Positions 1 through 63,566 of a DNA stretch of 63,566 bases are shown one piece after another. The position numbers were made by a program, and so were the translations under genes. Location of the stretch: NCBI GenBank assembly GCA_016866215.1, contig VGNE01000016.1, forward strand, positions 1-63,566. Reading direction: 5' to 3'. Within the stretch, counting starts at the first letter, position 1; every line of letters begins with the position of its first letter. Under the pieces are notes generated by a model that saw only the letters and a program-made list of their open reading frames with translations, did not search any database and was not told where the DNA came from. This DNA is from Chloroflexota bacterium (GTDB lineage: Bacteria > Chloroflexota > Anaerolineae > Anaerolineales > Villigracilaceae).

Positions 1-1063
1 TTGTGAATTCAAGTCGTAAGTGCAACGGTAGTATGGTAGAACACCTCAAAGGGTGTTTTGAAACGAAGAGTTTTACGTGGTCTGAAATTCAATTTTGAGA
101 TGATCTGATTGATCTTTTTATTAGAGATGGTTTTTAGGTCTGATTTCCTGGGAAGGTATTGTCGCAGCAAACCATTGGTGTTCTCGTTTGTACCGCGCTC
201 CCAAGCGGCATAGGGATGAGCGAAATAGAATTTGAGTTGAAGTGTTTCCGCGATAAGTTCGTGCTCGGCAAACTCTTTGCCATGATCGGATGTTAGGGTA
301 TGCACTTTGTCTTTGACAGGCAACAGCAGTTTGCAGACCTGTCGTCGAACAGCCTGTGCCGTTCGACGAGGCACCTTTCCCATCATGGTAAAACGAGATT
401 TTCTTTCAGTCAACGTTAGCATGGCATGTTTTTGTTGTTTGCCAAGCAGGGTATCCACTTCCCAATCTCCCAGGCGTTTTCTGGTGTTCACATGGTCTGG
501 GCGCTCTTCAATCGAGCGGCAATTGGGCAATTTGCCCCGCCGATCATAGCTTCCGTAGCGTTTGCGGCGTTTCTTTTGGCAGCGTAAGTGCTTGTACAAA
601 TCACCGCCTGCTCGCTGGTCTTCAAGAATATGTTGGTAGATCCACTCATGACTGATCCGTATGCCTTGCTCCTTCTTCAGTCTGCCAGAGATTTGCTCCG
701 GACTCCACTCCTGCCGCAATAGACGGTCCACCGTCGCCCAGACAACTACAGTGATTCTGGCGACTGCTTTGGGTCTCCGTTGTACAGCCAGTTCCTGGGC
801 TTGCTGGGGACGGTAGCCGCGTTGCCCGCGATTGCGTTTCAGTTCCCGACTGATGCTCGATTTATGGACTCCGATCACAATGGCGATCTCCGCAAGCGAA
901 TGGTTGGTTTTCTTGAGCGCATAAATCTGGTATCTTTGTTCTTGGGTAAGCTGGTGATAGGTTCTCATAGTGCTCCTTTGACTTGGTCGTCTGAGAAGTA
1001 CTATCCTACTCCAGCTTACCTCTCAGCGCCCTTCAAAGTTGCACTTCGCACTTGAATCTACAA
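1..1063 (-). mobile_element. IS30-family insertion sequence, essentially complete
   Basis: A single transposase gene lies between imperfect 26-bp terminal inverted repeats. The left repeat is at 1-26 and the right at 1038-1063; they share the blocks ATTCAAGT and AAGTGCAAC and match at about 21 of 26 positions. The left end coincides with the window edge, so the target-site duplication cannot be checked and the true end could lie a few bases outside. Immediately beyond the right end is a decayed HD-domain gene. Confidence 0.85.
9..968 (-). CDS. IS30-family transposase
   Basis: 319 residues, the usual size for the family. The N-terminus carries an IS30-type helix-turn-helix (YHQLTQEQRYQIYAL, then a second helix ending SISRELKRNRG). 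The C-terminal half is a DDE integrase-like core: first Asp in WEVDTLLG, second Asp in TSDHGKEF, and Glu in the ERGTNENTNGLLRQYLP block typical of IS30. The product would cut and join the 26-bp ends on either side of the gene. The frame is open throughout, so the element may still be active. The start is the ATG at 966-968, about 70 bp inside the right inverted repeat. Confidence 0.95.
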   Translation of the reverse strand: MRTYHQLTQEQRYQIYALKKTNHSLAEIAIVIGVHKSSISRELKRNRGQRGYRPQQAQELAVQRRPKAVARITVVVWATVDRLLRQEWSPEQISGRLKKEQGIRISHEWIYQHILEDQRAGGDLYKHLRCQKKRRKRYGSYDRRGKLPNCRSIEERPDHVNTRKRLGDWEVDTLLGKQQKHAMLTLTERKSRFTMMGKVPRRTAQAVRRQVCKLLLPVKDKVHTLTSDHGKEFAEHELIAETLQLKFYFAHPYAAWERGTNENTNGLLRQYLPRKSDLKTISNKKINQIISKLNFRPRKTLRFKTPFEVFYHTTVALTT

Positions 1064-1157
1064 TTGGAAAAGGATGGCGTATACATGAAAATGAAATGGA
1101 ACGATAAGTAGGTCGGGTTTTTAGCCTGACTTTCCTTTTATACGGCAAAGTAGAGAA

Positions 1158-1287
1158 ATGACCCAACAAGACATCCTCCAAAAAGCAGTTGAATATATTA
1201 AGCAGGACTTCAGAAATGATTCCTCTGGACATGATTGGTGGCACTCTATTGTTTACGAAGAATGTTGTTATCATCTGCGATTGTGTC
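1158..1287 (+). pseudogene. Decayed 5' fragment of an HD-domain phosphohydrolase paralog
   Basis: From the ATG at 1158 the reading frame gives MTQQDILQKAVEYIKQDF and then GHDWWH, closely matching the start of the intact HD gene at 2791-3459. Just after the GHDWWH codons one base is missing relative to the intact gene, so the frame shifts; nucleotide similarity continues in another frame to about 1287 and then stops. The catalytic second half (HD and D motifs) is absent. It lies about 95 bp from the right end of the IS30 element. It is either a duplicated copy broken by insertion or the leftover of a rearrangement between paralogs. Confidence 0.75.
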
Positions 1288-1459
1288 AAATAACACTATA
1301 GTTCATCTTGACTTTACCACCACCTTATTTTTTCATTAGAAAGCCGTGAAAACATCCCCGAAAAACTTTGCAAATGGCTATAATCTTTTATAATTGGTTT
1401 TCACAAAGGGCACAAGGCGATTTGCGAAAAACCAACATAGAGGTAATGAGGAGATTCGT
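1288..1459 (+). other. Intergenic region with candidate promoter
   Basis: No gene is visible. Two TATAAT-like boxes (1379-1384 and 1389-1394) sit about 65-80 bp upstream of the lipoprotein start, without a convincing -35 partner. A GAGGAG ribosome-binding site lies just before the ATG at 1460. Confidence 0.35.
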
Positions 1460-2410
1460 ATGAGTATAAACATCTTAAAAAAGAATGGTCAATCTAAAAA
1501 GTGGGCAAAAGCAGGCTTTTTGTTCCTGCTGGTGATGTCCTTGGCACAGGCCTGCGGAACGCCAAGAATCCCTGAGGGGGCGAGGATTATCGAGGATACT
1601 CCAACAAGAAATATTCCAACAAAAACCCCCTATGTAACAGCAACCATCCCTGCGGGATCTGTTCTTACTGCAACTGCCTCCGCCCTGCAGACTCATACAG
1701 GGGCTGTTCGCTTTATGAGTTATAATATTCAATATGGTGGACAGGATAAACTACCTCAGGTCATGTCAATTTTAAAGGCATATAACGCTGATGTCCTTGC
1801 CATTCAGGAGGCGAATGGCTGGGGGGCAGATGATTTTGAGATTGCAAACCAGTTTGCCGATGATCTTGGCATGGAATACATCTATTGCCAGGCGGATGGC
1901 GCCTCAGTTGATAAAAACGGCAATACATATGACCTCGTATTATTTTCCAAACTGGAAATTAAGAACTCTGAAGTTTTTTCAAATGTCTCCAATTGTCTTA
2001 TTCGGGCGGAGGTGGTTACGCCGAGCGGGAAGTCCGTACAGGTCTTTGCCACTCACATCCTCTCCAATTTTGATGAGGTTGGATGTCAGAACGTTGAAAA
2101 TATGGCAAAAGCGATGGCAACTTATGTAGGCGGCCAGGCAATCTTAATGGGAGATATGACCATACCTCCCCCAGGTGTGATTATGGGCTATCCACAAAAC
2201 CAGATCGCATGCCCGCCTGTTCTCGAATCCGCAGGTTTGTCTTTCTTCGCAGATGTCAGTCAGGTTGACCATGTTTGGGTTTCGCAAGCCATGCTAGATC
2301 TTCAATTCTATAAATTACCCAACCCAAGCACCGAACCGCTTGTGCCAAAGAATATCATCAGAAACACATCCAATCATTCTCCGTTGGCTGTTGATTTTTA
2401 TTTCCCATAG
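1460..2410 (+). CDS. Lipoprotein with endonuclease/exonuclease/phosphatase-fold domain
   Basis: 316 residues from the ATG at 1460, chosen because it has a GAGGAG site and begins a signal peptide; an earlier in-frame start at 1394 would bury that signal. The N-terminus is a lipoprotein signal (KK, hydrophobic stretch, lipobox LAQAC), so the protein should be anchored outside the cytoplasmic membrane. After a Thr/Pro-rich linker comes an EEP-type metal-dependent phosphodiesterase domain: MSYNIQYGG, DVLAIQEANGW (metal-binding Glu), ATHIL, GDM, and near the end VDHVWVS and NHSPLAVDF (catalytic Asp-His pair). The substrate (nucleic acid, phosphoinositide or other phosphodiester) cannot be told. 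The gene stands alone, followed by a hairpin terminator. Confidence 0.8.
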   Translation: MSINILKKNGQSKKWAKAGFLFLLVMSLAQACGTPRIPEGARIIEDTPTRNIPTKTPYVTATIPAGSVLTATASALQTHTGAVRFMSYNIQYGGQDKLPQVMSILKAYNADVLAIQEANGWGADDFEIANQFADDLGMEYIYCQADGASVDKNGNTYDLVLFSKLEIKNSEVFSNVSNCLIRAEVVTPSGKSVQVFATHILSNFDEVGCQNVENMAKAMATYVGGQAILMGDMTIPPPGVIMGYPQNQIACPPVLESAGLSFFADVSQVDHVWVSQAMLDLQFYKLPNPSTEPLVPKNIIRNTSNHSPLAVDFYFP

Positions 2411-2495
2411 ATGGACGAGTTTTAAAAAACATGATTTGGTTCGGATGGTCTCTGCTCTGCAATAAGAAGACCCCTTGCGACTCGATGGTAATAAG

Positions 2496-2528
2496 CAGCG
2501 TCCCCTGCACAATGCATGGGATGCTGTT
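2496..2528 (+). terminator. Hairpin terminator after the lipoprotein gene
   Basis: CAGCGTCCC pairs with GGGATGCTG (one G-U) around an inner TGCA/TGCA helix, followed by TTTA. It lies 85 bp downstream of the stop codon. The T-run is short, so it may be a weak terminator. Confidence 0.5.
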
Positions 2529-2540
2529 TATGGACAAGAT

Positions 2541-2645
2541 CGCGATTTGGTAGCGGTCACGAAGTAAGTGATGCGAATTGTTTTCTGGATCATACCGTCC
2601 ATCTTACCATCACTTACTTTCCATCCACTACCCGCGATTTTTTTC
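2541..2645. repeat. Large imperfect palindrome in a gene-free stretch
   Basis: The 380-bp gap between the lipoprotein and the HD gene holds no credible gene. It holds a long palindrome: AAGTAAGTGATG (2562-2573) pairs perfectly with CATCACTTACTT (2608-2619), and outside that GGTAG/CTACC and CGCG/CGCG extend the stem, followed by a run of seven T. It may be a bidirectional terminator or a small non-autonomous element. Confidence 0.5.
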
Positions 2646-2790
2646 GACAGGCAAAACAAAGATCTTTTGAACTGGGATGCCAATCCAGCAGAAGATGTTT
2701 TAATACGGAATTTTTTAGGCTGCCTCGGGATAAAAGCATAAGAAATTTAACCATACACATTAAAAAGTGTATTTGTGGCAAAATGTGGGG

Positions 2791-3459
2791 ATGGACCAAC
2801 AGGACATCATCCAAAAAACAGTCGAGTACATCAAGCAGGAATTTTCGGACGACGCCTCAGGGCACGATTGGTGGCACATCTATCGTGTTTGGAAAAACGC
2901 CGTCACCATTTGCGAATATGAAAAAGCGGATATGTTCATCGTGCAACTCGCCGCACTACTGCATGATCTTGACGATTGGAAGTTTAATGAAAGTGTAGAT
3001 GAAACTCCGCTGCGCGCTCGTGCCTGGCTTGAATCCTGCCACGTGGACATTCCCACCGCTGAGATGATCTGCGAGATCATCACGCATATCTCATACAAAG
3101 GCGCAGGCGTGGAAAGCAAAATGGGCTCCCTAGAGGGATTCATTGTGCAGGATGCGGACAGGCTGGATGCTATCGGCGCAATCGGGATTGGACGCGCCTT
3201 TGCGTACGGCGGTTATAGAAACAGAATGATGTATGATCCGGACTCGCCGCCCCAAATGCACGCCAGTTTTGAAGAATATAAAAACAGCAGCAGTGCCACT
3301 ATCAATCACTTTTACGAGAAACTGCTTTTGCTAAAGGATATGATGAATACGCCTACTGCTAGAATAATAGCGGAGCAAAGACATGCAGTGATGGTGAAAT
3401 TTCTAGATCAATTCATGAATGAATGGGAAGGCAAAGATGTAAGTGACAGATCTCTTTAA
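2791..3459 (+). CDS. HD-domain metal-dependent phosphohydrolase
   Basis: 222 residues. The ATG at 2791 is preferred over the in-frame GTG at 2767 because GTGGGG directly precedes it and because the decayed paralog at 1158 begins at the equivalent codon. HD-superfamily metal ligands are visible: H25/D26 in GHDWWH, H58/D59 in LLHDLDDW, and a later Asp in QDADRLDAIGAIGIGRAF. This pattern matches the YedJ-like subgroup of small HD hydrolases, for which the substrate is generally unknown; nucleotides are a common guess. Cytosolic, no signal peptide. The gene is monocistronic and converges on the membrane protein gene downstream. Confidence 0.85.
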   Translation: MDQQDIIQKTVEYIKQEFSDDASGHDWWHIYRVWKNAVTICEYEKADMFIVQLAALLHDLDDWKFNESVDETPLRARAWLESCHVDIPTAEMICEIITHISYKGAGVESKMGSLEGFIVQDADRLDAIGAIGIGRAFAYGGYRNRMMYDPDSPPQMHASFEEYKNSSSATINHFYEKLLLLKDMMNTPTARIIAEQRHAVMVKFLDQFMNEWEGKDVSDRSL

Positions 3460-3467
3460 GGTGACTA

Positions 3468-5036
3468 TCACTTTGTTACTTTGAATACCAATGAACTCTC
3501 TGACTCATACACCAATAAGTGCATAACCGAACTGCGCGTTGAAATTGCGAGGCTTCGCAAAGAAGTTGCCAATTTGTTTTCATCACTCCCAGGCGGGATC
3601 GTCACGATCAAGTAATCGTAGTCCACACCGTTGTCGGCGCTCCATTCGTTGATGCAGTTCACATCCGCACAATGTTGAAATGCGATCAACTGGTCATACC
3701 ATGGAAAGAATCCGGCGCCCAAGGTCCATTCCAACCCCTGCATGGTGGTTGCGCTGTATTGATTCGTCAAGGCGGGGAACCATTCCTGCAGCGGGTCAGA
3801 CATTGAAAACTCGCTGCCTGTAACAAGCAAAAAAGTTTTTTTGCCGCCAACATTTGACTTGACCCAGTCAATCATCTCAAGATCATCGGCTTTCAAACTC
3901 GTATTGATCAATTGAAAATCAAAGATGCTGGCAACCAAAACGAAATAAAATATCAAGCCCAATAACATGATTTGAACTTTGGGCTTCATAAACACCGCAT
4001 CAACCCTTCGATCAAACTCAGGGCAGGCCTGCTCGCTGTCTGAGCGGCTGATCCATGCAGGGAATTTTAGCAACCCCAACCCTGCCAGCATGGACAGTGC
4101 CAGGAAAGCAATGCCCACTCCGCCGCGAGGGTCAATAAGATAAGCAAGCATGGCCCATGTGATCAAAAAGAATTCCTGATGTTTGAATGTAGCCCAAAAA
4201 CCGATGAGCGCAAATAGCAAAGTGGGGAAAAATAAATAATCTCCAGGCCCTTCAAATTTTAGGACACCAAGATAAGACTCGAGAGCCCGCTGGCTGGTTT
4301 GGCCTGCGGAAATGAATGGCTGCAAGCCATAACGAGTTAACACGGTGAACCACCAGGGCGCAGTGACCAAAGCCACGCCGAGACTGCAGAAAAATGCTGA
4401 AACGAATCCGCGTTTGGAGAAGCCATAAAAAATAAAGATCAAAGTCCCTCCCAACACTGCATGGAATGCCGTTTGTGGGTGACTTAATATCGCTCCCGCC
4501 CCAAACAGGATCATAAGGATAAGTTCCTTTGTGTTCTTGTTCTTAAATAATTGCATGGCTTTACAAAGAAAGAGCAACAGGAATAACGCGCCAAAAGAGC
4601 GCGTGATTCCGCCGCCCATCACCTGCCAGAGAAAAGAACGCGGCGAAAGGGCAAAGACCAGCACAGCCAGTGAAGCAGACATGCGTGAGCCGAGAGTCCG
4701 TTCAGCGAATTTGTAGAAGAGAAAAATGGAGATGGTGTTGATTAATGCCGGTAGGTAAAGTAAAACCCATAGTTCAGAAACATCCAGGAGCCCGGAAAGA
4801 AGCGCGGCGATATAAAACCCAAGTGGCGGATAGGCGAAGGGAATATCCACAAAGTTATATGTCGTGAATTGCGGCAGGATGTAGCGATTGGCTTTCAAGT
4901 CGCGGATCATGGTATAGAACATGCCGCCATCGTTGAGTGGAAATCCGTTTGAGGCGGCAGGATAAAAGCGAATGATCGCGCCAAGCAGCAAGGCAGTAAA
5001 GAGTAAAAGCGTGGGGAAGTCGAGTTTGCGATTCAC
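3468..5036 (-). CDS. Polytopic membrane protein, GT-C glycosyltransferase-like
   Basis: 522 residues with about ten hydrophobic segments, beginning at residue 9 (PTLLLFTALLLGAIIRF). The first extracytoplasmic loop contains PLNDGGMFYTMI, the position and acidic character expected of the catalytic Asp of GT-C enzymes such as ArnT/PMT relatives that take sugars from polyprenyl carriers. The last ~150 residues are a soluble extracytoplasmic domain. The general class is well supported by topology; donor and acceptor are unknown. It converges with the HD gene (8 bp between stops) and is divergent from the T-box/pheS unit. Confidence 0.65.
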   Translation of the reverse strand: MNRKLDFPTLLLFTALLLGAIIRFYPAASNGFPLNDGGMFYTMIRDLKANRYILPQFTTYNFVDIPFAYPPLGFYIAALLSGLLDVSELWVLLYLPALINTISIFLFYKFAERTLGSRMSASLAVLVFALSPRSFLWQVMGGGITRSFGALFLLLFLCKAMQLFKNKNTKELILMILFGAGAILSHPQTAFHAVLGGTLIFIFYGFSKRGFVSAFFCSLGVALVTAPWWFTVLTRYGLQPFISAGQTSQRALESYLGVLKFEGPGDYLFFPTLLFALIGFWATFKHQEFFLITWAMLAYLIDPRGGVGIAFLALSMLAGLGLLKFPAWISRSDSEQACPEFDRRVDAVFMKPKVQIMLLGLIFYFVLVASIFDFQLINTSLKADDLEMIDWVKSNVGGKKTFLLVTGSEFSMSDPLQEWFPALTNQYSATTMQGLEWTLGAGFFPWYDQLIAFQHCADVNCINEWSADNGVDYDYLIVTIPPGSDENKLATSLRSLAISTRSSVMHLLVYESESSLVFKVTK

Positions 5037-5099
5037 GTTTGGGTTTCCTTGAGCGGGAACGTTTTATGGATTTTAATGCTTTATCCCTGGTTTGGGTCA

Positions 5100-5446
5100 G
5101 CCTTGACAGGACGTTGTTTTCGCTGATAATTATGGCAATCGATGAATTAATGGCTGTGACAGAGGAAAGTAAACTGGCAGAAGCCGCCAGAGATGCGTAA
5201 CGCGCTGTGCGCGTGCTGAAAGTTACGCTCGACAGAACCCAGTTGAAGTTCCCTCTCGAGCCGTGAAGGTGAAGAGCGTGTCAGGTGTCAAGTTTCATGT
5301 GTCACGTTTTGTAGTCTGAACCGTTTTCTCAACGTTATTCGAGAGGCTGATGCTAGTCAGCGCAAAGAGAGTCATGTAAATGACTAACTTGGGTGGTACC
5401 GCGAGAACTCCCTCTCGTCCCAATTGTGGACGGGAGTTTTTTATTT
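5100..5446 (+). promoter_or_regulatory. T-box leader, phenylalanine specific
   Basis: The antiterminator box GGGTGGTACCGCGAGA is at 5391-5406, directly followed by a terminator hairpin. In stem I, AGAGG (5161-5165) pairs with CCTCT (5252-5256) and encloses a specifier loop with an AGTA element on the 5' side and GTTGAAG then TTC on the 3' side. The proposed specifier codon is TTC (5249-5251), for Phe, which agrees with pheS immediately downstream. In known T-boxes uncharged tRNA binds the specifier and the T-box bulge and prevents termination, so pheS-pheT should be induced by lack of charged tRNA-Phe. The 5' boundary is approximate. Confidence 0.9.
5406..5446 (+). terminator. T-box regulated intrinsic terminator
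   Basis: AACTCC and CGTCC on the left arm pair with GGACG and GGAGTT on the right arm, with a CAATT loop, followed by a run of T. The left arm overlaps the T-box sequence that would pair in the antiterminator, as expected for the regulatory switch. Confidence 0.85.
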
Positions 5447-5455
5447 TGTATCTAT

Positions 5456-5550
5456 GTCGTTGCGAGGAGCGCTCTTGTTCTTCGCGACGAAGCAATCTCC
5501 TACACAGTTGGGGATTGCTTCGGGCAGAAGATCACAGCCCTCGCAATGAC
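5456..5550. repeat. Dispersed palindromic element, copy 1 (GTCATTGCGAG family)
   Basis: The element begins GTCGTTGCGAGG and ends CTCGCAATGAC, a terminal inverted repeat of about 11 bp, and contains the internal pair AGCAATCTCC / GGGGATTGCT. It sits between the T-box terminator and the pheS start, so it is transcribed as part of the leader. Three more copies lie at about 17000, 29226 and 57695. Confidence 0.8.
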
Positions 5551-5572
5551 AGGATAAACTCTGGAGGCACGT

Positions 5573-6649
5573 ATGTTGGATAAACTAAATGAAATCAAAA
5601 AAGCCGCGTTGGAGAGTCTGTCATTCATTAATGACCAGGCTGCCCTGGAGGTGTGGCGTGTTGCAAACGTGGGACGCAGTTCGCCGCTGATGCAGGTCTT
5701 TGCTGAATTTGGGAAACTCTCAAAGGAACAGAGACCAGTCATCGGCGCGGCCGCGAACCGTGTCAAGGTGGCGTTGGAATCCGCTTTGGAGGTAAAAGCA
5801 CAGGCGGTAAAAAATGCTGCGCTGGCAAAATCCCTCGAAGAAGAAAAACTGGATGTGACCTTGCCGGGGCGGATAGTCAATATCGGACGCTTGCATCCAT
5901 CCACGCAACAGTTGCGGCATGTGCTGTTCATTCTCGCCGAGATGGGATTTCAGGTGTATACATCGCGTGAAGTGGAGACCGATGAGTACAACTTCCAATT
6001 GCTTAACTTCCCACCGCATCATCCTGCGCGCGATATGCAGGATTCATTTTATATTGAAGCGGACCCTTCGACAGGCTCAGGGCGAAGCGAGGATAATTCG
6101 ATCTTGATGCGCACGCATACCTCGCCGGGACAGATCCATGCGATGCGGGAAGCCTCCGCAACCAACCCACAGAACCCGCCGCCGATCCGCATTGCATTGC
6201 CCGGTATGTGTTTTCGGTATGAGCAGATCACGGCACGTTCTGAAATTCAATTCAATCAAGTGGAAGGACTCGCCGTTGGCGAAGGGATCACTTTCGCGGA
6301 TTTGAAAGGCACACTCACGGATTTTGTGCGCCGCATGTTTGGTGCAGGAGCAAGACTCCGCTTCCGCGCTTCATACTTCCCGTTCACAGAACCCTCCGCT
6401 GAGGTGGATGTTGAATGTTTCGTGTGCGGCGGGGTGGGATGCCAGGTCTGCAAGAATTCAGGCTGGCTTGAAATTCTTGGCTGCGGCATGGTGCATCCAA
6501 CTGTTTTGCAGAACGGCGGCTACGATCCTAGGCGTTACACAGGCTTCGCCTTCGGCATGGGACCCGAACGTCAGTTGATGCTGAAAAACAAGATCAACGA
6601 CATTCGCTACTTCTGGGGTAACGATGTGAGATTTTTGGAGCAGTTCTAG
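5573..6649 (+). CDS. pheS: Phenylalanyl-tRNA synthetase alpha subunit
   Basis: 358 residues, normal length. It pairs with PheT to charge tRNA-Phe. Visible parts: an N-terminal coiled-coil tRNA-binding region (residues 1-85), class II motif 2 region (MRTHTSPGQIHAM and MCFRYEQITARSEIQFNQVEG), the CFVCGGVGCQVC segment followed by GWLEILGCGMVHP, and motif 3 GFAFGMGPERQLMLK. The start has a GGAGG site. Odd: about residues 163-173 (DPSTGSGRSE) are an extra stretch just before ILMRTHTS, encoded by a copy of a dispersed repeat (6062-6090). Regulated by the T-box upstream. Confidence 0.97.
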   Translation: MLDKLNEIKKAALESLSFINDQAALEVWRVANVGRSSPLMQVFAEFGKLSKEQRPVIGAAANRVKVALESALEVKAQAVKNAALAKSLEEEKLDVTLPGRIVNIGRLHPSTQQLRHVLFILAEMGFQVYTSREVETDEYNFQLLNFPPHHPARDMQDSFYIEADPSTGSGRSEDNSILMRTHTSPGQIHAMREASATNPQNPPPIRIALPGMCFRYEQITARSEIQFNQVEGLAVGEGITFADLKGTLTDFVRRMFGAGARLRFRASYFPFTEPSAEVDVECFVCGGVGCQVCKNSGWLEILGCGMVHPTVLQNGGYDPRRYTGFAFGMGPERQLMLKNKINDIRYFWGNDVRFLEQF

Positions 6650-6651
6650 AT

Positions 6652-6683
6652 TTAGGCATTAGGTAATTAGGCATTAGGTAATT
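6652..6683. repeat. Short-unit repeat, left flank of the four-helix-bundle gene
   Basis: The unit TTAGGCATTAGGTAA occurs about twice in tandem directly after the pheS stop. A reverse-oriented relative lies at 7148-7177 on the other side of the inserted gene, so the gene is bracketed by loosely inverted short-unit repeats. Confidence 0.6.
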
Positions 6684-6698
6684 TGGAGGAGGTTGGTT

Positions 6699-7154
6699 AT
6701 GACAGGCGATAAAGGTTTGGAGACTTTGCTGGTTTGGCAAAAGTCGCTTGCGTTTGCTGTTGAGGTTTGTAAAACCACCCTGCCTAAATTGCCTGTTCAA
6801 GAAAAATGGTCTCTGGTTGATCAGTTACGGCGTTCAGCGCAAAGTATTCCTGCAAATATTGCTGAAGGCTATGGAAGATTTTATTTTCAAGAGAGTGTAC
6901 GTTTTTGCTATATTGCGCGAGGTTCTCTGGAAGAAACTTTTAGCCATTTGACTCTCGCTCATAAACTTGATTACCTGGATAATGAAACCTACAAACGACT
7001 TAATGATCAGATTATTGAGTTGCGAAGGATGATAAGTGGTTACATTGCCTTTCTCAAAGAAAGCAAACGCGGCGCATCTGAACCAGGTGCAAACCATCAC
7101 GTCCGAGAAGAGTCTTCAGCCTATATCGCCAACACCGACCCATCCGATTCCTAA
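6699..7154 (+). CDS. Four-helix-bundle protein (23S rRNA intervening-sequence family)
   Basis: 151 residues from the ATG at 6699, which has the site GGAGGAGG seven bases upstream; an in-frame TTG at 6693 is too close to it. Family hallmarks: LLVWQKSLAFAVEV at the start, LRRSAQSIPANIAEGYGR in the second helix and ARGSLEET in the third. The family was first known from ORFs in 23S rRNA intervening sequences and forms pentameric helical bundles; its biochemical role is not established. The last 35 residues (after LKESKRGAS) are low in helix-forming character and look like a tail. It interrupts the usually adjacent pheS and pheT genes and is flanked by short-unit repeats. Confidence 0.9.
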   Translation: MTGDKGLETLLVWQKSLAFAVEVCKTTLPKLPVQEKWSLVDQLRRSAQSIPANIAEGYGRFYFQESVRFCYIARGSLEETFSHLTLAHKLDYLDNETYKRLNDQIIELRRMISGYIAFLKESKRGASEPGANHHVREESSAYIANTDPSDS

Positions 7155-7177
7155 TCCCTAATCACCTGATTACCTAT
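7148..7177. repeat. Short-unit repeat, right flank of the four-helix-bundle gene
   Basis: CCTAATCCCTAATCACC followed by TGATTACCTA is in reverse orientation relative to the TAGGTAATTAGG repeat at 6652-6683. Similar CCCTAATC strings recur at about 50890-50915, ahead of ftsK. Confidence 0.55.
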
Positions 7178-7191
7178 TTATAGAGGAAATT

Positions 7192-9831
7192 ATGAAACTA
7201 CCCATATCCTGGCTAAAAGATTTCATTGATCTCGACGGTTTAACTGTCGAAGACATTGCCCGTAAATTGACCCTCGCTGGTCTCGAAGTGGATGAGATTC
7301 TCTATGCGGGTCTCGAAATGCCTACATACAAAGATGGCGAGAAGCACGAGTTCAAAACCAACGGTATTGCATGGGACAAAGAAAAAATCGTTGTGGCTGA
7401 GATTCGTGAAGTAAAAGCGCATCCCAATGCGGATAAATTAACTCTGCTCGATCTGTTCGATGGTCAGCAAGAGCAGGTTGTGTTGACAGGCGCGCCGAAT
7501 ATCTTCCACTTGAAAGGCGCGGGAAAACTTGCCAAACCGATCAAAGTCGCGTACGCAAAAGAAGGTTCGACTCTATACGATGGTCATGCCGAAGGCTTGC
7601 AGCTGATGACCCTCAAACGCGCCAAGATCCGCGGTGTGGATTCATATTCGATGGCATGTTCCGAAAAGGAATTGGGCATTACCGAAGAGCATGAGGGCAT
7701 CATCATCCTCGATGACGATGCGCCTGTGGGTATGCCTCTCGCCGATTACATGGGTGACGCGGTGTTGGATATTTCCATTTTGCCGAACATGGCACGCAAT
7801 GCCAATGTGATCGGCGTCGCGCGTGAACTCGCCGCGTTGACCGGTCATGAACTCAAGAAGCCGACCATTAAATTCAAAACATCTGGTGAGTCTGTTGAAG
7901 ATTTAGTTGAAATTGAAATTGAGAATTCTGAACTTAATCCGCGTTTTGTGGTTGGGTTAATCCGGGATGTCGAGATCAAACCAAGTCCATACACAATCCA
8001 GCGCAGACTTAAACTTGCTGGACAGCGTCCCATCAACAGTATCGTGGATGCGACCAATTATGCCATGATCGAACTTGGTGAGCCGTTACACGCATTCGAT
8101 TATGATGTTCTCAAAGAACGCGCACAAAAAGCTTGCGCTGAGAGCAAGTCGAAGGGCGCAGTGGAAGCGAAGATCAAGATCAGCACCCGCGCTGCAAAAG
8201 ACGGCGAGAAGCTCACCACACTCGATGGCATTGAACGTACGCTTACCTCGATGCACGTGCTTGTTTGGGGTGAAAAAGGTTCACTCTCCCTCGCCGGTGT
8301 GATGGGCGGCTCTGAATCTGAAGTGACAGACAGAACCAAAAATGTTTTGCTCGAAGGGGCGGCATGGAATTTCATCAACATTCGCAGAACTGCAAAACAG
8401 CACAATCTTCCCTCCGAAGCCTCCTTCCGTTTTTCGCGCGGCGTGCATCCAGCCATGGCAGATCAAGGCGTCAAACGTGGGCTTCAATACATGGCAGAAT
8501 GGGCTGGAGGGGTAATTGCGCCTGGGCTTGTAGATGAATATCCGCTCAAGCCAAAAGACCCAACCGTCATCGTTACGCCGCAGGATGTAAAACGTCTGCT
8601 CGGCATTGAACTCAACGTGGAAGAAATTTCCGCGCTGCTCACACGCCTTGAATTCAAATGCAGAATTACAAAACACGGGCTGCGTGTTACGGCTCCACCT
8701 CATCGCATGGATATTGCGGAGGGTGTAATTGGTCTTGCCGATGTGCTTGAGGAAGTTGCGCGCAGTTACGGCTACGACAACATACCCACCACCACCATGT
8801 CCGATGCACTTCCGCCGCAGGCCGGCAATCCCGTTCACGAATGGGAGGAACATCTGCGTGACCTGCTGGTTGCGCTCGGCTTGCAGGAGGTCGTTACGTA
8901 TCGCATGACCTCGCCCGAACGCGAGGGTCGTCTTGCTGCGGGTCAGAGACCTGAAACAAACGAATCACAGCACTACGTCCGTGTTGCGAATCCCATCGCG
9001 CCTGAGCGCAGTGTTTTGCGAAAAAGCCTGCTCACCTCGGTGCTTGAAATCGTAGAGAAAAATGCGCGCGTTGAATCCATTGCAATGTTTGAAATCGGTT
9101 CGATCTTTGAACCCAATAATAACGACTCTTCGACAGGCTCACATCGTCCCGATGTTCTTTCGGGAGAGCGAGGCTTACTGAACGAGCCGCGCAAACTTGC
9201 CATTGTGATGACAGGAGCCCGCATCGCCTCTGCCTGGGACGTGAAAGACTCGCCCGCCTTTGACTTCTTCGATATGAAGGGACGCATCGAACTCCTTTTG
9301 AGCGGGTTGCGCCTCGCAGACATTTCCTACACTGAAGCAGACCCTTCCACTAATCCCAAGGCGACTCATCTGCACCCCGGCAAAGCCGCCGAAGTCAAAG
9401 TCAATGGACAGATTGTGGGCCTGTTCGGTGAACTGTATCCATTGGTGAAAGAGAAATTTGAGTTTGGCGAGTCGGCGATCATCGTGGCTGAATTTGACCT
9501 TGACCTTCTGCGAACATTGCCTCCCACCCACGGCATAAAATCCATGCCTGAGACTCCGCCCATTTATGAAGATATCGCCGTCATCGTGGATGATTCAGTG
9601 CAGGCCTCTGCTGTGGAAAGCCTCATCAGGCAAACAGGAGCAGGAACCGTCACGGATGTGCGCCTCTTCGATGTCTATCGAGGAGATCAGGTTGGGGCTG
9701 GTAAAAAGTCGCTTGCCTACAGTCTCACATACCAATCAGACAAAACGATGACAGATGCCGACGCCGCTGCGATCCGCAATAGGATCGTCAAACGGCTGGA
9801 ACAAGCAGTCGGCGCGAAGCTGAGAAGTTAA
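7192..9831 (+). CDS. pheT: Phenylalanyl-tRNA synthetase beta subunit
   Basis: 879 residues, 70-80 more than common bacterial PheT. Order of parts: N-terminal MKLPISWLKDFIDL; EMAP-like tRNA-binding domain (roughly residues 55-190, with PNADKLTL); B3/4 editing region with RPINSIVDATNYAM and GEPLHAFDYD; B5 region; the inactive class II-like core; C-terminal FDX-ACB anticodon-binding domain beginning PPIYEDIAVIVDD. Some extra length comes from two in-frame copies of a dispersed repeat, at 8136-8160 (TCGAAGGGCGC core) and 9126-9190 (giving DSSTGS and following residues). The GAGGAAATT ribosome site at 7182 supports the start. Co-transcribed with pheS through the inserted gene. Confidence 0.96.
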   Translation: MKLPISWLKDFIDLDGLTVEDIARKLTLAGLEVDEILYAGLEMPTYKDGEKHEFKTNGIAWDKEKIVVAEIREVKAHPNADKLTLLDLFDGQQEQVVLTGAPNIFHLKGAGKLAKPIKVAYAKEGSTLYDGHAEGLQLMTLKRAKIRGVDSYSMACSEKELGITEEHEGIIILDDDAPVGMPLADYMGDAVLDISILPNMARNANVIGVARELAALTGHELKKPTIKFKTSGESVEDLVEIEIENSELNPRFVVGLIRDVEIKPSPYTIQRRLKLAGQRPINSIVDATNYAMIELGEPLHAFDYDVLKERAQKACAESKSKGAVEAKIKISTRAAKDGEKLTTLDGIERTLTSMHVLVWGEKGSLSLAGVMGGSESEVTDRTKNVLLEGAAWNFINIRRTAKQHNLPSEASFRFSRGVHPAMADQGVKRGLQYMAEWAGGVIAPGLVDEYPLKPKDPTVIVTPQDVKRLLGIELNVEEISALLTRLEFKCRITKHGLRVTAPPHRMDIAEGVIGLADVLEEVARSYGYDNIPTTTMSDALPPQAGNPVHEWEEHLRDLLVALGLQEVVTYRMTSPEREGRLAAGQRPETNESQHYVRVANPIAPERSVLRKSLLTSVLEIVEKNARVESIAMFEIGSIFEPNNNDSSTGSHRPDVLSGERGLLNEPRKLAIVMTGARIASAWDVKDSPAFDFFDMKGRIELLLSGLRLADISYTEADPSTNPKATHLHPGKAAEVKVNGQIVGLFGELYPLVKEKFEFGESAIIVAEFDLDLLRTLPPTHGIKSMPETPPIYEDIAVIVDDSVQASAVESLIRQTGAGTVTDVRLFDVYRGDQVGAGKKSLAYSLTYQSDKTMTDADAAAIRNRIVKRLEQAVGAKLRS

Positions 9832-9946
9832 TGGTTGAGAGTCGAATACGTATCAAGAGCAGAACGAATAGGATGAAAGTGATGCTTGCTTCCTACTTTC
9901 ATTATATGTATACTTAGGCAAACAAATTAATCAAGGAGATGAAACG

Positions 9947-10246
9947 ATGGATGATAAAACCAAAGGCGTTATTGCCACGATTGCTTCAGCTCTGCTTTGC
10001 GGATGTCCAGGCTTGTTCATGTGTTTCTTTGGTGCGATATCTGTTTTAGCCAGTATGACGCCGGGCGCGGAGATTGACGTGTTGGGAAGCAGTGATCCTG
10101 CATCCGCAACGACAATGGGGATTGTGTTTTTGTGCCTTTCCATAATTTTTATCGCCATCCCCATTGCTGTCGGCTTTTTCATGCTTCGCAAGAAACCGCA
10201 AACCATGCCCGCCAGTGATGACGAACCGCTTCCGCCTGCTTCCTAG
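9947..10246 (+). CDS. Small two-helix membrane protein of unknown function
   Basis: 99 residues. AAGGAG lies nine bases before the ATG. Two hydrophobic segments are visible (about residues 8-36 and 53-82), separated by an extracytoplasmic loop with acidic and Ser/Ala residues; the C-terminus is a short Pro/Asp/Glu-rich tail. The first helix contains CGCPGLFMCFFG, a Cys/Gly-rich stretch. I recognise no family. It is monocistronic, with a strong terminator directly after it that it shares with the converging lipoprotein gene. Confidence 0.65.
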   Translation: MDDKTKGVIATIASALLCGCPGLFMCFFGAISVLASMTPGAEIDVLGSSDPASATTMGIVFLCLSIIFIAIPIAVGFFMLRKKPQTMPASDDEPLPPAS

Positions 10247-10250
10247 GTTA

Positions 10251-10287
10251 AAAAAAATTCTCCGAGCAAAACTCGGAGAATTTTTTT
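10251..10287. terminator. Bidirectional intrinsic terminator
   Basis: ATTCTCCGAG pairs perfectly with CTCGGAGAAT around a four-base loop, with A-run on the left and T-run on the right, so it works for both converging genes. It overlaps the stop codon of the minus-strand lipoprotein. Confidence 0.9.
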
Positions 10288-10924
10288 AATTTACGATAAT
10301 GGTCAGTTTGAGGGGACAAAACCAGTTTTTCCCAACAGTTATTTTCCACTCTGTCTTATAAGTTCCCGGTTCAGCAGGGGCCTTCATCTTGACTGTGAGA
10401 TCAATCATACCGCCGGGCAATACCGAGGACGGCAAATCATAGATAGAAGCCATATGAATTCTGTCGCCGCTCGAATAACGATAATCCGTATCGGATGAAA
10501 ACCAGGCATTTTTGCCTATGTTCGCCACCTGCCAGGTCGTATCAAATGCGGCGCCTGGCGAAAACGCGCTGTCGTTTTTTGGATTTTGTAAAATGATCTG
10601 ACAATCATACTGCGCGCTTGAACTGCCCGGCTTAACCATTGTAGGGAGAACAGTAACGGTAGGGAGGAGAAAGATGAAGGTCGGTGTGGGCGTTTCGGTA
10701 GGCGTATGCGCCGGCAAAGGAGTGGCCGTGAAGGTAAGCGTGGGCGGCAACTTGAGCGCAGTTTGGGTTGCCGCCGCTCCAGCGGTTTGGGCGACCATGG
10801 TGTTGATCGAATTCGGGTCAAAGGTGGGTATCGGCGCAGAGGCAGGCGCAAGGGTTGGCACGCAAGCCAGCACAATCCCTGTGATGACCAAAGCTGCACA
10901 GACCCTGATATTTCGCCGAATCAT
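10286..10924 (-). CDS. Lipoprotein with NBR1-type Ig-like domain (1)
   Basis: 212 residues from the ATG at 10924 (MIRRNIRV, GGGAGA site), chosen to place the signal peptide at the N-terminus. The lipobox is GIVLAC. Then follow a short helix with the repeat MVAQTAGAAATQTA, a Thr/Pro-rich linker, and a C-terminal beta-sandwich matching the 'NBR1 Ig-like' domain (KNDSAFSPGAAFDTTWQVANIGKNAW, then DLPSSVLPGGMIDLTVKMKAPAEPG and TYKTEWKI). Such surface lipoproteins are common in Anaerolineae; the role is not established. A diverged tandem paralog is upstream at 10943-11572. Confidence 0.8.
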   Translation of the reverse strand: MIRRNIRVCAALVITGIVLACVPTLAPASAPIPTFDPNSINTMVAQTAGAAATQTALKLPPTLTFTATPLPAHTPTETPTPTFIFLLPTVTVLPTMVKPGSSSAQYDCQIILQNPKNDSAFSPGAAFDTTWQVANIGKNAWFSSDTDYRYSSGDRIHMASIYDLPSSVLPGGMIDLTVKMKAPAEPGTYKTEWKITVGKNWFCPLKLTIIVN

Positions 10925-10942
10925 TTTCTCTCCCAAAATCCT

Positions 10943-11572
10943 TTATTTCACAATGATCGCCACATACGGATAGCAAAGCTGTCCTTGCACTGTCCAGGTC
11001 ATCACCTGGAAACCTTTTTCATCCGGTACAACTGCATCCAGATTGATTTCGTATGTTGCTTTGGGCTTCATTTCCTTGGGAATCTCAACGACTGTGAGGC
11101 TTGTCATTTTTGGGCCGCTGTAATATTTCACATCGTAACCAACATCCCATGTCTTTTTGCCGGTATTGACAATCGTCCACTTGATGTCAAATTTTGCGCC
11201 TTTGTTATATTCGGTATTATCCCTTGGTTTGCTGTTGATGATGTCACAGGCGTAATCCGCTTGATATGACGTGCCGCCGCCGCTGGAGGGCGGATTAACC
11301 GGAAACGCTGTGACCGTTGGGATGATCGCGGTCAGCGTCGGGAAGGCAAGCGGTGTGTTGGTTGGCGGTTGTGTAGATTCAGCAGTGGGTGTAAATAATA
11401 AGTTTTGTGCGGCAACCGTTTGCGCCACAGAATCTTCAATCTGCTGTCTGGCTTCCAGGGTTTGAGCAACAGCGGTATTGACCTGCGATTGCATATCCAC
11501 AGGGCTTTGACCGGGCAAACAAGCGGTCAATATTAAAGCCAGGGTGACAAGAACGAACATGGTTTTACGCAT
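10943..11572 (-). CDS. Lipoprotein with NBR1-type Ig-like domain (2)
   Basis: 209 residues from the ATG at 11572 (MRKTMFVLVT; AAAGGAGAC precedes it). Lipobox LILTAC. Residues ~25-65 contain two AVAQT units (NTAVAQTLEA and DSVAQTVAA), probably a surface coiled coil, then a Thr/Pro linker and an NBR1-like Ig domain (YNKGAKFDIKWTIVNTGKKTW; IPKEMKPKATYEINLDAVVP; FQVMTWTV). It is 18 bp upstream of its paralog and probably in the same transcript. The paired arrangement suggests duplication; function unknown. Confidence 0.8.
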   Translation of the reverse strand: MRKTMFVLVTLALILTACLPGQSPVDMQSQVNTAVAQTLEARQQIEDSVAQTVAAQNLLFTPTAESTQPPTNTPLAFPTLTAIIPTVTAFPVNPPSSGGGTSYQADYACDIINSKPRDNTEYNKGAKFDIKWTIVNTGKKTWDVGYDVKYYSGPKMTSLTVVEIPKEMKPKATYEINLDAVVPDEKGFQVMTWTVQGQLCYPYVAIIVK

Positions 11573-11642
11573 AGTAGTCTCCTTTATGGAAAGGCCGGAC
11601 AGGGTAGTATCTCTGAGGGAAACCTGCCGGTTTCCTGATCGG

Positions 11643-12974
11643 TTAATCTGATTCGCCGGAACCAATTCCGAGCGGCTTCCACTTGTTTTCGTCTTTCAGA
11701 CGATGCTGAAACCCATCTCGGTTGTGCAATTCGTCGAAGCCTTCTGGCTTGATGAACATTTGATCGCCATCGAGCAAACCAGTGAGACCTGTCTGGCCGG
11801 GTTCCGGGCGCTTATTCTGACAGAATTTGCAAGTCTTCGGGTCATGCGATTTGTACTCGGTCGGCTCTTCGTACGTTGTCACATAGCCTTCATAGTTACG
11901 CACGATCACTTTGTGATCTGACATGCTCAGCATGTAGTTCGGTGTGACAGGAATCTTACCACCTCCGCCGGGCGCATCCACGATGAATTGTGGGACAGCG
12001 TAGCCGGAAGTATGTCCGCGCAGGCCTTCGATGATCTCGATACCTTTTGCAACGGGCGTACGGAAGTGACCTGAACCTTCAACCAGATCACATTGATACA
12101 AGTAATATGGACGGACACGAATGCGAGTGAGCTTTTGAACCAATTCGCGCTGCATGTGGACACAGTCATTCACGCCCGCCAGCAGAACAGATTGATTGCC
12201 CAAAGGAATTCCCACACGGCTCATCCGGTCACAAGCATCGGCGAGTTCCTTCGTGATCTCATTGGGATGGTTGACATGAATATTCAACCACAATGGGTGG
12301 AACTTGGCGAGCATGTCGCACAGCTCTTGTGTGATGCGCATCGGCATAAAGACCGGCACGCGTGACCCAATGCGGACTATTTCAATATGCGGTATCTCAC
12401 GTAAACGAGCGAGCAGCTCTTCCAAGATTTTTGGAGCCAGCACAAGCGGGTCACCGCCGGAGAGAAGCACATCGCGCACTTGCGGGGTGCGTTTGAGATA
12501 ATCGATCTGCATCTCAAAATCCTTGCGGTTGAATGTTTGACCGGGGTCGCCGACAATGCGCGAGCGTGTGCAATAACGGCAGTACGACGCGCACTGGGTC
12601 GTTACCAGCATGAGTACTCTGTCAGGATAACGGTGAACAAGCCCAGGTACGGGAGAGTGGCGGTCCTCCGCAAGCGAGTCCTCCATCATGGATGTGAACG
12701 CGTTCAGTTCCTCCGCAACAGGAATGATCTGCTTGCGGACGGGATCATTCGGATCGTCCGGGTCAACCAAGGAAATAAAGTAGGGCGTCACATCCACGCG
12801 GAACAAATCTTGCGTTTGCAGAGCCTTGCGCTCGCTCTCTGTGATCGGTAAAACTTTTTCGATATCTTCTGCTGTATTCAGGCGGTTACTTAATTGCCAG
12901 CGCCAATCGTTCCATTTTTCATCTGGGACATCGGCATAAATGGGCGCACGTTTTGAAAGTATAGGGGTGGGCAT
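11643..12974 (-). CDS. kamA: Lysine 2,3-aminomutase (radical SAM)
   Basis: 443 residues from the ATG at 12974 (GGAGGAAAGAACC precedes; longer frames start in the leader). Converts L-lysine to L-beta-lysine using SAM, a [4Fe-4S] cluster and PLP. The radical SAM motif is C128-x3-C132-x2-C135 in QCASYCRYC. The two Asp residues that hold lysine in the clostridial enzyme are present, in YQCDLVEG and FIVDAPGGGG, which argues for lysine and against glutamate or arginine aminomutases. Residues near the C-terminus (CKFCQ) carry extra Cys as in the family. No beta-lysine acetyltransferase (ablB) is in the window. It is divergent from the agmatinase-like gene across a 280-bp region with a perfect inverted repeat. 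Confidence 0.92.
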   Translation of the reverse strand: MPTPILSKRAPIYADVPDEKWNDWRWQLSNRLNTAEDIEKVLPITESERKALQTQDLFRVDVTPYFISLVDPDDPNDPVRKQIIPVAEELNAFTSMMEDSLAEDRHSPVPGLVHRYPDRVLMLVTTQCASYCRYCTRSRIVGDPGQTFNRKDFEMQIDYLKRTPQVRDVLLSGGDPLVLAPKILEELLARLREIPHIEIVRIGSRVPVFMPMRITQELCDMLAKFHPLWLNIHVNHPNEITKELADACDRMSRVGIPLGNQSVLLAGVNDCVHMQRELVQKLTRIRVRPYYLYQCDLVEGSGHFRTPVAKGIEIIEGLRGHTSGYAVPQFIVDAPGGGGKIPVTPNYMLSMSDHKVIVRNYEGYVTTYEEPTEYKSHDPKTCKFCQNKRPEPGQTGLTGLLDGDQMFIKPEGFDELHNRDGFQHRLKDENKWKPLGIGSGESD

Positions 12975-13098
12975 GGTTCTTTCCTCCGAAAGTTGAACTT
13001 TTAAAATTAAACAGCACGCGGTCAAATGCGCTTGTGTGGAGGGTCATGATCGGGTCGAAAAAATCCAGCAAACTTTAAGTACATCAATACCGCCTGTT

Positions 13099-13167
13099 GC
13101 ATAAATTACCAAACTTTTTGGGATGCATCGCGAGTAACAATGATGTTTCTAGCCTGGTAATTTATGC
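13099..13167. repeat. Perfect 13-bp inverted repeat between kamA and the ureohydrolase gene
   Basis: GCATAAATTACCA (13099-13111) and TGGTAATTTATGC (13155-13167) are exact reverse complements, 43 bp apart, in the divergent promoter region. It may be an operator pair, a small hairpin element, or part of a transcription stop. Confidence 0.6.
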
Positions 13168-13256
13168 GGCACTATATATCATTGTAAAAGCAAACGGAAG
13201 GCGGGTCAATGTCATTATTCTTAGGGAGTACAATTGGGTCATTTAAAGGAGCGAAT

Positions 13257-14150
13257 ATGGCACTTGAAGGTAATCATGGTTTTTGGGGTGATCTCCACCG
13301 CCCCGATCTCACTCCCAACCAGGCTGATTTCAGCATTATCGGTATTCCTTATGATGGACTTGCCAGCGCGAGAAAAGGTGCAGCACAGGCACCAGAACGC
13401 TTGCGGTATTGGTCGCGCCACTTAACTCCTTTTAGTGAAGACAGAACCCGTTTGAAGGATTTAACCGTCTGCGATCTGGGCGACATCCTGATCACCGATC
13501 CTGTTCGTGACTTTGAATTGGTCCGCCAAAAAGTAGCGACTCTACCCAACATGCCGATTCTGTTGGGCGGAGATCATTCCGTGGCCATTCCCATTTTTGA
13601 GGGACAACGCGAACGTTACAAAGATCAGCGGCTGGGCGTACTATGGGTGGATGCGCACCCCGATCTGTGCGACAACTTCGACGGCTCAAAACTTTCTCAT
13701 GCATGTGTTCTGCGGCGCGGTATTGAATTTGGAATCGAACCACATGATATTTGCATGGTTGGTCTGCGCTCGTGGGAAGACCAGGAAATTGACATCATCG
13801 AAAACGGCGGCGTGCACGTTTACACCGCCGCCGATGTTGCCGAGCGTGGCATCCGAAAAATAACGGATAGCGTCCATAACATCCTCAAAGACTGCGATGC
13901 AATTCATATCTCGCTTGATATTGACTGTCTTGACCCATCTGCTGCGCCGGGTACGGGCATCCCCGAATTTGGAGGATTAACCTCGCGTGATGTTTTGAAT
14001 CTGCTCAAATCCATGCAAGGACTTCCGCTTGTTGGGTTGGATGTCGTTGAGATCGCGCCTCCGCTTGACCCTTCTGAAGCCACAGTCTTCGCAGGCTTGA
14101 AAATTATCATGGAATACATCGCTGTCATTGCGCGCGAAAAACAGAAATAA
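13257..14150 (+). CDS. speB: Agmatinase-type ureohydrolase
   Basis: 297 residues from the ATG at 13257 with AAAGGAG at the right distance; the earlier in-frame start at 13209 lacks a site. Arginase-family manganese ligands are all present: GGDHS, DAHPDLCD, and SLDIDCLDPS. The rest (IGIPYDGLASARKGAAQAPERLR, FGGLTSRDVL, VEIAPPLDPSEAT) fits agmatinases rather than arginases; substrate assignment within the family remains tentative. Agmatinase turns agmatine into putrescine and urea. Monocistronic except for a GNAT remnant 14 bp downstream. Confidence 0.85.
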   Translation: MALEGNHGFWGDLHRPDLTPNQADFSIIGIPYDGLASARKGAAQAPERLRYWSRHLTPFSEDRTRLKDLTVCDLGDILITDPVRDFELVRQKVATLPNMPILLGGDHSVAIPIFEGQRERYKDQRLGVLWVDAHPDLCDNFDGSKLSHACVLRRGIEFGIEPHDICMVGLRSWEDQEIDIIENGGVHVYTAADVAERGIRKITDSVHNILKDCDAIHISLDIDCLDPSAAPGTGIPEFGGLTSRDVLNLLKSMQGLPLVGLDVVEIAPPLDPSEATVFAGLKIIMEYIAVIAREKQK

Positions 14151-14164
14151 GGTTCAATTACATT

Positions 14165-14344
14165 ATGGAAATCGATCTTGAAGACCTCGAAATAACCAAC
14201 AACGAATCGGAAAGACGTTTTGAAGTATCGATCAACGGTCTGCTTTCAAAACTGGACTACCTACAGGATGAAGATACTTTTGTGATTACGCATGTGGGAG
14301 TCCAGCCCGAGTTAAGGGGGCTGGGCGTGGCAGGGAAAGAATGA
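14165..14344 (+). pseudogene. Truncated small GNAT acetyltransferase
   Basis: 59 codons from the ATG at 14165. The product begins MEIDLEDLEITNNESERRFE and continues with TFVITHVGVQPELRGLGVAGK, the start of the acetyl-CoA binding loop of the short YjdJ-type GNAT proteins. It stops two codons after that loop, where the complete family continues with a further helix and strand, so the acetyl-CoA site is incomplete. Probably a decayed gene rather than a functional mini-protein. Confidence 0.7.
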
Positions 14345-14369
14345 TCATTTTCAGGTTTTTCTTAAAAAC

Positions 14370-14397
14370 TTGACTCCGCCATTTTTTATACTATACT
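14370..14397 (+). promoter_or_regulatory. Sigma-70 type promoter for the first Rrf2 gene
   Basis: TTGACT (14370-14375) and TATACT (14392-14397) are separated by 16 bp, and the start codon follows 31 bp later at 14429. Confidence 0.65.
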
Positions 14398-14428
14398 CCC
14401 CATAGGAAAAATAAGGACAATTGGAATT

Positions 14429-14833
14429 ATGAAACTAACAGCACGTAGCGAATATGCTCTTCTAGCTCTCGTCTTCCTCGCCCGTAATGAATCGGAGGGA
14501 TATATTTCTGTTGACACCATTGCACAGGCACAAAAAATTCCTCCTAAATTCCTGGAACAGCTCATGCTGGCTTTGAAACGCGCCCACTTCCTTCGCAGTA
14601 CCAAGGGTCAGCATGGCGGTTATCAGCTTGCGAAAAAGCCAGACCAGATTACTCTGGCAGAAGTGATCCGTCTCTTTGACGGTGCGCTGGCACCGACCGA
14701 ATCGGTCAGCGAGAATTTTTATGAATCGACCCCGATTGAAAAAGAAAAGAAACTGACCAGGGTATTCAAGGATATTCGCGACTACGTTTCTCAGAAACTG
14801 GAGAAAACCACTATTGCGGATGTAATGAAATAA
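14429..14833 (+). CDS. Rrf2-family transcriptional regulator (1), cysteine-free
   Basis: 134 residues. N-terminal winged helix typical of Rrf2/IscR (MKLTARSEYALLALVFLA; then KIPPKFLEQLMLALKRAHFLRSTKGQHGGYQLAKKP), followed by the dimerisation helix region. The three cysteines that ligate Fe-S in IscR/NsrR are missing; there is no Cys at all. It shares with its neighbour (15002-15391) the pattern IRLFDGALAP, SE..Y, P.E.E.KLT and a KLE.T..AD ending, so the two are paralogs. It is the first of two such genes ahead of a Fe-S/GTPase operon, which suggests local regulation. Confidence 0.9.
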   Translation: MKLTARSEYALLALVFLARNESEGYISVDTIAQAQKIPPKFLEQLMLALKRAHFLRSTKGQHGGYQLAKKPDQITLAEVIRLFDGALAPTESVSENFYESTPIEKEKKLTRVFKDIRDYVSQKLEKTTIADVMK

Positions 14834-14860
14834 CAGATCAACTCAAGCTGATTTCCAACC

Positions 14861-14896
14861 AATAGCCACCCTGAAAATGGGCGGCTATTATTTTGT
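14861..14896 (+). terminator. Intrinsic terminator after Rrf2 gene 1
   Basis: AATAGCC pairs with GGCTATT with an inner CC/GG, followed by ATTTTG. It separates the two Rrf2 genes, which also have separate promoters. Confidence 0.7.
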
Positions 14897-14950
14897 AATG
14901 ATCAACTTCCTATATTCCTATATCAAATATCATAATTCAACAACTGAATA

Positions 14951-14978
14951 TTGACAAAACAAAAGTTTTGGCTATAAT
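14951..14978 (+). promoter_or_regulatory. Sigma-70 promoter for the second Rrf2 gene
   Basis: TTGACA (14951-14956) and TATAAT (14973-14978), both consensus, 16 bp apart, 23 bp ahead of the start codon. The spacer region AAAACAAAAGTTTTG is a near-palindrome that could bind a dimeric regulator. Confidence 0.8.
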
Positions 14979-15001
14979 CCCCATTGAGTTAGTCATATAA
15001 C

Positions 15002-15391
15002 ATGAAACTATCCTTGCTTAGTGAATACGCCCTGCTCTCACTCATCCACTTAGTGCGACAGCCTGATACGGTAACCACCTCGGCATCGATCGGAGGCTCC
15101 CAGCAAATTCCGTCTGAGGTGTTGCATGAAATTTTGATTGCACTTGCCGATGCAAAGTACTTGCGGCTTAAGAAAGGGAGCATTTATCTTGCCAAGCCTG
15201 CTGACAAAATCTCGGTTGCTGACATCATCCGCCTCTTTGATGGCGCCCTGGCACCCCTCGAACCCATCAGCGAAAAAGGCTATCAGCCTGCGCCCATGGA
15301 GAGGGAAGAAAAACTAACCGAGCTATTTAGCCAACTCCAGGAACAGATCATCGGCAAGCTGGAACATACAAGTCTGGCTGACCTGATTTAA
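15002..15391 (+). CDS. Rrf2-family transcriptional regulator (2), cysteine-free
   Basis: 129 residues, paralog of the gene just upstream and likewise without any cysteine. The winged helix begins MKLSLLSEYALLSLIHLVRQ; the wing is shorter (LRLKKGSIYLAKP) because the usual G-G-Y segment is partly lost. It is 82 bp ahead of the ABC ATPase gene, with no terminator of clear strength between, so it may be the first gene of that operon. What it senses is not visible. Confidence 0.88.
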   Translation: MKLSLLSEYALLSLIHLVRQPDTVTTSASIGGSQQIPSEVLHEILIALADAKYLRLKKGSIYLAKPADKISVADIIRLFDGALAPLEPISEKGYQPAPMEREEKLTELFSQLQEQIIGKLEHTSLADLI

Positions 15392-15473
15392 TTTTTTTTA
15401 TCATGATATATGATTATGTCAATAGGATAAGTAATAAATAGACATTGTCCATCCAAATAACCAAGGAGAAAAA

Positions 15474-16259
15474 ATGATCGAAACAATCACAATTTTTGGC
15501 GGACACAGCCGTGACGGAGAACCTGAAGCGGTGCAGCGCATTGAACTGAAAATGGGCGATGTGGTCAGCATCGTTGGACCCACCGGTTCAGGCAAGACTA
15601 CTTTCATCAACGATATCGAACTGTTTGCAAACGGCAACACCCAGACCGGACGACGCATCCTGATCAACGGCGTACTGCCTCCAGTGGAGTATCGCGACAA
15701 TCCGTCTTTGAATCCAATCGCGCTGATTACACAACACACCACTTTCCTGTCCGACCTCCCCGTTCTGGAATTTCTCACCGAACATGCCGGCATCCGTGTG
15801 CTGGATAAAAGCCTGATCGAGCAGATGATTGCCGACACGCTGTCTTTTGCCAATCAGTTGACCGGCGAACCGATCATCCCCGGCGTCCGCATGACCGAAC
15901 TCTCCGGCGGACAAACCCGCGCCCTGCTCATCGCTGATGCGACCATCATTTGCGATACCCCCATCGTCCTGTTGGATGAAGTGGAGAACGCCGGCATTAA
16001 CCGTTCGCGCGCGCTGGAATTACTCCGCGCCTACCGCAAGATTTTCATCTTCGTCACACACGATCCGCGCATTGCGTTGCTCTCGGATTATCGCATCGTC
16101 ATGAAGGGCGGAAGCATCACTGACTTGCTGCGTACCAACGAAGAAGAACGCGCCTTTTCACATCAAGTCGCCAAACTTGACGACCTGCTCGCTGTCATGC
16201 GCGACAAGATCCGCTTTGGCGAACGTCTCACCACTCACGAACTGGAAGGATTCGCATGA
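15474..16259 (+). CDS. Soluble ABC-type ATPase without membrane partner
   Basis: 261 residues. One ABC domain: Walker A GPTGSGKTT (residues 35-43), signature LSGGQ near 145, Walker B IVLLDEVENAG, switch His in FVTHDPRIAL. There is no transmembrane segment and no permease gene nearby; instead a GTPase gene overlaps its stop by four bases. The extra C-terminal 45 residues are helical. AAGGAG precedes the ATG. By context (GTPase, cysteine desulfurase, Fe-S protein) I infer a role in assembly or activation of a metalloenzyme, loosely comparable with soluble ABC proteins such as SufC or methyl-CoM reductase component A2. That role is not shown by the sequence. Confidence 0.75.
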   Translation: MIETITIFGGHSRDGEPEAVQRIELKMGDVVSIVGPTGSGKTTFINDIELFANGNTQTGRRILINGVLPPVEYRDNPSLNPIALITQHTTFLSDLPVLEFLTEHAGIRVLDKSLIEQMIADTLSFANQLTGEPIIPGVRMTELSGGQTRALLIADATIICDTPIVLLDEVENAGINRSRALELLRAYRKIFIFVTHDPRIALLSDYRIVMKGGSITDLLRTNEEERAFSHQVAKLDDLLAVMRDKIRFGERLTTHELEGFA

Positions 16260-16957
16260 AACTCTGTATTTGTGCCGGCCCTGCAACGACCGGCAAATCC
16301 GCTGTCCTACGTCACATGATCTCGAAATTACAAGCCGCTGGCGACAGCGTGGCCTTTCTCAAAGTTGACGTGCAATATGCCGAGGAAGATGAAATCTTCG
16401 CAAGGGAGTTCGGCATCCCGACTCGCAAAGTTTATTCAGGAGAACTGTGTCCTGACCACTGTAACGTGATGGTGCTTGGTGACGCCATGCAATGGGCGGA
16501 AAAATCCGGGGCGAATATCTTGTTGGTCGAAACTGCTGGTTTGTGCCTGCGCTGTTCCCCCTACGTGGACGGCGGACTGGGCATGATCGTCATCGAAGCC
16601 ACCAGCGGAACGAACCTGCCGCTCAAGATCGGTCCCATGCTTTCGCTTGCCGACGTGGCCGTCGTCACCAAAATTGACCGCGTATCACAGGCTGAACGCG
16701 AAGTATTCCGTGCACGCATCCAGACCGTTGCCCCCAATGTGAAAGTCCGCGAAGTGAACGCCCTGTACGGAATTGGCATTGACCCGCTGGTGGACATCCT
16801 GCGCAACCAGCCCGACACCTGGGACAAGATGATGTTGCGCGGCAACCCTCCCGTCGGCACATGTACCATCTGTGTCGGCAAAAAAGAAATCGGCTGGCAG
16901 GCGCACTTTGGCGTTGTCCGCTCGCTGGAGAATCAGAACTTCTATCGTGGTGAATAA
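16256..16957 (+). CDS. G3E-type GTPase (HypB/UreG/CobW-like) with Cys pairs
   Basis: 233 residues; ATGA overlap with the ABC gene implies translational coupling. P-loop GPATTGKS (8-15), VETAG as switch II, and TKID (138-141) as the GTP specificity motif put it in the SIMIBI metal-chaperone group. Three Cys pairs could bind metal or Fe-S: C65-x3-C69 (CPDHC), C97-x2-C100 (CLRC, directly after the switch) and C203-x2-C206 (CTIC). It lacks the N-terminal Cys/His region of HypB and the CXCC of CobW, so it is not an ordinary member of either. Likely a nucleotide-gated metal or cluster insertase for an unidentified client. Confidence 0.75.
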   Translation: MKLCICAGPATTGKSAVLRHMISKLQAAGDSVAFLKVDVQYAEEDEIFAREFGIPTRKVYSGELCPDHCNVMVLGDAMQWAEKSGANILLVETAGLCLRCSPYVDGGLGMIVIEATSGTNLPLKIGPMLSLADVAVVTKIDRVSQAEREVFRARIQTVAPNVKVREVNALYGIGIDPLVDILRNQPDTWDKMMLRGNPPVGTCTICVGKKEIGWQAHFGVVRSLENQNFYRGE

Positions 16958-16971
16958 TAAATAGCATGTCA

Positions 16972-16999
16972 CACCTGCACTTGCGCGCAGGTGCAAGTG
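16972..16999 (+). promoter_or_regulatory. Two mutually exclusive hairpins
   Basis: CACCTGC/GCAGGTG (16972-16978 with 16987-16993) and CACTTGC/GCAAGTG (16978-16984 with 16993-16999) are both perfect 7-bp stems that share bases, so only one can form at a time. They sit between the GTPase and desulfurase genes. Confidence 0.4.
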
Positions 17000-17105
17000 T
17001 TGCGAAGGAGCATGTTCTCCGCGATTGAAGCAATCTCCAAGTAAATGGGACTTTCCACTTAACAGGAGATTGCTTCGCCGCCAAGAACGGGCGGCTCGCA
17101 ATGAC
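17000..17105. repeat. Dispersed palindromic element, copy 2
   Basis: Starts TTGCGAAGGAGC and ends CTCGCAATGAC, with internal AGCAATCTCC / GGAGATTGCT arms. It fills most of the gap before the desulfurase gene; the copy ends 20 bp before that start codon. Confidence 0.75.
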
Positions 17106-17125
17106 ATAGATAGGAAAGGAAAACC

Positions 17126-18304
17126 ATGTCACAAATTTATTTCGACCACTCAGCCACCACCCCACTCGACCCGCGCGTCGTCGAAGCCATGCTCCCGTTT
17201 TACGGGGCGAATTTTGGCAACCCGTCCAGCCTGCACTGGACTGGACAGCAGTCCAAGCAAGCTATTGACGAAGGCCGCCAGCAGTTAGCAGACTTGTTCC
17301 ACGCCAGCCCCGATGAAATTGTCTTCACCGCCAGCGGCACAGAATCCGACAACATGGTTTTGATCGGGGTGGCAACTCAATACAAGCCGCAGGACTGTCA
17401 CATCATTACCTCGTCGTTTGAACATCCCGCGGTCCTGGAGACCTGCAAGTATCTTCAAAAACTTGGCTATGAAATCAGTTATCTGCCCGTGACACCGGAA
17501 GGCATTGTTGATCCAGAGTCGCTCAAACAGGCATTAAGACCCAACACGCGTCTTGTCTCCGTGATGGCTGCCAATAATGTTGTCGGCACGCTTCAACCCA
17601 TTGCCGAACTTGCAAAGATCACCAAAGCGCAAGGCGCATTATTCCACACAGACGCGGTGCAAGCCGTTGGAAAAATCCCACTGCATATAAACACTCTGCC
17701 CGTTGACCTGCTCTCGCTTTCTGCGCACAAACTTCATGGCCCAAAAGGCATCGGCGCGCTGTACATTCGCAAAGGTGTAAAGATCGCGCCGCTTGTTCAC
17801 GGCGGCGGGCAAGAGCGCGGCATTCGTTCCGCCACGGAAAATGTCGCGGGGATTGTCGGTCTCGGGAAAGCCGCGGCAATTGCCGGCGCGGAAATGAGCG
17901 CAGAGGCGAGCCGTCTCGTCAAATTGCGAGACCGCATCATCGCCGAAGTCCAAAATCAAATCCCCAACGCCTATCTGATCGGACACCCATACAAACGATT
18001 GCCCGGCCACATCTGTCTCGGCTTCGCGGGACAGGAAGGCGAAGCCATCCATCTCATGCTCGCGTTGAATGAAGAAGGTATTGCGATCTCGACCGGCTCC
18101 GCCTGCAGCGCGCACAATGCGGGACAGCCTTCCTACATTTTGATGGCGATGGGCATGGACGCTGTGCGGGCGCGCGGCTCATTGCGGATCACGCTCGGCC
18201 GCTTCAATACGGACTTCGAAGTTGATTCGTTTCTAGAGATATTACCGCGGCTGGCAGCGAATCTGAACACCATCACATCCCGCGAGTTTGCTGCTGTTTC
18301 ATAA
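17126..18304 (+). CDS. Cysteine desulfurase, NifS/IscS type
   Basis: 392 residues. PLP enzyme that takes sulfur from cysteine as a persulfide for cluster or thio-cofactor assembly. Visible: IYFDHSATTPLDPRV start, SGTESDN, AMAANNVVGTLQPI, HTDAVQAVGKI, PLP lysine in SAHKLHGPKGIGALY, and the mobile catalytic loop STGSACSAHN with its Cys. The site AAAGGAAAACC precedes the ATG. Position between the GTPase and the Fe-S protein suggests a dedicated sulfur donor for this operon; no IscU/NifU scaffold is in the window. It could also serve general Fe-S assembly. Confidence 0.93.
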   Translation: MSQIYFDHSATTPLDPRVVEAMLPFYGANFGNPSSLHWTGQQSKQAIDEGRQQLADLFHASPDEIVFTASGTESDNMVLIGVATQYKPQDCHIITSSFEHPAVLETCKYLQKLGYEISYLPVTPEGIVDPESLKQALRPNTRLVSVMAANNVVGTLQPIAELAKITKAQGALFHTDAVQAVGKIPLHINTLPVDLLSLSAHKLHGPKGIGALYIRKGVKIAPLVHGGGQERGIRSATENVAGIVGLGKAAAIAGAEMSAEASRLVKLRDRIIAEVQNQIPNAYLIGHPYKRLPGHICLGFAGQEGEAIHLMLALNEEGIAISTGSACSAHNAGQPSYILMAMGMDAVRARGSLRITLGRFNTDFEVDSFLEILPRLAANLNTITSREFAAVS

Positions 18305-18326
18305 ATTAACCAAAGGAATCCAAACA

Positions 18327-19103
18327 ATGACTCTCCCAACCACTACATACTCTGTGAACGACCTGCCCGGCTTGAACTGCGGCGTCTGCGGCTTGCGCAG
18401 TTGCGAAGAAATGGCCGCTCGCTTGCAAGATAACCCCGACCTGATCAAACGCTGCATCTATCTTTCGGATAACCGCTATGAAGCGCGCGAGATCGCAACC
18501 GAGAATCGCGTCAACCCGTTGAACTACCCCGTTTCTCCCGTACCGACAATTAACGCGCAGCCCACACTTTCCACCTGTGCCGGTTGCGCTACATCGCCCA
18601 GCCAGACCACCTCTTTCATCCCCGGCATGAGCAACCCATGGCGGGACAGCCTCGGACGCGAATTCGATTTCTATCTCGAACACTTTCCCGAAGAACCCGG
18701 TCCTCGTGAAATCATCCTTCCGCACAATCCCCTCATCACGCGCGAAATGGATATCCAAGTCGGCGATATTTTGATTGGCCGTCCGCTCGGTATGTCCTGC
18801 GGATGTCCTATCACCCACTGCGGAGTCGCCATGAGTGTTGACAAGCGCACGGGCGTGATCGTGTGGTGCGTAACGGGTCCGCTCAATCCGCGCCAAAATG
18901 GATTCAAAGACCTTGGCTACTACATCGCCGAAGGCTACGAAGGCATGATCACCGAAGCGCGCGCGGAGATCAAGATCGGCATGCGTTACTTCTTCCAGCC
19001 GCGCATGTGCATGCTGCAATGGCGGCACAGCGGATTGGTCAACTTCATGAACCGCACGCCCACTGGTTATCAAGTGCGCGTCGAAGGTTTGTGGATCGGG
19101 TGA
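18327..19103 (+). CDS. Fe-S protein with CFeSP/RnfB-type cluster domain
   Basis: 258 residues from the ATG at 18327 (AAAGGA site); earlier in-frame codons overlap the upstream gene. The N-terminus has a 4Fe-4S domain of the type in the corrinoid Fe-S protein and RnfB: LPGLNCGVCGLRSC with C18, C21, C26 and C43. A second pair is C84/C87 (CAGC), and a third group is SCGCPITHCG in the middle, with further single Cys later (VWCV, RMCML). The remaining fold is not one I recognise. So many cysteines suggest two or more clusters, either as an electron donor or as a carrier to a client enzyme. Last gene of the run with the ABC ATPase, GTPase and desulfurase. Confidence 0.7.
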   Translation: MTLPTTTYSVNDLPGLNCGVCGLRSCEEMAARLQDNPDLIKRCIYLSDNRYEAREIATENRVNPLNYPVSPVPTINAQPTLSTCAGCATSPSQTTSFIPGMSNPWRDSLGREFDFYLEHFPEEPGPREIILPHNPLITREMDIQVGDILIGRPLGMSCGCPITHCGVAMSVDKRTGVIVWCVTGPLNPRQNGFKDLGYYIAEGYEGMITEARAEIKIGMRYFFQPRMCMLQWRHSGLVNFMNRTPTGYQVRVEGLWIG

Positions 19104-19194
19104 TGTGTAGTAAAATTCCACCCTGTAAGATTCTTTCGACCCACATCTTCAATGAGGAATATGAAAACCATGCTGAACTGCATCTGTACAGGGC

Positions 19195-19358
19195 GGGGTC
19201 ACTAACCCACCGCCTCTTTCCCAGAGACAAACGGCTGACTGCCACAAACGGTGGGCTTGATCCCGCATTTCACAAAAGTCGTCGCTTGACGGCTTCACAC
19301 ATGCGCCCATCGTTTGCATGCTGAGAAGAATTCTCAGCGGCAGACAGCCGTTTTTGTT
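19195..19358 (+). ncRNA. Multi-branched structured RNA of unknown class
   Basis: Nested stems are visible in the sequence. P1: AAACGGCTG (19229-19237) with CAGCCGTTT (19345-19353), plus GCC/GGC inside. P2: CAAACGGTGGGC (19245-19256) with GCCCATCGTTTG (19305-19316), one G-U, continued by CGCAT/ATGCG. P3: hairpin AAGTCGTC/GACGGCTT (19276-19295). P4: hairpin GCTGAGAA/TTCTCAGC (19320-19338). P1 ends in a T-run, so the whole could terminate transcription. A separate GGCGG/CCGCC hairpin precedes it. It lies 25-190 bp upstream of the cystathionine beta-synthase start. It matches no riboswitch I can name; a sulfur-metabolite sensor is one guess, an independent small RNA another. Confidence 0.5.
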
Positions 19359-19382
19359 TATATATTTCTGGAGTAAAAAGCA

Positions 19383-20825
19383 ATGAATAAGATAACCCTA
19401 CCGATGTCAGATCAGAATCGTGTCTACAACAATATCCTTCAAACCATAGGAAGAACCCCTCTCATCCATCTTGGAAGGATTGGGCGTGAATTACCGGCTT
19501 CCCTTTACGCAAAAGTGGAATATTTCAACCCCGGCGGCTCGATCAAGGACCGCATTGCCGTGAACATTATTGAAGACGCCGAACACGCTGGACGATTGAA
19601 GCCCGGCGGCACCGTGGTGGAATCCACTTCCGGGAATACCGGCATGGGACTTGCGCTTGTCTGCGCTCAAAAGGGATACAAAGCCGTCTTTGTCATGCCC
19701 GATAAGATGAGCCAGGAAAAAATTCAACTGCTTTCTGCGCATGGAGCGCGGGTAGTTATTACTCCCACCGCGGTCGAGCCGGATGATCCGCGCTCGTATT
19801 ACAACGTCGCTAAACGCATCGCTGCCGAGACCCCCAACGCGATCCTTGCCAATCAGTATCATAACCCTGAGAATCCGCGCAGTCATTACCTGTCTACTGG
19901 CCCGGAAATATGGGAGCAGACCGAGGGGAAGATCACCGATCTGGTCGCCTGCATGGGCACCGGCGGAACAATCAGTGGGACGGCGTGTTACCTGAAAGAA
20001 AAGAATCCGAACATCCGCATCGTTGGCGTGGATCCGCTTGGCTCGATCCTGCTGGAGACATGGAAAAACGGGGGCAGGATTCCAGAAGGCGCCAAGGCTT
20101 CCCCATATAAAGTGGAAGGCTTCGGGGAGGATTTTCTGCCGTCCACTTTGAATCTCTCGTTGATTGATGAGGTTGTCCGGATCAATGATAAAGAATCGTT
20201 TTTGTGGGCGCGTCGTTTGGTGAAAGAGGAGGGGATTTTCTCCGGTGGCTCCGCCGGCGCGGCGCTGGCCGCAGCAGTACGTTATGCTCAGAGTTTGAGA
20301 ATTGAGAATGCAGATCAGGGGAGCGAACGCTTGATTGTGGTGATATTGCCGGACTCAGGCTCTCGTTATCTATCCAAACTCTACGATGATAAGTGGATGC
20401 GGGAAAACGGGTATCTGGAACCAGAGTGGAGTGGAACTCAATTGGGTGAGATTCTGGATGCCAAATCGTCAAGTCGCCTGATTACGACCTGGGTAACAGA
20501 TCGTATGACGGATGTAATCGCCTCCTTGAAGGAACATGACGTTTCCCAAATGCCTGCCCTATATTCGGATGGGACATTGGCAGGTCTGGTAACCGAAGTT
20601 GATTTATTAAATCATATGCTGGAGAATGGCTACGAACATTCCCCGGACGAAACGATTGAAAGCGTGATCCGCCCTGCGGAGACTCTCTTCCCATCTTCAA
20701 CTCGTTTGGATGACGCTTTGCCGGCCCTGGTCAGCGAGCAGGCAGTGCTGGTTACCGAAGACGACCATCCCTTGGGTATCCTTACCAAAATAGACATCCT
20801 GGACTTTATCGCCCAGAAAATCTAA
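19383..20825 (+). CDS. Cystathionine beta-synthase-type PLP enzyme with C-terminal CBS pair
   Basis: 480 residues. Fold-type II PLP domain (1-330): PLP lysine K55 in PGGSIKDRIA, STSGNTGMGLA phosphate loop, GTGGTISG, SGGSAGAAL. The C-terminal 140 residues hold two CBS motifs (TTWVTDRMTDVIASLKEHDVS and the segment from ESVIRPAETLFPS to GILTKIDILDF), as in eukaryotic and some bacterial CBS proteins where they bind adenosyl ligands. It condenses serine or an activated serine with homocysteine or sulfide; which one cannot be decided from sequence. A CTGGAG site precedes the ATG. The structured RNA upstream and the cysK remnant downstream point to sulfur amino acid metabolism. Confidence 0.88.
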   Translation: MNKITLPMSDQNRVYNNILQTIGRTPLIHLGRIGRELPASLYAKVEYFNPGGSIKDRIAVNIIEDAEHAGRLKPGGTVVESTSGNTGMGLALVCAQKGYKAVFVMPDKMSQEKIQLLSAHGARVVITPTAVEPDDPRSYYNVAKRIAAETPNAILANQYHNPENPRSHYLSTGPEIWEQTEGKITDLVACMGTGGTISGTACYLKEKNPNIRIVGVDPLGSILLETWKNGGRIPEGAKASPYKVEGFGEDFLPSTLNLSLIDEVVRINDKESFLWARRLVKEEGIFSGGSAGAALAAAVRYAQSLRIENADQGSERLIVVILPDSGSRYLSKLYDDKWMRENGYLEPEWSGTQLGEILDAKSSSRLITTWVTDRMTDVIASLKEHDVSQMPALYSDGTLAGLVTEVDLLNHMLENGYEHSPDETIESVIRPAETLFPSSTRLDDALPALVSEQAVLVTEDDHPLGILTKIDILDFIAQKI

Positions 20826-20845
20826 ATTCATAAAAGGAAAATAAA

Positions 20846-20907
20846 ATGAAAATCGCAAATAATGTAATTGATCTGATTGGCAACACCCCACTTAATAAGC
20901 TCTCGCT
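20846..20907 (+). pseudogene. cysK: cysK stump: first ~20 codons of cysteine synthase
   Basis: After an AAAGGA site the ATG at 20846 gives MKIANNVIDLIGNTPLNKLS, the typical start of O-acetylserine sulfhydrylase. Similarity then stops at a GC-rich palindrome (20905-20937), and the frame runs into the end of the converging hypA gene, ending at 21004. The catalytic lysine and everything downstream are missing. The ribosome site is intact, so a 52-residue useless peptide might still be made. Confidence 0.8.
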
Positions 20908-20938
20908 GCCGTCCCCGGCGGCGAGGACGCCGCCTTCA
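20905..20938. repeat. GC-rich palindrome at the cysK break
   Basis: GCCGTCCCCGGCGGC followed by GAGGACGCCGCC has the same core as the inverted pair at 50664-50716 (CGCCGTCCTCGGCG / CGCCGAGGACGGCG). It marks the point where cysK similarity ends. Confidence 0.6.
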
Positions 20939-20943
20939 GCAGA

Positions 20944-21276
20944 CTATTCCACATCAATACTTTCGATCTTGACATCATCTCCGCTAATTAATTTCAAACG
21001 ATGACTCTGGCAGGCCGGGCATATTATGATCTCTTCCTTGGGATGAAAAACTGTGTCACATTCAAGACACTTCATTTCCGCATCCACGTATTGGAAATGT
21101 AATTTCGTTCCCTGCGCAAGTGTGCCTTTGGCGAGATCATCCCAATAAAATCGGATCGACTCTTCGCGTTCATCTGAAAGTTCGCCGATCAGCAAATTTA
21201 CTTGCAGGAGTTTCTTCGCGCCGGCATTTTTCAGTGCGATATTAAGAATATTTTGGGTGAGGGAAAGTTCGTGCAT
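20944..21276 (-). CDS. hypA: Hydrogenase nickel incorporation protein HypA
   Basis: 110 residues from the ATG at 21276, giving MHELSLTQNIL, where the N-terminal Met-His2-Glu binds nickel. The zinc site is two CxxC pairs (KCLEC and CPAC). HypA delivers Ni to the large subunit of [NiFe] hydrogenases together with HypB. Last gene of the hydrogenase operon, 78 bp after the protease. No hypB, C, D, E or F is in the window, so the rest of the maturation set must be elsewhere. Confidence 0.93.
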   Translation of the reverse strand: MHELSLTQNILNIALKNAGAKKLLQVNLLIGELSDEREESIRFYWDDLAKGTLAQGTKLHFQYVDAEMKCLECDTVFHPKEEIIICPACQSHRLKLISGDDVKIESIDVE

Positions 21277-21354
21277 ATCTGCCTTAAACCTACCCCCTTT
21301 AGTGATCATGTCCAAGATGGAGAATGCCACCCCTGGGAATGATTTTCTTCTCGA

Positions 21355-21846
21355 TTATCCTACCGCCTGTTTCAACAGATCAAGTACAACACCTGCCGCA
21401 AATGGGACCGCCTCTGCAACAGGCGGTGAAAGTTCCTCGCTGAAATCATAGATTCTCCTGGTCGCAATTCCCACGATCTCAATATCATCCGGCAGTGACG
21501 CGCCCATGGACCTGCCCAATTCAATCGCATTTTGCAGGGAGGTATCGTGCGCGCTGCTCGTATGAAAGGCGGAATAATTTGGCAAGTCGCTTAACTTCAA
21601 AACCAATATCGAACCAACCGGCTCATCCAATGCAAACGCGTCAATCAGAATGGCGCGGTCATAGCCAACGAGACGTTCCATCAAACTGAGGCCGCCGAGC
21701 GAGAGGCAATCTACATCAACCCTCATCCCCTGCCCTCCTCCCTGAAAGGGGGAGGGGAGTTGGCGTTTCACTTCCTCCGCAACTCTCCATCCAACGCCGT
21801 CATCGCCAAGAATGGGATTGCCAAGCCCGATCACCAATGTTTTCAT
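21355..21846 (-). CDS. Hydrogenase maturation protease (HyaD/HycI family)
   Basis: 163 residues from the ATG at 21846 (MKTLVIGLGNPILGDDGVG). The Ni-binding Glu/Asp positions of the family fit GNPILGDDGVG and the Asp in AILIDAF; the His is in HDTSLQNAI. It would remove the 27-residue C-terminal extension of the large subunit once nickel is in place. Odd: residues around 31-41 (SPFQGGGQGM) are encoded by a C-rich dispersed-repeat-like sequence (21722-21762) and look like an in-frame insertion in a surface loop. Confidence 0.9.
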   Translation of the reverse strand: MKTLVIGLGNPILGDDGVGWRVAEEVKRQLPSPFQGGGQGMRVDVDCLSLGGLSLMERLVGYDRAILIDAFALDEPVGSILVLKLSDLPNYSAFHTSSAHDTSLQNAIELGRSMGASLPDDIEIVGIATRRIYDFSEELSPPVAEAVPFAAGVVLDLLKQAVG

Positions 21847-21912
21847 AACGACAGTCTCGCCCTTCGACACGTTCAGGACACCGTTTCTTATCAGGCCTCA
21901 ACCTGTTCCCGT

Positions 21913-23379
21913 TTAACAAAACTGTTTCAACACTTTTACAGGATTCCCAGCCACATCATGGATGGTGATCTGCAATGGCATTTGACCCGGCAGTGAATGG
22001 GTCGCGCAACCGAAGCATGGATCATAGGCGCGGAACGCCATCTCCACCATGTTGAGCAAACCCTCATTCACATTGCCATCCTTGATAAGACTTGTCGCGG
22101 CCTTATGCGTGGACATTTGAATGGGCGCGTAGTTGTTGGTGGTGCCAACGATGAGATTCACTTTGGTAACAACGCCCCGTTCATCGGTCCAGTAGTGATG
22201 CGTGAGGGTGCCGCGCGGCGCCTCGACGATGCCCACGCCTTCCGTCGGAGTCTGGGTCGGCCTGGTGTGTACATTCGGTGATGTGATCTCAGGGTCAGCC
22301 ACCAGCTCCACCCAGCGTTCCGCCGCGTATAGCAACTCGATCAGTCGCGCCCAATGGATGGCGAGGCGTTGATGCACGGGCTTGCCGCCAAAGATATCGT
22401 AGAATTTTTGATATTCCTCCTGTGCGAGCGGTGTTGCCATGCCGTCAGAAGCGTTGAGGCGGGAAAGCGGCGTTGCCATGTAGATGCCAGAGTCTTCGCC
22501 ATCCACAAAACCTTTCCAGCCGACCTTCTTGAGATATGGGAATTTGAGATAAGTCCACGGCTCAACATGCTCGGCGATATGCTCGGCATAATCCTTCGGC
22601 TCATATTTGACAAACTCCTTGCCATTCGGGTCAACCACGCGGACTTTGCCATCATAGAAATTGACTTTATTGTTCTCGTCCACCATGCCCATGTAATAGG
22701 TGCGGTGGGTATACACGTCGCCGAGGATGAGGTCCACATAGGCCTTGTTGCCAAGCACGATGTCATTGAATATCTTCAGGCTGAACTGTGCGAAGTCAAT
22801 CGCCCAGCGCCCCATCTCTTCGATCTCTTTGCGCTGTTCCCCGGTGATGCCTTTTGTAATGCCGCCCGGAATTGAAGTGCATGGATGGACTTTGCGTCCG
22901 CCGATCATCTCGACGACGGTATGCCCATACTTGCGCATTTGAATAACTTTGCCGCCGATCTCCAATCCCACTTTGTGGATCACGCCCAGAATATTCCTTT
23001 CTGCAACGGGCGCATCGGGTCCCATTACGAAATCGGGACCGCCCAATGCGTAGAAGTGAGTCGTGTGGTCGGTGCAATAGAATGCGGAGTACAGCAACTC
23101 GCGCAGCATCTTCGCCGTGCGAGGCGGGTCTACGTGATAGACCATGTCCGCCGCTTTGGAGGCCGCCATGTGATGCGCCTCCGGGCAGACCCCGCAGATG
23201 CGGTTTGTCAACAGCGGCATTTCCTCAATGGGACGCCCCACGCAGAATCTTTCAAAGCCGCGCAGTTCGGGAATCTGAAAATACGAGTTGGCGACATTTC
23301 CCTTTTCATCGAGAAATATTTCGATCTTGCCGTGGCCTTCCAGGCGGGTAACGGGGTCAATGGATATTCGTTGGGTCAT
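21913..23379 (-). CDS. mvhA: [NiFe]-hydrogenase large subunit, group 3c (MvhA-like)
   Basis: 488 residues from the ATG at 23379 (MTQRISIDPVTRLEGHG; GGAGA site). Ni ligands: L1 motif R60-I-C62-G-V-C65 and L2 motif D453-P-C455-F-G-C458-A-T-H461. The 27 residues after H461 form the extension removed by the maturation protease, evidence of a true [NiFe] active site. With MvhG, MvhD and HdrABC nearby it fits the soluble complex that oxidises H2 and bifurcates electrons to ferredoxin and a disulfide-type acceptor. In methanogens the acceptor is CoM-S-S-CoB; in this bacterium it is unknown. Confidence 0.95.
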   Translation of the reverse strand: MTQRISIDPVTRLEGHGKIEIFLDEKGNVANSYFQIPELRGFERFCVGRPIEEMPLLTNRICGVCPEAHHMAASKAADMVYHVDPPRTAKMLRELLYSAFYCTDHTTHFYALGGPDFVMGPDAPVAERNILGVIHKVGLEIGGKVIQMRKYGHTVVEMIGGRKVHPCTSIPGGITKGITGEQRKEIEEMGRWAIDFAQFSLKIFNDIVLGNKAYVDLILGDVYTHRTYYMGMVDENNKVNFYDGKVRVVDPNGKEFVKYEPKDYAEHIAEHVEPWTYLKFPYLKKVGWKGFVDGEDSGIYMATPLSRLNASDGMATPLAQEEYQKFYDIFGGKPVHQRLAIHWARLIELLYAAERWVELVADPEITSPNVHTRPTQTPTEGVGIVEAPRGTLTHHYWTDERGVVTKVNLIVGTTNNYAPIQMSTHKAATSLIKDGNVNEGLLNMVEMAFRAYDPCFGCATHSLPGQMPLQITIHDVAGNPVKVLKQFC

Positions 23380-23435
23380 AGGGTCTCCAATCGGTAATGC
23401 GAAATTTTTTCGCATCACGTTTTACGCATTACAAA

Positions 23436-23687
23436 TTATTTTTCCAGCGACGAGGCATCGTCGTGCAATTCCTTGATAAAGTGCGCCCGCGCTTCGACCT
23501 CTTCCATCTTGAGCGAGGCGTACTGCGAGGCTTCCTTCATCAGCTTCTCGACAACGTCGGCTGGCAGTTTTTTGAGGCCTTCGTGCGAATAGCCCTTTTC
23601 ATGAAGATACTCTTCGATGAGGGATTTTTCCAAAAGTGCGTTGCGGTCTTCAACGGGTTCGGTTTTTTCAGTCTGTTTCGCAGTCAT
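23436..23687 (-). CDS. Small acidic helical protein inside the hydrogenase operon
   Basis: 83 residues from the ATG at 23687 (AGGAGG site; an earlier in-frame ATG has none). Charged and predicted helical throughout (MTAKQTEKTEPVEDR, then EEYLHEKGYSHEGLKKLP, then VEARAHFIKELHDD), without Cys, His clusters or membrane segments. I do not recognise it. It lies between the genes for the small and large hydrogenase subunits, a place where dedicated chaperones or small structural subunits are often encoded. Confidence 0.7.
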   Translation of the reverse strand: MTAKQTEKTEPVEDRNALLEKSLIEEYLHEKGYSHEGLKKLPADVVEKLMKEASQYASLKMEEVEARAHFIKELHDDASSLEK

Positions 23688-23739
23688 GTCAGCCTCCTCT
23701 AGAAAGGATGAAAGATGAAGGATGAAGGCAGGCAAGTGT

Positions 23740-24750
23740 TCATTCACCCTGCGTCCTTTTATCTATCCTTTTCCAGGCTTCCCTGTTTGCTTTGAGCAGG
23801 GATCCTGCGAGATTGAAGCGATAGACCTGCCCGGTTGGGTCAGGGATGCCATCCAGAATATGATCGATCTCTTCTGGTGTATTTGCATCAATGACGGAAG
23901 CAAATGCCGTCATCAGCCGCGCGCCGTAATCCATCACGCCCTCGGCTGGACCATAACAACCAATACACTGCGCGCCCGCCTGCGGACAGCGTGCATTACA
24001 TCCACTGCGCGTGGCAGGACCGTTGCATGGAATGCCTTGCTCGAGAATGCAGAGAGTTGGATCAACAGGGGCAATATCCTGAATGCGCGTGAATTCTTTG
24101 ATCAATTTCACATTTCGCGCGCGCGGACATTCATCGCACACTGTTGAGTCGCCAACGCCGATAGTTGCGCCTTTTGGCGGCAGTTCCGCTTCCCCTTTGA
24201 CAACTTTGATGACCAGATCAATCACCGCCGCAATCTGATGCGATTCAGGCGGACAACCCGGCATGTAGTAATCCACATCCACAACCTGATCAAGCGGACG
24301 TAAAATCGGAAAAAGTTTCGGGATATGCAATTCACCTTCGGATACGTCATAAGTTGTCTGTGGGTAAATCTCATTTGGATTATCGGTTGTGATCGTGTTG
24401 AACGCCGTGTGGACAATCTCATCCACTGGGCTGAGATTTGCCAAGCCAGGGATGCATCCCTCGCACGCACACGAACCAAACGAGACGAGTATCTTGGATT
24501 TCTGCCGCAGTAGTTTGGCGATGTGTTCATTCTCGTCGTTACGGATTCCGCCATTGAAGAGCGTGAGCAGGATCGAACCATCTTCCATGGCTTCCACATC
24601 TTTGTACTTGGCATCCATTGCCACAGGCCAGAATACAACATCGAAGTTCGCATCCACATCCAGAATCTTTTCATGAGTGTTCAATACAGCAATTTCACAT
24701 CCGCCACAGGAAGCCGCCCAATACATTGTGAACTTTGGCTTTGTAGTCAT
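23740..24750 (-). CDS. mvhG: F420-non-reducing-type hydrogenase small subunit (MvhG-like)
   Basis: 336 residues. No Tat signal, so cytoplasmic. Proximal cluster ligands: CGGCE at 15-19, GSCACEG near 93, GCPP near 165. A C-terminal Cys-rich region (CDECPRAR; CILEQGIPCNGPATRSGC; CPQAGAQCIGCYGP) supplies the medial and distal clusters. The start ATG overlaps the mvhD stop by four bases. It passes electrons from the NiFe site to MvhD. Confidence 0.92.
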   Translation of the reverse strand: MTTKPKFTMYWAASCGGCEIAVLNTHEKILDVDANFDVVFWPVAMDAKYKDVEAMEDGSILLTLFNGGIRNDENEHIAKLLRQKSKILVSFGSCACEGCIPGLANLSPVDEIVHTAFNTITTDNPNEIYPQTTYDVSEGELHIPKLFPILRPLDQVVDVDYYMPGCPPESHQIAAVIDLVIKVVKGEAELPPKGATIGVGDSTVCDECPRARNVKLIKEFTRIQDIAPVDPTLCILEQGIPCNGPATRSGCNARCPQAGAQCIGCYGPAEGVMDYGARLMTAFASVIDANTPEEIDHILDGIPDPTGQVYRFNLAGSLLKANREAWKRIDKRTQGE

Positions 24751-25229
24751 GCTAACGCCTCCTTTGGAGAGTTATCAGTAATCGGTGACCAGTTATCAGT
24801 GGACTGATCACTGGATTTTCCCCAATTTAATGGACCCAGTTTCCGAATCTCTTCCACGAACATGGTCGTTTCGCTGGCAAACCTTGCGCCTTCCGCCGCG
24901 CTTGCCCAAACCAGTTTCACGCGTTCGGGTTCAATGCCCAAACCTGTGAGCACCCTTCGGAGTAAGAGAAAGCGGCGCAGGGCTTTGTAGTTTTGTTCGA
25001 TGTAATGGCACTCACCAGGGTGACAGCCCGTGATCATCACGCCGTCTGCTCCTCCTGAAAGCGCACGCAGGACAAAGGTCGGGTCGAGGCGGCCCGAGCA
25101 CATCATGCGGATGAGCCGTACGTTCGGCGCATACTTCATGCGTGACGTGCCGGCCAAATCCGCCGCGCGATAACTGCACCAGTTGCAGGTAAAGCCGATG
25201 ATGGTTGGTTCAAAAGTATTGTTGGTCAT
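24747..25229 (-). CDS. mvhD: MvhD-type iron-sulfur subunit linking hydrogenase to HdrA
   Basis: 160 residues. Typical start IIGFTCNWCSYRAADLAGTSRM, then MMCSGRLD and TGCHPGECHY, the [2Fe-2S] ligands of MvhD. In known complexes MvhD docks on HdrA. The body ends at about residue 138; the last ~22 residues (SSDQSTDNWSPITDNSP...) are encoded by a short-unit repeat of TTATCAGT / ACTGATCA type (24770-24822) and look like a repeat-derived tail. Confidence 0.92.
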   Translation of the reverse strand: MTNNTFEPTIIGFTCNWCSYRAADLAGTSRMKYAPNVRLIRMMCSGRLDPTFVLRALSGGADGVMITGCHPGECHYIEQNYKALRRFLLLRRVLTGLGIEPERVKLVWASAAEGARFASETTMFVEEIRKLGPLNWGKSSDQSTDNWSPITDNSPKEALA

Positions 25230-25261
25230 AGTTCTTCTCCTAACCGCAGCGCGTAACCCGT

Positions 25262-25306
25262 GATGCGTGATTCGTAATTTACGGATTACGCATTACGAAT
25301 CACGCC
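25262..25306. repeat. Short-unit palindromic repeat between mvhD and hdrA
   Basis: GCGTGATTCGTAAT and ATTACGAATCACGC form a perfect 14-bp inverted pair with further GGATTACGCATTAC between. Related strings occur after mvhA (23394-23430) and before ftsK (about 50808). Confidence 0.6.
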
Positions 25307-27306
25307 GCGACTGGCTCCTCCAAATTCTTCAACAGCAAGCCGTCAATCTGCGCGATGATCTGTTGATCGCTAAAGCCCGTGCCGCTGATGGCGCCCGCCG
25401 GGCAGGCCGCCACGCACGTTCCGCATCCCTGACACAGCGCCGGATTGATGGAAGAAACCTTGTCGTCTTCGATGAATGCAATCGCGTTGAACGGGCACAA
25501 GCCATTGCAAATGCGGCAGCCGGAACACTGGGTTTCATTGATGCTCGCCTTAATAGGTTCGAGTGCGATCACGCCCTGTTGAATCTTGCCCAGCACGCGG
25601 GCGGCCGCGGCCGCGCCTTGCGCCACACTGGCGGGGATATCTTTCGGTCCTTGCACGCAACCAGCGATGTAGATGCCCTCCGTCATGGTTGCCACCGGAT
25701 CCAGTTTCGGATGTTTCTCGGTGTACCAGCCACTGGCGCCGCACGCAATGCCGAATAACTTGCCGACTTCCTTGGCATCATGACGCGGCTCTATCCCTGC
25801 GGAGAGGATCACCATATCCACAGGGATGCGGCGTTGTTTGCCAATCAACGTATCTTCAACCTGAACGATGAGTTTGCCTTCCTCTTCGGGCAGGCGTGCC
25901 GAGTCGGTGACTTCCGCTACTTTGCCGCGGATGAAATGTCCGCCCTCTTCAAGCACACGCTTATAGAATTCCTCATAATCTTTGGAGGGGGTGCGAATAT
26001 CAATGTAGCAGTTGTAGACCTCCGCGCCGGTACGCTCCATCACCAGGTGGGCAAACTTCAGGCTCTGCATGCAGCAAATGCTGGAGCAATATTTGTTATA
26101 GTTCTCATCGCGGCTGCCCACACAATGAACGATGACCACCGATTTCGGCGCGGTCTTCATGTCACGCAACACGACCCTGCCCTCGGTGGGACCCGCCGCG
26201 TTGCACATGCGTTCAAACTCGAGGCTGGTGAAAACATTCGGCAGCTTGCCATACCCGTACTGCGGAATCCGCTTTGCGTCGAACAAATCGTATCCCGTAG
26301 CCAGGATGATGTTGCCCGCCTGAATTTCCAGGATTTCATCCTTTTGTTCAAAGTTGATCGAGTTGGGCTCGGTGGGACAGAAGAGCTGGCAGGCCTTGCA
26401 TTTGCCGTTTTTGAAATAGGTGCAGTTCTCAACATCCATTACCGGGTATTTGGGCACAGCTTGCGCAAAGGGCCTGTAGATAGCCTTACGAATACCCAGA
26501 CCCGCTTCATAAACATCATCAACTACTTTCTTTGGGCATTTTTCCCAGCAGATGCCGCATCCAGTGCAAGTATCCGTGTTAACGTAGCTGGCTTTCTTAC
26601 GAATGGTCGCTTTGAAATTACCCACGTAACCATCCACCTTCTCAACCTCGCTCCACGTGAGCAGGGTGATATTTGGATGCGACCCGATTTCGACCATCTT
26701 CGGGGTCAGGATGCACGCGGCACAATCCAACGTTGGGAAGGTTTTGTCAAACTGCGCCATGTGTCCGCCGATGGATGGTTCACGCTCCACAAGACAGACA
26801 TGATAACCCGCATCGGCAATCTCAAGGGCAGCCTGGATACCGGCGATACCGCCGCCCACAACCAGCGTATCCGCATGGATCGGGACTTGTATCGGTTCAA
26901 GTGGCTCGTTATGTATTACGCGCTCAACGCCGCCCGAGATGGCTGCCTTCGACTTTTCAGTGGCAGCGACTTTGTCCGTGTGAACCCAGGAGACTTGCTC
27001 CCGAATCGAAACCATTTCACACAGATAGGGATTCAAGCCGGCGTTTTTACAAGCCGTGCGGAAAGTTTTTTCGTGCAAATGGGGCGAGCAGGCGGCGACG
27101 ATGACGCGCGTCAGACCCAGTTCTTTGATGTCTTTCTCGACCAGTTCCTGGCCGAGGCTGGAACACATGAACTTATATTCGCGGCCGATAACCACACCGC
27201 GATGTTTCAGATGCTCCGCCGCCCATTCAGCGACACCTTTCACATCCACCGTTCCGGCGATGTTTGTGCCGCAATGACAGACATATACACCGATTTTTTC
27301 GCTCAT
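25300..27306 (-). CDS. hdrA: Heterodisulfide reductase subunit A (flavin, electron-bifurcating)
   Basis: 668 residues from the ATG at 27306 (MSEKIGVYVCHCG; longer frames upstream overlap hdrB). FAD site GGGIAG at 151-156. The active-site Cys region is CAACIL at 195-198. Ferredoxin clusters: CTGCGICWEKCP (247-258), a Cys group KCKACQLFCP (~295), and two C-terminal 4Fe-4S motifs CSGCRICNGLCP and CQGCGTCVAACP. HdrA is where electrons from H2 split to ferredoxin and HdrBC. The C-terminal ferredoxin pair is present, so this is a full-length type. A 535-codon open frame on the opposite strand is a shadow. Confidence 0.95.
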   Translation of the reverse strand: MSEKIGVYVCHCGTNIAGTVDVKGVAEWAAEHLKHRGVVIGREYKFMCSSLGQELVEKDIKELGLTRVIVAACSPHLHEKTFRTACKNAGLNPYLCEMVSIREQVSWVHTDKVAATEKSKAAISGGVERVIHNEPLEPIQVPIHADTLVVGGGIAGIQAALEIADAGYHVCLVEREPSIGGHMAQFDKTFPTLDCAACILTPKMVEIGSHPNITLLTWSEVEKVDGYVGNFKATIRKKASYVNTDTCTGCGICWEKCPKKVVDDVYEAGLGIRKAIYRPFAQAVPKYPVMDVENCTYFKNGKCKACQLFCPTEPNSINFEQKDEILEIQAGNIILATGYDLFDAKRIPQYGYGKLPNVFTSLEFERMCNAAGPTEGRVVLRDMKTAPKSVVIVHCVGSRDENYNKYCSSICCMQSLKFAHLVMERTGAEVYNCYIDIRTPSKDYEEFYKRVLEEGGHFIRGKVAEVTDSARLPEEEGKLIVQVEDTLIGKQRRIPVDMVILSAGIEPRHDAKEVGKLFGIACGASGWYTEKHPKLDPVATMTEGIYIAGCVQGPKDIPASVAQGAAAAARVLGKIQQGVIALEPIKASINETQCSGCRICNGLCPFNAIAFIEDDKVSSINPALCQGCGTCVAACPAGAISGTGFSDQQIIAQIDGLLLKNLEEPVAA

Positions 27307-27316
27307 AGTTTTTCTC

Positions 27317-28189
27317 CTAATAGGCAAAGGCAAGCACGGGCTCCCCGGATACCAGTTCTTTGCCAATTCCAAGTTTTCCGGGTTTGATTCCAAGAGCCAC
27401 ACCCATGAGTTGTGTGAAGTACATAACGGGGATGGAATACTGCGTGCCGAACTCACGATTGACCTGATTCTGATATACCTCCAGATTGACATTACACATT
27501 GGGCATGTGGTCGCAATAACATCAGCCTTGCGATTCACGGCATCCTGGAGGAGTATCTGAACCATATCCAATGCGGCTTTTCGATTCGTAACGATCAGAG
27601 AACCTCCACAGCAGCGGGTCTTGGACGGATAATCCAGCGACTCCGCTCCCAATGCCGACAACAGATTCTCGAAGAATTGAGGATTCTCAACGTTTTCGTG
27701 GTCCTTCCTGGGCCGCAGAAGCTGGCATCCATAATAGGGAGCGACACGCAAGCCTTTTAGAGGATGGGTAATCTTTTTTTCAATTTCATCCAATCCCACA
27801 TCCTCAATGAACACTTCGATCAGATGGCGTATCTTCATCGTTCCATTGACATGCAATCCGTCTGCCTCCAGGGCATAATTAATGTGTTCAGCCAGATCGG
27901 CATCTTTTTTCAGGTAGGAGTTCGTAAAATACGCGTTCTTGTAGCACGCGCTGCAGGGCGCAACGAAATCGCTGAGTCCGTCTTTTTCCGCCAGAGCCAG
28001 GTTTCGAGCGACTAGTGTATGCGCCAGCAGTTCGTCCACAGGGAAGTAAGCAGTGGCGCCGCAGCAATTCCAATCCTTGATTTCCTTGAGATCCACCCCC
28101 AACTTTTGCGCGACTTCAAGCGTCGAGAGATTGTAGGACGTTGCCAGGCTTTCAAGAGAGCAACCGGGGTAGTATGCGTATTGTTTCAT
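27317..28189 (-). CDS. hdrB: Heterodisulfide reductase subunit B
   Basis: 290 residues, starting MKQYAYYPGCSLESLA. Two CCG domains that hold the noncubane [4Fe-4S] clusters: first around CCGATAYF (~43) with later Cys, second around HPLKGLRVAPYYGCQL and TRCCGGS (~190). This is the disulfide-reducing subunit. ATGA overlap with hdrC, 10 bp from hdrA. Confidence 0.93.
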   Translation of the reverse strand: MKQYAYYPGCSLESLATSYNLSTLEVAQKLGVDLKEIKDWNCCGATAYFPVDELLAHTLVARNLALAEKDGLSDFVAPCSACYKNAYFTNSYLKKDADLAEHINYALEADGLHVNGTMKIRHLIEVFIEDVGLDEIEKKITHPLKGLRVAPYYGCQLLRPRKDHENVENPQFFENLLSALGAESLDYPSKTRCCGGSLIVTNRKAALDMVQILLQDAVNRKADVIATTCPMCNVNLEVYQNQVNREFGTQYSIPVMYFTQLMGVALGIKPGKLGIGKELVSGEPVLAFAY

Positions 28190-28749
28190 GACGGCTCTCC
28201 TATTGGGATGATCCTGCGCACCATGTTTTGAAATTTCTTAAGTCCCTTGATCTTTTTGGGCAGCAGAGGCATTCTTCCCTTCAGCATCAGCCCTGTGGCC
28301 GTCTGCGCCTCCTGGACGAGACCCTGCGGGCCATTTTTGAAAATATATGTGGGCGCAAGCAGAGGCTCGAAGGACCTGCCGGAATTCACGATCATCTTTA
28401 CGAAACTCTCGGAGAATACGGGGCCGATCAAACCCTCCTGATGCTGACCTTTCCACATGGAATAGCGCTTCAGGGCGTACATCATATCTGCGATGTCAAT
28501 CCCGGCCGGGCAGCGCACGCTGCAATGGTAGCAGGAGGCGCAGGACCAAAAGGTATTGCTGGCAAGCACTTCGTCCTTATAGCCAGCGCGGATCAGCCCG
28601 ATGATTACCCGCGGCGTATGATCCATGAACTCAACCGCCGGGCAGGTTCCTGAACAAGTCCCGCATTGCAGGCAGTCTTTGATCGGGTTACCATGCGTCG
28701 CGTACATCACGTTCGCAATTTCATCGTTGAAAGACAGTTCAGTGTCCAT
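28186..28749 (-). CDS. hdrC: Heterodisulfide reductase subunit C
   Basis: 187 residues from the ATG at 28749 (AGGAGATTTC precedes). Two 4Fe-4S motifs: CLQCGTCSGTCP (~26-37) and CASCYHCSVRCP (~72-83). It wires HdrA to HdrB. The gene follows the stand-alone receiver gene by 14 bp, so it is in the same transcript. Confidence 0.93.
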   Translation of the reverse strand: MDTELSFNDEIANVMYATHGNPIKDCLQCGTCSGTCPAVEFMDHTPRVIIGLIRAGYKDEVLASNTFWSCASCYHCSVRCPAGIDIADMMYALKRYSMWKGQHQEGLIGPVFSESFVKMIVNSGRSFEPLLAPTYIFKNGPQGLVQEAQTATGLMLKGRMPLLPKKIKGLKKFQNMVRRIIPIGEPS

Positions 28750-28763
28750 GAAATCTCCTCCTT

Positions 28764-29183
28764 TCATTCCTGAACTTTCGATTTTTTCTCTTCCGCCAGG
28801 CGCAGCAGCGCGCTTACCTTTTCCAGCAGAAATTTCGGCTCCACCGGTTTTTCAACCAGTTCATCGGTCTCAACAAAGTGGGGATGAACGGCTTGGCCGG
28901 GGAAGAGAAAAGCGATCTGTTCCCGGATGCCGGTGATGATCAATACGGGCATCTCTTTAAGCTTCGGATCCTTTCTGATCTTCCGCGCCAAGGCAACGCC
29001 CTCCGCTCCGCGACCCATCATGATGTCAAGCAGGAGCAGGTCGTAGTGTTCCGCCTGCAAGGCTTGAAACCCATCCTTTGGGTTATACGCCACGTTCACG
29101 CTGTAGTCGGCTTTCTCAAGGATGGACTTTATCCCTGCAACAAAATCGGGATCGTCGTCAATCATCATTATTTTGGTATTCAT
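28764..29183 (-). CDS. Stand-alone response regulator receiver
   Basis: 139 residues, a single REC domain: acidic pocket MIDDDPD, phospho-Asp in DLLLLDIMMG, Thr in VLIITG, Lys in ELVEKPVEP. No output domain, as in CheY/Spo0F-type proteins. It lies between the kinase genes and hdrC, so it may act by protein contact or pass phosphate on. Confidence 0.9.
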   Translation of the reverse strand: MNTKIMMIDDDPDFVAGIKSILEKADYSVNVAYNPKDGFQALQAEHYDLLLLDIMMGRGAEGVALARKIRKDPKLKEMPVLIITGIREQIAFLFPGQAVHPHFVETDELVEKPVEPKFLLEKVSALLRLAEEKKSKVQE

Positions 29184-29225
29184 CGGATGTCTCCTTCAGT
29201 TATGATTTCATATTCGCTGCCGTCC

Positions 29226-29339
29226 GTCATTGCGAGGGCGGTCTTGTTCTTTGCCCGAAGCGTCGCGTGGCGCCGTGGCGACACAATCCCGCGTGCGATG
29301 GAGATTGCTTCGTGGCGCTGAAGCGCCACTCGCAATGAC
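29226..29339. repeat. Dispersed palindromic element, copy 3
   Basis: Starts GTCATTGCGAGG and ends CTCGCAATGAC, a perfect 11-bp terminal inverted repeat, with an inner GGCGC/GCGCC-rich hairpin. It separates the receiver gene from the hybrid kinase gene. Confidence 0.8.
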
Positions 29340-29355
29340 GTAGTAAGGTGAGTAA

Positions 29356-30465
29356 TTAAGCATGTTCAGGCACTTTCAGTGCGGGTAAGCGGATCATAAA
29401 GGCGCTTCCTTTGCCTAATTCACTTTCCACGGATATTGCTCCGTGATGCGCTTCAACGATGCGCCGCGTAATGGCTAAACCGATGCCGCTGCCTTTCTCG
29501 ACAGCCTGACCTGACTTGCCGCTATAAAAATCATTGAAAATGTACGGAAGGTCTTCCCTGGATATGCCAATACCGCTATCCGTGACGGATATCAAAACGT
29601 CGGTCTTGTCTTCTTCCGCTTTCAATAAGATCTGGCTGCCGGTTCGTGAATACTTGACCGCATTGTTGAGAATATTCACCAGCGTTTCAACCAGCGTTCC
29701 TTCGTCTCCATTGACGAGCTTTAGCGGCTCTTCGATGGAGGAAACGATTTCAATATCCTTCCGCGCCGCATGAGTCTGAACAGTTTCAACCGCTTTGGAT
29801 ACCACGGAGGCAATCGAAGTTGGATGAAAGGTTTCCTGTATCTTGCTCACATCCACAGACAGCACGCGCAGCCAGGTGAGGATCAGGTTGATGAGATCGC
29901 TGATGTTGGTCTGCATCCGCTCGAAGCGTCCTCTCTGCTCTTCGGTGAGTTGATTCGACAACTCATCCACCAGCACATACAGATTCTGCTGGAGCGCGCC
30001 GAGGGGGGCTTTGAGTTCGTGAGAGACAATTGCGGCGAATTGCTCACGCAGCATCTCCTTTTCCTTGCGCAGGGTGGTCGCCTCGAGAATCAATTTTCTC
30101 TTTTCCAATCCTCGCCGCGCGATCAAGCGCAGTTCATCCGGCGTGAAAGGCTTTGGGAGGAAATCGTAGGCGCCCTTCTTCATGGCCTCGACCGCCGAGC
30201 TGACGGTGGCATAGCCGGTAATCACAATGGCCACCATGTTGGGATCAATATCATGGATGCCCTCGATCACATCAAGACCGGAAATGCCCGGCATTTTCAG
30301 GTCAACAAGGACAAGGTCCGGCATGAACTCTTTAATCAGTTGCAGGCCCAGGGTCCCGTTCGAGGCGGTGACGATTTGAATATCATCACTCGCCAGAATC
30401 TGGGTGCAGGAATCCAGGACTATTTCTTCATCATCAATGATGAGCAATTTCGATCTCTGGTTCAT
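29356..30465 (-). CDS. Receiver-histidine kinase hybrid (REC-HisKA-HATPase)
   Basis: 369 residues. N-terminal receiver (MNQRSKLLIIDDEE; phospho-Asp in DLVLVDLKMPG; Lys in DFLPKPFTP), a linker helix, phospho-His in AAIVSHELKAPLGAL, then ATPase boxes NILNNAVKYS, DSGIGIS and GSGIGLAI. Cytoplasmic, no membrane segment. The start lies inside the 3' end of the upstream kinase gene (32-bp overlap), implying coupled translation. Order of domains suggests it is phosphorylated by another kinase before passing the signal on. Confidence 0.92.
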   Translation of the reverse strand: MNQRSKLLIIDDEEIVLDSCTQILASDDIQIVTASNGTLGLQLIKEFMPDLVLVDLKMPGISGLDVIEGIHDIDPNMVAIVITGYATVSSAVEAMKKGAYDFLPKPFTPDELRLIARRGLEKRKLILEATTLRKEKEMLREQFAAIVSHELKAPLGALQQNLYVLVDELSNQLTEEQRGRFERMQTNISDLINLILTWLRVLSVDVSKIQETFHPTSIASVVSKAVETVQTHAARKDIEIVSSIEEPLKLVNGDEGTLVETLVNILNNAVKYSRTGSQILLKAEEDKTDVLISVTDSGIGISREDLPYIFNDFYSGKSGQAVEKGSGIGLAITRRIVEAHHGAISVESELGKGSAFMIRLPALKVPEHA

Positions 30466-32437
30466 TCTCGATATCCTCTATCATCTCGCTCAACGGCAAT
30501 CGCACAACAAATGTGGTTCCTTTGCCAACCTCGCTTTCAACAGAAATGGCGCCCTTATGGCTTTTTATAATTCCATAACTGATCGCCAGCCCCAACCCCG
30601 TTCCATGTGCGATATCCTTTGTGGTAAAGAAAGGCTCGAATAATTTATTCATGTTTTCTTCGCTGATGCCGTGGCCTGTATCGGTAAATTCCACCTCCAC
30701 AACTCGGTTATCAGGATCGAGGCGGGTCGCCAGGGTCAGGTTCCCGCCGCCATCCATCGCCTCGGCCGCATTAATGATCAAGTTCATAAAGACTCGTTCG
30801 ACTTGCGAAGGGTCAATCACAAGCAGGGGCAGATTATCCTGATAGTTCTCAACGATTTGGATGTTGTGGAAGGCGGCCTGATTTTCAACAAGAGAGATAC
30901 ATCCCCGCAGGATGGCGTTGATATTGCTCGGCGTTTTCTCCGGCTTCCTCTGGCGCGAAAAATCAAGCAAACCGCGAATGATATCCTTGCAACGATCGGC
31001 CTGCCCGGCGATTTTTTCCACGGAGGCTCTTGTGGGATCGTCACAGGGGATCTTCTCCAGCATCAGATGGGAATAGGCGACTATGCCGGTCAACGGATTA
31101 TTCAATTCATGTGCCACACTCGCTGCCAACTGACCGACAATTGCCAGCTTTTCAGACTCCATGATCTTTTTCTTTGTAAACTCCTTCAACCTCTCGTCCC
31201 GTTCCCGCAGGGCATCAGCCATTTGATTGAATCTGTGAGCCAGTTTTCCGAATTCGTCGCCGCTGTCCAAATCCACTTTGGCATCGAGATTCCCGTTGGC
31301 TAGTTGCTCGGACGCAGAGACGAGCTTCTTGATCGGTCCTGATATATTGCGGGAGATGAGCAACGCGATGACGGTGGAAAAAATCGCACCCGCTATGGTG
31401 ATTCCCACAAATGCCAGCACCGTCTGGTTTTGGATGTCGGTGTATTTCTGTTCGAGAATGCCGACGTACAGGATGCCGATGACCCTGCCGTTGATGTCCC
31501 GGATGGGTTCGTAGGCCGTAATGTACCAGTCGGTGACCACATAGGCGCGTCCGATCCACGGCTCCTGCTTGACGATGACCTGGTTGTAGACATCCTCCTT
31601 TTTACGTGTCCCGATAGCCCGATTGCCGCTGTTGTTTTTCACGTTGGTTGAGACGCGCACATCGTCCTGGAAGATGGTGGCCGTGCCGATGTCCTTGCCT
31701 TCGTAGACGACATTCTGGAAGACGGTCTGTTTGATCTTGTCTACAATGTCGTAGTTTCGGTTCAACAAAATGCCGCCGTACACCATGCCGATGAAATGGC
31801 CTTCCGCGTCGAAGATCGGCGCGGCGGCTTTCAACATCATGCCCGCGGTCTCTTCGGTCTCGGGGCGGGGACGCGCCATCGGCGTTTCTACAAAGGCGAA
31901 GTAGGCTTGTTCCGCCAACGCGGGCGACTCGCGTTGAAGTTCCTCGGCGGATACGATGGACGTGCCGGAGGCGGGCGCCCATGTCATCAAAACCACCCGG
32001 ACGATCTCATCCAGGCTCTGGTCGTCACCCGTCATCGCCGGATTGGCGACGCGTAACGCCACCCTGCCAGTCTTGTCCGTGATGGTCAAAACGTCAATGC
32101 CCTCGCTCTCCTTGAAACGCGACAGTTCGTCCACGTACTCCTGACGAATGTCCCCGCGCAAAATATCGCTCATGAAGAGCCTGACCGCCGTGAACTTGAC
32201 CGTGTCTTCCACATGCTTGAGCCGGTTCTGGTAGATCTCACGCGCGGCGTTGAGGTCGTTGCGGACGCGCTCTTGCGCTTCCGCGATGATTCGGTTGTTA
32301 ATGATCTGAATGCCGACGATGGTGAAAAAGAGACTGCTTAAAAGAATAATGGACAGAAAGCTCAAGGTTAACTTTGTGGCAATTGGCAACCTGATTCTTT
32401 TTATTCTCGCGGAAGCGGCTTTCGTTATTGCAGTCAT
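30434..32437 (-). CDS. Membrane sensor histidine kinase with cache domain
   Basis: 667 residues. TM1 about 22-45, an extracytoplasmic cache domain of ~295 residues (includes MVYGGILLNRNYDIVD and GILYVGILEQKYTD), TM2 about 345-365, HAMP (ISRNISGPIKKLVSAS), HisKA with SVAHELNNPLTGI, and HATPase boxes NLIINAAEAM, DTGHGIS, GTGLGLAI. The sensor type matches the single-cache kinases that bind small organic acids or sense redox-related ligands; the ligand here is unknown. First of the signalling genes within the redox operon. Confidence 0.92.
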   Translation of the reverse strand: MTAITKAASARIKRIRLPIATKLTLSFLSIILLSSLFFTIVGIQIINNRIIAEAQERVRNDLNAAREIYQNRLKHVEDTVKFTAVRLFMSDILRGDIRQEYVDELSRFKESEGIDVLTITDKTGRVALRVANPAMTGDDQSLDEIVRVVLMTWAPASGTSIVSAEELQRESPALAEQAYFAFVETPMARPRPETEETAGMMLKAAAPIFDAEGHFIGMVYGGILLNRNYDIVDKIKQTVFQNVVYEGKDIGTATIFQDDVRVSTNVKNNSGNRAIGTRKKEDVYNQVIVKQEPWIGRAYVVTDWYITAYEPIRDINGRVIGILYVGILEQKYTDIQNQTVLAFVGITIAGAIFSTVIALLISRNISGPIKKLVSASEQLANGNLDAKVDLDSGDEFGKLAHRFNQMADALRERDERLKEFTKKKIMESEKLAIVGQLAASVAHELNNPLTGIVAYSHLMLEKIPCDDPTRASVEKIAGQADRCKDIIRGLLDFSRQRKPEKTPSNINAILRGCISLVENQAAFHNIQIVENYQDNLPLLVIDPSQVERVFMNLIINAAEAMDGGGNLTLATRLDPDNRVVEVEFTDTGHGISEENMNKLFEPFFTTKDIAHGTGLGLAISYGIIKSHKGAISVESEVGKGTTFVVRLPLSEMIEDIENEPEIEIAHH

Positions 32438-32483
32438 ATCATTTTCACCGAAGTCCTTCTGTTGGACTTATGATTCGATTCCT

Positions 32484-34487
32484 TTACATAGCCTCATCCA
32501 CCAATTCGATTAAATCCTTGACGAGGATCTTTCCTTCCAGACCTGCGGTTTTGACGGCGTCGCAGAACATCACCAGGTCTTTTGGACAGGTTGTCACCAG
32601 CGTGGACACGCCGGGGATTCCAGCCGCTTCTCTTACTCGGCTTTCAGCGGGTCGCTCTTTAACCTCGGGTTGTTCCTCCATCCAGATTTTTCCGCCGCCC
32701 GCGCCGCAGCAAAAAGCCCGGTCGCCATGACGAGGCATCTCGGTCAGCTCGCAGCCCAGGGCGCGGATGATGCGGCGCGGCGCATCGTAAATCCCGTTGT
32801 AACGTCCCAGATAACAAGGGTCGTGATAAGTAACTTTGTAATTCAGTTTTTTATTGATTTGCAGTTTGCCTGCTGCGATCAACTGATCGAGCAACTCGGT
32901 GTAATGCAATACGGGGTGATTATTTCCGTTTGCAGGATATTCATTTTTAAGCGTGTTGTAGGTATGCGGGTCGGTGGTGACGATGGTGTTGTATTTGCAT
33001 TTGCTCATCACTGCGGCGTTCTTCTCGACCAGCGACTCATACAATCCTTCTTCACCCACGCGGCGGACGTCATTGCCCGTATTGCGTTCGGCATCGTACA
33101 AGATTCCAAAATCCAGATCAGCTTTCTGGAACACTTGAGCCGTCTTGCGCGTGATGTCGGAAAACATGACGTGATACGAAGCATAGTCGCCGACGAACCA
33201 CAAATACTCGACCGCTTCCTTGCGCGCATCCTTTATGACAGCCTGGATTGGCTGTGTCCATTTCACCCGCAGTCGTTCAGACTGACCGAAAGAGTTTCCA
33301 TAACGGCCCAGATTTGCCAGCGTCTTTTGCAGCAACGCGTCAATCTCTCCTTCGTTAACCAGATAGCGGCGCATATCAACGATTGAAGCGAGGTGATCCA
33401 CAAAAATCGGGCAGACCTGAACGCAGGCTCGGCAGCTTGTGCATGCCCACAATTCCTTCGACGAGATCACGTCACCATGTAACCTATGTCCACTGGATGT
33501 ATCCCACAGATGCGTTTTCAGGCTGATGATGAAATTTCTTGGCGAGAGACTCGCGCCACTGGCAAAGGCAGGGCAAGCATCCTGGCAACGGCCACAGCGA
33601 ACACAGGCTTCAAAATCCAGGAGCTGTTTCCATGTGAAGTCGCGCCATTCCTTTACACCAACCTGGTCATCGTTGCGCGCCGGGATCAGCGTGCCAGCAG
33701 GTTGCATCGAGCGGAAGAAAATATTCAACGGCGCTGCCAGAATGTGGAATAACTTGGTGAACGGGATGCTTGCGATCAGGATAAAAGCCACCAAAATGTG
33801 AATGGTCCACAATGTCAGATGCAGAGTGCGATTGGTTGGATCACCTGTTACGATGAACCATGAAGCCAGCGCATTCCCCACCGGCGACCAGGGCGACCAC
33901 TCCGGCTTGCTGACAGCAATACGTAACCCTTCAACAAAATAACCGCTGAGGGTGATGAGAGTCAACATAACGAGGGCATAGGCATCATCCCGATCAACGT
34001 TTTGTGCGAGCGCGTTTTGCCAGGCAGTTGCAGGCTGCAAGCGTGGAGGTCGAATAAAGTACCGCCTGTAAACCGCCATTCCCAGACCGACCAAAAGCAA
34101 TACGCCAAAAATATCCAGGATCAGTTCATATAATATGTATGCGCCATTAATAAGGAATTGGAAACCAAAGAAAAGATGGGTCACATCCCAATCCACTGTT
34201 GCGAGAGCGGTTCCTATAAAGAGCGCCACCATCCCCCAAAAGATCGTCAAGTGCATGATTCCCGCATAGGCATCCTGCGCCGTACGGGCTTGTCCGAAAG
34301 CATCCACCAGCACAGACCACAGGCGTTTACCAATTTGGTCGAAACGCTTCTCAGGCTGACCCATCCGCCAGCGTTTGACACGGCGGAAGACACCATAGGC
34401 AAATACGAGAATAGTCAGCAGTCCTAAAATGTACTGCCCAATTTCTGCCCAGTGGGGAATGTTCCAGAAAGTTTCTCGAAACGGCAT
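32484..34487 (-). CDS. Membrane Fe-S oxidoreductase, Etf:quinone oxidoreductase type
   Basis: 667 residues. Residues 1-250 hold about six membrane helices of the NarI/HdrE-like cytochrome b type, with His in IMHLTIFWGM, LHLTLWTIHIL and elsewhere as possible haem ligands. Then two 4Fe-4S motifs (CVRCGRCQDACP at 294-305; CTSCRACVQVCP at 348-359) and two CCG domains (YHDPCYLGRYN; FCCGAGGGKIW). This architecture is that of the DUF224-type protein that moves electrons between EtfAB and menaquinone in syntrophic fatty-acid and benzoate degraders. etfA lies directly upstream, which supports that role. The C-terminal half is paralogous to the soluble protein at 36278-37468. Confidence 0.85.
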   Translation of the reverse strand: MPFRETFWNIPHWAEIGQYILGLLTILVFAYGVFRRVKRWRMGQPEKRFDQIGKRLWSVLVDAFGQARTAQDAYAGIMHLTIFWGMVALFIGTALATVDWDVTHLFFGFQFLINGAYILYELILDIFGVLLLVGLGMAVYRRYFIRPPRLQPATAWQNALAQNVDRDDAYALVMLTLITLSGYFVEGLRIAVSKPEWSPWSPVGNALASWFIVTGDPTNRTLHLTLWTIHILVAFILIASIPFTKLFHILAAPLNIFFRSMQPAGTLIPARNDDQVGVKEWRDFTWKQLLDFEACVRCGRCQDACPAFASGASLSPRNFIISLKTHLWDTSSGHRLHGDVISSKELWACTSCRACVQVCPIFVDHLASIVDMRRYLVNEGEIDALLQKTLANLGRYGNSFGQSERLRVKWTQPIQAVIKDARKEAVEYLWFVGDYASYHVMFSDITRKTAQVFQKADLDFGILYDAERNTGNDVRRVGEEGLYESLVEKNAAVMSKCKYNTIVTTDPHTYNTLKNEYPANGNNHPVLHYTELLDQLIAAGKLQINKKLNYKVTYHDPCYLGRYNGIYDAPRRIIRALGCELTEMPRHGDRAFCCGAGGGKIWMEEQPEVKERPAESRVREAAGIPGVSTLVTTCPKDLVMFCDAVKTAGLEGKILVKDLIELVDEAM

Positions 34488-34507
34488 GGTCGGTACCCTT
34501 TACAGTT

Positions 34508-35476
34508 TCAGACTTTTTTTACCTCTCGAAGTTTTTCGGTAAGCGCCGGAACCAGATCAAATAAATCAACCGTTGTTCCATATTTCGCCACATTGAAGAT
34601 CGGCGCGTTGGTATCGGTATTGATCGCGATAATTACTTCACTCTCGCCCATGCCCTCAACATGTTCCGGAGCGCCGCTGATGCCCAACGCGAGATAGATT
34701 TTGGGTTTGACCTTTTTCCCGGACTTGCCAACCAACCTGGATGTTGACATCCAGCCCTGGTCCACGACCGGACGCGATGCGGCCACTACGCCTCCCAAAG
34801 CCCTGGCCAGTTCCTCAGCGATTTCAATATTGTCCTGATTTTGGATCCCGCGTCCCACCGAGACGATGATCGGCTCCTTGGAAATATCCACATCACCGGC
34901 TTCCGGTTCGATATATTGCTTCAAGGTGACTCGCAAATTGTCGAGGGACGGCGCTTCCACCTTGATCACATCGGGCGCTTTACCGCTTTGACCTTCTTCC
35001 GGCTTATAGCCGCCGGGGGTCATGGTCAACAAAGTAGTCGTGTCAGGTAAATCGCTTTCAGCCATGATCTTGCCGCCGCAGATCTGGCAGATTGGGCGGC
35101 CATCCGCGCTGAAACTCTGACACGAACTGATCAGAGGCAGTTTCAAACGAGCAGACAAGACGCTGGCCGCATCCGTGCCAATGGAGGAACTCGCAAATAA
35201 TACTGCGCGCGGTTCTTTCCCAGCGATCAAGCCAGCCAGCGTTCTTTGATAGGCATCTGAAGTGAATTCAGCGAGTGCGGGATGTTCCACATACAATACT
35301 TTATCGGCGGCCATATTGTTCGCGAGGCTCTGCGCGTTATGACCCAATAGCACAGCGATCACTTCCCCCCCAGTAGCTTGAGCAAGCGCGCGTGCGCCTG
35401 CCAGCATGAGATAGGAAATATCTGCTGTCTTGCCTCGCAGATGTTCAATGACCACATAAATATCCTGGTTCATCAT
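34508..35476 (-). CDS. etfA: Electron transfer flavoprotein alpha subunit
   Basis: 322 residues from the ATG at 35476 (GGAGGAGG site; the adjacent ATG at 35473 is as good). MNQDIYVVIEHLRGK start; C-terminal FAD domain with SVGRGIQNQDNIEIAEELA, ASRPVVDQGW, KPKIYLALGISGAPEHVEGM and IAINTDTNAPIF. A CQSFS..GRPICQICGGKI Cys group lies mid-sequence. With EtfB it carries electrons from acyl-CoA-type dehydrogenases; none of those is in the window. Confidence 0.94.
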   Translation of the reverse strand: MMNQDIYVVIEHLRGKTADISYLMLAGARALAQATGGEVIAVLLGHNAQSLANNMAADKVLYVEHPALAEFTSDAYQRTLAGLIAGKEPRAVLFASSSIGTDAASVLSARLKLPLISSCQSFSADGRPICQICGGKIMAESDLPDTTTLLTMTPGGYKPEEGQSGKAPDVIKVEAPSLDNLRVTLKQYIEPEAGDVDISKEPIIVSVGRGIQNQDNIEIAEELARALGGVVAASRPVVDQGWMSTSRLVGKSGKKVKPKIYLALGISGAPEHVEGMGESEVIIAINTDTNAPIFNVAKYGTTVDLFDLVPALTEKLREVKKV

Positions 35477-35486
35477 GCGCCTCCTC

Positions 35487-36251
35487 CTACAACGCGCCAA
35501 TCTCTTTGAAAATATCAAGGAGTCTTGCGGTAACCTCTTCTGTACTGCCCTCGATCATCTTCGCACGTGTGGCGGACTCGGGTTTGAACATGCGCCGGAT
35601 GGCTGCGCCGCCGCTGACATCCAATGCGGGCAGCGGTCGTTCCTCGATGGCTGCCGTCTTCATCGCCTGGCGCACTTTGTTGACGGTCACGTAACGCGGC
35701 GGTTGTTCCGCAGATTGGATACCCACGACAGCGGGCAAGTCAACTTCCATTTCGGCGATCAGCCCGCCAGGATATTCTTTGCGTACAACGATCCTGCCAT
35801 TCTGCACATTCACGCCTGATACATAGCCTACGTATGGCATTCCCAGGTATTCAGCCACCAGGGGACCTATGGAACCATCAAGATCATTATGTGCCTGTAC
35901 GCCAGTCAGGATCAGGTCAGGCTGAAGTTCCTTTAGGACGATGGCAGTGGCTCGCGCCATGGCGTGATTGTTAATCACCGCGTTAGGATCGCCCATAAGC
36001 TTGATCAACTGATCAGCGCCTTTGGCGACAGCGGTATAAAGCACATCATCTGCCCCTTCGGCGTCCGACCCAATGACGGTCATCCGCGCGCCGCTGCGTT
36101 CTTTTAGCAAAATGGCTTGCTCAATGGCATGGTCGTCAAGCTCATTGATGATCAGGCGCAGAAAATCGGTATTCAGGGCTGTTCCGCTCTGGTCAATTTC
36201 GAGTTCCTCAACCAGGTCGGGAACGAGTTTGAAGAGGGCAACTACGTTCAT
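35487..36251 (-). CDS. etfB: Electron transfer flavoprotein beta subunit
   Basis: 254 residues. MNVVALFKLVPDLVEE start, nucleotide-binding half with VIGSDAEGADDVLYTAVAKGADQ and the family motif region VEVDLPAVVGIQSAEQPPRYV. AMP or a second FAD would bind here; I cannot say from sequence whether this Etf bifurcates. 10 bp upstream of etfA and 26 bp after the HdrD-like gene. Confidence 0.94.
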   Translation of the reverse strand: MNVVALFKLVPDLVEELEIDQSGTALNTDFLRLIINELDDHAIEQAILLKERSGARMTVIGSDAEGADDVLYTAVAKGADQLIKLMGDPNAVINNHAMARATAIVLKELQPDLILTGVQAHNDLDGSIGPLVAEYLGMPYVGYVSGVNVQNGRIVVRKEYPGGLIAEMEVDLPAVVGIQSAEQPPRYVTVNKVRQAMKTAAIEERPLPALDVSGGAAIRRMFKPESATRAKMIEGSTEEVTARLLDIFKEIGAL

Positions 36252-36277
36252 GGTGGTACCTCCGCACGTTGGCCGTA

Positions 36278-37468
36278 CTACCCAATTGACTCGGCGAGCA
36301 GTTCGGCGATATCCCTGACGATCAACTGTCCGCCTCCATTCATGGATTTGACCGCATCCTCGAAGCGCGGCGTCTCATACGGGCAGGCCACCGCCAGAAT
36401 GTTTGCGCCGCTGGTCATTGCCTCGCGAACACGCCAATCCGACATACGAACATGCGCCTTTTCCCATTGAAAACCATCCAGCCACATTCCGCCGCCCCCG
36501 CCGCCGCAGCATAGACTGTTGGCATGGTTGTGTGCCATTTCCACCAACTCCACACCGGGGATGGCCCCCAGCAATGTGCGAGGTGGGTCGAAGACGCCAT
36601 TGGCGCGGCCCAGGTAACACGGATCGTGATACGTGACTTTGGCTTTCACTTCATGCTTCAATAATGGCTTGAGCTGGTCGAGCCGCTCAGTCAGATACTC
36701 GGTGTAATGTTGAACCGGGTAGGAAATACCCAGTTGTGGGTACTCGTTTTTGATGGCGTTAAAAGCGTGAGGGTCTGTTGTAATAATCTTGTTGAATTGA
36801 TATTTACTGAACGTTTTCCCATTCTTCCCCACCAATATTTCGAACAGACCGCGTTCCCCCGCCAGCCGCTGTGAATCGCCGTCGCTGGATTCATCGGGAC
36901 CCAGAATGCCAAAATCCACGCCCAAAGCGTTGAGGACTTTGGCTACTGCCTTCGTGGTGGACTGAACACGCGGGTGATAGGATGGATAATCTCCAACAAA
37001 CCACAAGACATCCACTGGACGTTTTGCCTGTGCCATGACCGTGACCTCTGGTCTGATATCCTTAGCCCAGTCAGCCCGCTTGCGAGGCGATTCACCCTGG
37101 GGGTTGCCATAGCGCTGAGAGTTTGCCAATGCAGTTTGAAGTTCCGGCGGGACGTTGCCAGCCAGAAGCAATTCCTCTTTAACGCTGGTCATCAAACCAA
37201 ATGTAAGCGGAATCTTTGACGGGCAAACCGCAGTGCAGGCATAGCAGGAAACGCACATCCAGACTGTATCGGTCTCCAACACCTTATTGAATCTGTCGGC
37301 GCGCAGCATGGCGATGAGTCTGCTGGGCGGGTAGGTCATCAAATAGCCAAAGGGACATATACCGCTGCAATTCCCGCACTCCAGGCAAATCCTTAACTGC
37401 TCGCCGCGCGGTGTGGCTTCAAGCACTTTCTCGTAAAACGAACGCTCTGTTACTTCCGTGGTAACCAT
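36278..37468 (-). CDS. Soluble HdrD/GlpC-like Fe-S oxidoreductase
   Basis: 396 residues, cytoplasmic. Two 4Fe-4S motifs (CLECGNCSGICP near 28-39; CVSCYACTAVCP near 72-83) followed by CCG domains (YHDPCYLGRANG; LCCGGGGGGMW). The stretch VDVLWFVGDYPSYH to GERGLFEILVGKN is clearly paralogous to the membrane oxidoreductase in the same operon, minus the membrane part. Possibly a soluble electron shuttle between Etf and the membrane protein or HdrABC. First full-length gene after the Rex-like operator. Confidence 0.85.
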   Translation of the reverse strand: MVTTEVTERSFYEKVLEATPRGEQLRICLECGNCSGICPFGYLMTYPPSRLIAMLRADRFNKVLETDTVWMCVSCYACTAVCPSKIPLTFGLMTSVKEELLLAGNVPPELQTALANSQRYGNPQGESPRKRADWAKDIRPEVTVMAQAKRPVDVLWFVGDYPSYHPRVQSTTKAVAKVLNALGVDFGILGPDESSDGDSQRLAGERGLFEILVGKNGKTFSKYQFNKIITTDPHAFNAIKNEYPQLGISYPVQHYTEYLTERLDQLKPLLKHEVKAKVTYHDPCYLGRANGVFDPPRTLLGAIPGVELVEMAHNHANSLCCGGGGGGMWLDGFQWEKAHVRMSDWRVREAMTSGANILAVACPYETPRFEDAVKSMNGGGQLIVRDIAELLAESIG

Positions 37469-37471
37469 GGA

Positions 37472-37558
37472 TCAACTCCTACAAGTTTCAGAAAATCCTT
37501 GAGGGTTCAAGTACCCCGCACGTCCCGCGCGGACTCTTTCATCTGTCATTTGGGACAT
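37472..37558 (-). CDS. Possible 28-residue leader peptide
   Basis: ATG at 37558 with a good CGGAGG site gives MSQMTDERVRAGRAGYLNPQ and eight more residues, ending 3 bp ahead of the HdrD-like start. It resembles nothing I know. It may be a coupled leader peptide, or just chance. Confidence 0.3.
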   Translation of the reverse strand: MSQMTDERVRAGRAGYLNPQGFSETCRS

Positions 37559-37685
37559 ACGCGCCTCCGTGCTATGTAACTCAACCTGCCGCGTAAAGGA
37601 CACGACAGACCTAAACCAGTTCCAGCTCGGCACGACCGAAGTCATCCATTCGTAGTAAAAATGCACCAGCCCCCATTGATATTAT

Positions 37686-37703
37686 TAGTGAAATTGTTCA
37701 CAA
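37686..37703. promoter_or_regulatory. Rex (NADH/NAD+ sensing repressor) operator
   Basis: TAGTGAAATTGTTCACAA matches the Rex consensus TTGTGAA-N4-TTCACAA at 13 of 14 specified positions. It lies 220 bp upstream of the HdrD-like start and is the only such site noticed in the window. Rex releases DNA when NADH is high, so this would induce the operon under reducing conditions. Confidence 0.7.
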
Positions 37704-37824
37704 GATATAGTGTTTAACATAATCATACAATCCTGACAAACATCACATTTCCCGGATACATCAAAAGAGGCGGCCATGTTACCGAATGTGATCAAACCGC
37801 TAAATCCCAACCCAAAGTTAAAAA

Positions 37825-37862
37825 TATGAAGCGCCTCTTTTGAAGTCGCCTCATATTTTTAT
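37825..37862. terminator. Terminator downstream of the malic enzyme gene
   Basis: AAATATGAAGCG pairs with CGCCTCATATTT (one G-U), with A-rich left and T-rich right flanks, so it can act in both directions. It separates the malic enzyme gene from the Etf/Hdr operon. Confidence 0.65.
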
Positions 37863-37883
37863 ATCAAAATTGTCTGAGGCATG

Positions 37884-39233
37884 TTACTCATCCACATACG
37901 GCACATAATCCGCGCGGGCAATGCCCTGCTTGATCGCCATCTCTGCCACAGCGTGAGCCACAGCATGATGTACTTTATTGTCCAACGGGTTTGGCACCAG
38001 TTCGCCGGGCGGGGTCATTTCTGCGATTACCTTCGCAGCGGCTAAATACATTTCGTGGGTGATGTAGGGTGCATAAGAATCGACCGCGCCGCGCAGGATG
38101 CCGGGGAATCCCAGAACATTGTTCACTGATTTTCCATCGGCCGCAAAAGCCGCGCCGCGCTCCATCGCAACTTCGGGGTCAATCTCTGCATTTGGGTTTG
38201 AAAGGGCCAGGATGATCTGTCCCTTGCGCACCATTTCAGGTTTGATCAGATTCGGCGCGCCTGTGGTTGCAACAACAATGTCGCACTTTGCCATGATCTC
38301 CTTCAAGTCAGACTTGATGCCTCCGCTTTTTTCAAACCGACCCAAGGCATCCATGCTCAGATCCGCGCCATAGACCGGATTGCCGGTCAAGCGCATCATC
38401 ATCTGACCTATGGCAAAACCAGCCGCCCCAAGCCCGATCTGCCCGATGACGGCCTTGTTCATGTCCTTGCCAGTCCCGCGCGAGGCGACCATCAACGCCG
38501 CAGTACAGACCACCGCCGTACCATGCTGGTCATCGTGCATGACAGGGATATCCAGCATGACTTGTAATCTTTGCTCGATCTCAAAACAACGCGGCGCGGA
38601 AATATCCTCCAGTTGAATCGCAGAAAATGTCGATGCTATCGAGGCAATGGTCTTGACGATTTCATCCGGGTCTTTTGTATTCAGCAAAATTGGAATGCCG
38701 GAAAGTCCCACAAGCGTTTCCATCAACATGGCTTTGCCTTCCATCACCGGCATGCTCGCCAGCGGGCCAATATCCCCAAGCCCAAGCACCGCCGTGCCGT
38801 CTGTGACAATCGCAACCATGTGGCTGATGCTGGTATATAAGCGTGCCTGTGAGGGGTCTTTGGCGATCCGCAGGCAGACCTCGGCCACGCCGGGGGTATA
38901 CACGCGCCGCAGGGTTGTCAATGAATCAATTGGATAGCGCGAGCGGATGGCGATCTTGCCTTTTTGGTGAAGTTCCAGAACTTCGTCGCGCACTTCGATC
39001 ACAATTGTGCCATCGTTATTCCGCATGGCTTCCAAAACCGATGTGAGACTTGTTTCATCCTCAGCATTGACGGTAATATCGCGCACCACGTTTTGCGAGG
39101 TTTCTGTTAAAAGCACGATACTGCCGGTGCTCCCGCCCGCCTCAGCGATGGCGGTCAGCAGTCTTGCCAGCACGCCTTTTTTCTGTGAATTGCGCACGCG
39201 GACGATGCGCATGATCTTACGTTCCCAGGCCAT
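37884..39233 (-). CDS. NAD(P)-dependent malic enzyme with N-terminal ACT domain
   Basis: 449 residues. AAAAAGGAGGC precedes the ATG. Residues 9-80 form an ACT-like domain ([19 protein letters not shown]), suggesting amino-acid or other small-ligand control. The malic domain has [23 protein letters not shown], the catalytic Lys in EGKAM, metal ligands in LEDISAP and [10 protein letters not shown], and the NAD-binding [13 protein letters not shown]. It converts malate to pyruvate plus CO2 and reduced nicotinamide, which would feed the redox state sensed by Rex. Confidence 0.93.
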
Positions 39234-39317
39234 ACAAGCCTCCTTTTTAGTTCACGTCCATTTTAACTCGAATGACGATTAACTCCGCTTTGCTCCTGGA
39301 ATGGGTACAATAGAGCC

Positions 39318-41837
39318 ATGCCCTCCACACTTCCCATCCTACGCGCCCGCCGTGAACGCAGGCTTGAAAAACAAAACAAAAGATCAGCGCAAGAGCGCGG
39401 ATTTGTCATTAGCGTGGGTATCGTTATTTCGCTTCTGCTGGCTGGAGTGATCGTCATTGGCGCATTCGCTTATGCGGACGTGACCCGCGAACTGCCCTCC
39501 ATTGAAATTCTGCCGCGCTTATTAAACCCGTCCGATGGCTTGCTTTTTCAACCCACCCGCATCTATGACCGCACAGGTTTGCAATTGCTCGCCAGTTTTG
39601 CGCCAGATGACGCACCGCGAGCGCGCAGTTATATTTTCATCGACGAACAAAAACCTCGGCACATTCCTGAAAATCTAATCAATGCCGTGATTGTCGTTGC
39701 TGACCCGCAGTTCCGCGATCATTCGGGATATGCCATACAAGGCTTTGACGACCCCGAACTTCATCCCACCATCGTGCAAAAACTTGTCAGCAGTTTAATG
39801 CTTTACAACGAGCCCCCTTCCTGGCAGCGCGCCATCCGTGAGCGCCTGCTTGCCGCGCAGATCACTTCGCAATTTGGACGCACGCAAATTATCGAATGGT
39901 ATTTGAACAGCGCGAATTTTGGAAACCATGCCTATGGCGTGGAAGCCGCCGCCCAATTTTATTTCAACAAGTCCGCCGACCAACTCACGCTGGCCGAGTC
40001 TGCGATTCTTGCGGCGGTAAGTGAAACGCCTGCGCTCAATCCGCTAGATGCTTCGCAAGTGGCCTTCCAACGCGGACGCGAAGTCATTTATATTTTGAAT
40101 GGACTTGGGTTGGTAAGTAATGAAGCCACAGTGCAGGCCTTGGCAGAGACTCCCACGATTCAACCATCGCTTCTGACTCCGCCGAGAGTTGCTCCTGCTT
40201 TCGTAAACACGGTGCTCGCCCAATTGGGTTCGCAAATCCCGCGTGAACGAATCGAACGCGGCGGAATGACCATCATCACCACGTTGGATTATGATCTGCA
40301 AAAGCAAGCCGCTTGTGTCACCGAAGTGTATGCGGCCCGCATGGCAGGCTTGCCTGAGCCTGAAAAAGAATGTGACTCTGCCAGGTTGCTGCCATCCCTG
40401 CCGCCGGCTGTCACATTTGCAGATTCATCTGCCAGCGCGTTGATTCTCGACCCGCATACGGGCCAGGTGCTGGCGATGGTGGGCGAAACCAATCAAGGCG
40501 TGGAAACTCCTCTTGTAAGCGCACACAGGCCCGGGTCCAGTTTGGATGCGTTTGTCTACTTGACAGGATTCACCCGAGGCTTGAGTCCGGGCTCATTGAC
40601 ATGGGACATCCCTACCGGCGAAATCATCCAAAACTTTGACGGCGAATATCATGGGCCCATGCGATTAAGAATTGCTTTGGCGAACGACTACCAGGTGCCT
40701 GTGGAAACCTTAAAGACACAAATGGGAATTGAGAATGTGACGAAAATCGCCTCGTCGTTTGGCCTTGATTTGAATGCGAGTGTCAGCATGCTCAAACTCG
40801 CGGGCGCGTATGGTGTCTTTGGAACGCAAGGCGTATATTTTGGACGCGCCCTGAATGATGAATTCATGCCTGTGACTACATTGCGGGTGGAAAGTGTGGA
40901 TCAGGCCGTGATGCTGGATTGGTCTCTACCGCAGGCGCAGACGGTGGTGACCCCTGCGATGGCCTATTTAATGGCGAATGTTTTGAGTGATGAGACTGCC
41001 CGCTGGGAATCGTTGGGCAGGTCGAACGCGCTTGAAATTGGCAGGCCTGCCGGCGTGAAGCTGGGACAAACCACTGATGGAGGCGATGCCTGGGTGGTTG
41101 GGTTTACACCAGCTTATGTGGTGGTGACCTGGACTGGTGCGCGCGGTGAAGGTGATTCAGTGACGCCGCGTTTCCCGGCTGTGTTGTGGCATGCCTTGAT
41201 GCAAACCATTTCAGCAGACACGCCAGCAGATGGCTGGTCCGCTCCGCCGGGTGTGACCGCCATGACGGTCTGCGATCCTTCGGGCATGTTGCCAACGCGT
41301 GAATGTCCGAATCTGGTGACCGAAGTTTTTCTAAATGGCAGTGAGCCCACGCAGGCGGATAATTTGTATCGTGAGTTTTCTGTCAACCGTGAAACGGGTT
41401 TGCTTGCGACGGTGTTCACTGCGCCCGAGTTGATTGATACGCGTGTGTATCTGCTTGTACCTGAAAATGCGCAGGATTGGGCCTTGAGCGCGGGATTGGA
41501 TGTGCCTCCCAGCTCGTATGATGCGATCCAGTCGCCGCCGGTCAATGCCGTTGCAAATATCACCTCTCCGCAGTTGTTTGCAGATGTTAATGGCATTGTG
41601 CAGGTCATCGGCACTGCTTCAGGCGTTGACTTTGCTTATTATCGCGTGCAAGTGGGCAAGGGATTGAATCCGCAGGAATGGATCCAACTTGGCGGCGATG
41701 TGATCACTCCTGTTGAACGCGGACTACTGGCGGAATGGAATACAAAAGGATTAAGCGGTCTGTATGCGGTGCAGTTGTTGGTCGTGCGTCAAGATCAAGT
41801 GGTGGATACAGCGGTGATTCAGGTCACGATCAAGTAA
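39318..41837 (+). CDS. Class-A-type penicillin-binding protein with altered catalytic motifs
   Basis: 839 residues. One N-terminal TM (29-53), a GT51-like domain, a transpeptidase-like domain and a C-terminal Ig-like domain (ITSPQLFADVNGIVQVIG). The fold is clear from IIEWYLNSANFGNHAYGVEAAAQFYF and DAWVVGFTPAYVVVTW. But the GT51 catalytic Glu of EDxxFxxHxG is Ala128 (ADPQFRDHSG), the SxxK motif reads S407-S-L-D410, SxN reads D457-Y-Q459, and KTG reads K581-L-G583. I infer a non-catalytic scaffold or regulator, not an active synthase. TACAAT lies six bases before the ATG, so the transcript may be leaderless. No frameshift is seen, so it is under selection as a protein. Confidence 0.85.
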   Translation: MPSTLPILRARRERRLEKQNKRSAQERGFVISVGIVISLLLAGVIVIGAFAYADVTRELPSIEILPRLLNPSDGLLFQPTRIYDRTGLQLLASFAPDDAPRARSYIFIDEQKPRHIPENLINAVIVVADPQFRDHSGYAIQGFDDPELHPTIVQKLVSSLMLYNEPPSWQRAIRERLLAAQITSQFGRTQIIEWYLNSANFGNHAYGVEAAAQFYFNKSADQLTLAESAILAAVSETPALNPLDASQVAFQRGREVIYILNGLGLVSNEATVQALAETPTIQPSLLTPPRVAPAFVNTVLAQLGSQIPRERIERGGMTIITTLDYDLQKQAACVTEVYAARMAGLPEPEKECDSARLLPSLPPAVTFADSSASALILDPHTGQVLAMVGETNQGVETPLVSAHRPGSSLDAFVYLTGFTRGLSPGSLTWDIPTGEIIQNFDGEYHGPMRLRIALANDYQVPVETLKTQMGIENVTKIASSFGLDLNASVSMLKLAGAYGVFGTQGVYFGRALNDEFMPVTTLRVESVDQAVMLDWSLPQAQTVVTPAMAYLMANVLSDETARWESLGRSNALEIGRPAGVKLGQTTDGGDAWVVGFTPAYVVVTWTGARGEGDSVTPRFPAVLWHALMQTISADTPADGWSAPPGVTAMTVCDPSGMLPTRECPNLVTEVFLNGSEPTQADNLYREFSVNRETGLLATVFTAPELIDTRVYLLVPENAQDWALSAGLDVPPSSYDAIQSPPVNAVANITSPQLFADVNGIVQVIGTASGVDFAYYRVQVGKGLNPQEWIQLGGDVITPVERGLLAEWNTKGLSGLYAVQLLVVRQDQVVDTAVIQVTIK

Positions 41838-42660
41838 GGGGTTCTTGTGAAGGATAATTGGTGATAAACAATTCCTTTCCCTTAGCCGCATTATTTTGTT
41901 TGTAATTATTCATACCGTATTGAAGTTCCCATTCATACAAATTCGCATAGGAAAAATTCTGTCGTATTTCCGCTGAATCATCGTAGGTAATCAGCCAAGG
42001 GTGTTGACATTTTTTCATGTCATCCGCAAATTGTTTGTGATCAAACCCCAGGTGTAAATCTCCGTTCTTTCCATACAACCGTGATTTTGTAGCGACCAAA
42101 TACGGCGGATCTAAAAAAACAAACACATTATTTCCTGGCTCCAGAATTACATCCCTATAGCCCAGATTGGTTATTTTGACATTTTGCAGCAAAGGCTCGA
42201 GTGATAAAAGGCGGCTAATTGACGAATGTGTAAATCTTGAATGATAAGCCAACTCCGAGTACCCGCCTGAGTCAACGGTGCCGGAAAAAGTAATCCTATT
42301 TAATATAAAAAAACGCAGCGCCCTGTCAAAATCCGATAAATTCTCTTTTAAACTGCCTCTGAATTCATCAAATAATCCCCTCCCATTGTTTGTTTCATTT
42401 TTTATTTTTGTAATCCTGCCAGCCAGCTCTCCCGTATTGGCCTGGGCAATTTTCCAGAAACAATACAGATCATAATTCAAGTCGTTAATCCAGACTTTAA
42501 CCGCAGGAAATTTTTGTCTTATATTTATAAATACAGAACCGCCGCCCACGAAAGGTTCCCGCAATTCCGAAAAGGATTCCGGTAATTGCTCCAGTATTTT
42601 TGGAATGGCTCTGGATTTTCCACCGGGGTAACGCAAAGGGCTTTTGAGTTTGCTCATCAT
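41830..42660 (-). CDS. Dam-type (D12 class) adenine-N6 DNA methyltransferase
   Basis: 276 residues. SAM-binding REPFVGGGSVF (motif I), catalytic DPPY in VFVFLDPPYLV (motif IV), and the N-terminal KSPLRYPGGKSRAI typical of the Dam/DpnM/EcoRV-methylase group. ATGA overlap with the upstream putative nuclease gene indicates a restriction-modification pair. The recognition site cannot be read. AT-richer than its neighbours. Confidence 0.92.
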   Translation of the reverse strand: MMSKLKSPLRYPGGKSRAIPKILEQLPESFSELREPFVGGGSVFINIRQKFPAVKVWINDLNYDLYCFWKIAQANTGELAGRITKIKNETNNGRGLFDEFRGSLKENLSDFDRALRFFILNRITFSGTVDSGGYSELAYHSRFTHSSISRLLSLEPLLQNVKITNLGYRDVILEPGNNVFVFLDPPYLVATKSRLYGKNGDLHLGFDHKQFADDMKKCQHPWLITYDDSAEIRQNFSYANLYEWELQYGMNNYKQNNAAKGKELFITNYPSQEPLT

Positions 42661-43223
42661 GAGTTGCCTATCACAGGCAGGTTTTCAGCATAAACGACCT
42701 TCTTGCTTCCTTTTAGCCGGTCAAGTTTAGGTTCTCCAAAGGTCAGTTCTTTAATTTGATAAGGTGGATAAACAGCGCATAGACGGGTTGTCTCATTGAA
42801 TTGGACAAAACACACCCAGGCCTCCAAATGGTTCAGGATTGGGTCTTTGCGATTATTTCCTGCCTGGAAAGTCCATGATAATCCAAAATTTTTGGCTAAG
42901 GATGCCGCTTGTGTCTTAACGGCCAGCCCCCGACCATCAATGTACAAATCGCTGCCCCATGATTTCTGTTTCTCTTTATAAATTTGGTAATCGGGTCCCT
43001 GGACCTGCCGACCCAATTTCTCAAAAACAATTCTGACAGCTTCCTCCCCGATCTTGCTGACATAATGATCTTTTTCAATTTTCTGCACATTGAATTGATT
43101 CGTATCCCGATAGCCACTCCCAGGAGAACCAACTGTGGGAGTAACTTGTCTGGCGAAGCCTTTTGCTTTAACAACTAAACTCACGTCGATCGCTATTGTT
43201 TGAACATTTACAAAATATCGCAT
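42657..43223 (-). CDS. Putative type II restriction endonuclease
   Basis: 188 residues, translationally coupled to the Dam-type methyltransferase. A PD-(D/E)xK-like core is visible in the WGSDLYIDGRGLAVKTQ segment (Asp, then V-K-T-Q with Gln in the Glu position). No other recognisable domain. The call rests on this motif plus the classic partner arrangement; a non-nuclease accessory role remains possible. Confidence 0.6.
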   Translation of the reverse strand: MRYFVNVQTIAIDVSLVVKAKGFARQVTPTVGSPGSGYRDTNQFNVQKIEKDHYVSKIGEEAVRIVFEKLGRQVQGPDYQIYKEKQKSWGSDLYIDGRGLAVKTQAASLAKNFGLSWTFQAGNNRKDPILNHLEAWVCFVQFNETTRLCAVYPPYQIKELTFGEPKLDRLKGSKKVVYAENLPVIGNS

Positions 43224-43544
43224 GCCCGTTGCCCTATGATTTAAGCCAATTCAATTACAACTCAATTATATTCAATAAATCTTTCAGTACCAGCAACCTC
43301 GCCCCCACCCGTCCTACCGCGCCGCCTCGCTTCGGGTACGATGTCCCTGAAATCCGACTGCTATAATTAAAGTGATCATTAAAAGTTTCCATGTTTTATT
43401 TTGGGGAGGTGCTCCGCGAAGCGGGCGGAGGGGGTGGTTTACTTCACCGGTCACCTGCTGTGGACGCTCGCCCAACCAAACGACATACGTGACCCCCCCC
43501 CGTTGAAAGCCGCTTGACCGCAAATACACTTCTCTTGAATCAAA
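43224..43544. other. Gene-free stretch with island repeat copy 1
   Basis: No credible gene; a 71-codon open frame here runs through repeat sequence and has no ribosome site. Bases 43455-43500 carry the island repeat (GTGGACGCTCGCCCAACC then AAACGACATACGTGAC) and a run of nine C. Direct relatives are at 44192, 44317, 45100 and 47288. Confidence 0.6.
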
Positions 43545-43928
43545 CTATTCTGTCAGCAACTTTTCTATTTCACTCAGTATTTGGGAAAACGTTGGCTCTT
43601 GCGCGGCAGATAATGTGTCGCGAGAGCCGCTATGTTTGTGATGCGGATGTGTATTGATTTCAGGATGATGAGGCGCATTGTCGTAACGGAAAATTCTTTT
43701 GCCACCCTGCATGAAAGTATACGCATAATGTACTTTGACTGGATAACCCAACTCGGTACTGACCACTTCGTAAATATCGAGATAACTTTCCTCCCAAAAT
43801 AAAACCCGACATCGGACAAGACCATTGTAGTCATCCGATGCCAGGCAGGTTACCTCACCGTGAATTTCTGCGCCCTTCACGCGGCGCAGACTGCGTTCGA
43901 TGCCCGAAAAATAATCCCCGATTTTCAT
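43545..43928 (-). CDS. TumE-type toxin (DUF6516)
   Basis: 127 residues. The middle and end match the DUF6516/TumE group: VKVHYAYTFMQGGKRIFRYDNAPHHPEI followed by THPHHKHSG, a His-rich motif likely to be the active site. The group is described as the toxin of two-gene TA systems, often on plasmids and transposons. Start overlaps the partner's stop by four bases. Confidence 0.8.
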   Translation of the reverse strand: MKIGDYFSGIERSLRRVKGAEIHGEVTCLASDDYNGLVRCRVLFWEESYLDIYEVVSTELGYPVKVHYAYTFMQGGKRIFRYDNAPHHPEINTHPHHKHSGSRDTLSAAQEPTFSQILSEIEKLLTE

Positions 43929-44155
43929 CCAGCCAGAGCCGCATCCTCTCGCATGAACTTACGAATGGGCAGGGAGGTGAGATAGAGGTGATAAATCCCA
44001 GCCCACATCATGAATTCGTCATCATCGCCCAATTTGCCGTCTGAATAACGGTGAAAAAAATCAATAGTGGAATATCCAAACTTGCGCTCATATTTTTCCA
44101 ACATGTGCGTGAGTTCGGTGAAATCTACTTTGCGGGGTTTGAGGGATTTGGTCAT
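43925..44155 (-). CDS. Antitoxin partner of the TumE-type protein
   Basis: 76 residues from the ATG at 44155 (CGAGGAACC site); the longer frame from 44284 reads through repeat DNA. Begins MTKSLKPRKVDFTELTHMLEKYERKFG, then a helix and a conserved-looking DDEFMMWAGIYHLY. No DNA-binding domain is obvious. Called from position and overlap with the toxin gene, with the antitoxin first as is usual. Confidence 0.65.
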   Translation of the reverse strand: MTKSLKPRKVDFTELTHMLEKYERKFGYSTIDFFHRYSDGKLGDDDEFMMWAGIYHLYLTSLPIRKFMREDAALAG

Positions 44156-44191
44156 GGTTGGTTCCTCGATAAAAAGTATATCACAGGATTT

Positions 44192-44452
44192 TCCTCCCTC
44201 TTGCGTGGACTCTCGCACGGCCAAATGAACATCCGTTCGCGCCCGTGAGAGAGTCCGTTGACCAAATTTTCCCGCATTATTCATCCTTCATCCTTCTGAA
44301 TTCAACCTTTTCCTCTTCCTCCCTCCCGCGTGGACTCTCGCCCAATCAAATGGACATCCGTTCGCGCCCGTGAGCCTGTTACAAAGTCCGTAGACCAAAT
44401 CCCCCGTGCCATTGACCATCCTCCCTCCCGCGTGGACCTTGCCCGGTGTCAA
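44192..44452. repeat. Island repeats, copies 2 and 3 plus a fragment
   Basis: Two copies of the block CTCCCTCYYGCGTGGACTCT with downstream ACATCCGTTCGCGCCCGTGA lie at 44192-44270 and 44317-44400; a third partial block (CTCCCTCCCGCGTGGACC) is at 44421-44438. They fill the space between the TumE-type and MazF-type systems; no gene is visible in them. Confidence 0.75.
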
Positions 44453-44455
44453 CTA

Positions 44456-44812
44456 CTAATCAATCTCGCGTGGATCTGTAATCAACTTGACCCCATCCAG
44501 AATTTGCTGTACACGTTTTTGTGATAATGTCCCAATATATTCGCCCAAATCGGATTTATCCACTGTAAAAATTTGCGAGACGATCACAACACTTAGTTTG
44601 GGTAAATTCGCTTCGCGTTCATTGAGCAAAACATTGCCTGGAGCCTCAGAGCGTTGAAGGTTGGATGTTAGCGCGCAAACGACAACCGTGTTAATACGAC
44701 TCAGATTGAAAACATTATTTTGAATCACCACATGAGGATGGAGGTAACCAGGTGCAGAACCTGTCGGTTCGCCAAGGTCAATCCAGTAAATATCCCCTTG
44801 ATTGATTACCAT
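44456..44812 (-). CDS. mazF: MazF/PemK-type mRNA interferase toxin
   Basis: 118 residues. Start MVINQGDIYWIDLGEPTGSAPGYLHPHVVIQNN is the family signature; VVVCALTSNLQRSEAPGNVLL supplies the core Thr-Ser loop, and the C-terminal IGTLSQKRVQQILDGVKLI helix is typical. It would cut mRNA at short motifs when the antitoxin is lost. Seven bases overlap the antitoxin gene. Confidence 0.93.
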   Translation of the reverse strand: MVINQGDIYWIDLGEPTGSAPGYLHPHVVIQNNVFNLSRINTVVVCALTSNLQRSEAPGNVLLNEREANLPKLSVVIVSQIFTVDKSDLGEYIGTLSQKRVQQILDGVKLITDPREID

Positions 44813-45060
44813 TCACCCTCGACGGCCTTTCGTTGTTGTTTCTTCATGCCGCGCAAACGGGCTTTCTCGATTTTATCGGGAGCATCTTGATAATTCTGAT
44901 TGATTTTCTCCAGCAAAACCTGATTCTGATAACGACGGATGTAATCTTCCAACGCCATAACGAACAGACGACTGCGCGAGACTTTCATCTCACGTGCCAT
45001 CAGATCAACCTGCTCGAAGAGGGACTTTTGTAGAGAGATAGCAGTTTTTATGTTCGACAT
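44806..45060 (-). CDS. MazE-type ribbon-helix-helix antitoxin
   Basis: 84 residues. Starts MSNIKTAISLQKSLFEQVDLMAREMKVSRSRLFVMAL, a ribbon-helix-helix DNA-binding fold, followed by a charged C-terminal tail that would wrap the toxin. Its overlap with mazF shows the pair is one TA operon, probably autoregulated. Confidence 0.88.
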   Translation of the reverse strand: MSNIKTAISLQKSLFEQVDLMAREMKVSRSRLFVMALEDYIRRYQNQVLLEKINQNYQDAPDKIEKARLRGMKKQQRKAVEGEW

Positions 45061-45099
45061 TTGTTATACCTTTGTTTATACCCGAAGTATAACACAAGT

Positions 45100-45180
45100 C
45101 ATCCTCCCTCCCGCGTGGACTCTTGCCCAACCAAACGGCATACGTGAACCCCTCGTTGACAGCCACATGACCACAGATTC
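45100..45180. repeat. Island repeat, copy 4
   Basis: CCTCCCTCCCGCGTGGACTC, then CCAACCAAACGGCATACGTGA and GTTGACAGCCACATGACCAC. It lies between the MazEF pair and the second methyltransferase, near-identical over 35 bp to copy 1 at 43458. Confidence 0.75.
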
Positions 45181-45245
45181 ACCGTCCAAGAAACAAATCA
45201 CCCAGACTTTTACATCTGGGTGATCTCATTCATTTGTTTGAAAAC

Positions 45246-46253
45246 TTATGTGTCCTTGGATTTTGCTACATAAGTTGCTTTTTTCTGCAACAAGGTGAGT
45301 TGAACAACAAAGTCAATTGGTTCAAGAGTTTTTTCTTTTGGCTTGTGACCGTTGCCATCTCCATTACCATTGCCATTTGCTTTTATCAATTTCTTCTCAG
45401 TAGAAGTTAATTGTGGCGGGAATAGTTGTGCGGCATCAACGTCTCGGATACTTTGTAGTTTTCCTAAGTAATAAGAAACATAATAGCTATTGTAAATAGA
45501 CGGCCCCACTTTCGCAAGTTTATCTTCTGCGATTGTTTTGTACATTGGGTCAAGTTCAAGTCCGATATAATGGCGGCCCAATGCTTTTGCAGCAATGGCT
45601 GTGGTGCCAGTTCCCAGGAACGGATCCAAAACAATGTCGCCAGGGTCTGTGCTCATCAAAACAATTCGCTCAAGTAAGTGGATAGGAAGTTGGCAAGGAT
45701 GTTCATCGCGCCTTACGTTGTGGCGTATACGGTGAATGTCTGTCCAAACATCACTTACCAATGCGCCGAAGGGGTGCATTTGGTCTTTTTTTCCGCCGTA
45801 ATCTTTTAGGTAATTATCACAGACACGGCATTTCTTGTGCGGCGCTCGAACTTCGTAGAACTTGAAATCTCTTGGCTGTTTTGTGTAAAACAAAACGCCG
45901 TAATGAGCAGGCAGAAGAGTTTTGCCAAGAGGATTGCTCATTGCGTCCCAAGCAATCCAGTGACGGAAATATGCCGACTCATTCAAGATAGTCGCATAAT
46001 AGGTCAACCATCTAGGAATGTTATGAACAAAAATCGAACCAGTGGGTTTTGTGACCCTTACCAACTCATCAAGCCATAATTTACACCACTCAATATATTC
46101 TTTGTCAGGGCGTTGGTCTTTGTAAGAAGTATATTTCTTCTCAAGGTTAAATGGGGGGTCGGCAAAGCACATGTCTACGCTGCCAGTTTCAATGTTTGAC
46201 AGGCTTTCGAGACAATCTCCCAATATAACTTTGTCAAGATATTTTTTTATCAT
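45246..46253 (-). CDS. Site-specific DNA methyltransferase, DpnA-like (N6A/N4C)
   Basis: 335 residues. Catalytic FADPPFNL near residue 32 precedes the SAM motif VLDPFLGTGTTAIAAKALGRHYIGLELD near 215, the beta-class order. A CRVCDNYLKDYGG insert carries a Cys pair. The C-terminus holds the low-complexity ANGNGNGDGNGHK. With the next gene upstream (22 bp) it probably forms a second restriction-modification pair. Confidence 0.9.
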   Translation of the reverse strand: MIKKYLDKVILGDCLESLSNIETGSVDMCFADPPFNLEKKYTSYKDQRPDKEYIEWCKLWLDELVRVTKPTGSIFVHNIPRWLTYYATILNESAYFRHWIAWDAMSNPLGKTLLPAHYGVLFYTKQPRDFKFYEVRAPHKKCRVCDNYLKDYGGKKDQMHPFGALVSDVWTDIHRIRHNVRRDEHPCQLPIHLLERIVLMSTDPGDIVLDPFLGTGTTAIAAKALGRHYIGLELDPMYKTIAEDKLAKVGPSIYNSYYVSYYLGKLQSIRDVDAAQLFPPQLTSTEKKLIKANGNGNGDGNGHKPKEKTLEPIDFVVQLTLLQKKATYVAKSKDT

Positions 46254-46275
46254 GGTGATACCTTTAACTCACAGT

Positions 46276-47214
46276 CTATTTCCTGAAAAATTTCTTTGGG
46301 ACATGATTCAAAACAATGGGCTCAAGCTGGCCAAGCGTTTGTATATTAAGACAGTAGTGACAGCCTTCATATATCTTACGCAGGTCGGAGCGACGAGCGA
46401 GCCAGCCTGCACCATCTACAACGTTGACGAAAACCCTTTGATTGTTTGGGTAACGGACATTATCGCCAATTATTTTTTGATACATGGCTTGTTGTTCATT
46501 GGCTCTGGTAGTCTGGTTACTTGAAGTAGTCTCCATATAGGAAACCATTACCATGACGTAAGGCTCTTCAAGAGAAGGAATTGCATAGTCAATCTCTTTG
46601 CTAACAAGCCTTACTTGTCCATGTGCGTTTGGAACGCCATGCTTTTGCTGTACTTCATCAAGAATACTACGAACCTGACGTTCAACAAATGCGCCTTTTT
46701 GGTCAGTATATTCGCCTGCTAATTTCTTGCGGACAATGTTACCAATTAGGTTTTGGTCACGAATGATTTCAGACCAATTAGCGGGAAGCGAAAGTTGGTC
46801 AAGATAAAAATCTGCTACCTGTTCCGCTAATAGTTTGCTGTCTCTGCCTTCCAAAAATAATCGGGCAATTTGTTCGGCGAAGGCGTCATCTTGCTTGATT
46901 TTGGCATAAATTCTTGGTGCGCTCCATTCGGGTCCAAAATCTTGTGCGGCAAATCTCTGCGCTGTGATGATTCTCAAAAGCTTTTCCTGTGAAAGATTTG
47001 TTAGAGCGAGTAAAACTCCCAGGAAGTTTTCGTCTTTCTGCAAAAACTGTTTCAGGCTTTGAGCAGGGTCTGTGTCGGACTCGAATTTCAAAAGTCCTGT
47101 CACAATGCCACGCACACGTTCGCGCATCAATTGTTCAAGTTCAGGAATCTTTAGCAAGGGCGTACAAGTTTTGATGAAGTCGCCAAAAGATGGTTTTGCA
47201 ATAGCCATTGCCAT
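46276..47214 (-). CDS. Putative restriction endonuclease or accessory of the second R-M pair
   Basis: 312 residues, GGAG site before the ATG. I do not recognise a family with certainty. A possible nuclease core is VSKEIDYAIPSLEEPYVMVMVSYMET (Asp, then beta strand with Ser-Tyr-Met-Glu), and the C-terminal half has RRSDLRKIYEGCHYCLNIQTL. The N-terminal 150 residues are helical. The call rests on its position directly ahead of a methyltransferase gene. Confidence 0.5.
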   Translation of the reverse strand: MAMAIAKPSFGDFIKTCTPLLKIPELEQLMRERVRGIVTGLLKFESDTDPAQSLKQFLQKDENFLGVLLALTNLSQEKLLRIITAQRFAAQDFGPEWSAPRIYAKIKQDDAFAEQIARLFLEGRDSKLLAEQVADFYLDQLSLPANWSEIIRDQNLIGNIVRKKLAGEYTDQKGAFVERQVRSILDEVQQKHGVPNAHGQVRLVSKEIDYAIPSLEEPYVMVMVSYMETTSSNQTTRANEQQAMYQKIIGDNVRYPNNQRVFVNVVDGAGWLARRSDLRKIYEGCHYCLNIQTLGQLEPIVLNHVPKKFFRK

Positions 47215-47287
47215 AAAAGTTTTCTCCTATCCCGATTATACCAACTTGTGCATTTTGGGCACATACGTATGTTCGAGTGTGCTTCCC

Positions 47288-47350
47288 CGCACCATTGACC
47301 ATCACCCCTCCCGCGTGGGCAGTCGTTTAATCAAAACAGCATCTGTGACA
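47288..47350. repeat. Island repeat, copy 5 (diverged)
   Basis: ACCATTGACCATCACCCCTC then CCGCGTGGGCAGTCG and ATCAAAACAGCATCTGTGAC resemble copies 3 and 4. It marks the gap between the second R-M pair and the Mrr-like gene. Confidence 0.55.
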
Positions 47351-47481
47351 ATACCTGTTGGCGGTCGCTTCGTCGCAATCTCAATCCTTATTCTGTTCCC
47401 TCATCCAGAATTTCTTTTGGTAGCACAGAGGGATAATAATCAAGTGCTGTTAAGATCATTGTTGGTTTAATTGCTAACACA

Positions 47482-48333
47482 TTAAGCGACGGTATTCTGG
47501 GGCCACGTATTCTCTACTTCGATTACATTGATTATGTCGGTAATAATCTCAGAGTTGCCAGACAGTACAAGGTGCCCAGATATTTCATCTCTGAAACCAG
47601 AAACTTTAGTCAATGGTAGTTCACCAAAAAATAATTTCTGTATAACATCAAATTTCCCTTCTATCTTAATTTGTTCGTAATGTCCATCAATGGATTTTGC
47701 AAATGTTGGCTCTGTCGATAAATTTATTGATGTGTATGTTCCTGGATCATCAGAAATCTCTCTCTTATTCCACTTGCTCCATAGTAATAGTAGAGGTGTG
47801 CCTATTTGGCGATATTCTTGATCGTAAATCGGTACAAGTTTTGGGTTTTGCTTTGAAATTTCTTGTAAAATTTTTATTGATGAGCTTTTAACTATAAAGT
47901 TGCCTTCGCCAAGACTGCGAAAGTCGCAAACCATTGGAATAGTTACATAGCTTTTCCAATCCTTGTTTTCTGCATCAACTAATCTATATAAATTTATTCC
48001 ACTATTGGTTGCCCTCGTTTTGGCAGCTTCTGTAAAACCCTTTGCAGAAACAAGTGCTCCCTTATTTGCTTTTACATCTTCAACTAAACCTATAAATTCT
48101 TCAACGTCTTTGACGTCAACTGGATTCTTGTAGTCTTTACAATCGACAACGATTAATACGTTGAATTGCCCGATAGCCTTCTTGACGGAAATATCAATTT
48201 GTCTTTCAACGCCGGTGATGCTGCCAATAATTCTGTCGTCAAGAATTACTTCGGAATCTGGGGCAAGTGCTGATTGCACTTTATGAACTAGTTGCTCAAA
48301 TTTTTTCCATTTGGGTGTAGGTTTCTTTGCCAT
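47482..48333 (-). CDS. Mrr-like restriction endonuclease domain protein
   Basis: 283 residues. The N-terminal ~110 residues are a PD-(D/E)xK nuclease of the Mrr_cat type: ERQIDISVKK (Asp), VLIVVDCKDYKN (Asp-x-Lys), DVEEFIGLVEDVKANKGALVSAKGFTEAAKTRA. The C-terminal 150 residues are of unknown fold and may recognise the target. Mrr-type enzymes often cut methylated DNA, so it could be a type IV defence next to the two R-M pairs. Monocistronic, no partner methylase. Confidence 0.75.
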   Translation of the reverse strand: MAKKPTPKWKKFEQLVHKVQSALAPDSEVILDDRIIGSITGVERQIDISVKKAIGQFNVLIVVDCKDYKNPVDVKDVEEFIGLVEDVKANKGALVSAKGFTEAAKTRATNSGINLYRLVDAENKDWKSYVTIPMVCDFRSLGEGNFIVKSSSIKILQEISKQNPKLVPIYDQEYRQIGTPLLLLWSKWNKREISDDPGTYTSINLSTEPTFAKSIDGHYEQIKIEGKFDVIQKLFFGELPLTKVSGFRDEISGHLVLSGNSEIITDIINVIEVENTWPQNTVA

Positions 48334-48707
48334 TGTGCACCTTATGTAATTTTCCTTGTATTCATGTTACTTGTCTCAATTATTCATCACTTTTTACACC
48401 TCCCTCTCCTCATCCTCCCTTGCCGCCTCCCCGCGTTCCATCTTCCTCCTCAATCCCTCAGGCCACGCGCTCACGTTCTCCGATTGGCACAACTATATCA
48501 GCCTTTATGGTTCATTACCGCATTCATCACTGGTTCAATAATACGCGCAAGGATCGGTCCGAGGATTGCGAGAAATAAAACATAAGCCGCCGAGATTTTT
48601 CATCTCAGCGGCATCTTTATTCTCTTCGACTCTTCGACAAGCTCAGGGCGGCGCTTTGCTCACATTATCCTGTTGTTTTTTACGGAGGAGATGCTTTACA
48701 CTTTCAA
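48334..48707. other. Gene-free stretch at the right edge of the defence island
   Basis: No complete gene. It holds a pyrimidine-rich stretch (48396-48460), a hairpin GCCGCCGAGAT/ATCTCAGCGGC at 48582-48612, and a copy of the TTCGACAAGCTCAGGGCGG repeat (48628-48655). Confidence 0.5.
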
Positions 48708-48734
48708 CATTGAACCCTTGACCTTCAACGTTTT

Positions 48735-49709
48735 TTACCTCGCCAGCACCTTTGCCATGTGATGGTACTCCATATTCACCTTGCGTTTGTTGCTGATCAC
48801 ATCCAAAAGCGGAACGAACTCCACGCCCTTGCCTTTTAGCCCGGTCATCACGCCGTGCTTGCCTTCCACAAGCGCTTCCACGGCTTTCACACCCATGCGT
48901 GATGCCAGCAGACGGTCGTATGCGGATGGGGAGCCGCCGCGTTGAATATGACCGAGAATGGTCATGCGTGTTTTGAAGCCCACATCCATGTTGTCAATTT
49001 TTTCGGCAAGATCAATTGTGCGTATGCCGGAGCCTTCAGCATTGATGATAATGGCATGTGTCTTGCCGCGTTTGTAGGCTTCTTCCACAGCCAAAGCTAC
49101 TTCATCTGCAGTGATCGGCACTTCAGGGATCAAAGCCACTTCCGCGCCGCAGACAATGGCCGCCATCACCGCGAGATAGCCGCAATTGCGTCCCATGGTT
49201 TCGATCAGGAACGCGCGCTGATGCGAGGAAGCCGTATCGCGTAATTTATCCACGGCTTCCATGATGGTATTCATGGCGGTGTCTGTGCCAATGGCGATGT
49301 TTGTGCCCCAGATGTCATTGTCAATACTGCCGGGGATGCCGATGACCTTGATCCCTTGTTGTGAAAGCGCATACGCGCCGCGCATCGAACCTTCGCCGCC
49401 GATGACGATCAACGCGTTAATGCCGGCTTCGTTCATTTTGCGGATCGCGTCACGCTGGCCGGCAGGTTCCATAAATCGTTTGCTTCGGCTGGTGAGCAGA
49501 ACTGTTCCGCCGCGTTGTAAAATTCCTCCTACATCGCGCAGTCCCAGCGGGCGGAATTCGCCGTTGATCAAGCCTTCATACCCATGTTGAATGCCGATGA
49601 CTTCCATGTTATTCGTCAACGCGGTGCGGACAACGGCGCGGATGGCCGCATTCATGCCGGGTGCATCGCCGCCGGAGGTTAATACCCCTACCGTAAATTT
49701 CTCTTCCAT
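48735..49709 (-). CDS. pfkA: 6-phosphofructokinase (ATP type)
   Basis: 324 residues from the ATG at 49709, one base after the rnz stop; the longer frame lies in rnz. Motifs: TSGGDAPGMNAAIR (nucleotide loop), GGEGSMRGA with the Gly of ATP-dependent enzymes, and PGSIDNDIWGT with the catalytic Asp. ETMGRNCGYLA and HIQRGGSPSAYDR are also conserved. Commits fructose 6-phosphate to glycolysis. Confidence 0.95.
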   Translation of the reverse strand: MEEKFTVGVLTSGGDAPGMNAAIRAVVRTALTNNMEVIGIQHGYEGLINGEFRPLGLRDVGGILQRGGTVLLTSRSKRFMEPAGQRDAIRKMNEAGINALIVIGGEGSMRGAYALSQQGIKVIGIPGSIDNDIWGTNIAIGTDTAMNTIMEAVDKLRDTASSHQRAFLIETMGRNCGYLAVMAAIVCGAEVALIPEVPITADEVALAVEEAYKRGKTHAIIINAEGSGIRTIDLAEKIDNMDVGFKTRMTILGHIQRGGSPSAYDRLLASRMGVKAVEALVEGKHGVMTGLKGKGVEFVPLLDVISNKRKVNMEYHHMAKVLAR

Positions 49710-49710
49710 C

Positions 49711-50631
49711 TTAAATTTCTTTCCTGATCTGATAGTTGTCAAAATCGCGCGCCACCACTGTTTTTGAAAAAACGGATTGCGCTTCAGCAATCACATCTTT
49801 TTCACGATAGCGGCGCGAAATATGAGTGAGAATGAGTTTTTTAACCCCCGCTTTTAAAGCAAGTTCCGCGCTCATACGCGCGGTAAGATGGGAAAACTGC
49901 TTTGCCATATCTGCTTCTTCATCGAGATATGTGGATTCGATGACAAGACCGTCCGCATCTTGACATACCTCGAGCAGGTTATCCGTCCTGCCGGCATCCC
50001 CTACAACGACGAGTTTACTGCCCCTCTCCCACGCGCCCAGCACATCGTCCGGTGTGATGCGTTTTCCGTTGGACAGGGTGATCTCCCTGCCGGCGACCAG
50101 CTCACCGCGTTCCGGTCCGAACGGCACGCCGAGTTCCTCCGCTTTTTGTGAAAGAAAAGGCCGCCGCGCTTTCTCCTCAAAAACGAATCCAAGACAATCA
50201 GGCCCGCGATGTGAGACCGAAAACGCGGTGATAGTGAAATCATTGGCTTCGAAAACAATGCCGGGTTTGATCTCTTTCAATATCAACGGCATAGGGGGCT
50301 GGTTGCCGCGCAGGACAACATCATAAAGAAGCGTGCGCACTCGCTCGAGCGTACTGCGTCCGCCGAAGATATTAAGTTCGTCTATGGATTCCCAGCGCAG
50401 GAGTGTGGAAAGTAAACCGCCCAACCCGAGGATATGATCGAGATGACCATGTGTTAATAGGATGCGCGTCAGGCGTTTAAAGCCGATGCCGGATTGAAGG
50501 ATCTGTCTTTGTGTGCCTTCGCCGCAATCAATGAGGAAGCGATATTCGTTATGAGAAACGATCAGCCCTGAAAGCCCGCGCTTTGCAGATGGCGCGGAAG
50601 CAGATGTGCCAAGAAAAAGTATTTCAAACAA
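49711..50631 (-). CDS. rnz: Ribonuclease Z
   Basis: 306 residues. Metallo-beta-lactamase fold with zinc motif LTHGHLDHILGLGG, later ligands in SVSHRGPDC, VVGDAGRTD and LTHISRRY. It matures tRNA 3' ends. FLGTSASAPSAKRGLSG is the usual start. Overlaps pfkA by nothing, with one base between stop and start, so the two are coupled. Confidence 0.94.
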   Translation of the reverse strand: MFEILFLGTSASAPSAKRGLSGLIVSHNEYRFLIDCGEGTQRQILQSGIGFKRLTRILLTHGHLDHILGLGGLLSTLLRWESIDELNIFGGRSTLERVRTLLYDVVLRGNQPPMPLILKEIKPGIVFEANDFTITAFSVSHRGPDCLGFVFEEKARRPFLSQKAEELGVPFGPERGELVAGREITLSNGKRITPDDVLGAWERGSKLVVVGDAGRTDNLLEVCQDADGLVIESTYLDEEADMAKQFSHLTARMSAELALKAGVKKLILTHISRRYREKDVIAEAQSVFSKTVVARDFDNYQIRKEI

Positions 50632-50654
50632 GGTTGAGTCCTTACGATAAAACT

Positions 50655-50929
50655 AGCAGTATACAGGCTAAGCCGCCGTCCTCGGCGGCGTTTTCAGTGC
50701 AAATCTTGCGCCGAGGACGGCGCAAGGAGCAATCAAGTTAATTTTCTCAAAAGCCCTGCAATTGTACCTTAAAGGAAACAGACCATTAGTGCTATAATCT
50801 TTTTGAAATTACGAATTACGTGCCAGTAGATAAGTAAAAAGGTAGACAGGTAAAGAACGTAACGCCCAATTTCCAATACCTATTCCCTAATCCCTTATTT
50901 CTAATCCCTATTCCCTAATTTTTTACTAC
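50655..50929. other. Intergenic region with palindrome and short-unit repeats ahead of ftsK
   Basis: Contains the GC-rich inverted pair CGCCGTCCTCGGCG / CGCCGAGGACGGCG (within 50664-50720), a TATAAT box at 50793-50798 without a clear -35, then AATTACGAATTACG, GTAGACAGGTAAAG and several CCCTAATCCC / CCCTATTCCC units right up to the ftsK start. No gene visible. Confidence 0.6.
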
Positions 50930-53230
50930 ATGCCTCTCCTCAAACCCTCCACTCCTCCCAAAAAGAACAAAAAACCTGCGGGCAATATCTTCTCACCTAA
51001 AAAAGGAGGATTGCCACGCAATAAACCTGCGCCGCACAAAACTCCGCCTGCCGAGCGTGAACCCTCCTGGTGGGAGACTCTCTCCGCTGAACGCAAACTG
51101 GATGTCGTTGGCATTATCCTCGCATTTGCCGGCATCGTTATCTTTTTGGGGATGATTTCCGCAAACCGTTCCGCCATTATTCGCGGCACAATTTTTTTCC
51201 TTTCCCAAATTTTAGGCTGGGGTGTTTATATCCTGCCGCTCGGCTTGCTTATCTTTGGTCTATGGCTTGTCTTTCGCAAGATCGAACACATCCCTGCGCT
51301 TACGCTCGAACGCACAGTCGGCAGTCTCATTCTTTTCCTCTGGCTTCTCACCGTTTTACATTCCCTGGTCGCAACTGCCGAATCAGCTGAAGCCGTTGCC
51401 CTGACAGGCGCAGGAGGCGGCGCACTCGGCGGACTCTTCCAACGCATACTTTGGGCAGGTTTGGGTGGTGGCGGATCGTTGGTTGCTTTGCTGGCCTGGC
51501 TCATCATCGGCATTGCAGTCACATTGGATAAACCCGTCCCGGAATTATTTTTGTGGCTCGCACCGTTGACTGTAAAACTGCGTCAGTTGCTAAACAAACC
51601 CATTGCGCCGCAGACTCCGCTCTGGCCTGCTTCTGCTGAGACAGAGGATTTCACCCCGATAGATGCCTCGGCCATGCCTGAAGTGACCGCCTCCGCTGTT
51701 TCCGCTCCCCCGACGCGGACGATCAGCGGCCCAGCCGTCATTCACTGGACATTGCCAAATGTCAGCGATATTCTCGATTCAGGCAATGCGCCATCCATTA
51801 ATGAAGAGTTCATCCAGCAACGCGCGCGATTAATAGAAGAAACTCTCGCTTCTTTCGGTGCGCCGGCTCAGGTTGTTGCGATCAGCCGCGGGCCATCGAT
51901 CACACAATTCGGTGTGGAGCCGCTTTTTCTTGAGACCAGAGGCGGCATTCGGACAAAAGTCCGCGTGAGCAAGATCGCATCTCTATCCGATGACCTTGCA
52001 CTCGCATTAGCCGCGCCGCGCATCCGCATTCAAGCGCCGGTGCCCGGACATAGTTACGTGGGCATCGAAGTACCAAATGAAGAGATGGCGATGGTGGCCC
52101 TGCGTGATATTTTGGAAAGTGAGATCTACACCCGCAATACAAAGCCTTTGAACTTTGGGTTAGGCCGCGACGTGGCGGGACTTCCCATCATTGCCAGCCT
52201 TGAAAATATGCCGCATTTGTTGATCGCCGGCACGACAGGTTCCGGTAAATCTGTGTGCGTGAATTCCATCCTTACCTGCATGTTGCTCTTCAATACTCCC
52301 GAGGACCTGCGCCTGGTGTTGGTTGACCCGAAGCGTGTGGAGTTGACCGGCTACAACGGTATTCCGCATTTGCTCGGGCCTGTGGTCGTTGAAATGGACC
52401 GTGTGATCGGCGCTCTGCAATGGATGACACGTGAGATGGACAAGCGTTATCATCTGTTCGCGCAGGCTGGCTCGCGCAATATCTTTGATTACAACGTCAA
52501 GATGAAATTGCAGGGACAGAAGAAACTGCCGTATCTCGTCATCATCATTGATGAGTTGGCAGACCTGATGATGATCGCTCCCGATGAAACTGAAAAGATC
52601 ATTACACGCCTTGCACAGTTATCACGCGCTACGGGCATTCACATGATCATAGCCACGCAACGTCCTTCAGTGGACGTGGTGACGGGGCTGATCAAAGCGA
52701 ACTTCCCCGCGCGCATTGCTTTCGCTGTGGCATCCAATACGGACAGCCGCGTGATTCTCGATCAACCCGGGGCTGAAAGATTGCTCGGCCGCGGCGATAT
52801 GTTATATCAAGCGCCCGATGCGCCTTCTCCCGCGCGCTTGCAGGGTGTCTTTGTATCAGACCATGAAATTCAAAATTTGGTGGAATACTGGCGCGCGCAG
52901 GCGGGGGGTGGCAGTTCTTATACGGTCGCCGGCATGCCCGCAGATTCCATCCCCGAAAATGTCCCATTAAAGCAAACGCCGTTATGGGATGAGATGAAAA
53001 AAGTGGATGGTGATCCGCTTTATGATGAGGCCGTGGCAATCGTCCGCAAGGAAGGACGCGCTTCTGTATCCATGCTGCAAAGAAGATTACGCATTGGCTA
53101 CACCCGCTCCTCGCGTATTGTAGATATGATGGAAGATAAAAAGATCGTAGGTCCGCCTGAGGGAGGCACGCAAATGCGCGCGGTGTTGGATTACGGTCAA
53201 ACCGCACCCCCAAAGGATGATGGGATGTAA
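50930..53230 (+). CDS. ftsK: FtsK/SpoIIIE-type DNA translocase
   Basis: 766 residues. N-terminal basic tail, four membrane segments between about 60 and 205, linker, then motor: IAGTTGSGKSVCVN (Walker A), LPYLVIIIDELADLMM (Walker B), ATQRPSVDVVTG. The C-terminal gamma winged helix (YDEAVAIVRKEGRASVSMLQRRLRIGYTRSSRIVDMM) reads chromosome-orienting sequences. It moves the chromosome terminus at division. The ATG at 50930 has no evident ribosome site, being preceded by repeat DNA. Confidence 0.95.
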   Translation: MPLLKPSTPPKKNKKPAGNIFSPKKGGLPRNKPAPHKTPPAEREPSWWETLSAERKLDVVGIILAFAGIVIFLGMISANRSAIIRGTIFFLSQILGWGVYILPLGLLIFGLWLVFRKIEHIPALTLERTVGSLILFLWLLTVLHSLVATAESAEAVALTGAGGGALGGLFQRILWAGLGGGGSLVALLAWLIIGIAVTLDKPVPELFLWLAPLTVKLRQLLNKPIAPQTPLWPASAETEDFTPIDASAMPEVTASAVSAPPTRTISGPAVIHWTLPNVSDILDSGNAPSINEEFIQQRARLIEETLASFGAPAQVVAISRGPSITQFGVEPLFLETRGGIRTKVRVSKIASLSDDLALALAAPRIRIQAPVPGHSYVGIEVPNEEMAMVALRDILESEIYTRNTKPLNFGLGRDVAGLPIIASLENMPHLLIAGTTGSGKSVCVNSILTCMLLFNTPEDLRLVLVDPKRVELTGYNGIPHLLGPVVVEMDRVIGALQWMTREMDKRYHLFAQAGSRNIFDYNVKMKLQGQKKLPYLVIIIDELADLMMIAPDETEKIITRLAQLSRATGIHMIIATQRPSVDVVTGLIKANFPARIAFAVASNTDSRVILDQPGAERLLGRGDMLYQAPDAPSPARLQGVFVSDHEIQNLVEYWRAQAGGGSSYTVAGMPADSIPENVPLKQTPLWDEMKKVDGDPLYDEAVAIVRKEGRASVSMLQRRLRIGYTRSSRIVDMMEDKKIVGPPEGGTQMRAVLDYGQTAPPKDDGM

Positions 53231-53282
53231 AAGAGACTGGAATTCACGTTATACAAAATACTATCAGAATGTATGATCGCGT

Positions 53283-53311
53283 TAGACAAATTCATAGCTT
53301 TTTGATATAAT
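53283..53311 (+). promoter_or_regulatory. Promoter giving a probable leaderless transcript
   Basis: TAGACA (53283-53288), a 17-bp spacer and TATAAT (53306-53311). The start codon at 53318 falls where transcription should begin, and there is no ribosome site. Confidence 0.65.
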
Positions 53312-53317
53312 CAACCC

Positions 53318-54460
53318 ATGTTCACCCGTACGATTGAAAATAATATACAAAATTATATAAATGGAGAAAATCGCAAGATTCTCTTTGTTTGGGGTCCACG
53401 CAGGGCTGGGAAAACGACCTTGCTCTCAAAAATAAGCAAAAAACAGGATGCCCCGCTATTCAATTTTGATTTCTTATCGGACCGGGAAAAATTCCAACCT
53501 AGAAGGGAAATCCTGCGAAAGATCGCAGAGGAGCACCCTCTAATACTTATAGATGAAGTCCAAAGTTACCCGGAATCCACCCTCTCGCTAAAACTTTTAC
53601 ATGATGAATATAAGGTAAAGATCATTGCAACAGGTAGCAGCGAATTAAGAAAAAAAAACCAGGAATTTGACAGCCTTGCGGGAAGATATGAAGAGTTGTA
53701 TTGCCTGCCATTTGCGGTTGAAGAAATTGACGAAAATACACCTCGAAAATCATACGAGCGCGATGCATTTGCGCAAGTCCTCCAAAACGAAATTCAACTC
53801 TATGGCGCATATCCTGAGATATACACTTCACCAGAGTCTGCGTCCAAAAAGATCAGTCTTCTCGAAAACATACTTGAAAGTTATGTTTTGAAGGATATTG
53901 TAGCACTGTATGATTTAAAAAATCTAAAACTTGCAAAGGATATTTTGACGAAAATTGCGTTGCAAATCGGGCAGGAAGTATCCATGCGGGAAATCGCGTC
54001 ATCCCTTCAAGCAAACGTAAGCACAGTCTCAAACTATATTGAGGTTTTTATCAAGAACTATGTTCTAATCCCTCTGCCGTCGTTTAAAACAAATGTTCGC
54101 AGGGCAGTTTCAGAAAACCGAAAATTATATTTTTTTGATCTGGGAATAAGAAATGCGCTTGTTAAGGATTTTCGTAATCTTGATCTGCGCCCAGACAAAG
54201 GGGGGGTTTTTGAGAATTTTATAGTATCTGAATTAGAGAAAAAAAGAGTGATCCAGCAGTTGCCTTTAAGCGCCTACTTTTATCGCGAATATGGCGGTAA
54301 AGAAGTGGATATTGTCCTTGAAAATTACAACAAAGAATATACATGTTACGAAATAAAATATGAATCCAAAAAAATAAACCGGAACTTTCCCCTGCCGCAT
54401 ACGCTAAAGATGATTGACAAGGATAATTTTTTGGATGAAATAAAAGCACTGCGCGGATGA
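53318..54460 (+). CDS. AAA ATPase of the DUF4143 (AAA_14) family
   Basis: 380 residues. Walker A FVWGPRRAGKTTL, Walker B HPLILIDEVQSYPE, sensor IIATGSSEL, then the C-terminal DUF4143 part with a winged helix (SMREIASSLQANVSTVSNYIEVF), FFDLGIRNAL, GGVFENFIVSEL and a nuclease-like EVDIVLE...CYEIKYE (D-x..-E-x-K). These proteins are common in Chloroflexota and archaea; their role is unknown. AT-rich with many AAA codons, unlike ftsK and the genes after it, so probably acquired. It ends with its own terminator. Confidence 0.88.
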   Translation: MFTRTIENNIQNYINGENRKILFVWGPRRAGKTTLLSKISKKQDAPLFNFDFLSDREKFQPRREILRKIAEEHPLILIDEVQSYPESTLSLKLLHDEYKVKIIATGSSELRKKNQEFDSLAGRYEELYCLPFAVEEIDENTPRKSYERDAFAQVLQNEIQLYGAYPEIYTSPESASKKISLLENILESYVLKDIVALYDLKNLKLAKDILTKIALQIGQEVSMREIASSLQANVSTVSNYIEVFIKNYVLIPLPSFKTNVRRAVSENRKLYFFDLGIRNALVKDFRNLDLRPDKGGVFENFIVSELEKKRVIQQLPLSAYFYREYGGKEVDIVLENYNKEYTCYEIKYESKKINRNFPLPHTLKMIDKDNFLDEIKALRG

Positions 54461-54506
54461 AGGAATGTAGTTTGGAGGTTGAGAAGTTGTTTAGTCACTT
54501 AGTCAA

Positions 54507-54538
54507 AAATTCCGAGATTTGATCTCGGAATTTTCCTA
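54507..54538 (+). terminator. Terminator after the AAA ATPase gene
   Basis: AAATTCCGAGAT pairs with ATCTCGGAATTT around a TTTG loop. A-rich on the left and T-rich on the right. Confidence 0.85.
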
Positions 54539-54591
54539 AGCGGGTTTGTGATACATAGTATAATCTCGACGATGCTTCCTTCGGAGAAAAA

Positions 54592-55014
54592 ATGACTGAA
54601 AAGAAGACTGGTCCTGAGCAGGGTCGAAAGATCCGCGTATTGGTTGCCAAGCCCGGACTGGACGGGCACGACCGCGGCGCAAAAGTTGTGGCGCGTGCCT
54701 TGCGCGACGCCGGCATGGAAGTGATCTACACCGGCCTGCGTCAAACACCCGAAATGATCGCCGAAGCCGCGCTTCAGGAGGATGTGGATGTAGTTGGGCT
54801 TTCGATTCTTTCGGGCGCACATATGGCCTTAACTCCGCGTCTATTGGAGTTGCTCAAAATGAACGGACAATCTGATGTGAAGATTTTCATCGGCGGCATT
54901 ATTCCAGATGAAGACCTGCAGCGACTAAAAGAAATGGGCGTGACCGGGGTATACGGCCCAGGTGCATCCACCGAAGACATTATTCGTGATGTCAGATTGG
55001 CTGTAACAAAATAA
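54592..55014 (+). CDS. Methylmalonyl-CoA mutase B12-binding subunit
   Basis: 140 residues, a free-standing cobalamin domain: [12 protein letters not shown] (DxHxxG ligates cobalt through His), then [13 protein letters not shown] and [17 protein letters not shown] with the GG motif. It resembles the small subunit of two-part acyl-CoA mutases; the catalytic subunit is not in the window. The first 12 codons carry a copy of a dispersed repeat (CCTGAGCAGGGTCGAA at 54612-54627). TATAAT at 54559-54564 may be its promoter. meaB follows 100 bp later. Confidence 0.9.
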
Positions 55015-55115
55015 CTTGAATGAATGACACAGAGTAAAAATTTACTCTGTGTTTTGTTCTTGGCGCATACCTCCTCGCTTCCGGTCCTTTTTCGAGAGGA
55101 CGAAGAAATTTATTT

Positions 55116-56147
55116 ATGACCTACTCTCAAGCAGTTCTTAACGGTAATCGACTCGCTTTGGCGCGTCTGCTTACGCAAGTGGAAAATAACACACCTGAAG
55201 GACGCGCTGCATTAGTTGAATTATTTCCACATACGGGCAAAGCGCATCTGATCGGTGTGACGGGCGCACCCGGCACGGGTAAATCTTCACTGGTGAATCA
55301 ACTGGCCTTGCTTTATCGCAAAGTGGAGAACTGGCGTGTGGCGATTGTGGCGGTGGATCCATCCAGCCCCTTCACGGGCGGCGCGGTACTGGGCGACCGT
55401 GTGCGTATGCGCGATCTTTCCGGTGACCCTAACGTGTTCATCCGTTCGATGGCAACGCGGGGTTCACTCGGAGGCCTGGCACAATCCACCGCGAATATGA
55501 CCCAGGTTTTTGATGCGGCTGGATTTGATGCGGTTATCATTGAAACCGTGGGCGCGGGTCAAAGTGAAGTGGAGGTTGCCCGTCTCGCGCACACCACTTT
55601 GGTTGTGGACGCGCCCGGGATGGGTGATGATATACAAGCCATTAAAGCAGGCATCCTTGAGATTGCGGATATTCTTGTAATCAACAAGGCAGACAGGCCT
55701 GGCGTGGAAAATACCGAGAAGGCATTAAAATCCATGCTGGAACTGGCGCACCCAACCGAACGAGTTTTCAGGCATCACGGCTTAACCATGCGGACACCCC
55801 TCGATCAGACTACGGGCAAGCCTGCTCCTGCGCAAGATTCATCTTCCACGGCGATGTGGATTCCACCGATCCTGAGGACAGTTTCGATTGAAAGCAAAGG
55901 TATCATGGAACTGGCAGCTTCGATTGCGCGGCATGTGGCGCACCTCCGTCAAAGTGGGGGCTGGGCCCTGCGTGAGCGAGCCAGGCTCGAGGTCGAGTTG
56001 GAGACGTTGACCCGTGAGGCGTTGTGGAATCAGTTCCACGAAAAAGTCCCGCAGGAGGAATATAAAATCGTCCTAGAGAAAGTCGTCCAAAGAAATATTT
56101 CGCCGTGGGAAGCTGTGAATGAATTAATGAAGGGCAGGCTCAAATGA
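55116..56147 (+). CDS. meaB: MeaB-type G-protein chaperone of B12 mutase
   Basis: 343 residues. GVTGAPGTGKSSLVNQ (P-loop), VDPSSPFTGGAVLGDRVRM (switch I region), ETVGAGQSEVE (switch II), NKAD specificity motif. In known systems it loads and protects the adenosylcobalamin of methylmalonyl-CoA mutase. Its position after the B12 domain gene fits that role. The stop overlaps the next gene (ATGA). Confidence 0.95.
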   Translation: MTYSQAVLNGNRLALARLLTQVENNTPEGRAALVELFPHTGKAHLIGVTGAPGTGKSSLVNQLALLYRKVENWRVAIVAVDPSSPFTGGAVLGDRVRMRDLSGDPNVFIRSMATRGSLGGLAQSTANMTQVFDAAGFDAVIIETVGAGQSEVEVARLAHTTLVVDAPGMGDDIQAIKAGILEIADILVINKADRPGVENTEKALKSMLELAHPTERVFRHHGLTMRTPLDQTTGKPAPAQDSSSTAMWIPPILRTVSIESKGIMELAASIARHVAHLRQSGGWALRERARLEVELETLTREALWNQFHEKVPQEEYKIVLEKVVQRNISPWEAVNELMKGRLK

Positions 56148-56698
56148 GTATCATTGTTGGCGCACGAGTCCGTTTGCGGGCCGTGGAACGCGGGGATGTC
56201 AAAATGTTTCACGAATGGGTCAATGACCCCGAAGTGACGCGCGGACTTGGTCTTTATTTGCCGATGTCAATGGCGGATGAGGAGAATTGGTTCGAGGCCA
56301 TGACCAAACGCGACCAGAGCGAAAAACCGCTTGCGATTGAAGTTCGCAAAGGAAGGAACTGGAAGTTGATCGGCAATTGCGCCGTGTTTGGCATTGACCA
56401 GGTGAATCGTTCCGCCGAACTTGGAATTATGATCGGTGATAAATCTGAATGGGATAAGGGCTATGGCTCCGAAGTGATGACCCTGCTCGTGCGCCATTGT
56501 TTTGAGACCCTGAATCTAAACCGCGCATTTTTGCGAGTCTTTACCGAGAATATCCGCGCCGTGCGCTCCTATGAAAAGGCTGGCTTTGTTTTGGAGGGGC
56601 GCTTACGCGAGGCGGTCTATAAAATTGGCAAATATGATGATGTCCTGCTGATGGGTGTTTTGCGTTCCGAATGGACGTCTCGAAGGAAGGAGAAGTAG
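56144..56698 (+). CDS. GNAT acetyltransferase, RimJ/RimL type
   Basis: 184 residues. VRLRAVERGDVKMFHEWVNDPEV start and the acetyl-CoA site region LGIMIGDKSEWDKGYGSEVMTLLVRHCFETLNLNRAFLRVF, with YEKAGFVLEGRLREAVYK at the end. This is the SpeG/RimJ-like group; the acceptor is unknown. Coupled to meaB by a four-base overlap. Confidence 0.9.
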   Translation: MSIIVGARVRLRAVERGDVKMFHEWVNDPEVTRGLGLYLPMSMADEENWFEAMTKRDQSEKPLAIEVRKGRNWKLIGNCAVFGIDQVNRSAELGIMIGDKSEWDKGYGSEVMTLLVRHCFETLNLNRAFLRVFTENIRAVRSYEKAGFVLEGRLREAVYKIGKYDDVLLMGVLRSEWTSRRKEK

Positions 56699-56701
56699 AG
56701 T

Positions 56702-57691
56702 ATGCATCATGTTCATCACGAACTGAAAGTGTATGGGGGGATAAAACTTTTTGCAGGCAGTGGCGCGCCTGAGCTGTCTCAAAAGATCGCGGATTATCTC
56801 GGTCAGCCGTTGAGTGAACGCGAGGTGATCGAATTTCCAAACGAAAATGTTTTTGTGAAGTTGGGTGGAAGCGTGCGCGGGCAGGATGTGTATGTGATCC
56901 AGACCACCTCGTCGCCTGTGCATCGTAATTTAATGGAATTGTTGATCATGATCCAAACCCTGCGGCTGGATTCTGCGGCGCGCATTACGGCAGTTGTACC
57001 TTATTTATGTTATGGTCGTTCGGATAAAAAAGACCAGCCGCGAGTGCCGATCACTGCCCGTTTGGTGGCGGATATGCTGGAAGTGGCTGGCACAGACCGC
57101 TACATGACCCTTGATCCACATGCGGGGCAGGTGCAGGGATTCTTTTCCATCCCCGGCGATGTACTTACCGCATCCCATTTGCTGATAGATCACATTAATA
57201 AAAACATGCGTTCCAACATGCATGACCCGGTGGTCGTTTCGGTTGACCTCGGTTTTGCAAAGAAGGGACGCAATTACGCGGCAGATATGGACATGCCGAT
57301 TGCCTTCATTGAAAAGCGCCGCATTGGCAACGATGCCAAAGCCGAAGCGCTGACCCTGATCGGCGCTGTGAAAGACCGCGATGTGATCATTGTGGATGAC
57401 GAAGTGGATACAGGCAGTTCGATTGCCCAGGCTGTCAATATTGTGAAGCAGAAAGGCGCGCGCGATGTTTATCTTGTGTTCGTGCATGCCGTCCTTTCAA
57501 ATGACGGCGCAGAGCGCCTTGCATCCCTGCCGATTAAGCAGATCATCACAACGGATACCGCACCTATCTCACCTGAAAAAATGAAACACCTCGAAGGACG
57601 CATCACGGTACTTTCTGTGGCCTCTTTGTTGGGCGAAGTAATCATACGCGCACACGAAGGCCGTTCGGTTGGCGAGATGTTCAACGAATAA
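56702..57691 (+). CDS. prs: Ribose-phosphate pyrophosphokinase
   Basis: 329 residues. KLFAGSGAPELSQKIADYLG start, the flexible loop YLCYGRSDKKDQPRVPITARLVADML, ribose-phosphate binding VIIVDDEVDTGSSI and the pyrophosphate loop DPHAGQVQGFF. Makes PRPP for nucleotide, His and Trp synthesis. Good GGAGAAG site; it follows the GNAT gene by three bases. Confidence 0.94.
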   Translation: MHHVHHELKVYGGIKLFAGSGAPELSQKIADYLGQPLSEREVIEFPNENVFVKLGGSVRGQDVYVIQTTSSPVHRNLMELLIMIQTLRLDSAARITAVVPYLCYGRSDKKDQPRVPITARLVADMLEVAGTDRYMTLDPHAGQVQGFFSIPGDVLTASHLLIDHINKNMRSNMHDPVVVSVDLGFAKKGRNYAADMDMPIAFIEKRRIGNDAKAEALTLIGAVKDRDVIIVDDEVDTGSSIAQAVNIVKQKGARDVYLVFVHAVLSNDGAERLASLPIKQIITTDTAPISPEKMKHLEGRITVLSVASLLGEVIIRAHEGRSVGEMFNE

Positions 57692-57694
57692 CAT

Positions 57695-57824
57695 GTCATT
57701 GCGAGGACGGACGCTCTTGTTCTTGTCCGACACTTGCGCCGCGCGCCAGTGCGGTGAGCAATCTCCTTCAGAGATACGGAGATTGCTTCACCGCCAACAT
57801 ACAAGAGCGGCGGCTCGCAATGAC
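57695..57824. repeat. Dispersed palindromic element, copy 4
   Basis: GTCATTGCGAGG start and CTCGCAATGAC end with an inner AGCAATCTCC / GGAGATTGCT pair. It fills the gap between prs and mutM, the end only 11 bp before the mutM start. Confidence 0.8.
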
Positions 57825-57834
57825 ATAAGCGCCC

Positions 57835-58638
57835 ATGCCCGAACTTCCAGAAGTTGAAACCATCGTCCGCGGAATAAAAGCAGAACTGATCGGCAAGGCC
57901 ATCCTCTCTGCCGATTTGTTCTGGGCGCGCACACTTGCAACTCCATCTTCGAAAAAATTCAAAGAACAGGTGCAGGGACAAAAGATCAAGGATGTAATCC
58001 GCCGCGCAAAGTACCTTGATTTTGTGTTATCGGACTTCCATCTGCTCATCCATCTTCGCATGAGTGGCGATATAATGATCAGGCAAAGTAAAACCGAGCC
58101 GGAAAAGCATGACAGGCTCCTGCTGCACCTTTCGAACAGGAAATATCTGGCCTTCAACGATACTCGCAAGTTCGGCCGCGTCTGGTTTACAAAGGACCCT
58201 GAAAGTGTGCTTGCGAAACTTGGTCCCGAACCTTTAGAAAGCGGTTTCACATCCAAATGGCTTTTTGAGAATTTGGGTAAACGCAAACGCCAGCTTAAGC
58301 CCTTGCTGCTTGACCAGGCCTTTATCGCCGGGCTGGGCAACATTTATACGGATGAATGTTTGCACATGGCGAAACTGCATCCGCTTGCGGTGTCGAATGA
58401 CGTTACACAAAAGCAGTCTGAGGCTTTGCGTGAAGCGATCCAATCTGTGCTTAAGGAAGGCATCCGCCGCAATGGCGCGAGTATTGACCGGGTCTATCGC
58501 GGAGGCGATTATCAAAATTACTTTCGCGTGTATGACCGCGCAGGCAAGCCCTGTCTTGTCTGCGGTGCAGAAATACAAAAACTTACAGTAGGTCAGCGCG
58601 GTACGCATGTTTGTCCGAAATGTCAACGTCTGAGGTAA
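57835..58638 (+). CDS. mutM: Formamidopyrimidine-DNA glycosylase
   Basis: 267 residues. Catalytic N-terminus MPELPEVETIVRG (Pro2 as Schiff-base nucleophile, Glu3), H2TH motif with KPLLLDQAFIAGLGNIYTDE, and zinc finger CLVCGAEIQ...CPKCQ at the end. It removes 8-oxoguanine and related lesions. Start fixed by the Pro2 requirement. The hypothetical gene after it starts four bases later. Confidence 0.95.
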   Translation: MPELPEVETIVRGIKAELIGKAILSADLFWARTLATPSSKKFKEQVQGQKIKDVIRRAKYLDFVLSDFHLLIHLRMSGDIMIRQSKTEPEKHDRLLLHLSNRKYLAFNDTRKFGRVWFTKDPESVLAKLGPEPLESGFTSKWLFENLGKRKRQLKPLLLDQAFIAGLGNIYTDECLHMAKLHPLAVSNDVTQKQSEALREAIQSVLKEGIRRNGASIDRVYRGGDYQNYFRVYDRAGKPCLVCGAEIQKLTVGQRGTHVCPKCQRLR

Positions 58639-58642
58639 TACT

Positions 58643-59380
58643 ATGCCAGAAGGATTTACTCTTACCCCAATTCTTATTTCGCTTGGCGCATTGATCCTGG
58701 GCTGGGCAATCGGCTTTTTTGATTCGAACAATCGGTCGGCAAAGAAAATAAAAGAAGCCGAAGCCCGCGCAGAACATGTTCAAAAAGAAGCGCAGAGAAT
58801 GATTGCGCAAGCCGAGCAACAACTTGCACTTAATGCGGCTGCCCCCCAGGACGACCCCGGACTGTTACGGATAAAAAATGAAAATGGGCATGTCGTTGTT
58901 GAAATGGACGGGTTGCCGATCAATAGCGCATTATCCCCAGATAAGAGAAAGCGCTTGATAGATTTGCTCGCGATTCTTCGCCCCTATCTCGAAGGCGGAC
59001 AGCCTCAACAACCTGCTCAGGCTCCTTCAGCGTCAGTACCCGCCCAACGACCGATCTCTCAACCCACGCCGCCTGCCCCTGTCAAACCGGTTGAGCCAAC
59101 CCTTAGTGCGATCCTTTCTCCCGTAAAGAAAACGTCAGTGGAAAGACCTCTGACATCCCTAAGTATTGTGGCACAGATTGACATGATATTGCAATCACGA
59201 TTGATGAATACGCCGCTTGCCGGGCAGGGAATTCGCCTGCAGGAATCACTTCAAGGCGCAGTGGAAGTTTATGTCGGTTTGCAAAAATTCCCCGGCGTAG
59301 ATGACGTTCCCGATGAAGCCGTCAAAGCCGCCATCCGCGCTGCGATTGCGGAATGGGAAGAGAAATACACACCCAGATAG
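58643..59380 (+). CDS. Membrane-anchored coiled-coil protein of unknown function
   Basis: 245 residues. One N-terminal membrane segment (8-28), a charged coiled coil (about 33-65, KKIKEAEARAEHVQKEAQRM), a small folded part (LLRIKNENGHVVVEMDGLPI), a Pro/Gln-rich linker (115-155), and a C-terminal helical domain ending AAIRAAIAEWEEKYTP. I recognise no family. Probably co-transcribed with mutM. Confidence 0.75.
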   Translation: MPEGFTLTPILISLGALILGWAIGFFDSNNRSAKKIKEAEARAEHVQKEAQRMIAQAEQQLALNAAAPQDDPGLLRIKNENGHVVVEMDGLPINSALSPDKRKRLIDLLAILRPYLEGGQPQQPAQAPSASVPAQRPISQPTPPAPVKPVEPTLSAILSPVKKTSVERPLTSLSIVAQIDMILQSRLMNTPLAGQGIRLQESLQGAVEVYVGLQKFPGVDDVPDEAVKAAIRAAIAEWEEKYTPR

Positions 59381-59428
59381 CAGGAGATTAAGGCGAGGTT
59401 TTATCCTCCTGATATCAACCGAATAAAT

Positions 59429-60274
59429 TTAATCCTTCTTATATCGGGCTGTTAATATGGGGCAATTAATGTCATCCGCGATTTCAGCGGTTACGTTTGG
59501 GGTGTAAAGTTGACGTAAAGCGTTCGAGCTGTACAGCGACCCCATGCACAGCAGGTCGTAATTTCCTTCATTAATTTCAACCAATATTTGCTCCACAACA
59601 TTGCCCAGGCGAGCTTTTATGGATGCGGTTAAACCGTCATTTTTGGCGATCTCCATCGCCTGCCGCAGACTGCGTCCAACGGGGGTGTCTGTTTCGGCGA
59701 GGTTTTGCCAATGCTCGCTCACGGTCTTTGCTGTTGGGTAATTCATGTCGATCGGAGGAATGATATGAAGGAAAGTGATCTCGGCGCGGCTTTTCATTGC
59801 CATTTGCATGGCGATATGTTCCGCATTGACTTCGTACCCAAGTCCGCCAATGCAGATCAAAATCTTATTTAAAGGAAGTTTTGCCACAGGCACATAAAAG
59901 ATCGGCTGTTCGATTTCCTCCATCAAATGACGAATGGAGCGCCCTGTTATCAAACGGCGAAAATGCGGACGTCCCAAGGGTCCGATCACGGTGATGTATT
60001 TTCCCTGCTGCGCCTTGCGGGGAATGAGATCCTCCGCGTTTCCGTTCTGCACTTCGAGATTGTATTCCAGATGGTTTTGCTGGAATAATTCGACTGCGCG
60101 CGCAAAGACCTCCTCCAAAGGATGGTGCTCATCTATCGCGGCAGGATTCAGTTTCTCGGTCACGCCGAGAAGCGTTACCTTCATTTGAAGGGTGGCGGCC
60201 AGCCAGGTCCCATATTCAATGGCTGGCAGGGTGCCTTTATATCCATTTGTTGCGATCAATAGTTCGGGTTGCAT
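59429..60274 (-). CDS. Universal stress protein, two tandem USP domains
   Basis: 281 residues. First domain from LLIATNGYKGTLPAIEYG with ITVIGPLGRPHFRRLITGRSIRHLM; second domain from KILICIGGLGYEV with LLCMGSLYSSNALRQLYTPNVTAEI. The ATP-binding G-2x-G-9x-G(S/T) motif is only partly kept. It heads toward the chromate transporter pair on the same strand, 12 bp after it. Confidence 0.85.
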   Translation of the reverse strand: MQPELLIATNGYKGTLPAIEYGTWLAATLQMKVTLLGVTEKLNPAAIDEHHPLEEVFARAVELFQQNHLEYNLEVQNGNAEDLIPRKAQQGKYITVIGPLGRPHFRRLITGRSIRHLMEEIEQPIFYVPVAKLPLNKILICIGGLGYEVNAEHIAMQMAMKSRAEITFLHIIPPIDMNYPTAKTVSEHWQNLAETDTPVGRSLRQAMEIAKNDGLTASIKARLGNVVEQILVEINEGNYDLLCMGSLYSSNALRQLYTPNVTAEIADDINCPILTARYKKD

Positions 60275-60286
60275 AGATCATCTCCC

Positions 60287-60823
60287 TTAACGAAATAGGA
60301 TCACGCCCAAAATCCCTGCGCCGAGTAAAACCAGGGGAGACGGCAGGTCAAACCACAAGGCTGTTACGCTTAATGCAGCGATGATAAAAGTGCGCCGGCC
60401 GATTATTTTTGTTTGGCCGACGCGGAAGAGTTCCCAGGCTACGACAATGATCAACGCCGCCACCGCCGGGCTCATGCCTGCTACAAATCCTTTGAGCCAG
60501 TGCTCTTCTTGAAATTGCTGCAGGACTGCGGAAACGACAAGCATCATCAAGGTGGGCGGGAGGATTGCGCCCAACAGCGCAGTGAAGACGCCGGGCACCC
60601 CGCCGGCTGCAAAGCCGACGAACATGGCAAGCTTCAACGCTTCACTGCCGGGAAGTACATTTGAAAAGCCAACGGCTTCTACAAATTGATCCTCGGTCAT
60701 GATCGTGCCGACTGCCTCTTTGTATAGCAAACCAATCGAGGCAGGGCCCGAAGGAGACAGCAGGTTCACTTTGAGGAACAGCCACAATAGTTTCAGCCAG
60801 ACTGAGAAATTTGTTTGATTCAT
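60287..60823 (-). CDS. chrA: Chromate transporter, half protein (second)
   Basis: 178 residues from the ATG at 60823 (MNQTNFSVWLKLLWLFLKVN), overlapping its partner's end by four bases. CHR domain: LLSPSGPASIGLLYKEAV, EAVGFSNVLPGSEALKLAMFVGF, AGGVPGVFTALLGAILPPTL, five to six membrane helices. Pairs of short CHR proteins form a working unit. The true substrate need not be chromate. Confidence 0.88.
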   Translation of the reverse strand: MNQTNFSVWLKLLWLFLKVNLLSPSGPASIGLLYKEAVGTIMTEDQFVEAVGFSNVLPGSEALKLAMFVGFAAGGVPGVFTALLGAILPPTLMMLVVSAVLQQFQEEHWLKGFVAGMSPAVAALIIVVAWELFRVGQTKIIGRRTFIIAALSVTALWFDLPSPLVLLGAGILGVILFR

Positions 60824-61362
60824 TGTGATAGAAAAATGACGCCGATCATGCCTGCCAGAATAATCACAATGCGCTCCGGCAGTTTGAACCACATGGCAAG
60901 CAGACTGGCAATGCCAAGCAGCCAGCCAAACCAGCCGGTGTCGCCGCTGCCCTTATCAAATATTTTCCAGGCTGTGAAGACCATCAATATGGAGATGGCC
61001 GGGGCGAGTCCTTGTACGAAGTTGCTGACCCATGATTCGCGGCGCAGGCGGTGCAGGATCATGGTGACACCGAGAATGATAATGGTGGGAGGCAAAATGG
61101 ATGCTGTCAGTGAGACGAACCCCCCTGAAATTCCTCCGGCAGCATAGCCGATATACATGGCGAGTTGCAGAGCATCGCTGCCTGGCAAAACAGATGAAAG
61201 CCCAACTGCTTGTATAAATTGGGCCTCTGTAACCAGTTTGCCAACTGCTTCGTGATACAGTAGTCCGACAGAGGTGGGTCCAGAGGTGCTGAGTAAATTG
61301 ACTTTTAGGAATGTCCAGAAGAGTTGAGTAAGAATATCCACGATTTTGAGTCTATCACGCAA
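60820..61362 (-). CDS. chrA: Chromate transporter, half protein (first)
   Basis: 180 residues, paralog of the next gene (LLSTSGPTSVGLLYHEAV; AVGLSSVLPGSDALQLAMYIGYAAGG). The TTG start at 61362 lies inside the ogt stop region and has GGAAGG nine bases upstream; a GTG at 61338 is the alternative. Coupled to the second half by an ATGA overlap. Confidence 0.85.
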   Translation of the reverse strand: MRDRLKIVDILTQLFWTFLKVNLLSTSGPTSVGLLYHEAVGKLVTEAQFIQAVGLSSVLPGSDALQLAMYIGYAAGGISGGFVSLTASILPPTIIILGVTMILHRLRRESWVSNFVQGLAPAISILMVFTAWKIFDKGSGDTGWFGWLLGIASLLAMWFKLPERIVIILAGMIGVIFLSQ

Positions 61363-61879
61363 TCAATGCGCCTTCCATTTTCAAAAGCCATTCTTTCGTA
61401 GGCAACCCATCCCCACCGCCGTAGCCGTGGAGTTTGCCGTCTTTGCCGATGACGCGGTGACATGGAATCACGAGCGGCATGGGATTGGTGGCATTGGCCC
61501 GCCCGACAGCGCGGAAGGCCAGCGGATGCCCGATCTGTGCGGCGATCTCTGCGTAGGATTGTGTTTCGCCATACGGAATGGCATAAACTGCTTTCAATGT
61601 TTTCAATTGAAACGGTCGCAGAGTTGACCAGTCAATTGAGAAGGTGAATTCGGAGCGTTTCCCTTTTAGATATTCGCCCAGCTCTTTTGCGTAAGGTTGA
61701 ATCATTTTCTGGTTTGGTTCAACGGGCCGTTTCAGGCGGAATAAGTACGAATACAGCTCGAGTTGAGAGTCTGCCCATTCAACGGCAAGCAGACCAAAGT
61801 TGGAGGCGGCGAGGCGAAAATCCCCAAGCGGAGTGTGATTCAATTCGCCAAGATAAATTTTTGGAGAAGAGGATGTCAT
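61355..61879 (-). CDS. ogt: Methylated-DNA-protein-cysteine methyltransferase
   Basis: 174 residues. Active-site motif VIPCHRVIGKDGKLHGYGGG with the acceptor Cys, and AVGRANATNPMPLVI before it. It repairs O6-alkylguanine by taking the alkyl group. Head of the ogt-chrA-chrA-USP run on the minus strand. Confidence 0.95.
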   Translation of the reverse strand: MTSSSPKIYLGELNHTPLGDFRLAASNFGLLAVEWADSQLELYSYLFRLKRPVEPNQKMIQPYAKELGEYLKGKRSEFTFSIDWSTLRPFQLKTLKAVYAIPYGETQSYAEIAAQIGHPLAFRAVGRANATNPMPLVIPCHRVIGKDGKLHGYGGGDGLPTKEWLLKMEGALIA

Positions 61880-62034
61880 TTTTGCTGCCCTTCATCAGAA
61901 AAAATCGAAAAACGTTTCCAATTGGGTTAATTGTCGGACAATCGTAGGGTATTCGTAGGTTTCCCGTCAAGTAGCTTGGAGACAAACATGATAAATTTAC
62001 TGGCGTAAGGTGATTTCTCTTCTCCTCCTTTCAA

Positions 62035-62067
62035 AGAGAACCATGGTCGGCGTCCGTGGTTCTCGTC
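62035..62067 (+). terminator. Hairpin between ogt and the prephenate dehydrogenase gene
   Basis: GAGAACCA pairs with TGGTTCTC around TGGTCGGCGTCCG, which can also pair partly. It lies between divergent genes, so its role is unclear; the T-run after it is short. Confidence 0.4.
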
Positions 62068-62121
62068 ATTTAAGGGGACATTGCCAGTATAATCTCGTCA
62101 TCAAACTCTTGCGAGGGTAAT

Positions 62122-63108
62122 ATGCCTGTACAAATCACAATTATTGGTCTTGGACAAATTGGCGCGTCAATTGGATTGGCGCTTGCGGCTCACAAAGACA
62201 AGGTTACAACCGTCGGTCACGATAAGGAATTCAGTATTGAGAGGCTTGCTCAAAAAAACGGGATAGTGGATAAAACGAATCACAACCTTCCGAGTTCTGT
62301 GGAGAATGCAAACCTGGTGGTGCTGGCCGTGCCAGTGCATCAGGTGCGTGAAACTTTGGGGTACATTGCGCAGGATCTTAAAAAAGGCACCGTGGTGGTG
62401 GATACCACCCTGGTTAAAGGGCAGGTGACGAAGTGGGCGCAGGAAATTTTGCCCAAAGGGGTTCACTATGTAGGACTCGTCCCCGCGATTGGGCCTGATT
62501 ATTTACAGGAGACAAAAACGGGTCTGGATGCAGCCAAAGCTGATCTGTTCTCGAAGGCCATTTTCCTGCTTTCAGCTCCTTATGGCACGCCTGGCGAAGC
62601 AATCGAATTGGTTTCAGGGTTTGTCAGTTTAACGGGCGGAAGTGTCATCATCACCGACTTGATTGAGTCAGACGGTTTGATGGCCTCTGCTCATCTTTTA
62701 CCGCAGTTGGTTTCAGCAGCTTTGTTAAACGCAACTATGGAACAGCCCGGCTGGCAGGAAGCCCGCAAGGTGGCCAGCCGCGTTTACTTTGCCGCCACCT
62801 CCGCTCTGACTGGGCGGGAGGATACCGAGGCATTGCAAATGTTGACTTTGCACGATCGCGAGAATGTTATTCATGGTTTGAATGCGATGATCCTGGCTCT
62901 CGCTGATTTGCGTGATGACATTGAAGATGCCAAAGAAGGATCCTTGAAAGATCGTTTGAAAAAAGCGCAGGAGGGACGCCAAAACTGGTTGAATGAACGC
63001 TTCACTGCAAACTGGATGGAAATGAAAACAGTGCCGGTTGAAAAAATATCCGTGAAGGAAAGATTGTTTGGCACGATGTTCAACAGGGCTGATAAAAAAG
63101 ACAAATGA
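62122..63108 (+). CDS. Prephenate dehydrogenase-type enzyme
   Basis: 328 residues. NAD(P)-binding ITIIGLGQIGASIGLALAAH, then VVLAVPVHQV and VVDTTLVKGQV. The middle matches the TyrA/arogenate group loosely (HLLPQLVSAALL), while the usual GTHPM.G motif reads LVPAIGPDY here, so the substrate may differ. A TATAAT box at 62088-62093 is close upstream. Overlaps the GIY-YIG gene by four bases. Confidence 0.75.
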   Translation: MPVQITIIGLGQIGASIGLALAAHKDKVTTVGHDKEFSIERLAQKNGIVDKTNHNLPSSVENANLVVLAVPVHQVRETLGYIAQDLKKGTVVVDTTLVKGQVTKWAQEILPKGVHYVGLVPAIGPDYLQETKTGLDAAKADLFSKAIFLLSAPYGTPGEAIELVSGFVSLTGGSVIITDLIESDGLMASAHLLPQLVSAALLNATMEQPGWQEARKVASRVYFAATSALTGREDTEALQMLTLHDRENVIHGLNAMILALADLRDDIEDAKEGSLKDRLKKAQEGRQNWLNERFTANWMEMKTVPVEKISVKERLFGTMFNRADKKDK

Positions 63109-63365
63109 CCTGCTATTGTTACATGCTCGAATGTGCGGATGGGACCTACTATACCGGCTGGACAACCGATCCCGAGCGCCGCGTTAAACAACATAATAAA
63201 GGCATCGGTGCGCGTTACACAAAAACCCGTTGTCCCGTGATATTGGTCTATCTTGAACCACAACAAAATCGCACAGACGCCATGAAGCGTGAACTCGCAA
63301 TCAAAAAAATGCAGCGGGCTCAAAAGATTAAGTTGGTTGAGGGAGGTATACAGGTAAACAAGTAA
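63105..63365 (+). CDS. GIY-YIG domain protein (YhbQ/UPF0213 type)
   Basis: 86 residues. CYCYMLECADGTYYTGWTTD has the GIY-YIG pair as CYC..YYTGW, then the Arg in PERRVKQHN, GARYTKTRCP and a Glu near KRELAIKKM. Single-domain nuclease-like proteins of unclear role. The last codons are formed by the ACAGGTAAAC short-unit repeat. Confidence 0.92.
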   Translation: MTCYCYMLECADGTYYTGWTTDPERRVKQHNKGIGARYTKTRCPVILVYLEPQQNRTDAMKRELAIKKMQRAQKIKLVEGGIQVNK

Positions 63366-63412
63366 ACAGGTACACAGGGCAGGTAAATAGGTATACAAGT
63401 ACACAGGTAACA
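63345..63412. repeat. Short-unit repeat (ACAGGTAAACA type)
   Basis: About eight loosely repeated units of AGGTAAACA / AGGTATACA, beginning in the end of the GIY-YIG gene. Similar units lie at about 50825-50855. Confidence 0.7.
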
Positions 63413-63443
63413 CAAGACCCCGAGCTATATTCTCAGGGTCTGA
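63413..63443. terminator. Hairpin between converging genes
   Basis: AGACCCCGAG pairs with CTCAGGGTCT (one mismatch) around a CTATATT loop, placed between the GIY-YIG gene and the gene end at the window edge. Confidence 0.6.
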
Positions 63444-63448
63444 TTACC

Positions 63449-63566
63449 TTACACAATGGCAACAGAAGGTTGCTGAATGCTAACCGGTTTGAGACGGAGA
63501 TTCGATAAAGTAGCTCGAAACGCAGGCAAAGCGTGAATGGCGGTGGCTACAGAACGTTTGAGCCAA
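63449..63566 (-). CDS. C-terminal end of an unidentified gene, cut by the window edge
   Basis: A minus-strand frame is open from the window edge to the TAA at 63449 and reads WLKRSVATAIHALPAFRATL, then SNLRLKPVSIQQPSVAIV, with a hairpin terminator just after it. The amphipathic helix and beta-strand pattern looks like a real domain end. No family is recognisable from 38 residues. Confidence 0.45.
   Translation of the reverse strand, partial: WLKRSVATAIHALPAFRATLSNLRLKPVSIQQPSVAIV

Follow-up and report, generated by a model that had tools for sequence, protein, structure and literature searches.

The window, which is the whole stretch of 63,566 nucleotides analysed here (contig VGNE01000016.1 of a Chloroflexota bacterium), contains six open reading frames at 14429-19103, all of them at the place and on the strand claimed by an earlier, sequence-only reading. 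The genes of this operon and those that follow it are:

14429..14833, + strand: Rrf2-family regulator 1, no Cys (Pfam Rrf2, E 2.3e-35; top specific model CymR, below its cut-off)
15002..15391, + strand: Rrf2-family regulator 2, no Cys (Pfam Rrf2, E 4.4e-20)
15474..16259, + strand: soluble ABC ATPase, core gene 1
16256..16957, + strand: HypB/UreG-like GTPase, core gene 2 (ATGA overlap with the ABC gene)
17126..18304, + strand: NifS-type cysteine desulfurase, optional gene
18327..19103, + strand: Fe-S protein, core gene 3 (CFeSP/RnfB-type 4Fe-4S domain and C-terminal beta domain)
19383..20825, + strand: cystathionine beta-synthase/CysK-like PLP enzyme with CBS domains (TIGR01137 above cut-off)
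20944-30465: hydrogenase and Hdr-like genes, downstream in the window

The listed start of the Fe-S gene is a TTG at 18288, and the ATG at 18327 is the likelier one. The CBS/CysK-like gene lies on the same strand 279 nt 3' of the Fe-S gene, has a homologue near 10 of the 78 bacterial loci that carry the three core genes, and is a probable pathway partner outside the core. None of the six operon proteins (14429-19103) matches a membrane-protein family in the Pfam search, and no NifU/IscU/SufB-type scaffold is found in the operon by ORF list and Pfam search.

The conserved three-gene unit

The six-gene set is a three-gene core, ABC-GTPase-FeS, with optional NifS and Rrf2 genes, and this core is a conserved unit beyond chance. 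The 80 named loci are the best matches of the scan out of at least 568 relatives and are therefore no unbiased sample; among these best 80, the ABC gene is 5' of the GTPase gene in 78, the Fe-S gene is 3' of it in 69, NifS directly follows it in 35 and an Rrf2 gene is found in 25, which makes the last two optional. In the same best 80 of at least 568 relatives, NifS is absent from that place in 45, some of them cut by contig ends, and the stored sequence stops at most 1.4 kb from the GTPase gene in 8 of the 11 loci that lack the Fe-S gene. The co-occurrence of four genes in other genomes, as put forward earlier, thus holds widely for ABC, GTPase and Fe-S genes but not for NifS (35 of the best 80 of at least 568 relatives).

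The trio occurs in many bacterial phyla and in methanogenic archaea, which carry the same three genes, and the GTPase of this kind (type I) is present in 34 of 148 archaeal genomes. Close to the window it is sparse: a near full-length GTPase is found in 2 of 25 genomes of the genus (G000 and G013), and among 400 genomes sampled from the phylum the window's own is the one that has a full-length Fe-S protein.

A sister type, type II, is formed by GTPase-ABC pairs of Clostridia and Fusobacterium, and no Fe-S gene stands beside the pair in any of the 12 loci read. Eight of these 12 loci, which are close relatives and of which two were covered by the Pfam search, have FecBCD-like uptake genes and a DUF364-like 'heavy-metal chelation' gene nearby. 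At one type II locus (L018), the GTPase has the same Cys/His set as that of the window except H217, and the ABC protein has the same ENAG signature. No name was found for the type II pairs.

Predicted features of the core proteins

The ABC ATPase has Lys41, Gln87, LSGGQ, Asp168, Glu169 and His196 invariant in 61/61 aligned rows, and an unusual DExENAG sequence follows Walker B. It had been described as lacking a membrane partner, and the conserved type I unit indeed includes no permease gene. SufC is one of the soluble ABC ATPases of cluster assembly, and A2 is involved in methyl-CoM reductase activation. As these two are generally described, they share with the window protein the lack of a membrane domain and work with Fe-S proteins, while the window protein differs by its single ABC domain, its GTPase partner and an operon without SufBD.

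In the GTPase, C65, H68, C97, C100, C203, C206 and H217 are invariant in 70/70 aligned rows. C97 and C100 come directly after the G3 motif ETAG, and C203 and C206 are close to the C-terminus, so two of the three Cys pairs noticed before are real, whereas the first conserved site pairs a Cys with a His (C65 and H68 in CPDH). The best PDB match of the GTPase model is HypB 2wsm (E 3e-11, TM 0.63/0.71), and UreG 4hi0, HypB 2hf8 (Zn) and UreG 5xkt (Ni) are further top matches. The protein matches the cobW Pfam model (CobW/HypB/UreG) with 43.1 bits over a cut-off of 20.7, and scores 47.9 bits against the HypB equivalog (cut-off 121.2) and 23.1 against UreG (cut-off 204.2), both below cut-off, so it is a relative and neither HypB nor UreG. 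UreG carries a CPH motif. In the alignment, the Cys and His of HypB match C65 and H68, and C97 and C100 are one or two positions off the second HypB Cys. By alignment and model, the GTPase is thus predicted to have the HypB/UreG fold and to keep the Cys-His metal position of HypB. Fold, G-domain motifs and this position are common to the three proteins; the window GTPase differs in the extra Cys residues after the switch, the C-terminal CxxC with a His and the ABC ATPase partner, and no urease or hydrogenase client is seen for it.

The Fe-S protein, numbered so that residue 1 follows the Met at 18327, matches PF04060 with 31.5 bits (cut-off 23), which bears out the CFeSP/RnfB-like cluster domain read from the sequence earlier. 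The four N-terminal 4Fe-4S ligands (C17, C20, C25 and C42) are invariant in 67/67 rows, and this domain aligns with CFeSP 4djd_C with Z 4.5 over 42 residues (rmsd 2.0). The CFeSP large subunit has a TIM barrel and a corrinoid-binding domain after its 4Fe-4S domain. Only the 4Fe-4S domain is shared with the window protein, where in the predicted model some 150 residues form an all-beta domain in their place. C159, H163, C227 and H233 of the beta domain (C-H-C-H) are likewise invariant in 67/67 rows. On the whole-protein model, the PDB search gave nothing with E below 0.001 for this domain and VIA gave Z ≤4.3 there, so it is the conservation of these residues that suggests a second metal site.

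Sulfur and coenzyme M genes near the unit

The sequence-only reading missed the link of the trio to sulfur genes. Twelve E. coli sulfur proteins give 30 matches in 16 of 78 bacterial loci, compared with 2 for 25 control proteins, and in 40 regions picked arbitrarily from those genomes the counts are 1 for the sulfur set and 4 for the control set. The resulting p values (Fisher 0.001; rate 5e-4) are optimistic, since the sulfur idea had already come from these loci when the genes for the test were picked by pathway, and since related loci count separately. No gene of the sulfur set is found in 62 of the 78 loci, where many stored stretches are short. CysK/MetY are among the bacterial trio-locus genes, sulfate uptake genes are found at three loci (L026, L044 and L061) and sulfate activation genes at another (L065). 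In Heliophilum fasciatum the trio adjoins MetY and CysK, and in two Firmicutes loci it is beside ComA/ComB.

The methanogen trio has coenzyme M genes as neighbours, and one archaeal locus (L190) has the order ABC-GTPase-FeS-COG1900-PLP enzyme-TPP enzyme. Two or more COG1900 matches are found in 32 of 34 archaeal genomes with the type I GTPase and in 40 of 114 without it (p 3e-10), in a profile that follows the GTPase alone and with statistics that ignore shared ancestry. Of the 114 archaeal genomes that lack this GTPase, 85 nevertheless have COG1900, so COG1900 does not need the trio. It was rejected as a general client: among 10 genomes with the trio, two have COG1900, and these two are archaeal.

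The genes for an ATPase, a Ni2+-binding GTPase and a COG2000 Fe-S protein are noted next to methanogen coenzyme M genes in a published figure legend, which gives no role for them (PMC12068725, Fig. 2 legend). The window trio is very probably the same system, as the three gene kinds agree and archaeal homologues of the window genes are found in this coenzyme M setting; from position and homology, we infer that the window Fe-S protein is COG2000. That legend concerns methanogens only, and the bacterial spread, the version with NifS and Rrf2 and the cysteine and methionine genes are added here; the literature search returned no report of the bacterial spread or of a cysteine/methionine link. The view that the genes fit no nameable pathway stands insofar as no assembly system was matched, but the methanogen trio was already in print, without a role in that legend (PMC12068725).

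Proposed function and alternatives

The explanation that we favour, with a confidence a little short of even, is that the trio is a metal-centre assembly or reactivation module serving sulfur incorporation, the step and the metal given below being putative. The ABC ATPase and GTPase would be an NTP-driven pair that delivers metal to the Fe-S partner. By analogy the metal may be nickel, but it may also be iron or another metal; the putative C-H-C-H site would be the target. In the window branch, NifS would supply sulfur for the 4Fe-4S cluster. The finished Fe-S protein would then act in electron and/or sulfur transfer in thiol or sulfonate synthesis, with cysteine/homocysteine as proposed products in bacteria and coenzyme M in methanogens. 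ISC/NIF systems also combine an Rrf2 regulator and a NifS-type desulfurase in one operon, but the window operon has Rrf2 proteins without Cys, no scaffold gene and an optional NifS.

The earlier idea of a machine for metal centres keeps its basis in the conserved ATPase/GTPase/Fe-S unit with metal-site signatures, and loses the hydrogenase/Hdr enzymes as clients. Maturation of these enzymes, or of another nickel, corrinoid or nitrogenase-type enzyme, is suggested by the hydrogenase and Hdr-like genes that follow in the window and by the HypB/UreG kinship of the GTPase, and is highly improbable: homologues of the window hydrogenase/Hdr proteins are near 0 of 78 bacterial trio loci, while Hdr-region homologues are in 2 of 40 control regions. 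Nitrogenase-like genes stand beside the trio at two loci (L032 and L129), but of 50 genomes with the trio 13 have a nitrogenase-type domain over cut-off, and nitrogenase-like enzymes or methylthio-alkane reductase were rejected as general clients. Rather unlikely is sulfur trafficking with no special metal, from NifS persulfide through the Fe-S protein to CysK/MetY/COG1900-type enzymes, in which the ATPase and GTPase would merely drive conformational change or cluster repair. The place of NifS directly after the GTPase gene (35 of the best 80 of at least 568 relatives), the sulfur genes close to bacterial loci and the COG1900 sulfurtransferase gene right behind the trio in methanogens, as at L190, agree with it, but the GTPase shows no variation at its metal-chaperone positions and 45 of those best 80 loci, some cut by contig ends, lack NifS there. 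Uptake of a metal chelate or oxyanion, with the trio as cytosolic part and the ABC protein paired with a binding-protein-like partner, would explain such genes beside two type II pairs (L018 and L145, Pfam SBP_bac_6) and near four archaeal trios (L187, L197, L199 and L200; NMT1-like by Pfam in L197), as well as the FecBCD-like genes near type II pairs. It is quite improbable, as the FecBCD-like sets bring their own ATPase and a permease gene is no part of the type I unit.

A siroheme-free, ATP/GTP-driven interconversion of sulfite and sulfide by the Fe-S protein is also improbable. In bacteria it would reduce sulfite for CysK/MetY and fill a missing sulfite-to-sulfide step, and in methanogens and some Firmicutes it would make or handle sulfite for coenzyme M and sulfolactate. 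Bacterial trio loci have sulfate genes and CysK/MetY, yet no CysH, CysI or CysJ matches, and in archaea and two Firmicutes loci the trio is found with sulfite-using enzymes (cysteate synthase-like, ComA). A siroheme reductase domain is present in 19 of 52 trio genomes, and 39 of the trio genomes have strong CysH/CysD-type matches, of which 21 lack that domain; Heliophilum fasciatum, which has the trio, grows on sulfate without CysJI, and its route of sulfite reduction is called open (PMC9147875). The low weight of a sulfite-reductase replacement comes from the relatives of the window that lack the trio, where this gap takes a larger share (of 39, 21 have a strong CysH-type match and 19 of these 21 no siroheme domain), and from the opposite trend in archaea, where siroheme reductases are in 32 of 34 genomes with the type I GTPase against 75 of 114 without. 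In addition, Heliophilum fasciatum has 5 NIR_SIR matches of its own, the window genome has a PF01507 match solely below cut-off, some CysDN genes adjoin sulfotransferase-like genes by eye, and the absences come from draft genomes and are weak evidence.

If the favoured assembly or reactivation module is right, a three-protein machine of many bacterial phyla and of the methanogen coenzyme M cluster would be linked with a metal centre and with the incorporation of sulfur. One testable hypothesis thereby covers three questions: what the coenzyme M-cluster trio does, where methanogens obtain their sulfite, and how an anaerobe such as Heliophilum fasciatum forms sulfide from sulfate without CysJI.

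Both regulators match Rrf2 in Pfam and have no Cys, as read earlier, whereas IscR has Cys ligands for a 2Fe-2S cluster. Rrf2 1 and Rrf2 2 score 70.3 and 23.1 bits against the IscR model (cut-off 207.55) and 89.7 and 33.8 bits against the CymR model (cut-off 195); neither cut-off is reached, and CymR is the nearest specific model by score. CymR senses sulfur supply, and by analogy the window proteins, without Cys ligands, may do the same. A double Rrf2 is also found in three other loci (L020, L021 and L052). Dyads turned up in the look for operator sites.

Genes in the window and their conserved core

The six open reading frames that the sequence-only reading had described are real and all run in one direction. 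Pfam and NCBIfam models match two of the proteins to Rrf2, the ATPase to ABC_tran and the desulfurase to Aminotran_5, with NifS as its best-scoring model. The GTPase has a cobW Pfam match (43.1 bits, cut-off 20.7), and the Fe-S protein (FeS) has the short FeS domain PF04060 of Pfam. The ABC and GTPase genes overlap by ATGA, and the likely start of the Fe-S gene is ATG 18327, 22 nt after NifS. The genes are:

14429-19103, forward strand: two Rrf2 regulators, ABC ATPase, GTPase, NifS, Fe-S protein
Start 19383, downstream of the Fe-S gene: cystathionine-beta-synthase/CysK-type gene (TIGR01137 above cut-off)

Inverted repeats lie upstream of each Rrf2 gene (14351-14373 and 14946-14979); the second is a possible operator that overlaps a TTGACA-like hexamer. 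Just upstream, 11643-14150 encodes a protein that by eye resembles lysine-2,3-aminomutases, together with a member of the arginase family.

Scanned against named genomes, a GTPase alignment of three sequences matched at least 588 stretches, at least 568 of them relatives, and the best 80 of these relatives form the locus set (L numbers). Among these best 80, ABC lies within 1.1 kb upstream of the GTPase in 78, including L084, where a contig end leaves only a fragment; L055 lacks ABC and L059 has it downstream. FeS is found within 2.5 kb downstream in 69, and in 8 of the 11 loci that lack it the stored sequence stops within 1.4 kb of the GTPase. In 35 of the 80 the gene right after the GTPase is NifS, followed by FeS in 28, and Rrf2 is within 4 kb in 25; double Rrf2 also occurs in L020, L021 and L052. 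The system is therefore ABC-GTPase-FeS (the trio), to which the version in the window adds NifS and regulators.

This trio is a conserved, uncharacterised unit with metal-chaperone features, tied by gene context to sulfur incorporation; its role in metal-centre assembly, and its metal, are what we infer. The families of its parts are already known, and the accessible portion of PMC12068725 already notes the combination of ATPase, GTPase and FeS in methanogens; a full-text search for COG2000 gave, besides that paper, one unrelated paper. The literature search found no description of the bacterial version or its sulfur setting.

Distribution, conserved residues and sister pairs

The GTPase is near full length in 2 of 25 genomes of the window's genus (G000 and G013, 94% identical). 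At E ≤0.001 it has matches in 12 of 41 genomes, the other ten at E 1e-16 or weaker; two of these ten were inspected and both are HypB-like. Full-length FeS is present in one of 400 genomes of the phylum, the window's own, and three others match its N-terminus only. By title, the best 80 loci belong to Chloroflexota, Planctomycetota, Verrucomicrobiota, Omnitrophota, Acidobacteriota, Bacteroidota, Pseudomonadota, Bacillota, Myxococcota, archaea and others. A quick tree places the window beside two Chloroflexi rows, with support 100, within a mixed-phylum set of 57 rows, a position that fits horizontal spread.

Alignments kept 70 of 81 GTPase, 67 of 68 Fe-S and 61 of 79 ABC references, window included, after near copies, fragments and one long Fe-S row were left out. 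Invariant residues are Cys65, His68, Cys97, Cys100, Cys203, Cys206 and His217 of the GTPase (70/70 rows), Cys17, 20, 25, 42, Cys159, His163, Cys227 and His233 of FeS (67/67; numbered from the residue after Met), and Lys41, Gln87, Ser144, Gly146, Asp168, Glu169, Asn172 and His196 of ABC (61/61). The GTPase model (mean pLDDT 85.2) best matches HypB 2wsm, UreG 4hi0, HypB 2hf8 and UreG 5xkt, and its Cys65 and His68 align with a Cys and a His of HypB. The N-terminal part of the FeS model (mean pLDDT 83.9) resembles CFeSP 4djd (Z 4.5, 42 residues, 2.0 Å); its all-beta part, about 105-257, gave no confident match in a structure search.

Across 82 genomes of the class of a heliobacterium, GTPase E values are two-humped, with 7 genomes at E ≤1e-112, 15 with best E 1e-57 to 1e-72, and weaker or no matches in the remainder. 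The second hump is a sister GTPase-ABC pair (type II; the window's kind is type I), which has no FeS gene beside it in the 12 loci read (L018, L137-L146, L148). Eight of these, the close relatives L137-L144, have FecBCD-like genes, recognised by eye, as well as a DUF364-like gene, which Pfam confirms for L137 and L138, and possibly handle metal chelates. These DUF364/DUF4213-like and FecBCD-like clusters in several cases also include methyltransferase and NTPase_1-like genes. SBP_bac_6 proteins occur in L018 and L145. L018 is on NZ_CP084075.1, a 2.1-Mb Fusobacterium vincentii record labelled plasmid that bears genes of an ordinary housekeeping type and may be a mislabelled chromosome.

Sulfur gene context and candidate clients

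The trio repeatedly has CysK-like and MetB/MetY-like neighbours (clustering and by eye), with MetX- and MetW-like genes also in Omnitrophota loci and sulfate-permease-like genes in L026 and L061 (clustering or by eye). Twelve E. coli sulfur-assimilation proteins (CysA excluded as a general ABC protein) and 25 control proteins from the Trp, His, Leu/Ilv, Arg and Thr biosynthetic pathways were searched in 1178 kb from 78 bacterial loci (the best 80 supplied 75 of them, and L129-L131 the rest) and, for comparison, in 474 kb from 40 arbitrary stretches of those genomes. The loci gave 30 sulfur matches in 16 loci and 2 control matches in 2; the arbitrary stretches gave 1 and 4 (Fisher p 0.001). The sulfur rate is 2.55 per 100 kb near the trio versus 0.21 in arbitrary stretches (p 5e-4); both p values are optimistic, because these very loci had suggested the idea and related ones were unmerged. 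The matches are cysK, metB, cysP/U/W and cysD/N, with zero for cysH, cysI, cysJ, cysC and cysM in the 78 loci. For the cysP-like proteins of L026, L044 and L061, Pfam goes no further than SBP_bac_11, so sulfate is a putative ligand.

Trio genomes might use the trio in place of siroheme sulfite reductase, whose domain is found in 19 of 52; PF01507 matches at E <1e-20 occur in 39 of the 52, 21 of them without the siroheme domain. However, 21 of 39 trio-less relatives also have such matches, 19 of these without the domain, which argues against simple replacement, and archaea show the reverse trend (siroheme reductase in 32/34 genomes with the GTPase versus 75/114 without). Heliophilum fasciatum, whose sulfite reduction is left open in the accessible part of PMC9147875, has the trio beside MetY genes and CysK, but its genome has 5 NIR_SIR matches. 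The odds of the sulfite reading, in which the trio would interconvert sulfite and sulfide without siroheme, are low. The source of in situ sulfite is called unclear in the part of PMC6286981 available, and the available parts of PMC12713407 and PMC12552129 name no such trio. In L247-L249, from Chloroflexi genomes where no siroheme reductase domain was found, there is a CysH-like gene, which in L248 and L249 adjoins that of a related, roughly 550-aa protein.

Hydrogenase/Hdr enzymes near the genes, earlier proposed as clients, lose ground, since none of the 78 bacterial trio loci has a homologue of the window's hydrogenase, protease, HypA-like or Hdr-like proteins nearby. Of 13 window proteins tried, only response-regulator-type (3 loci) and CBS/CysK (10 loci) proteins recur there; Hdr-like matches occur in two control regions. 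On the reverse strand, 20944-30465 encodes subunits of [NiFe] hydrogenase together with protease- and HypA-like genes, then Hdr-like genes and response regulators. Of 50 trio genomes, 13 have nitrogenase-type domains above the cut-off. In the heliobacterium locus L129, two nitrogenase-like pairs flank the NifS version of the trio, and MetY and a URO-D gene are also present; in L032 a NifH-family gene is upstream of the trio. The L129 cluster spans 1288-14138, and a second, short trio in that genome is L133.

Coenzyme M genes and the archaeal trio

In 25 archaeal loci, there are 0 sulfur-set and 4 control-set matches. In L096/L097 a cysteate-synthase-like gene (Pfam PALP in L096) and ComD/ComE-like genes flank the trio. 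By eye, COG1900, cysteate-synthase or ComDE-like genes adjoin it in 13 of 20 archaeal regions (L188, L190, L191, L193-L195, L197, L198, L201-L205), of which L190 was Pfam-checked (HcyBio, PALP, TPP enzyme); L187, L199 and L200 have no such neighbours, L189 and L206 show none, and L192 and L196 are counted neither way. In two Firmicutes loci, L087 and L091, Pfam identifies ComA upstream of the trio, joined in L087 by ComB.

Type I GTPase is present in 34 of 148 genomes of the archaeal phylum (FeS and ABC checked in some). COG1900, counted by eye and with shared ancestry uncorrected in the tests, is present in 34/34 of these versus 85/114 without the GTPase, and at least two matches occur in 32/34 versus 40/114. 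Near the archaeal trio of L197, 5601-6539 is an NMT1-like binding-protein-type gene without obvious signal peptide, and similar genes occur in L187, L199 and L200.
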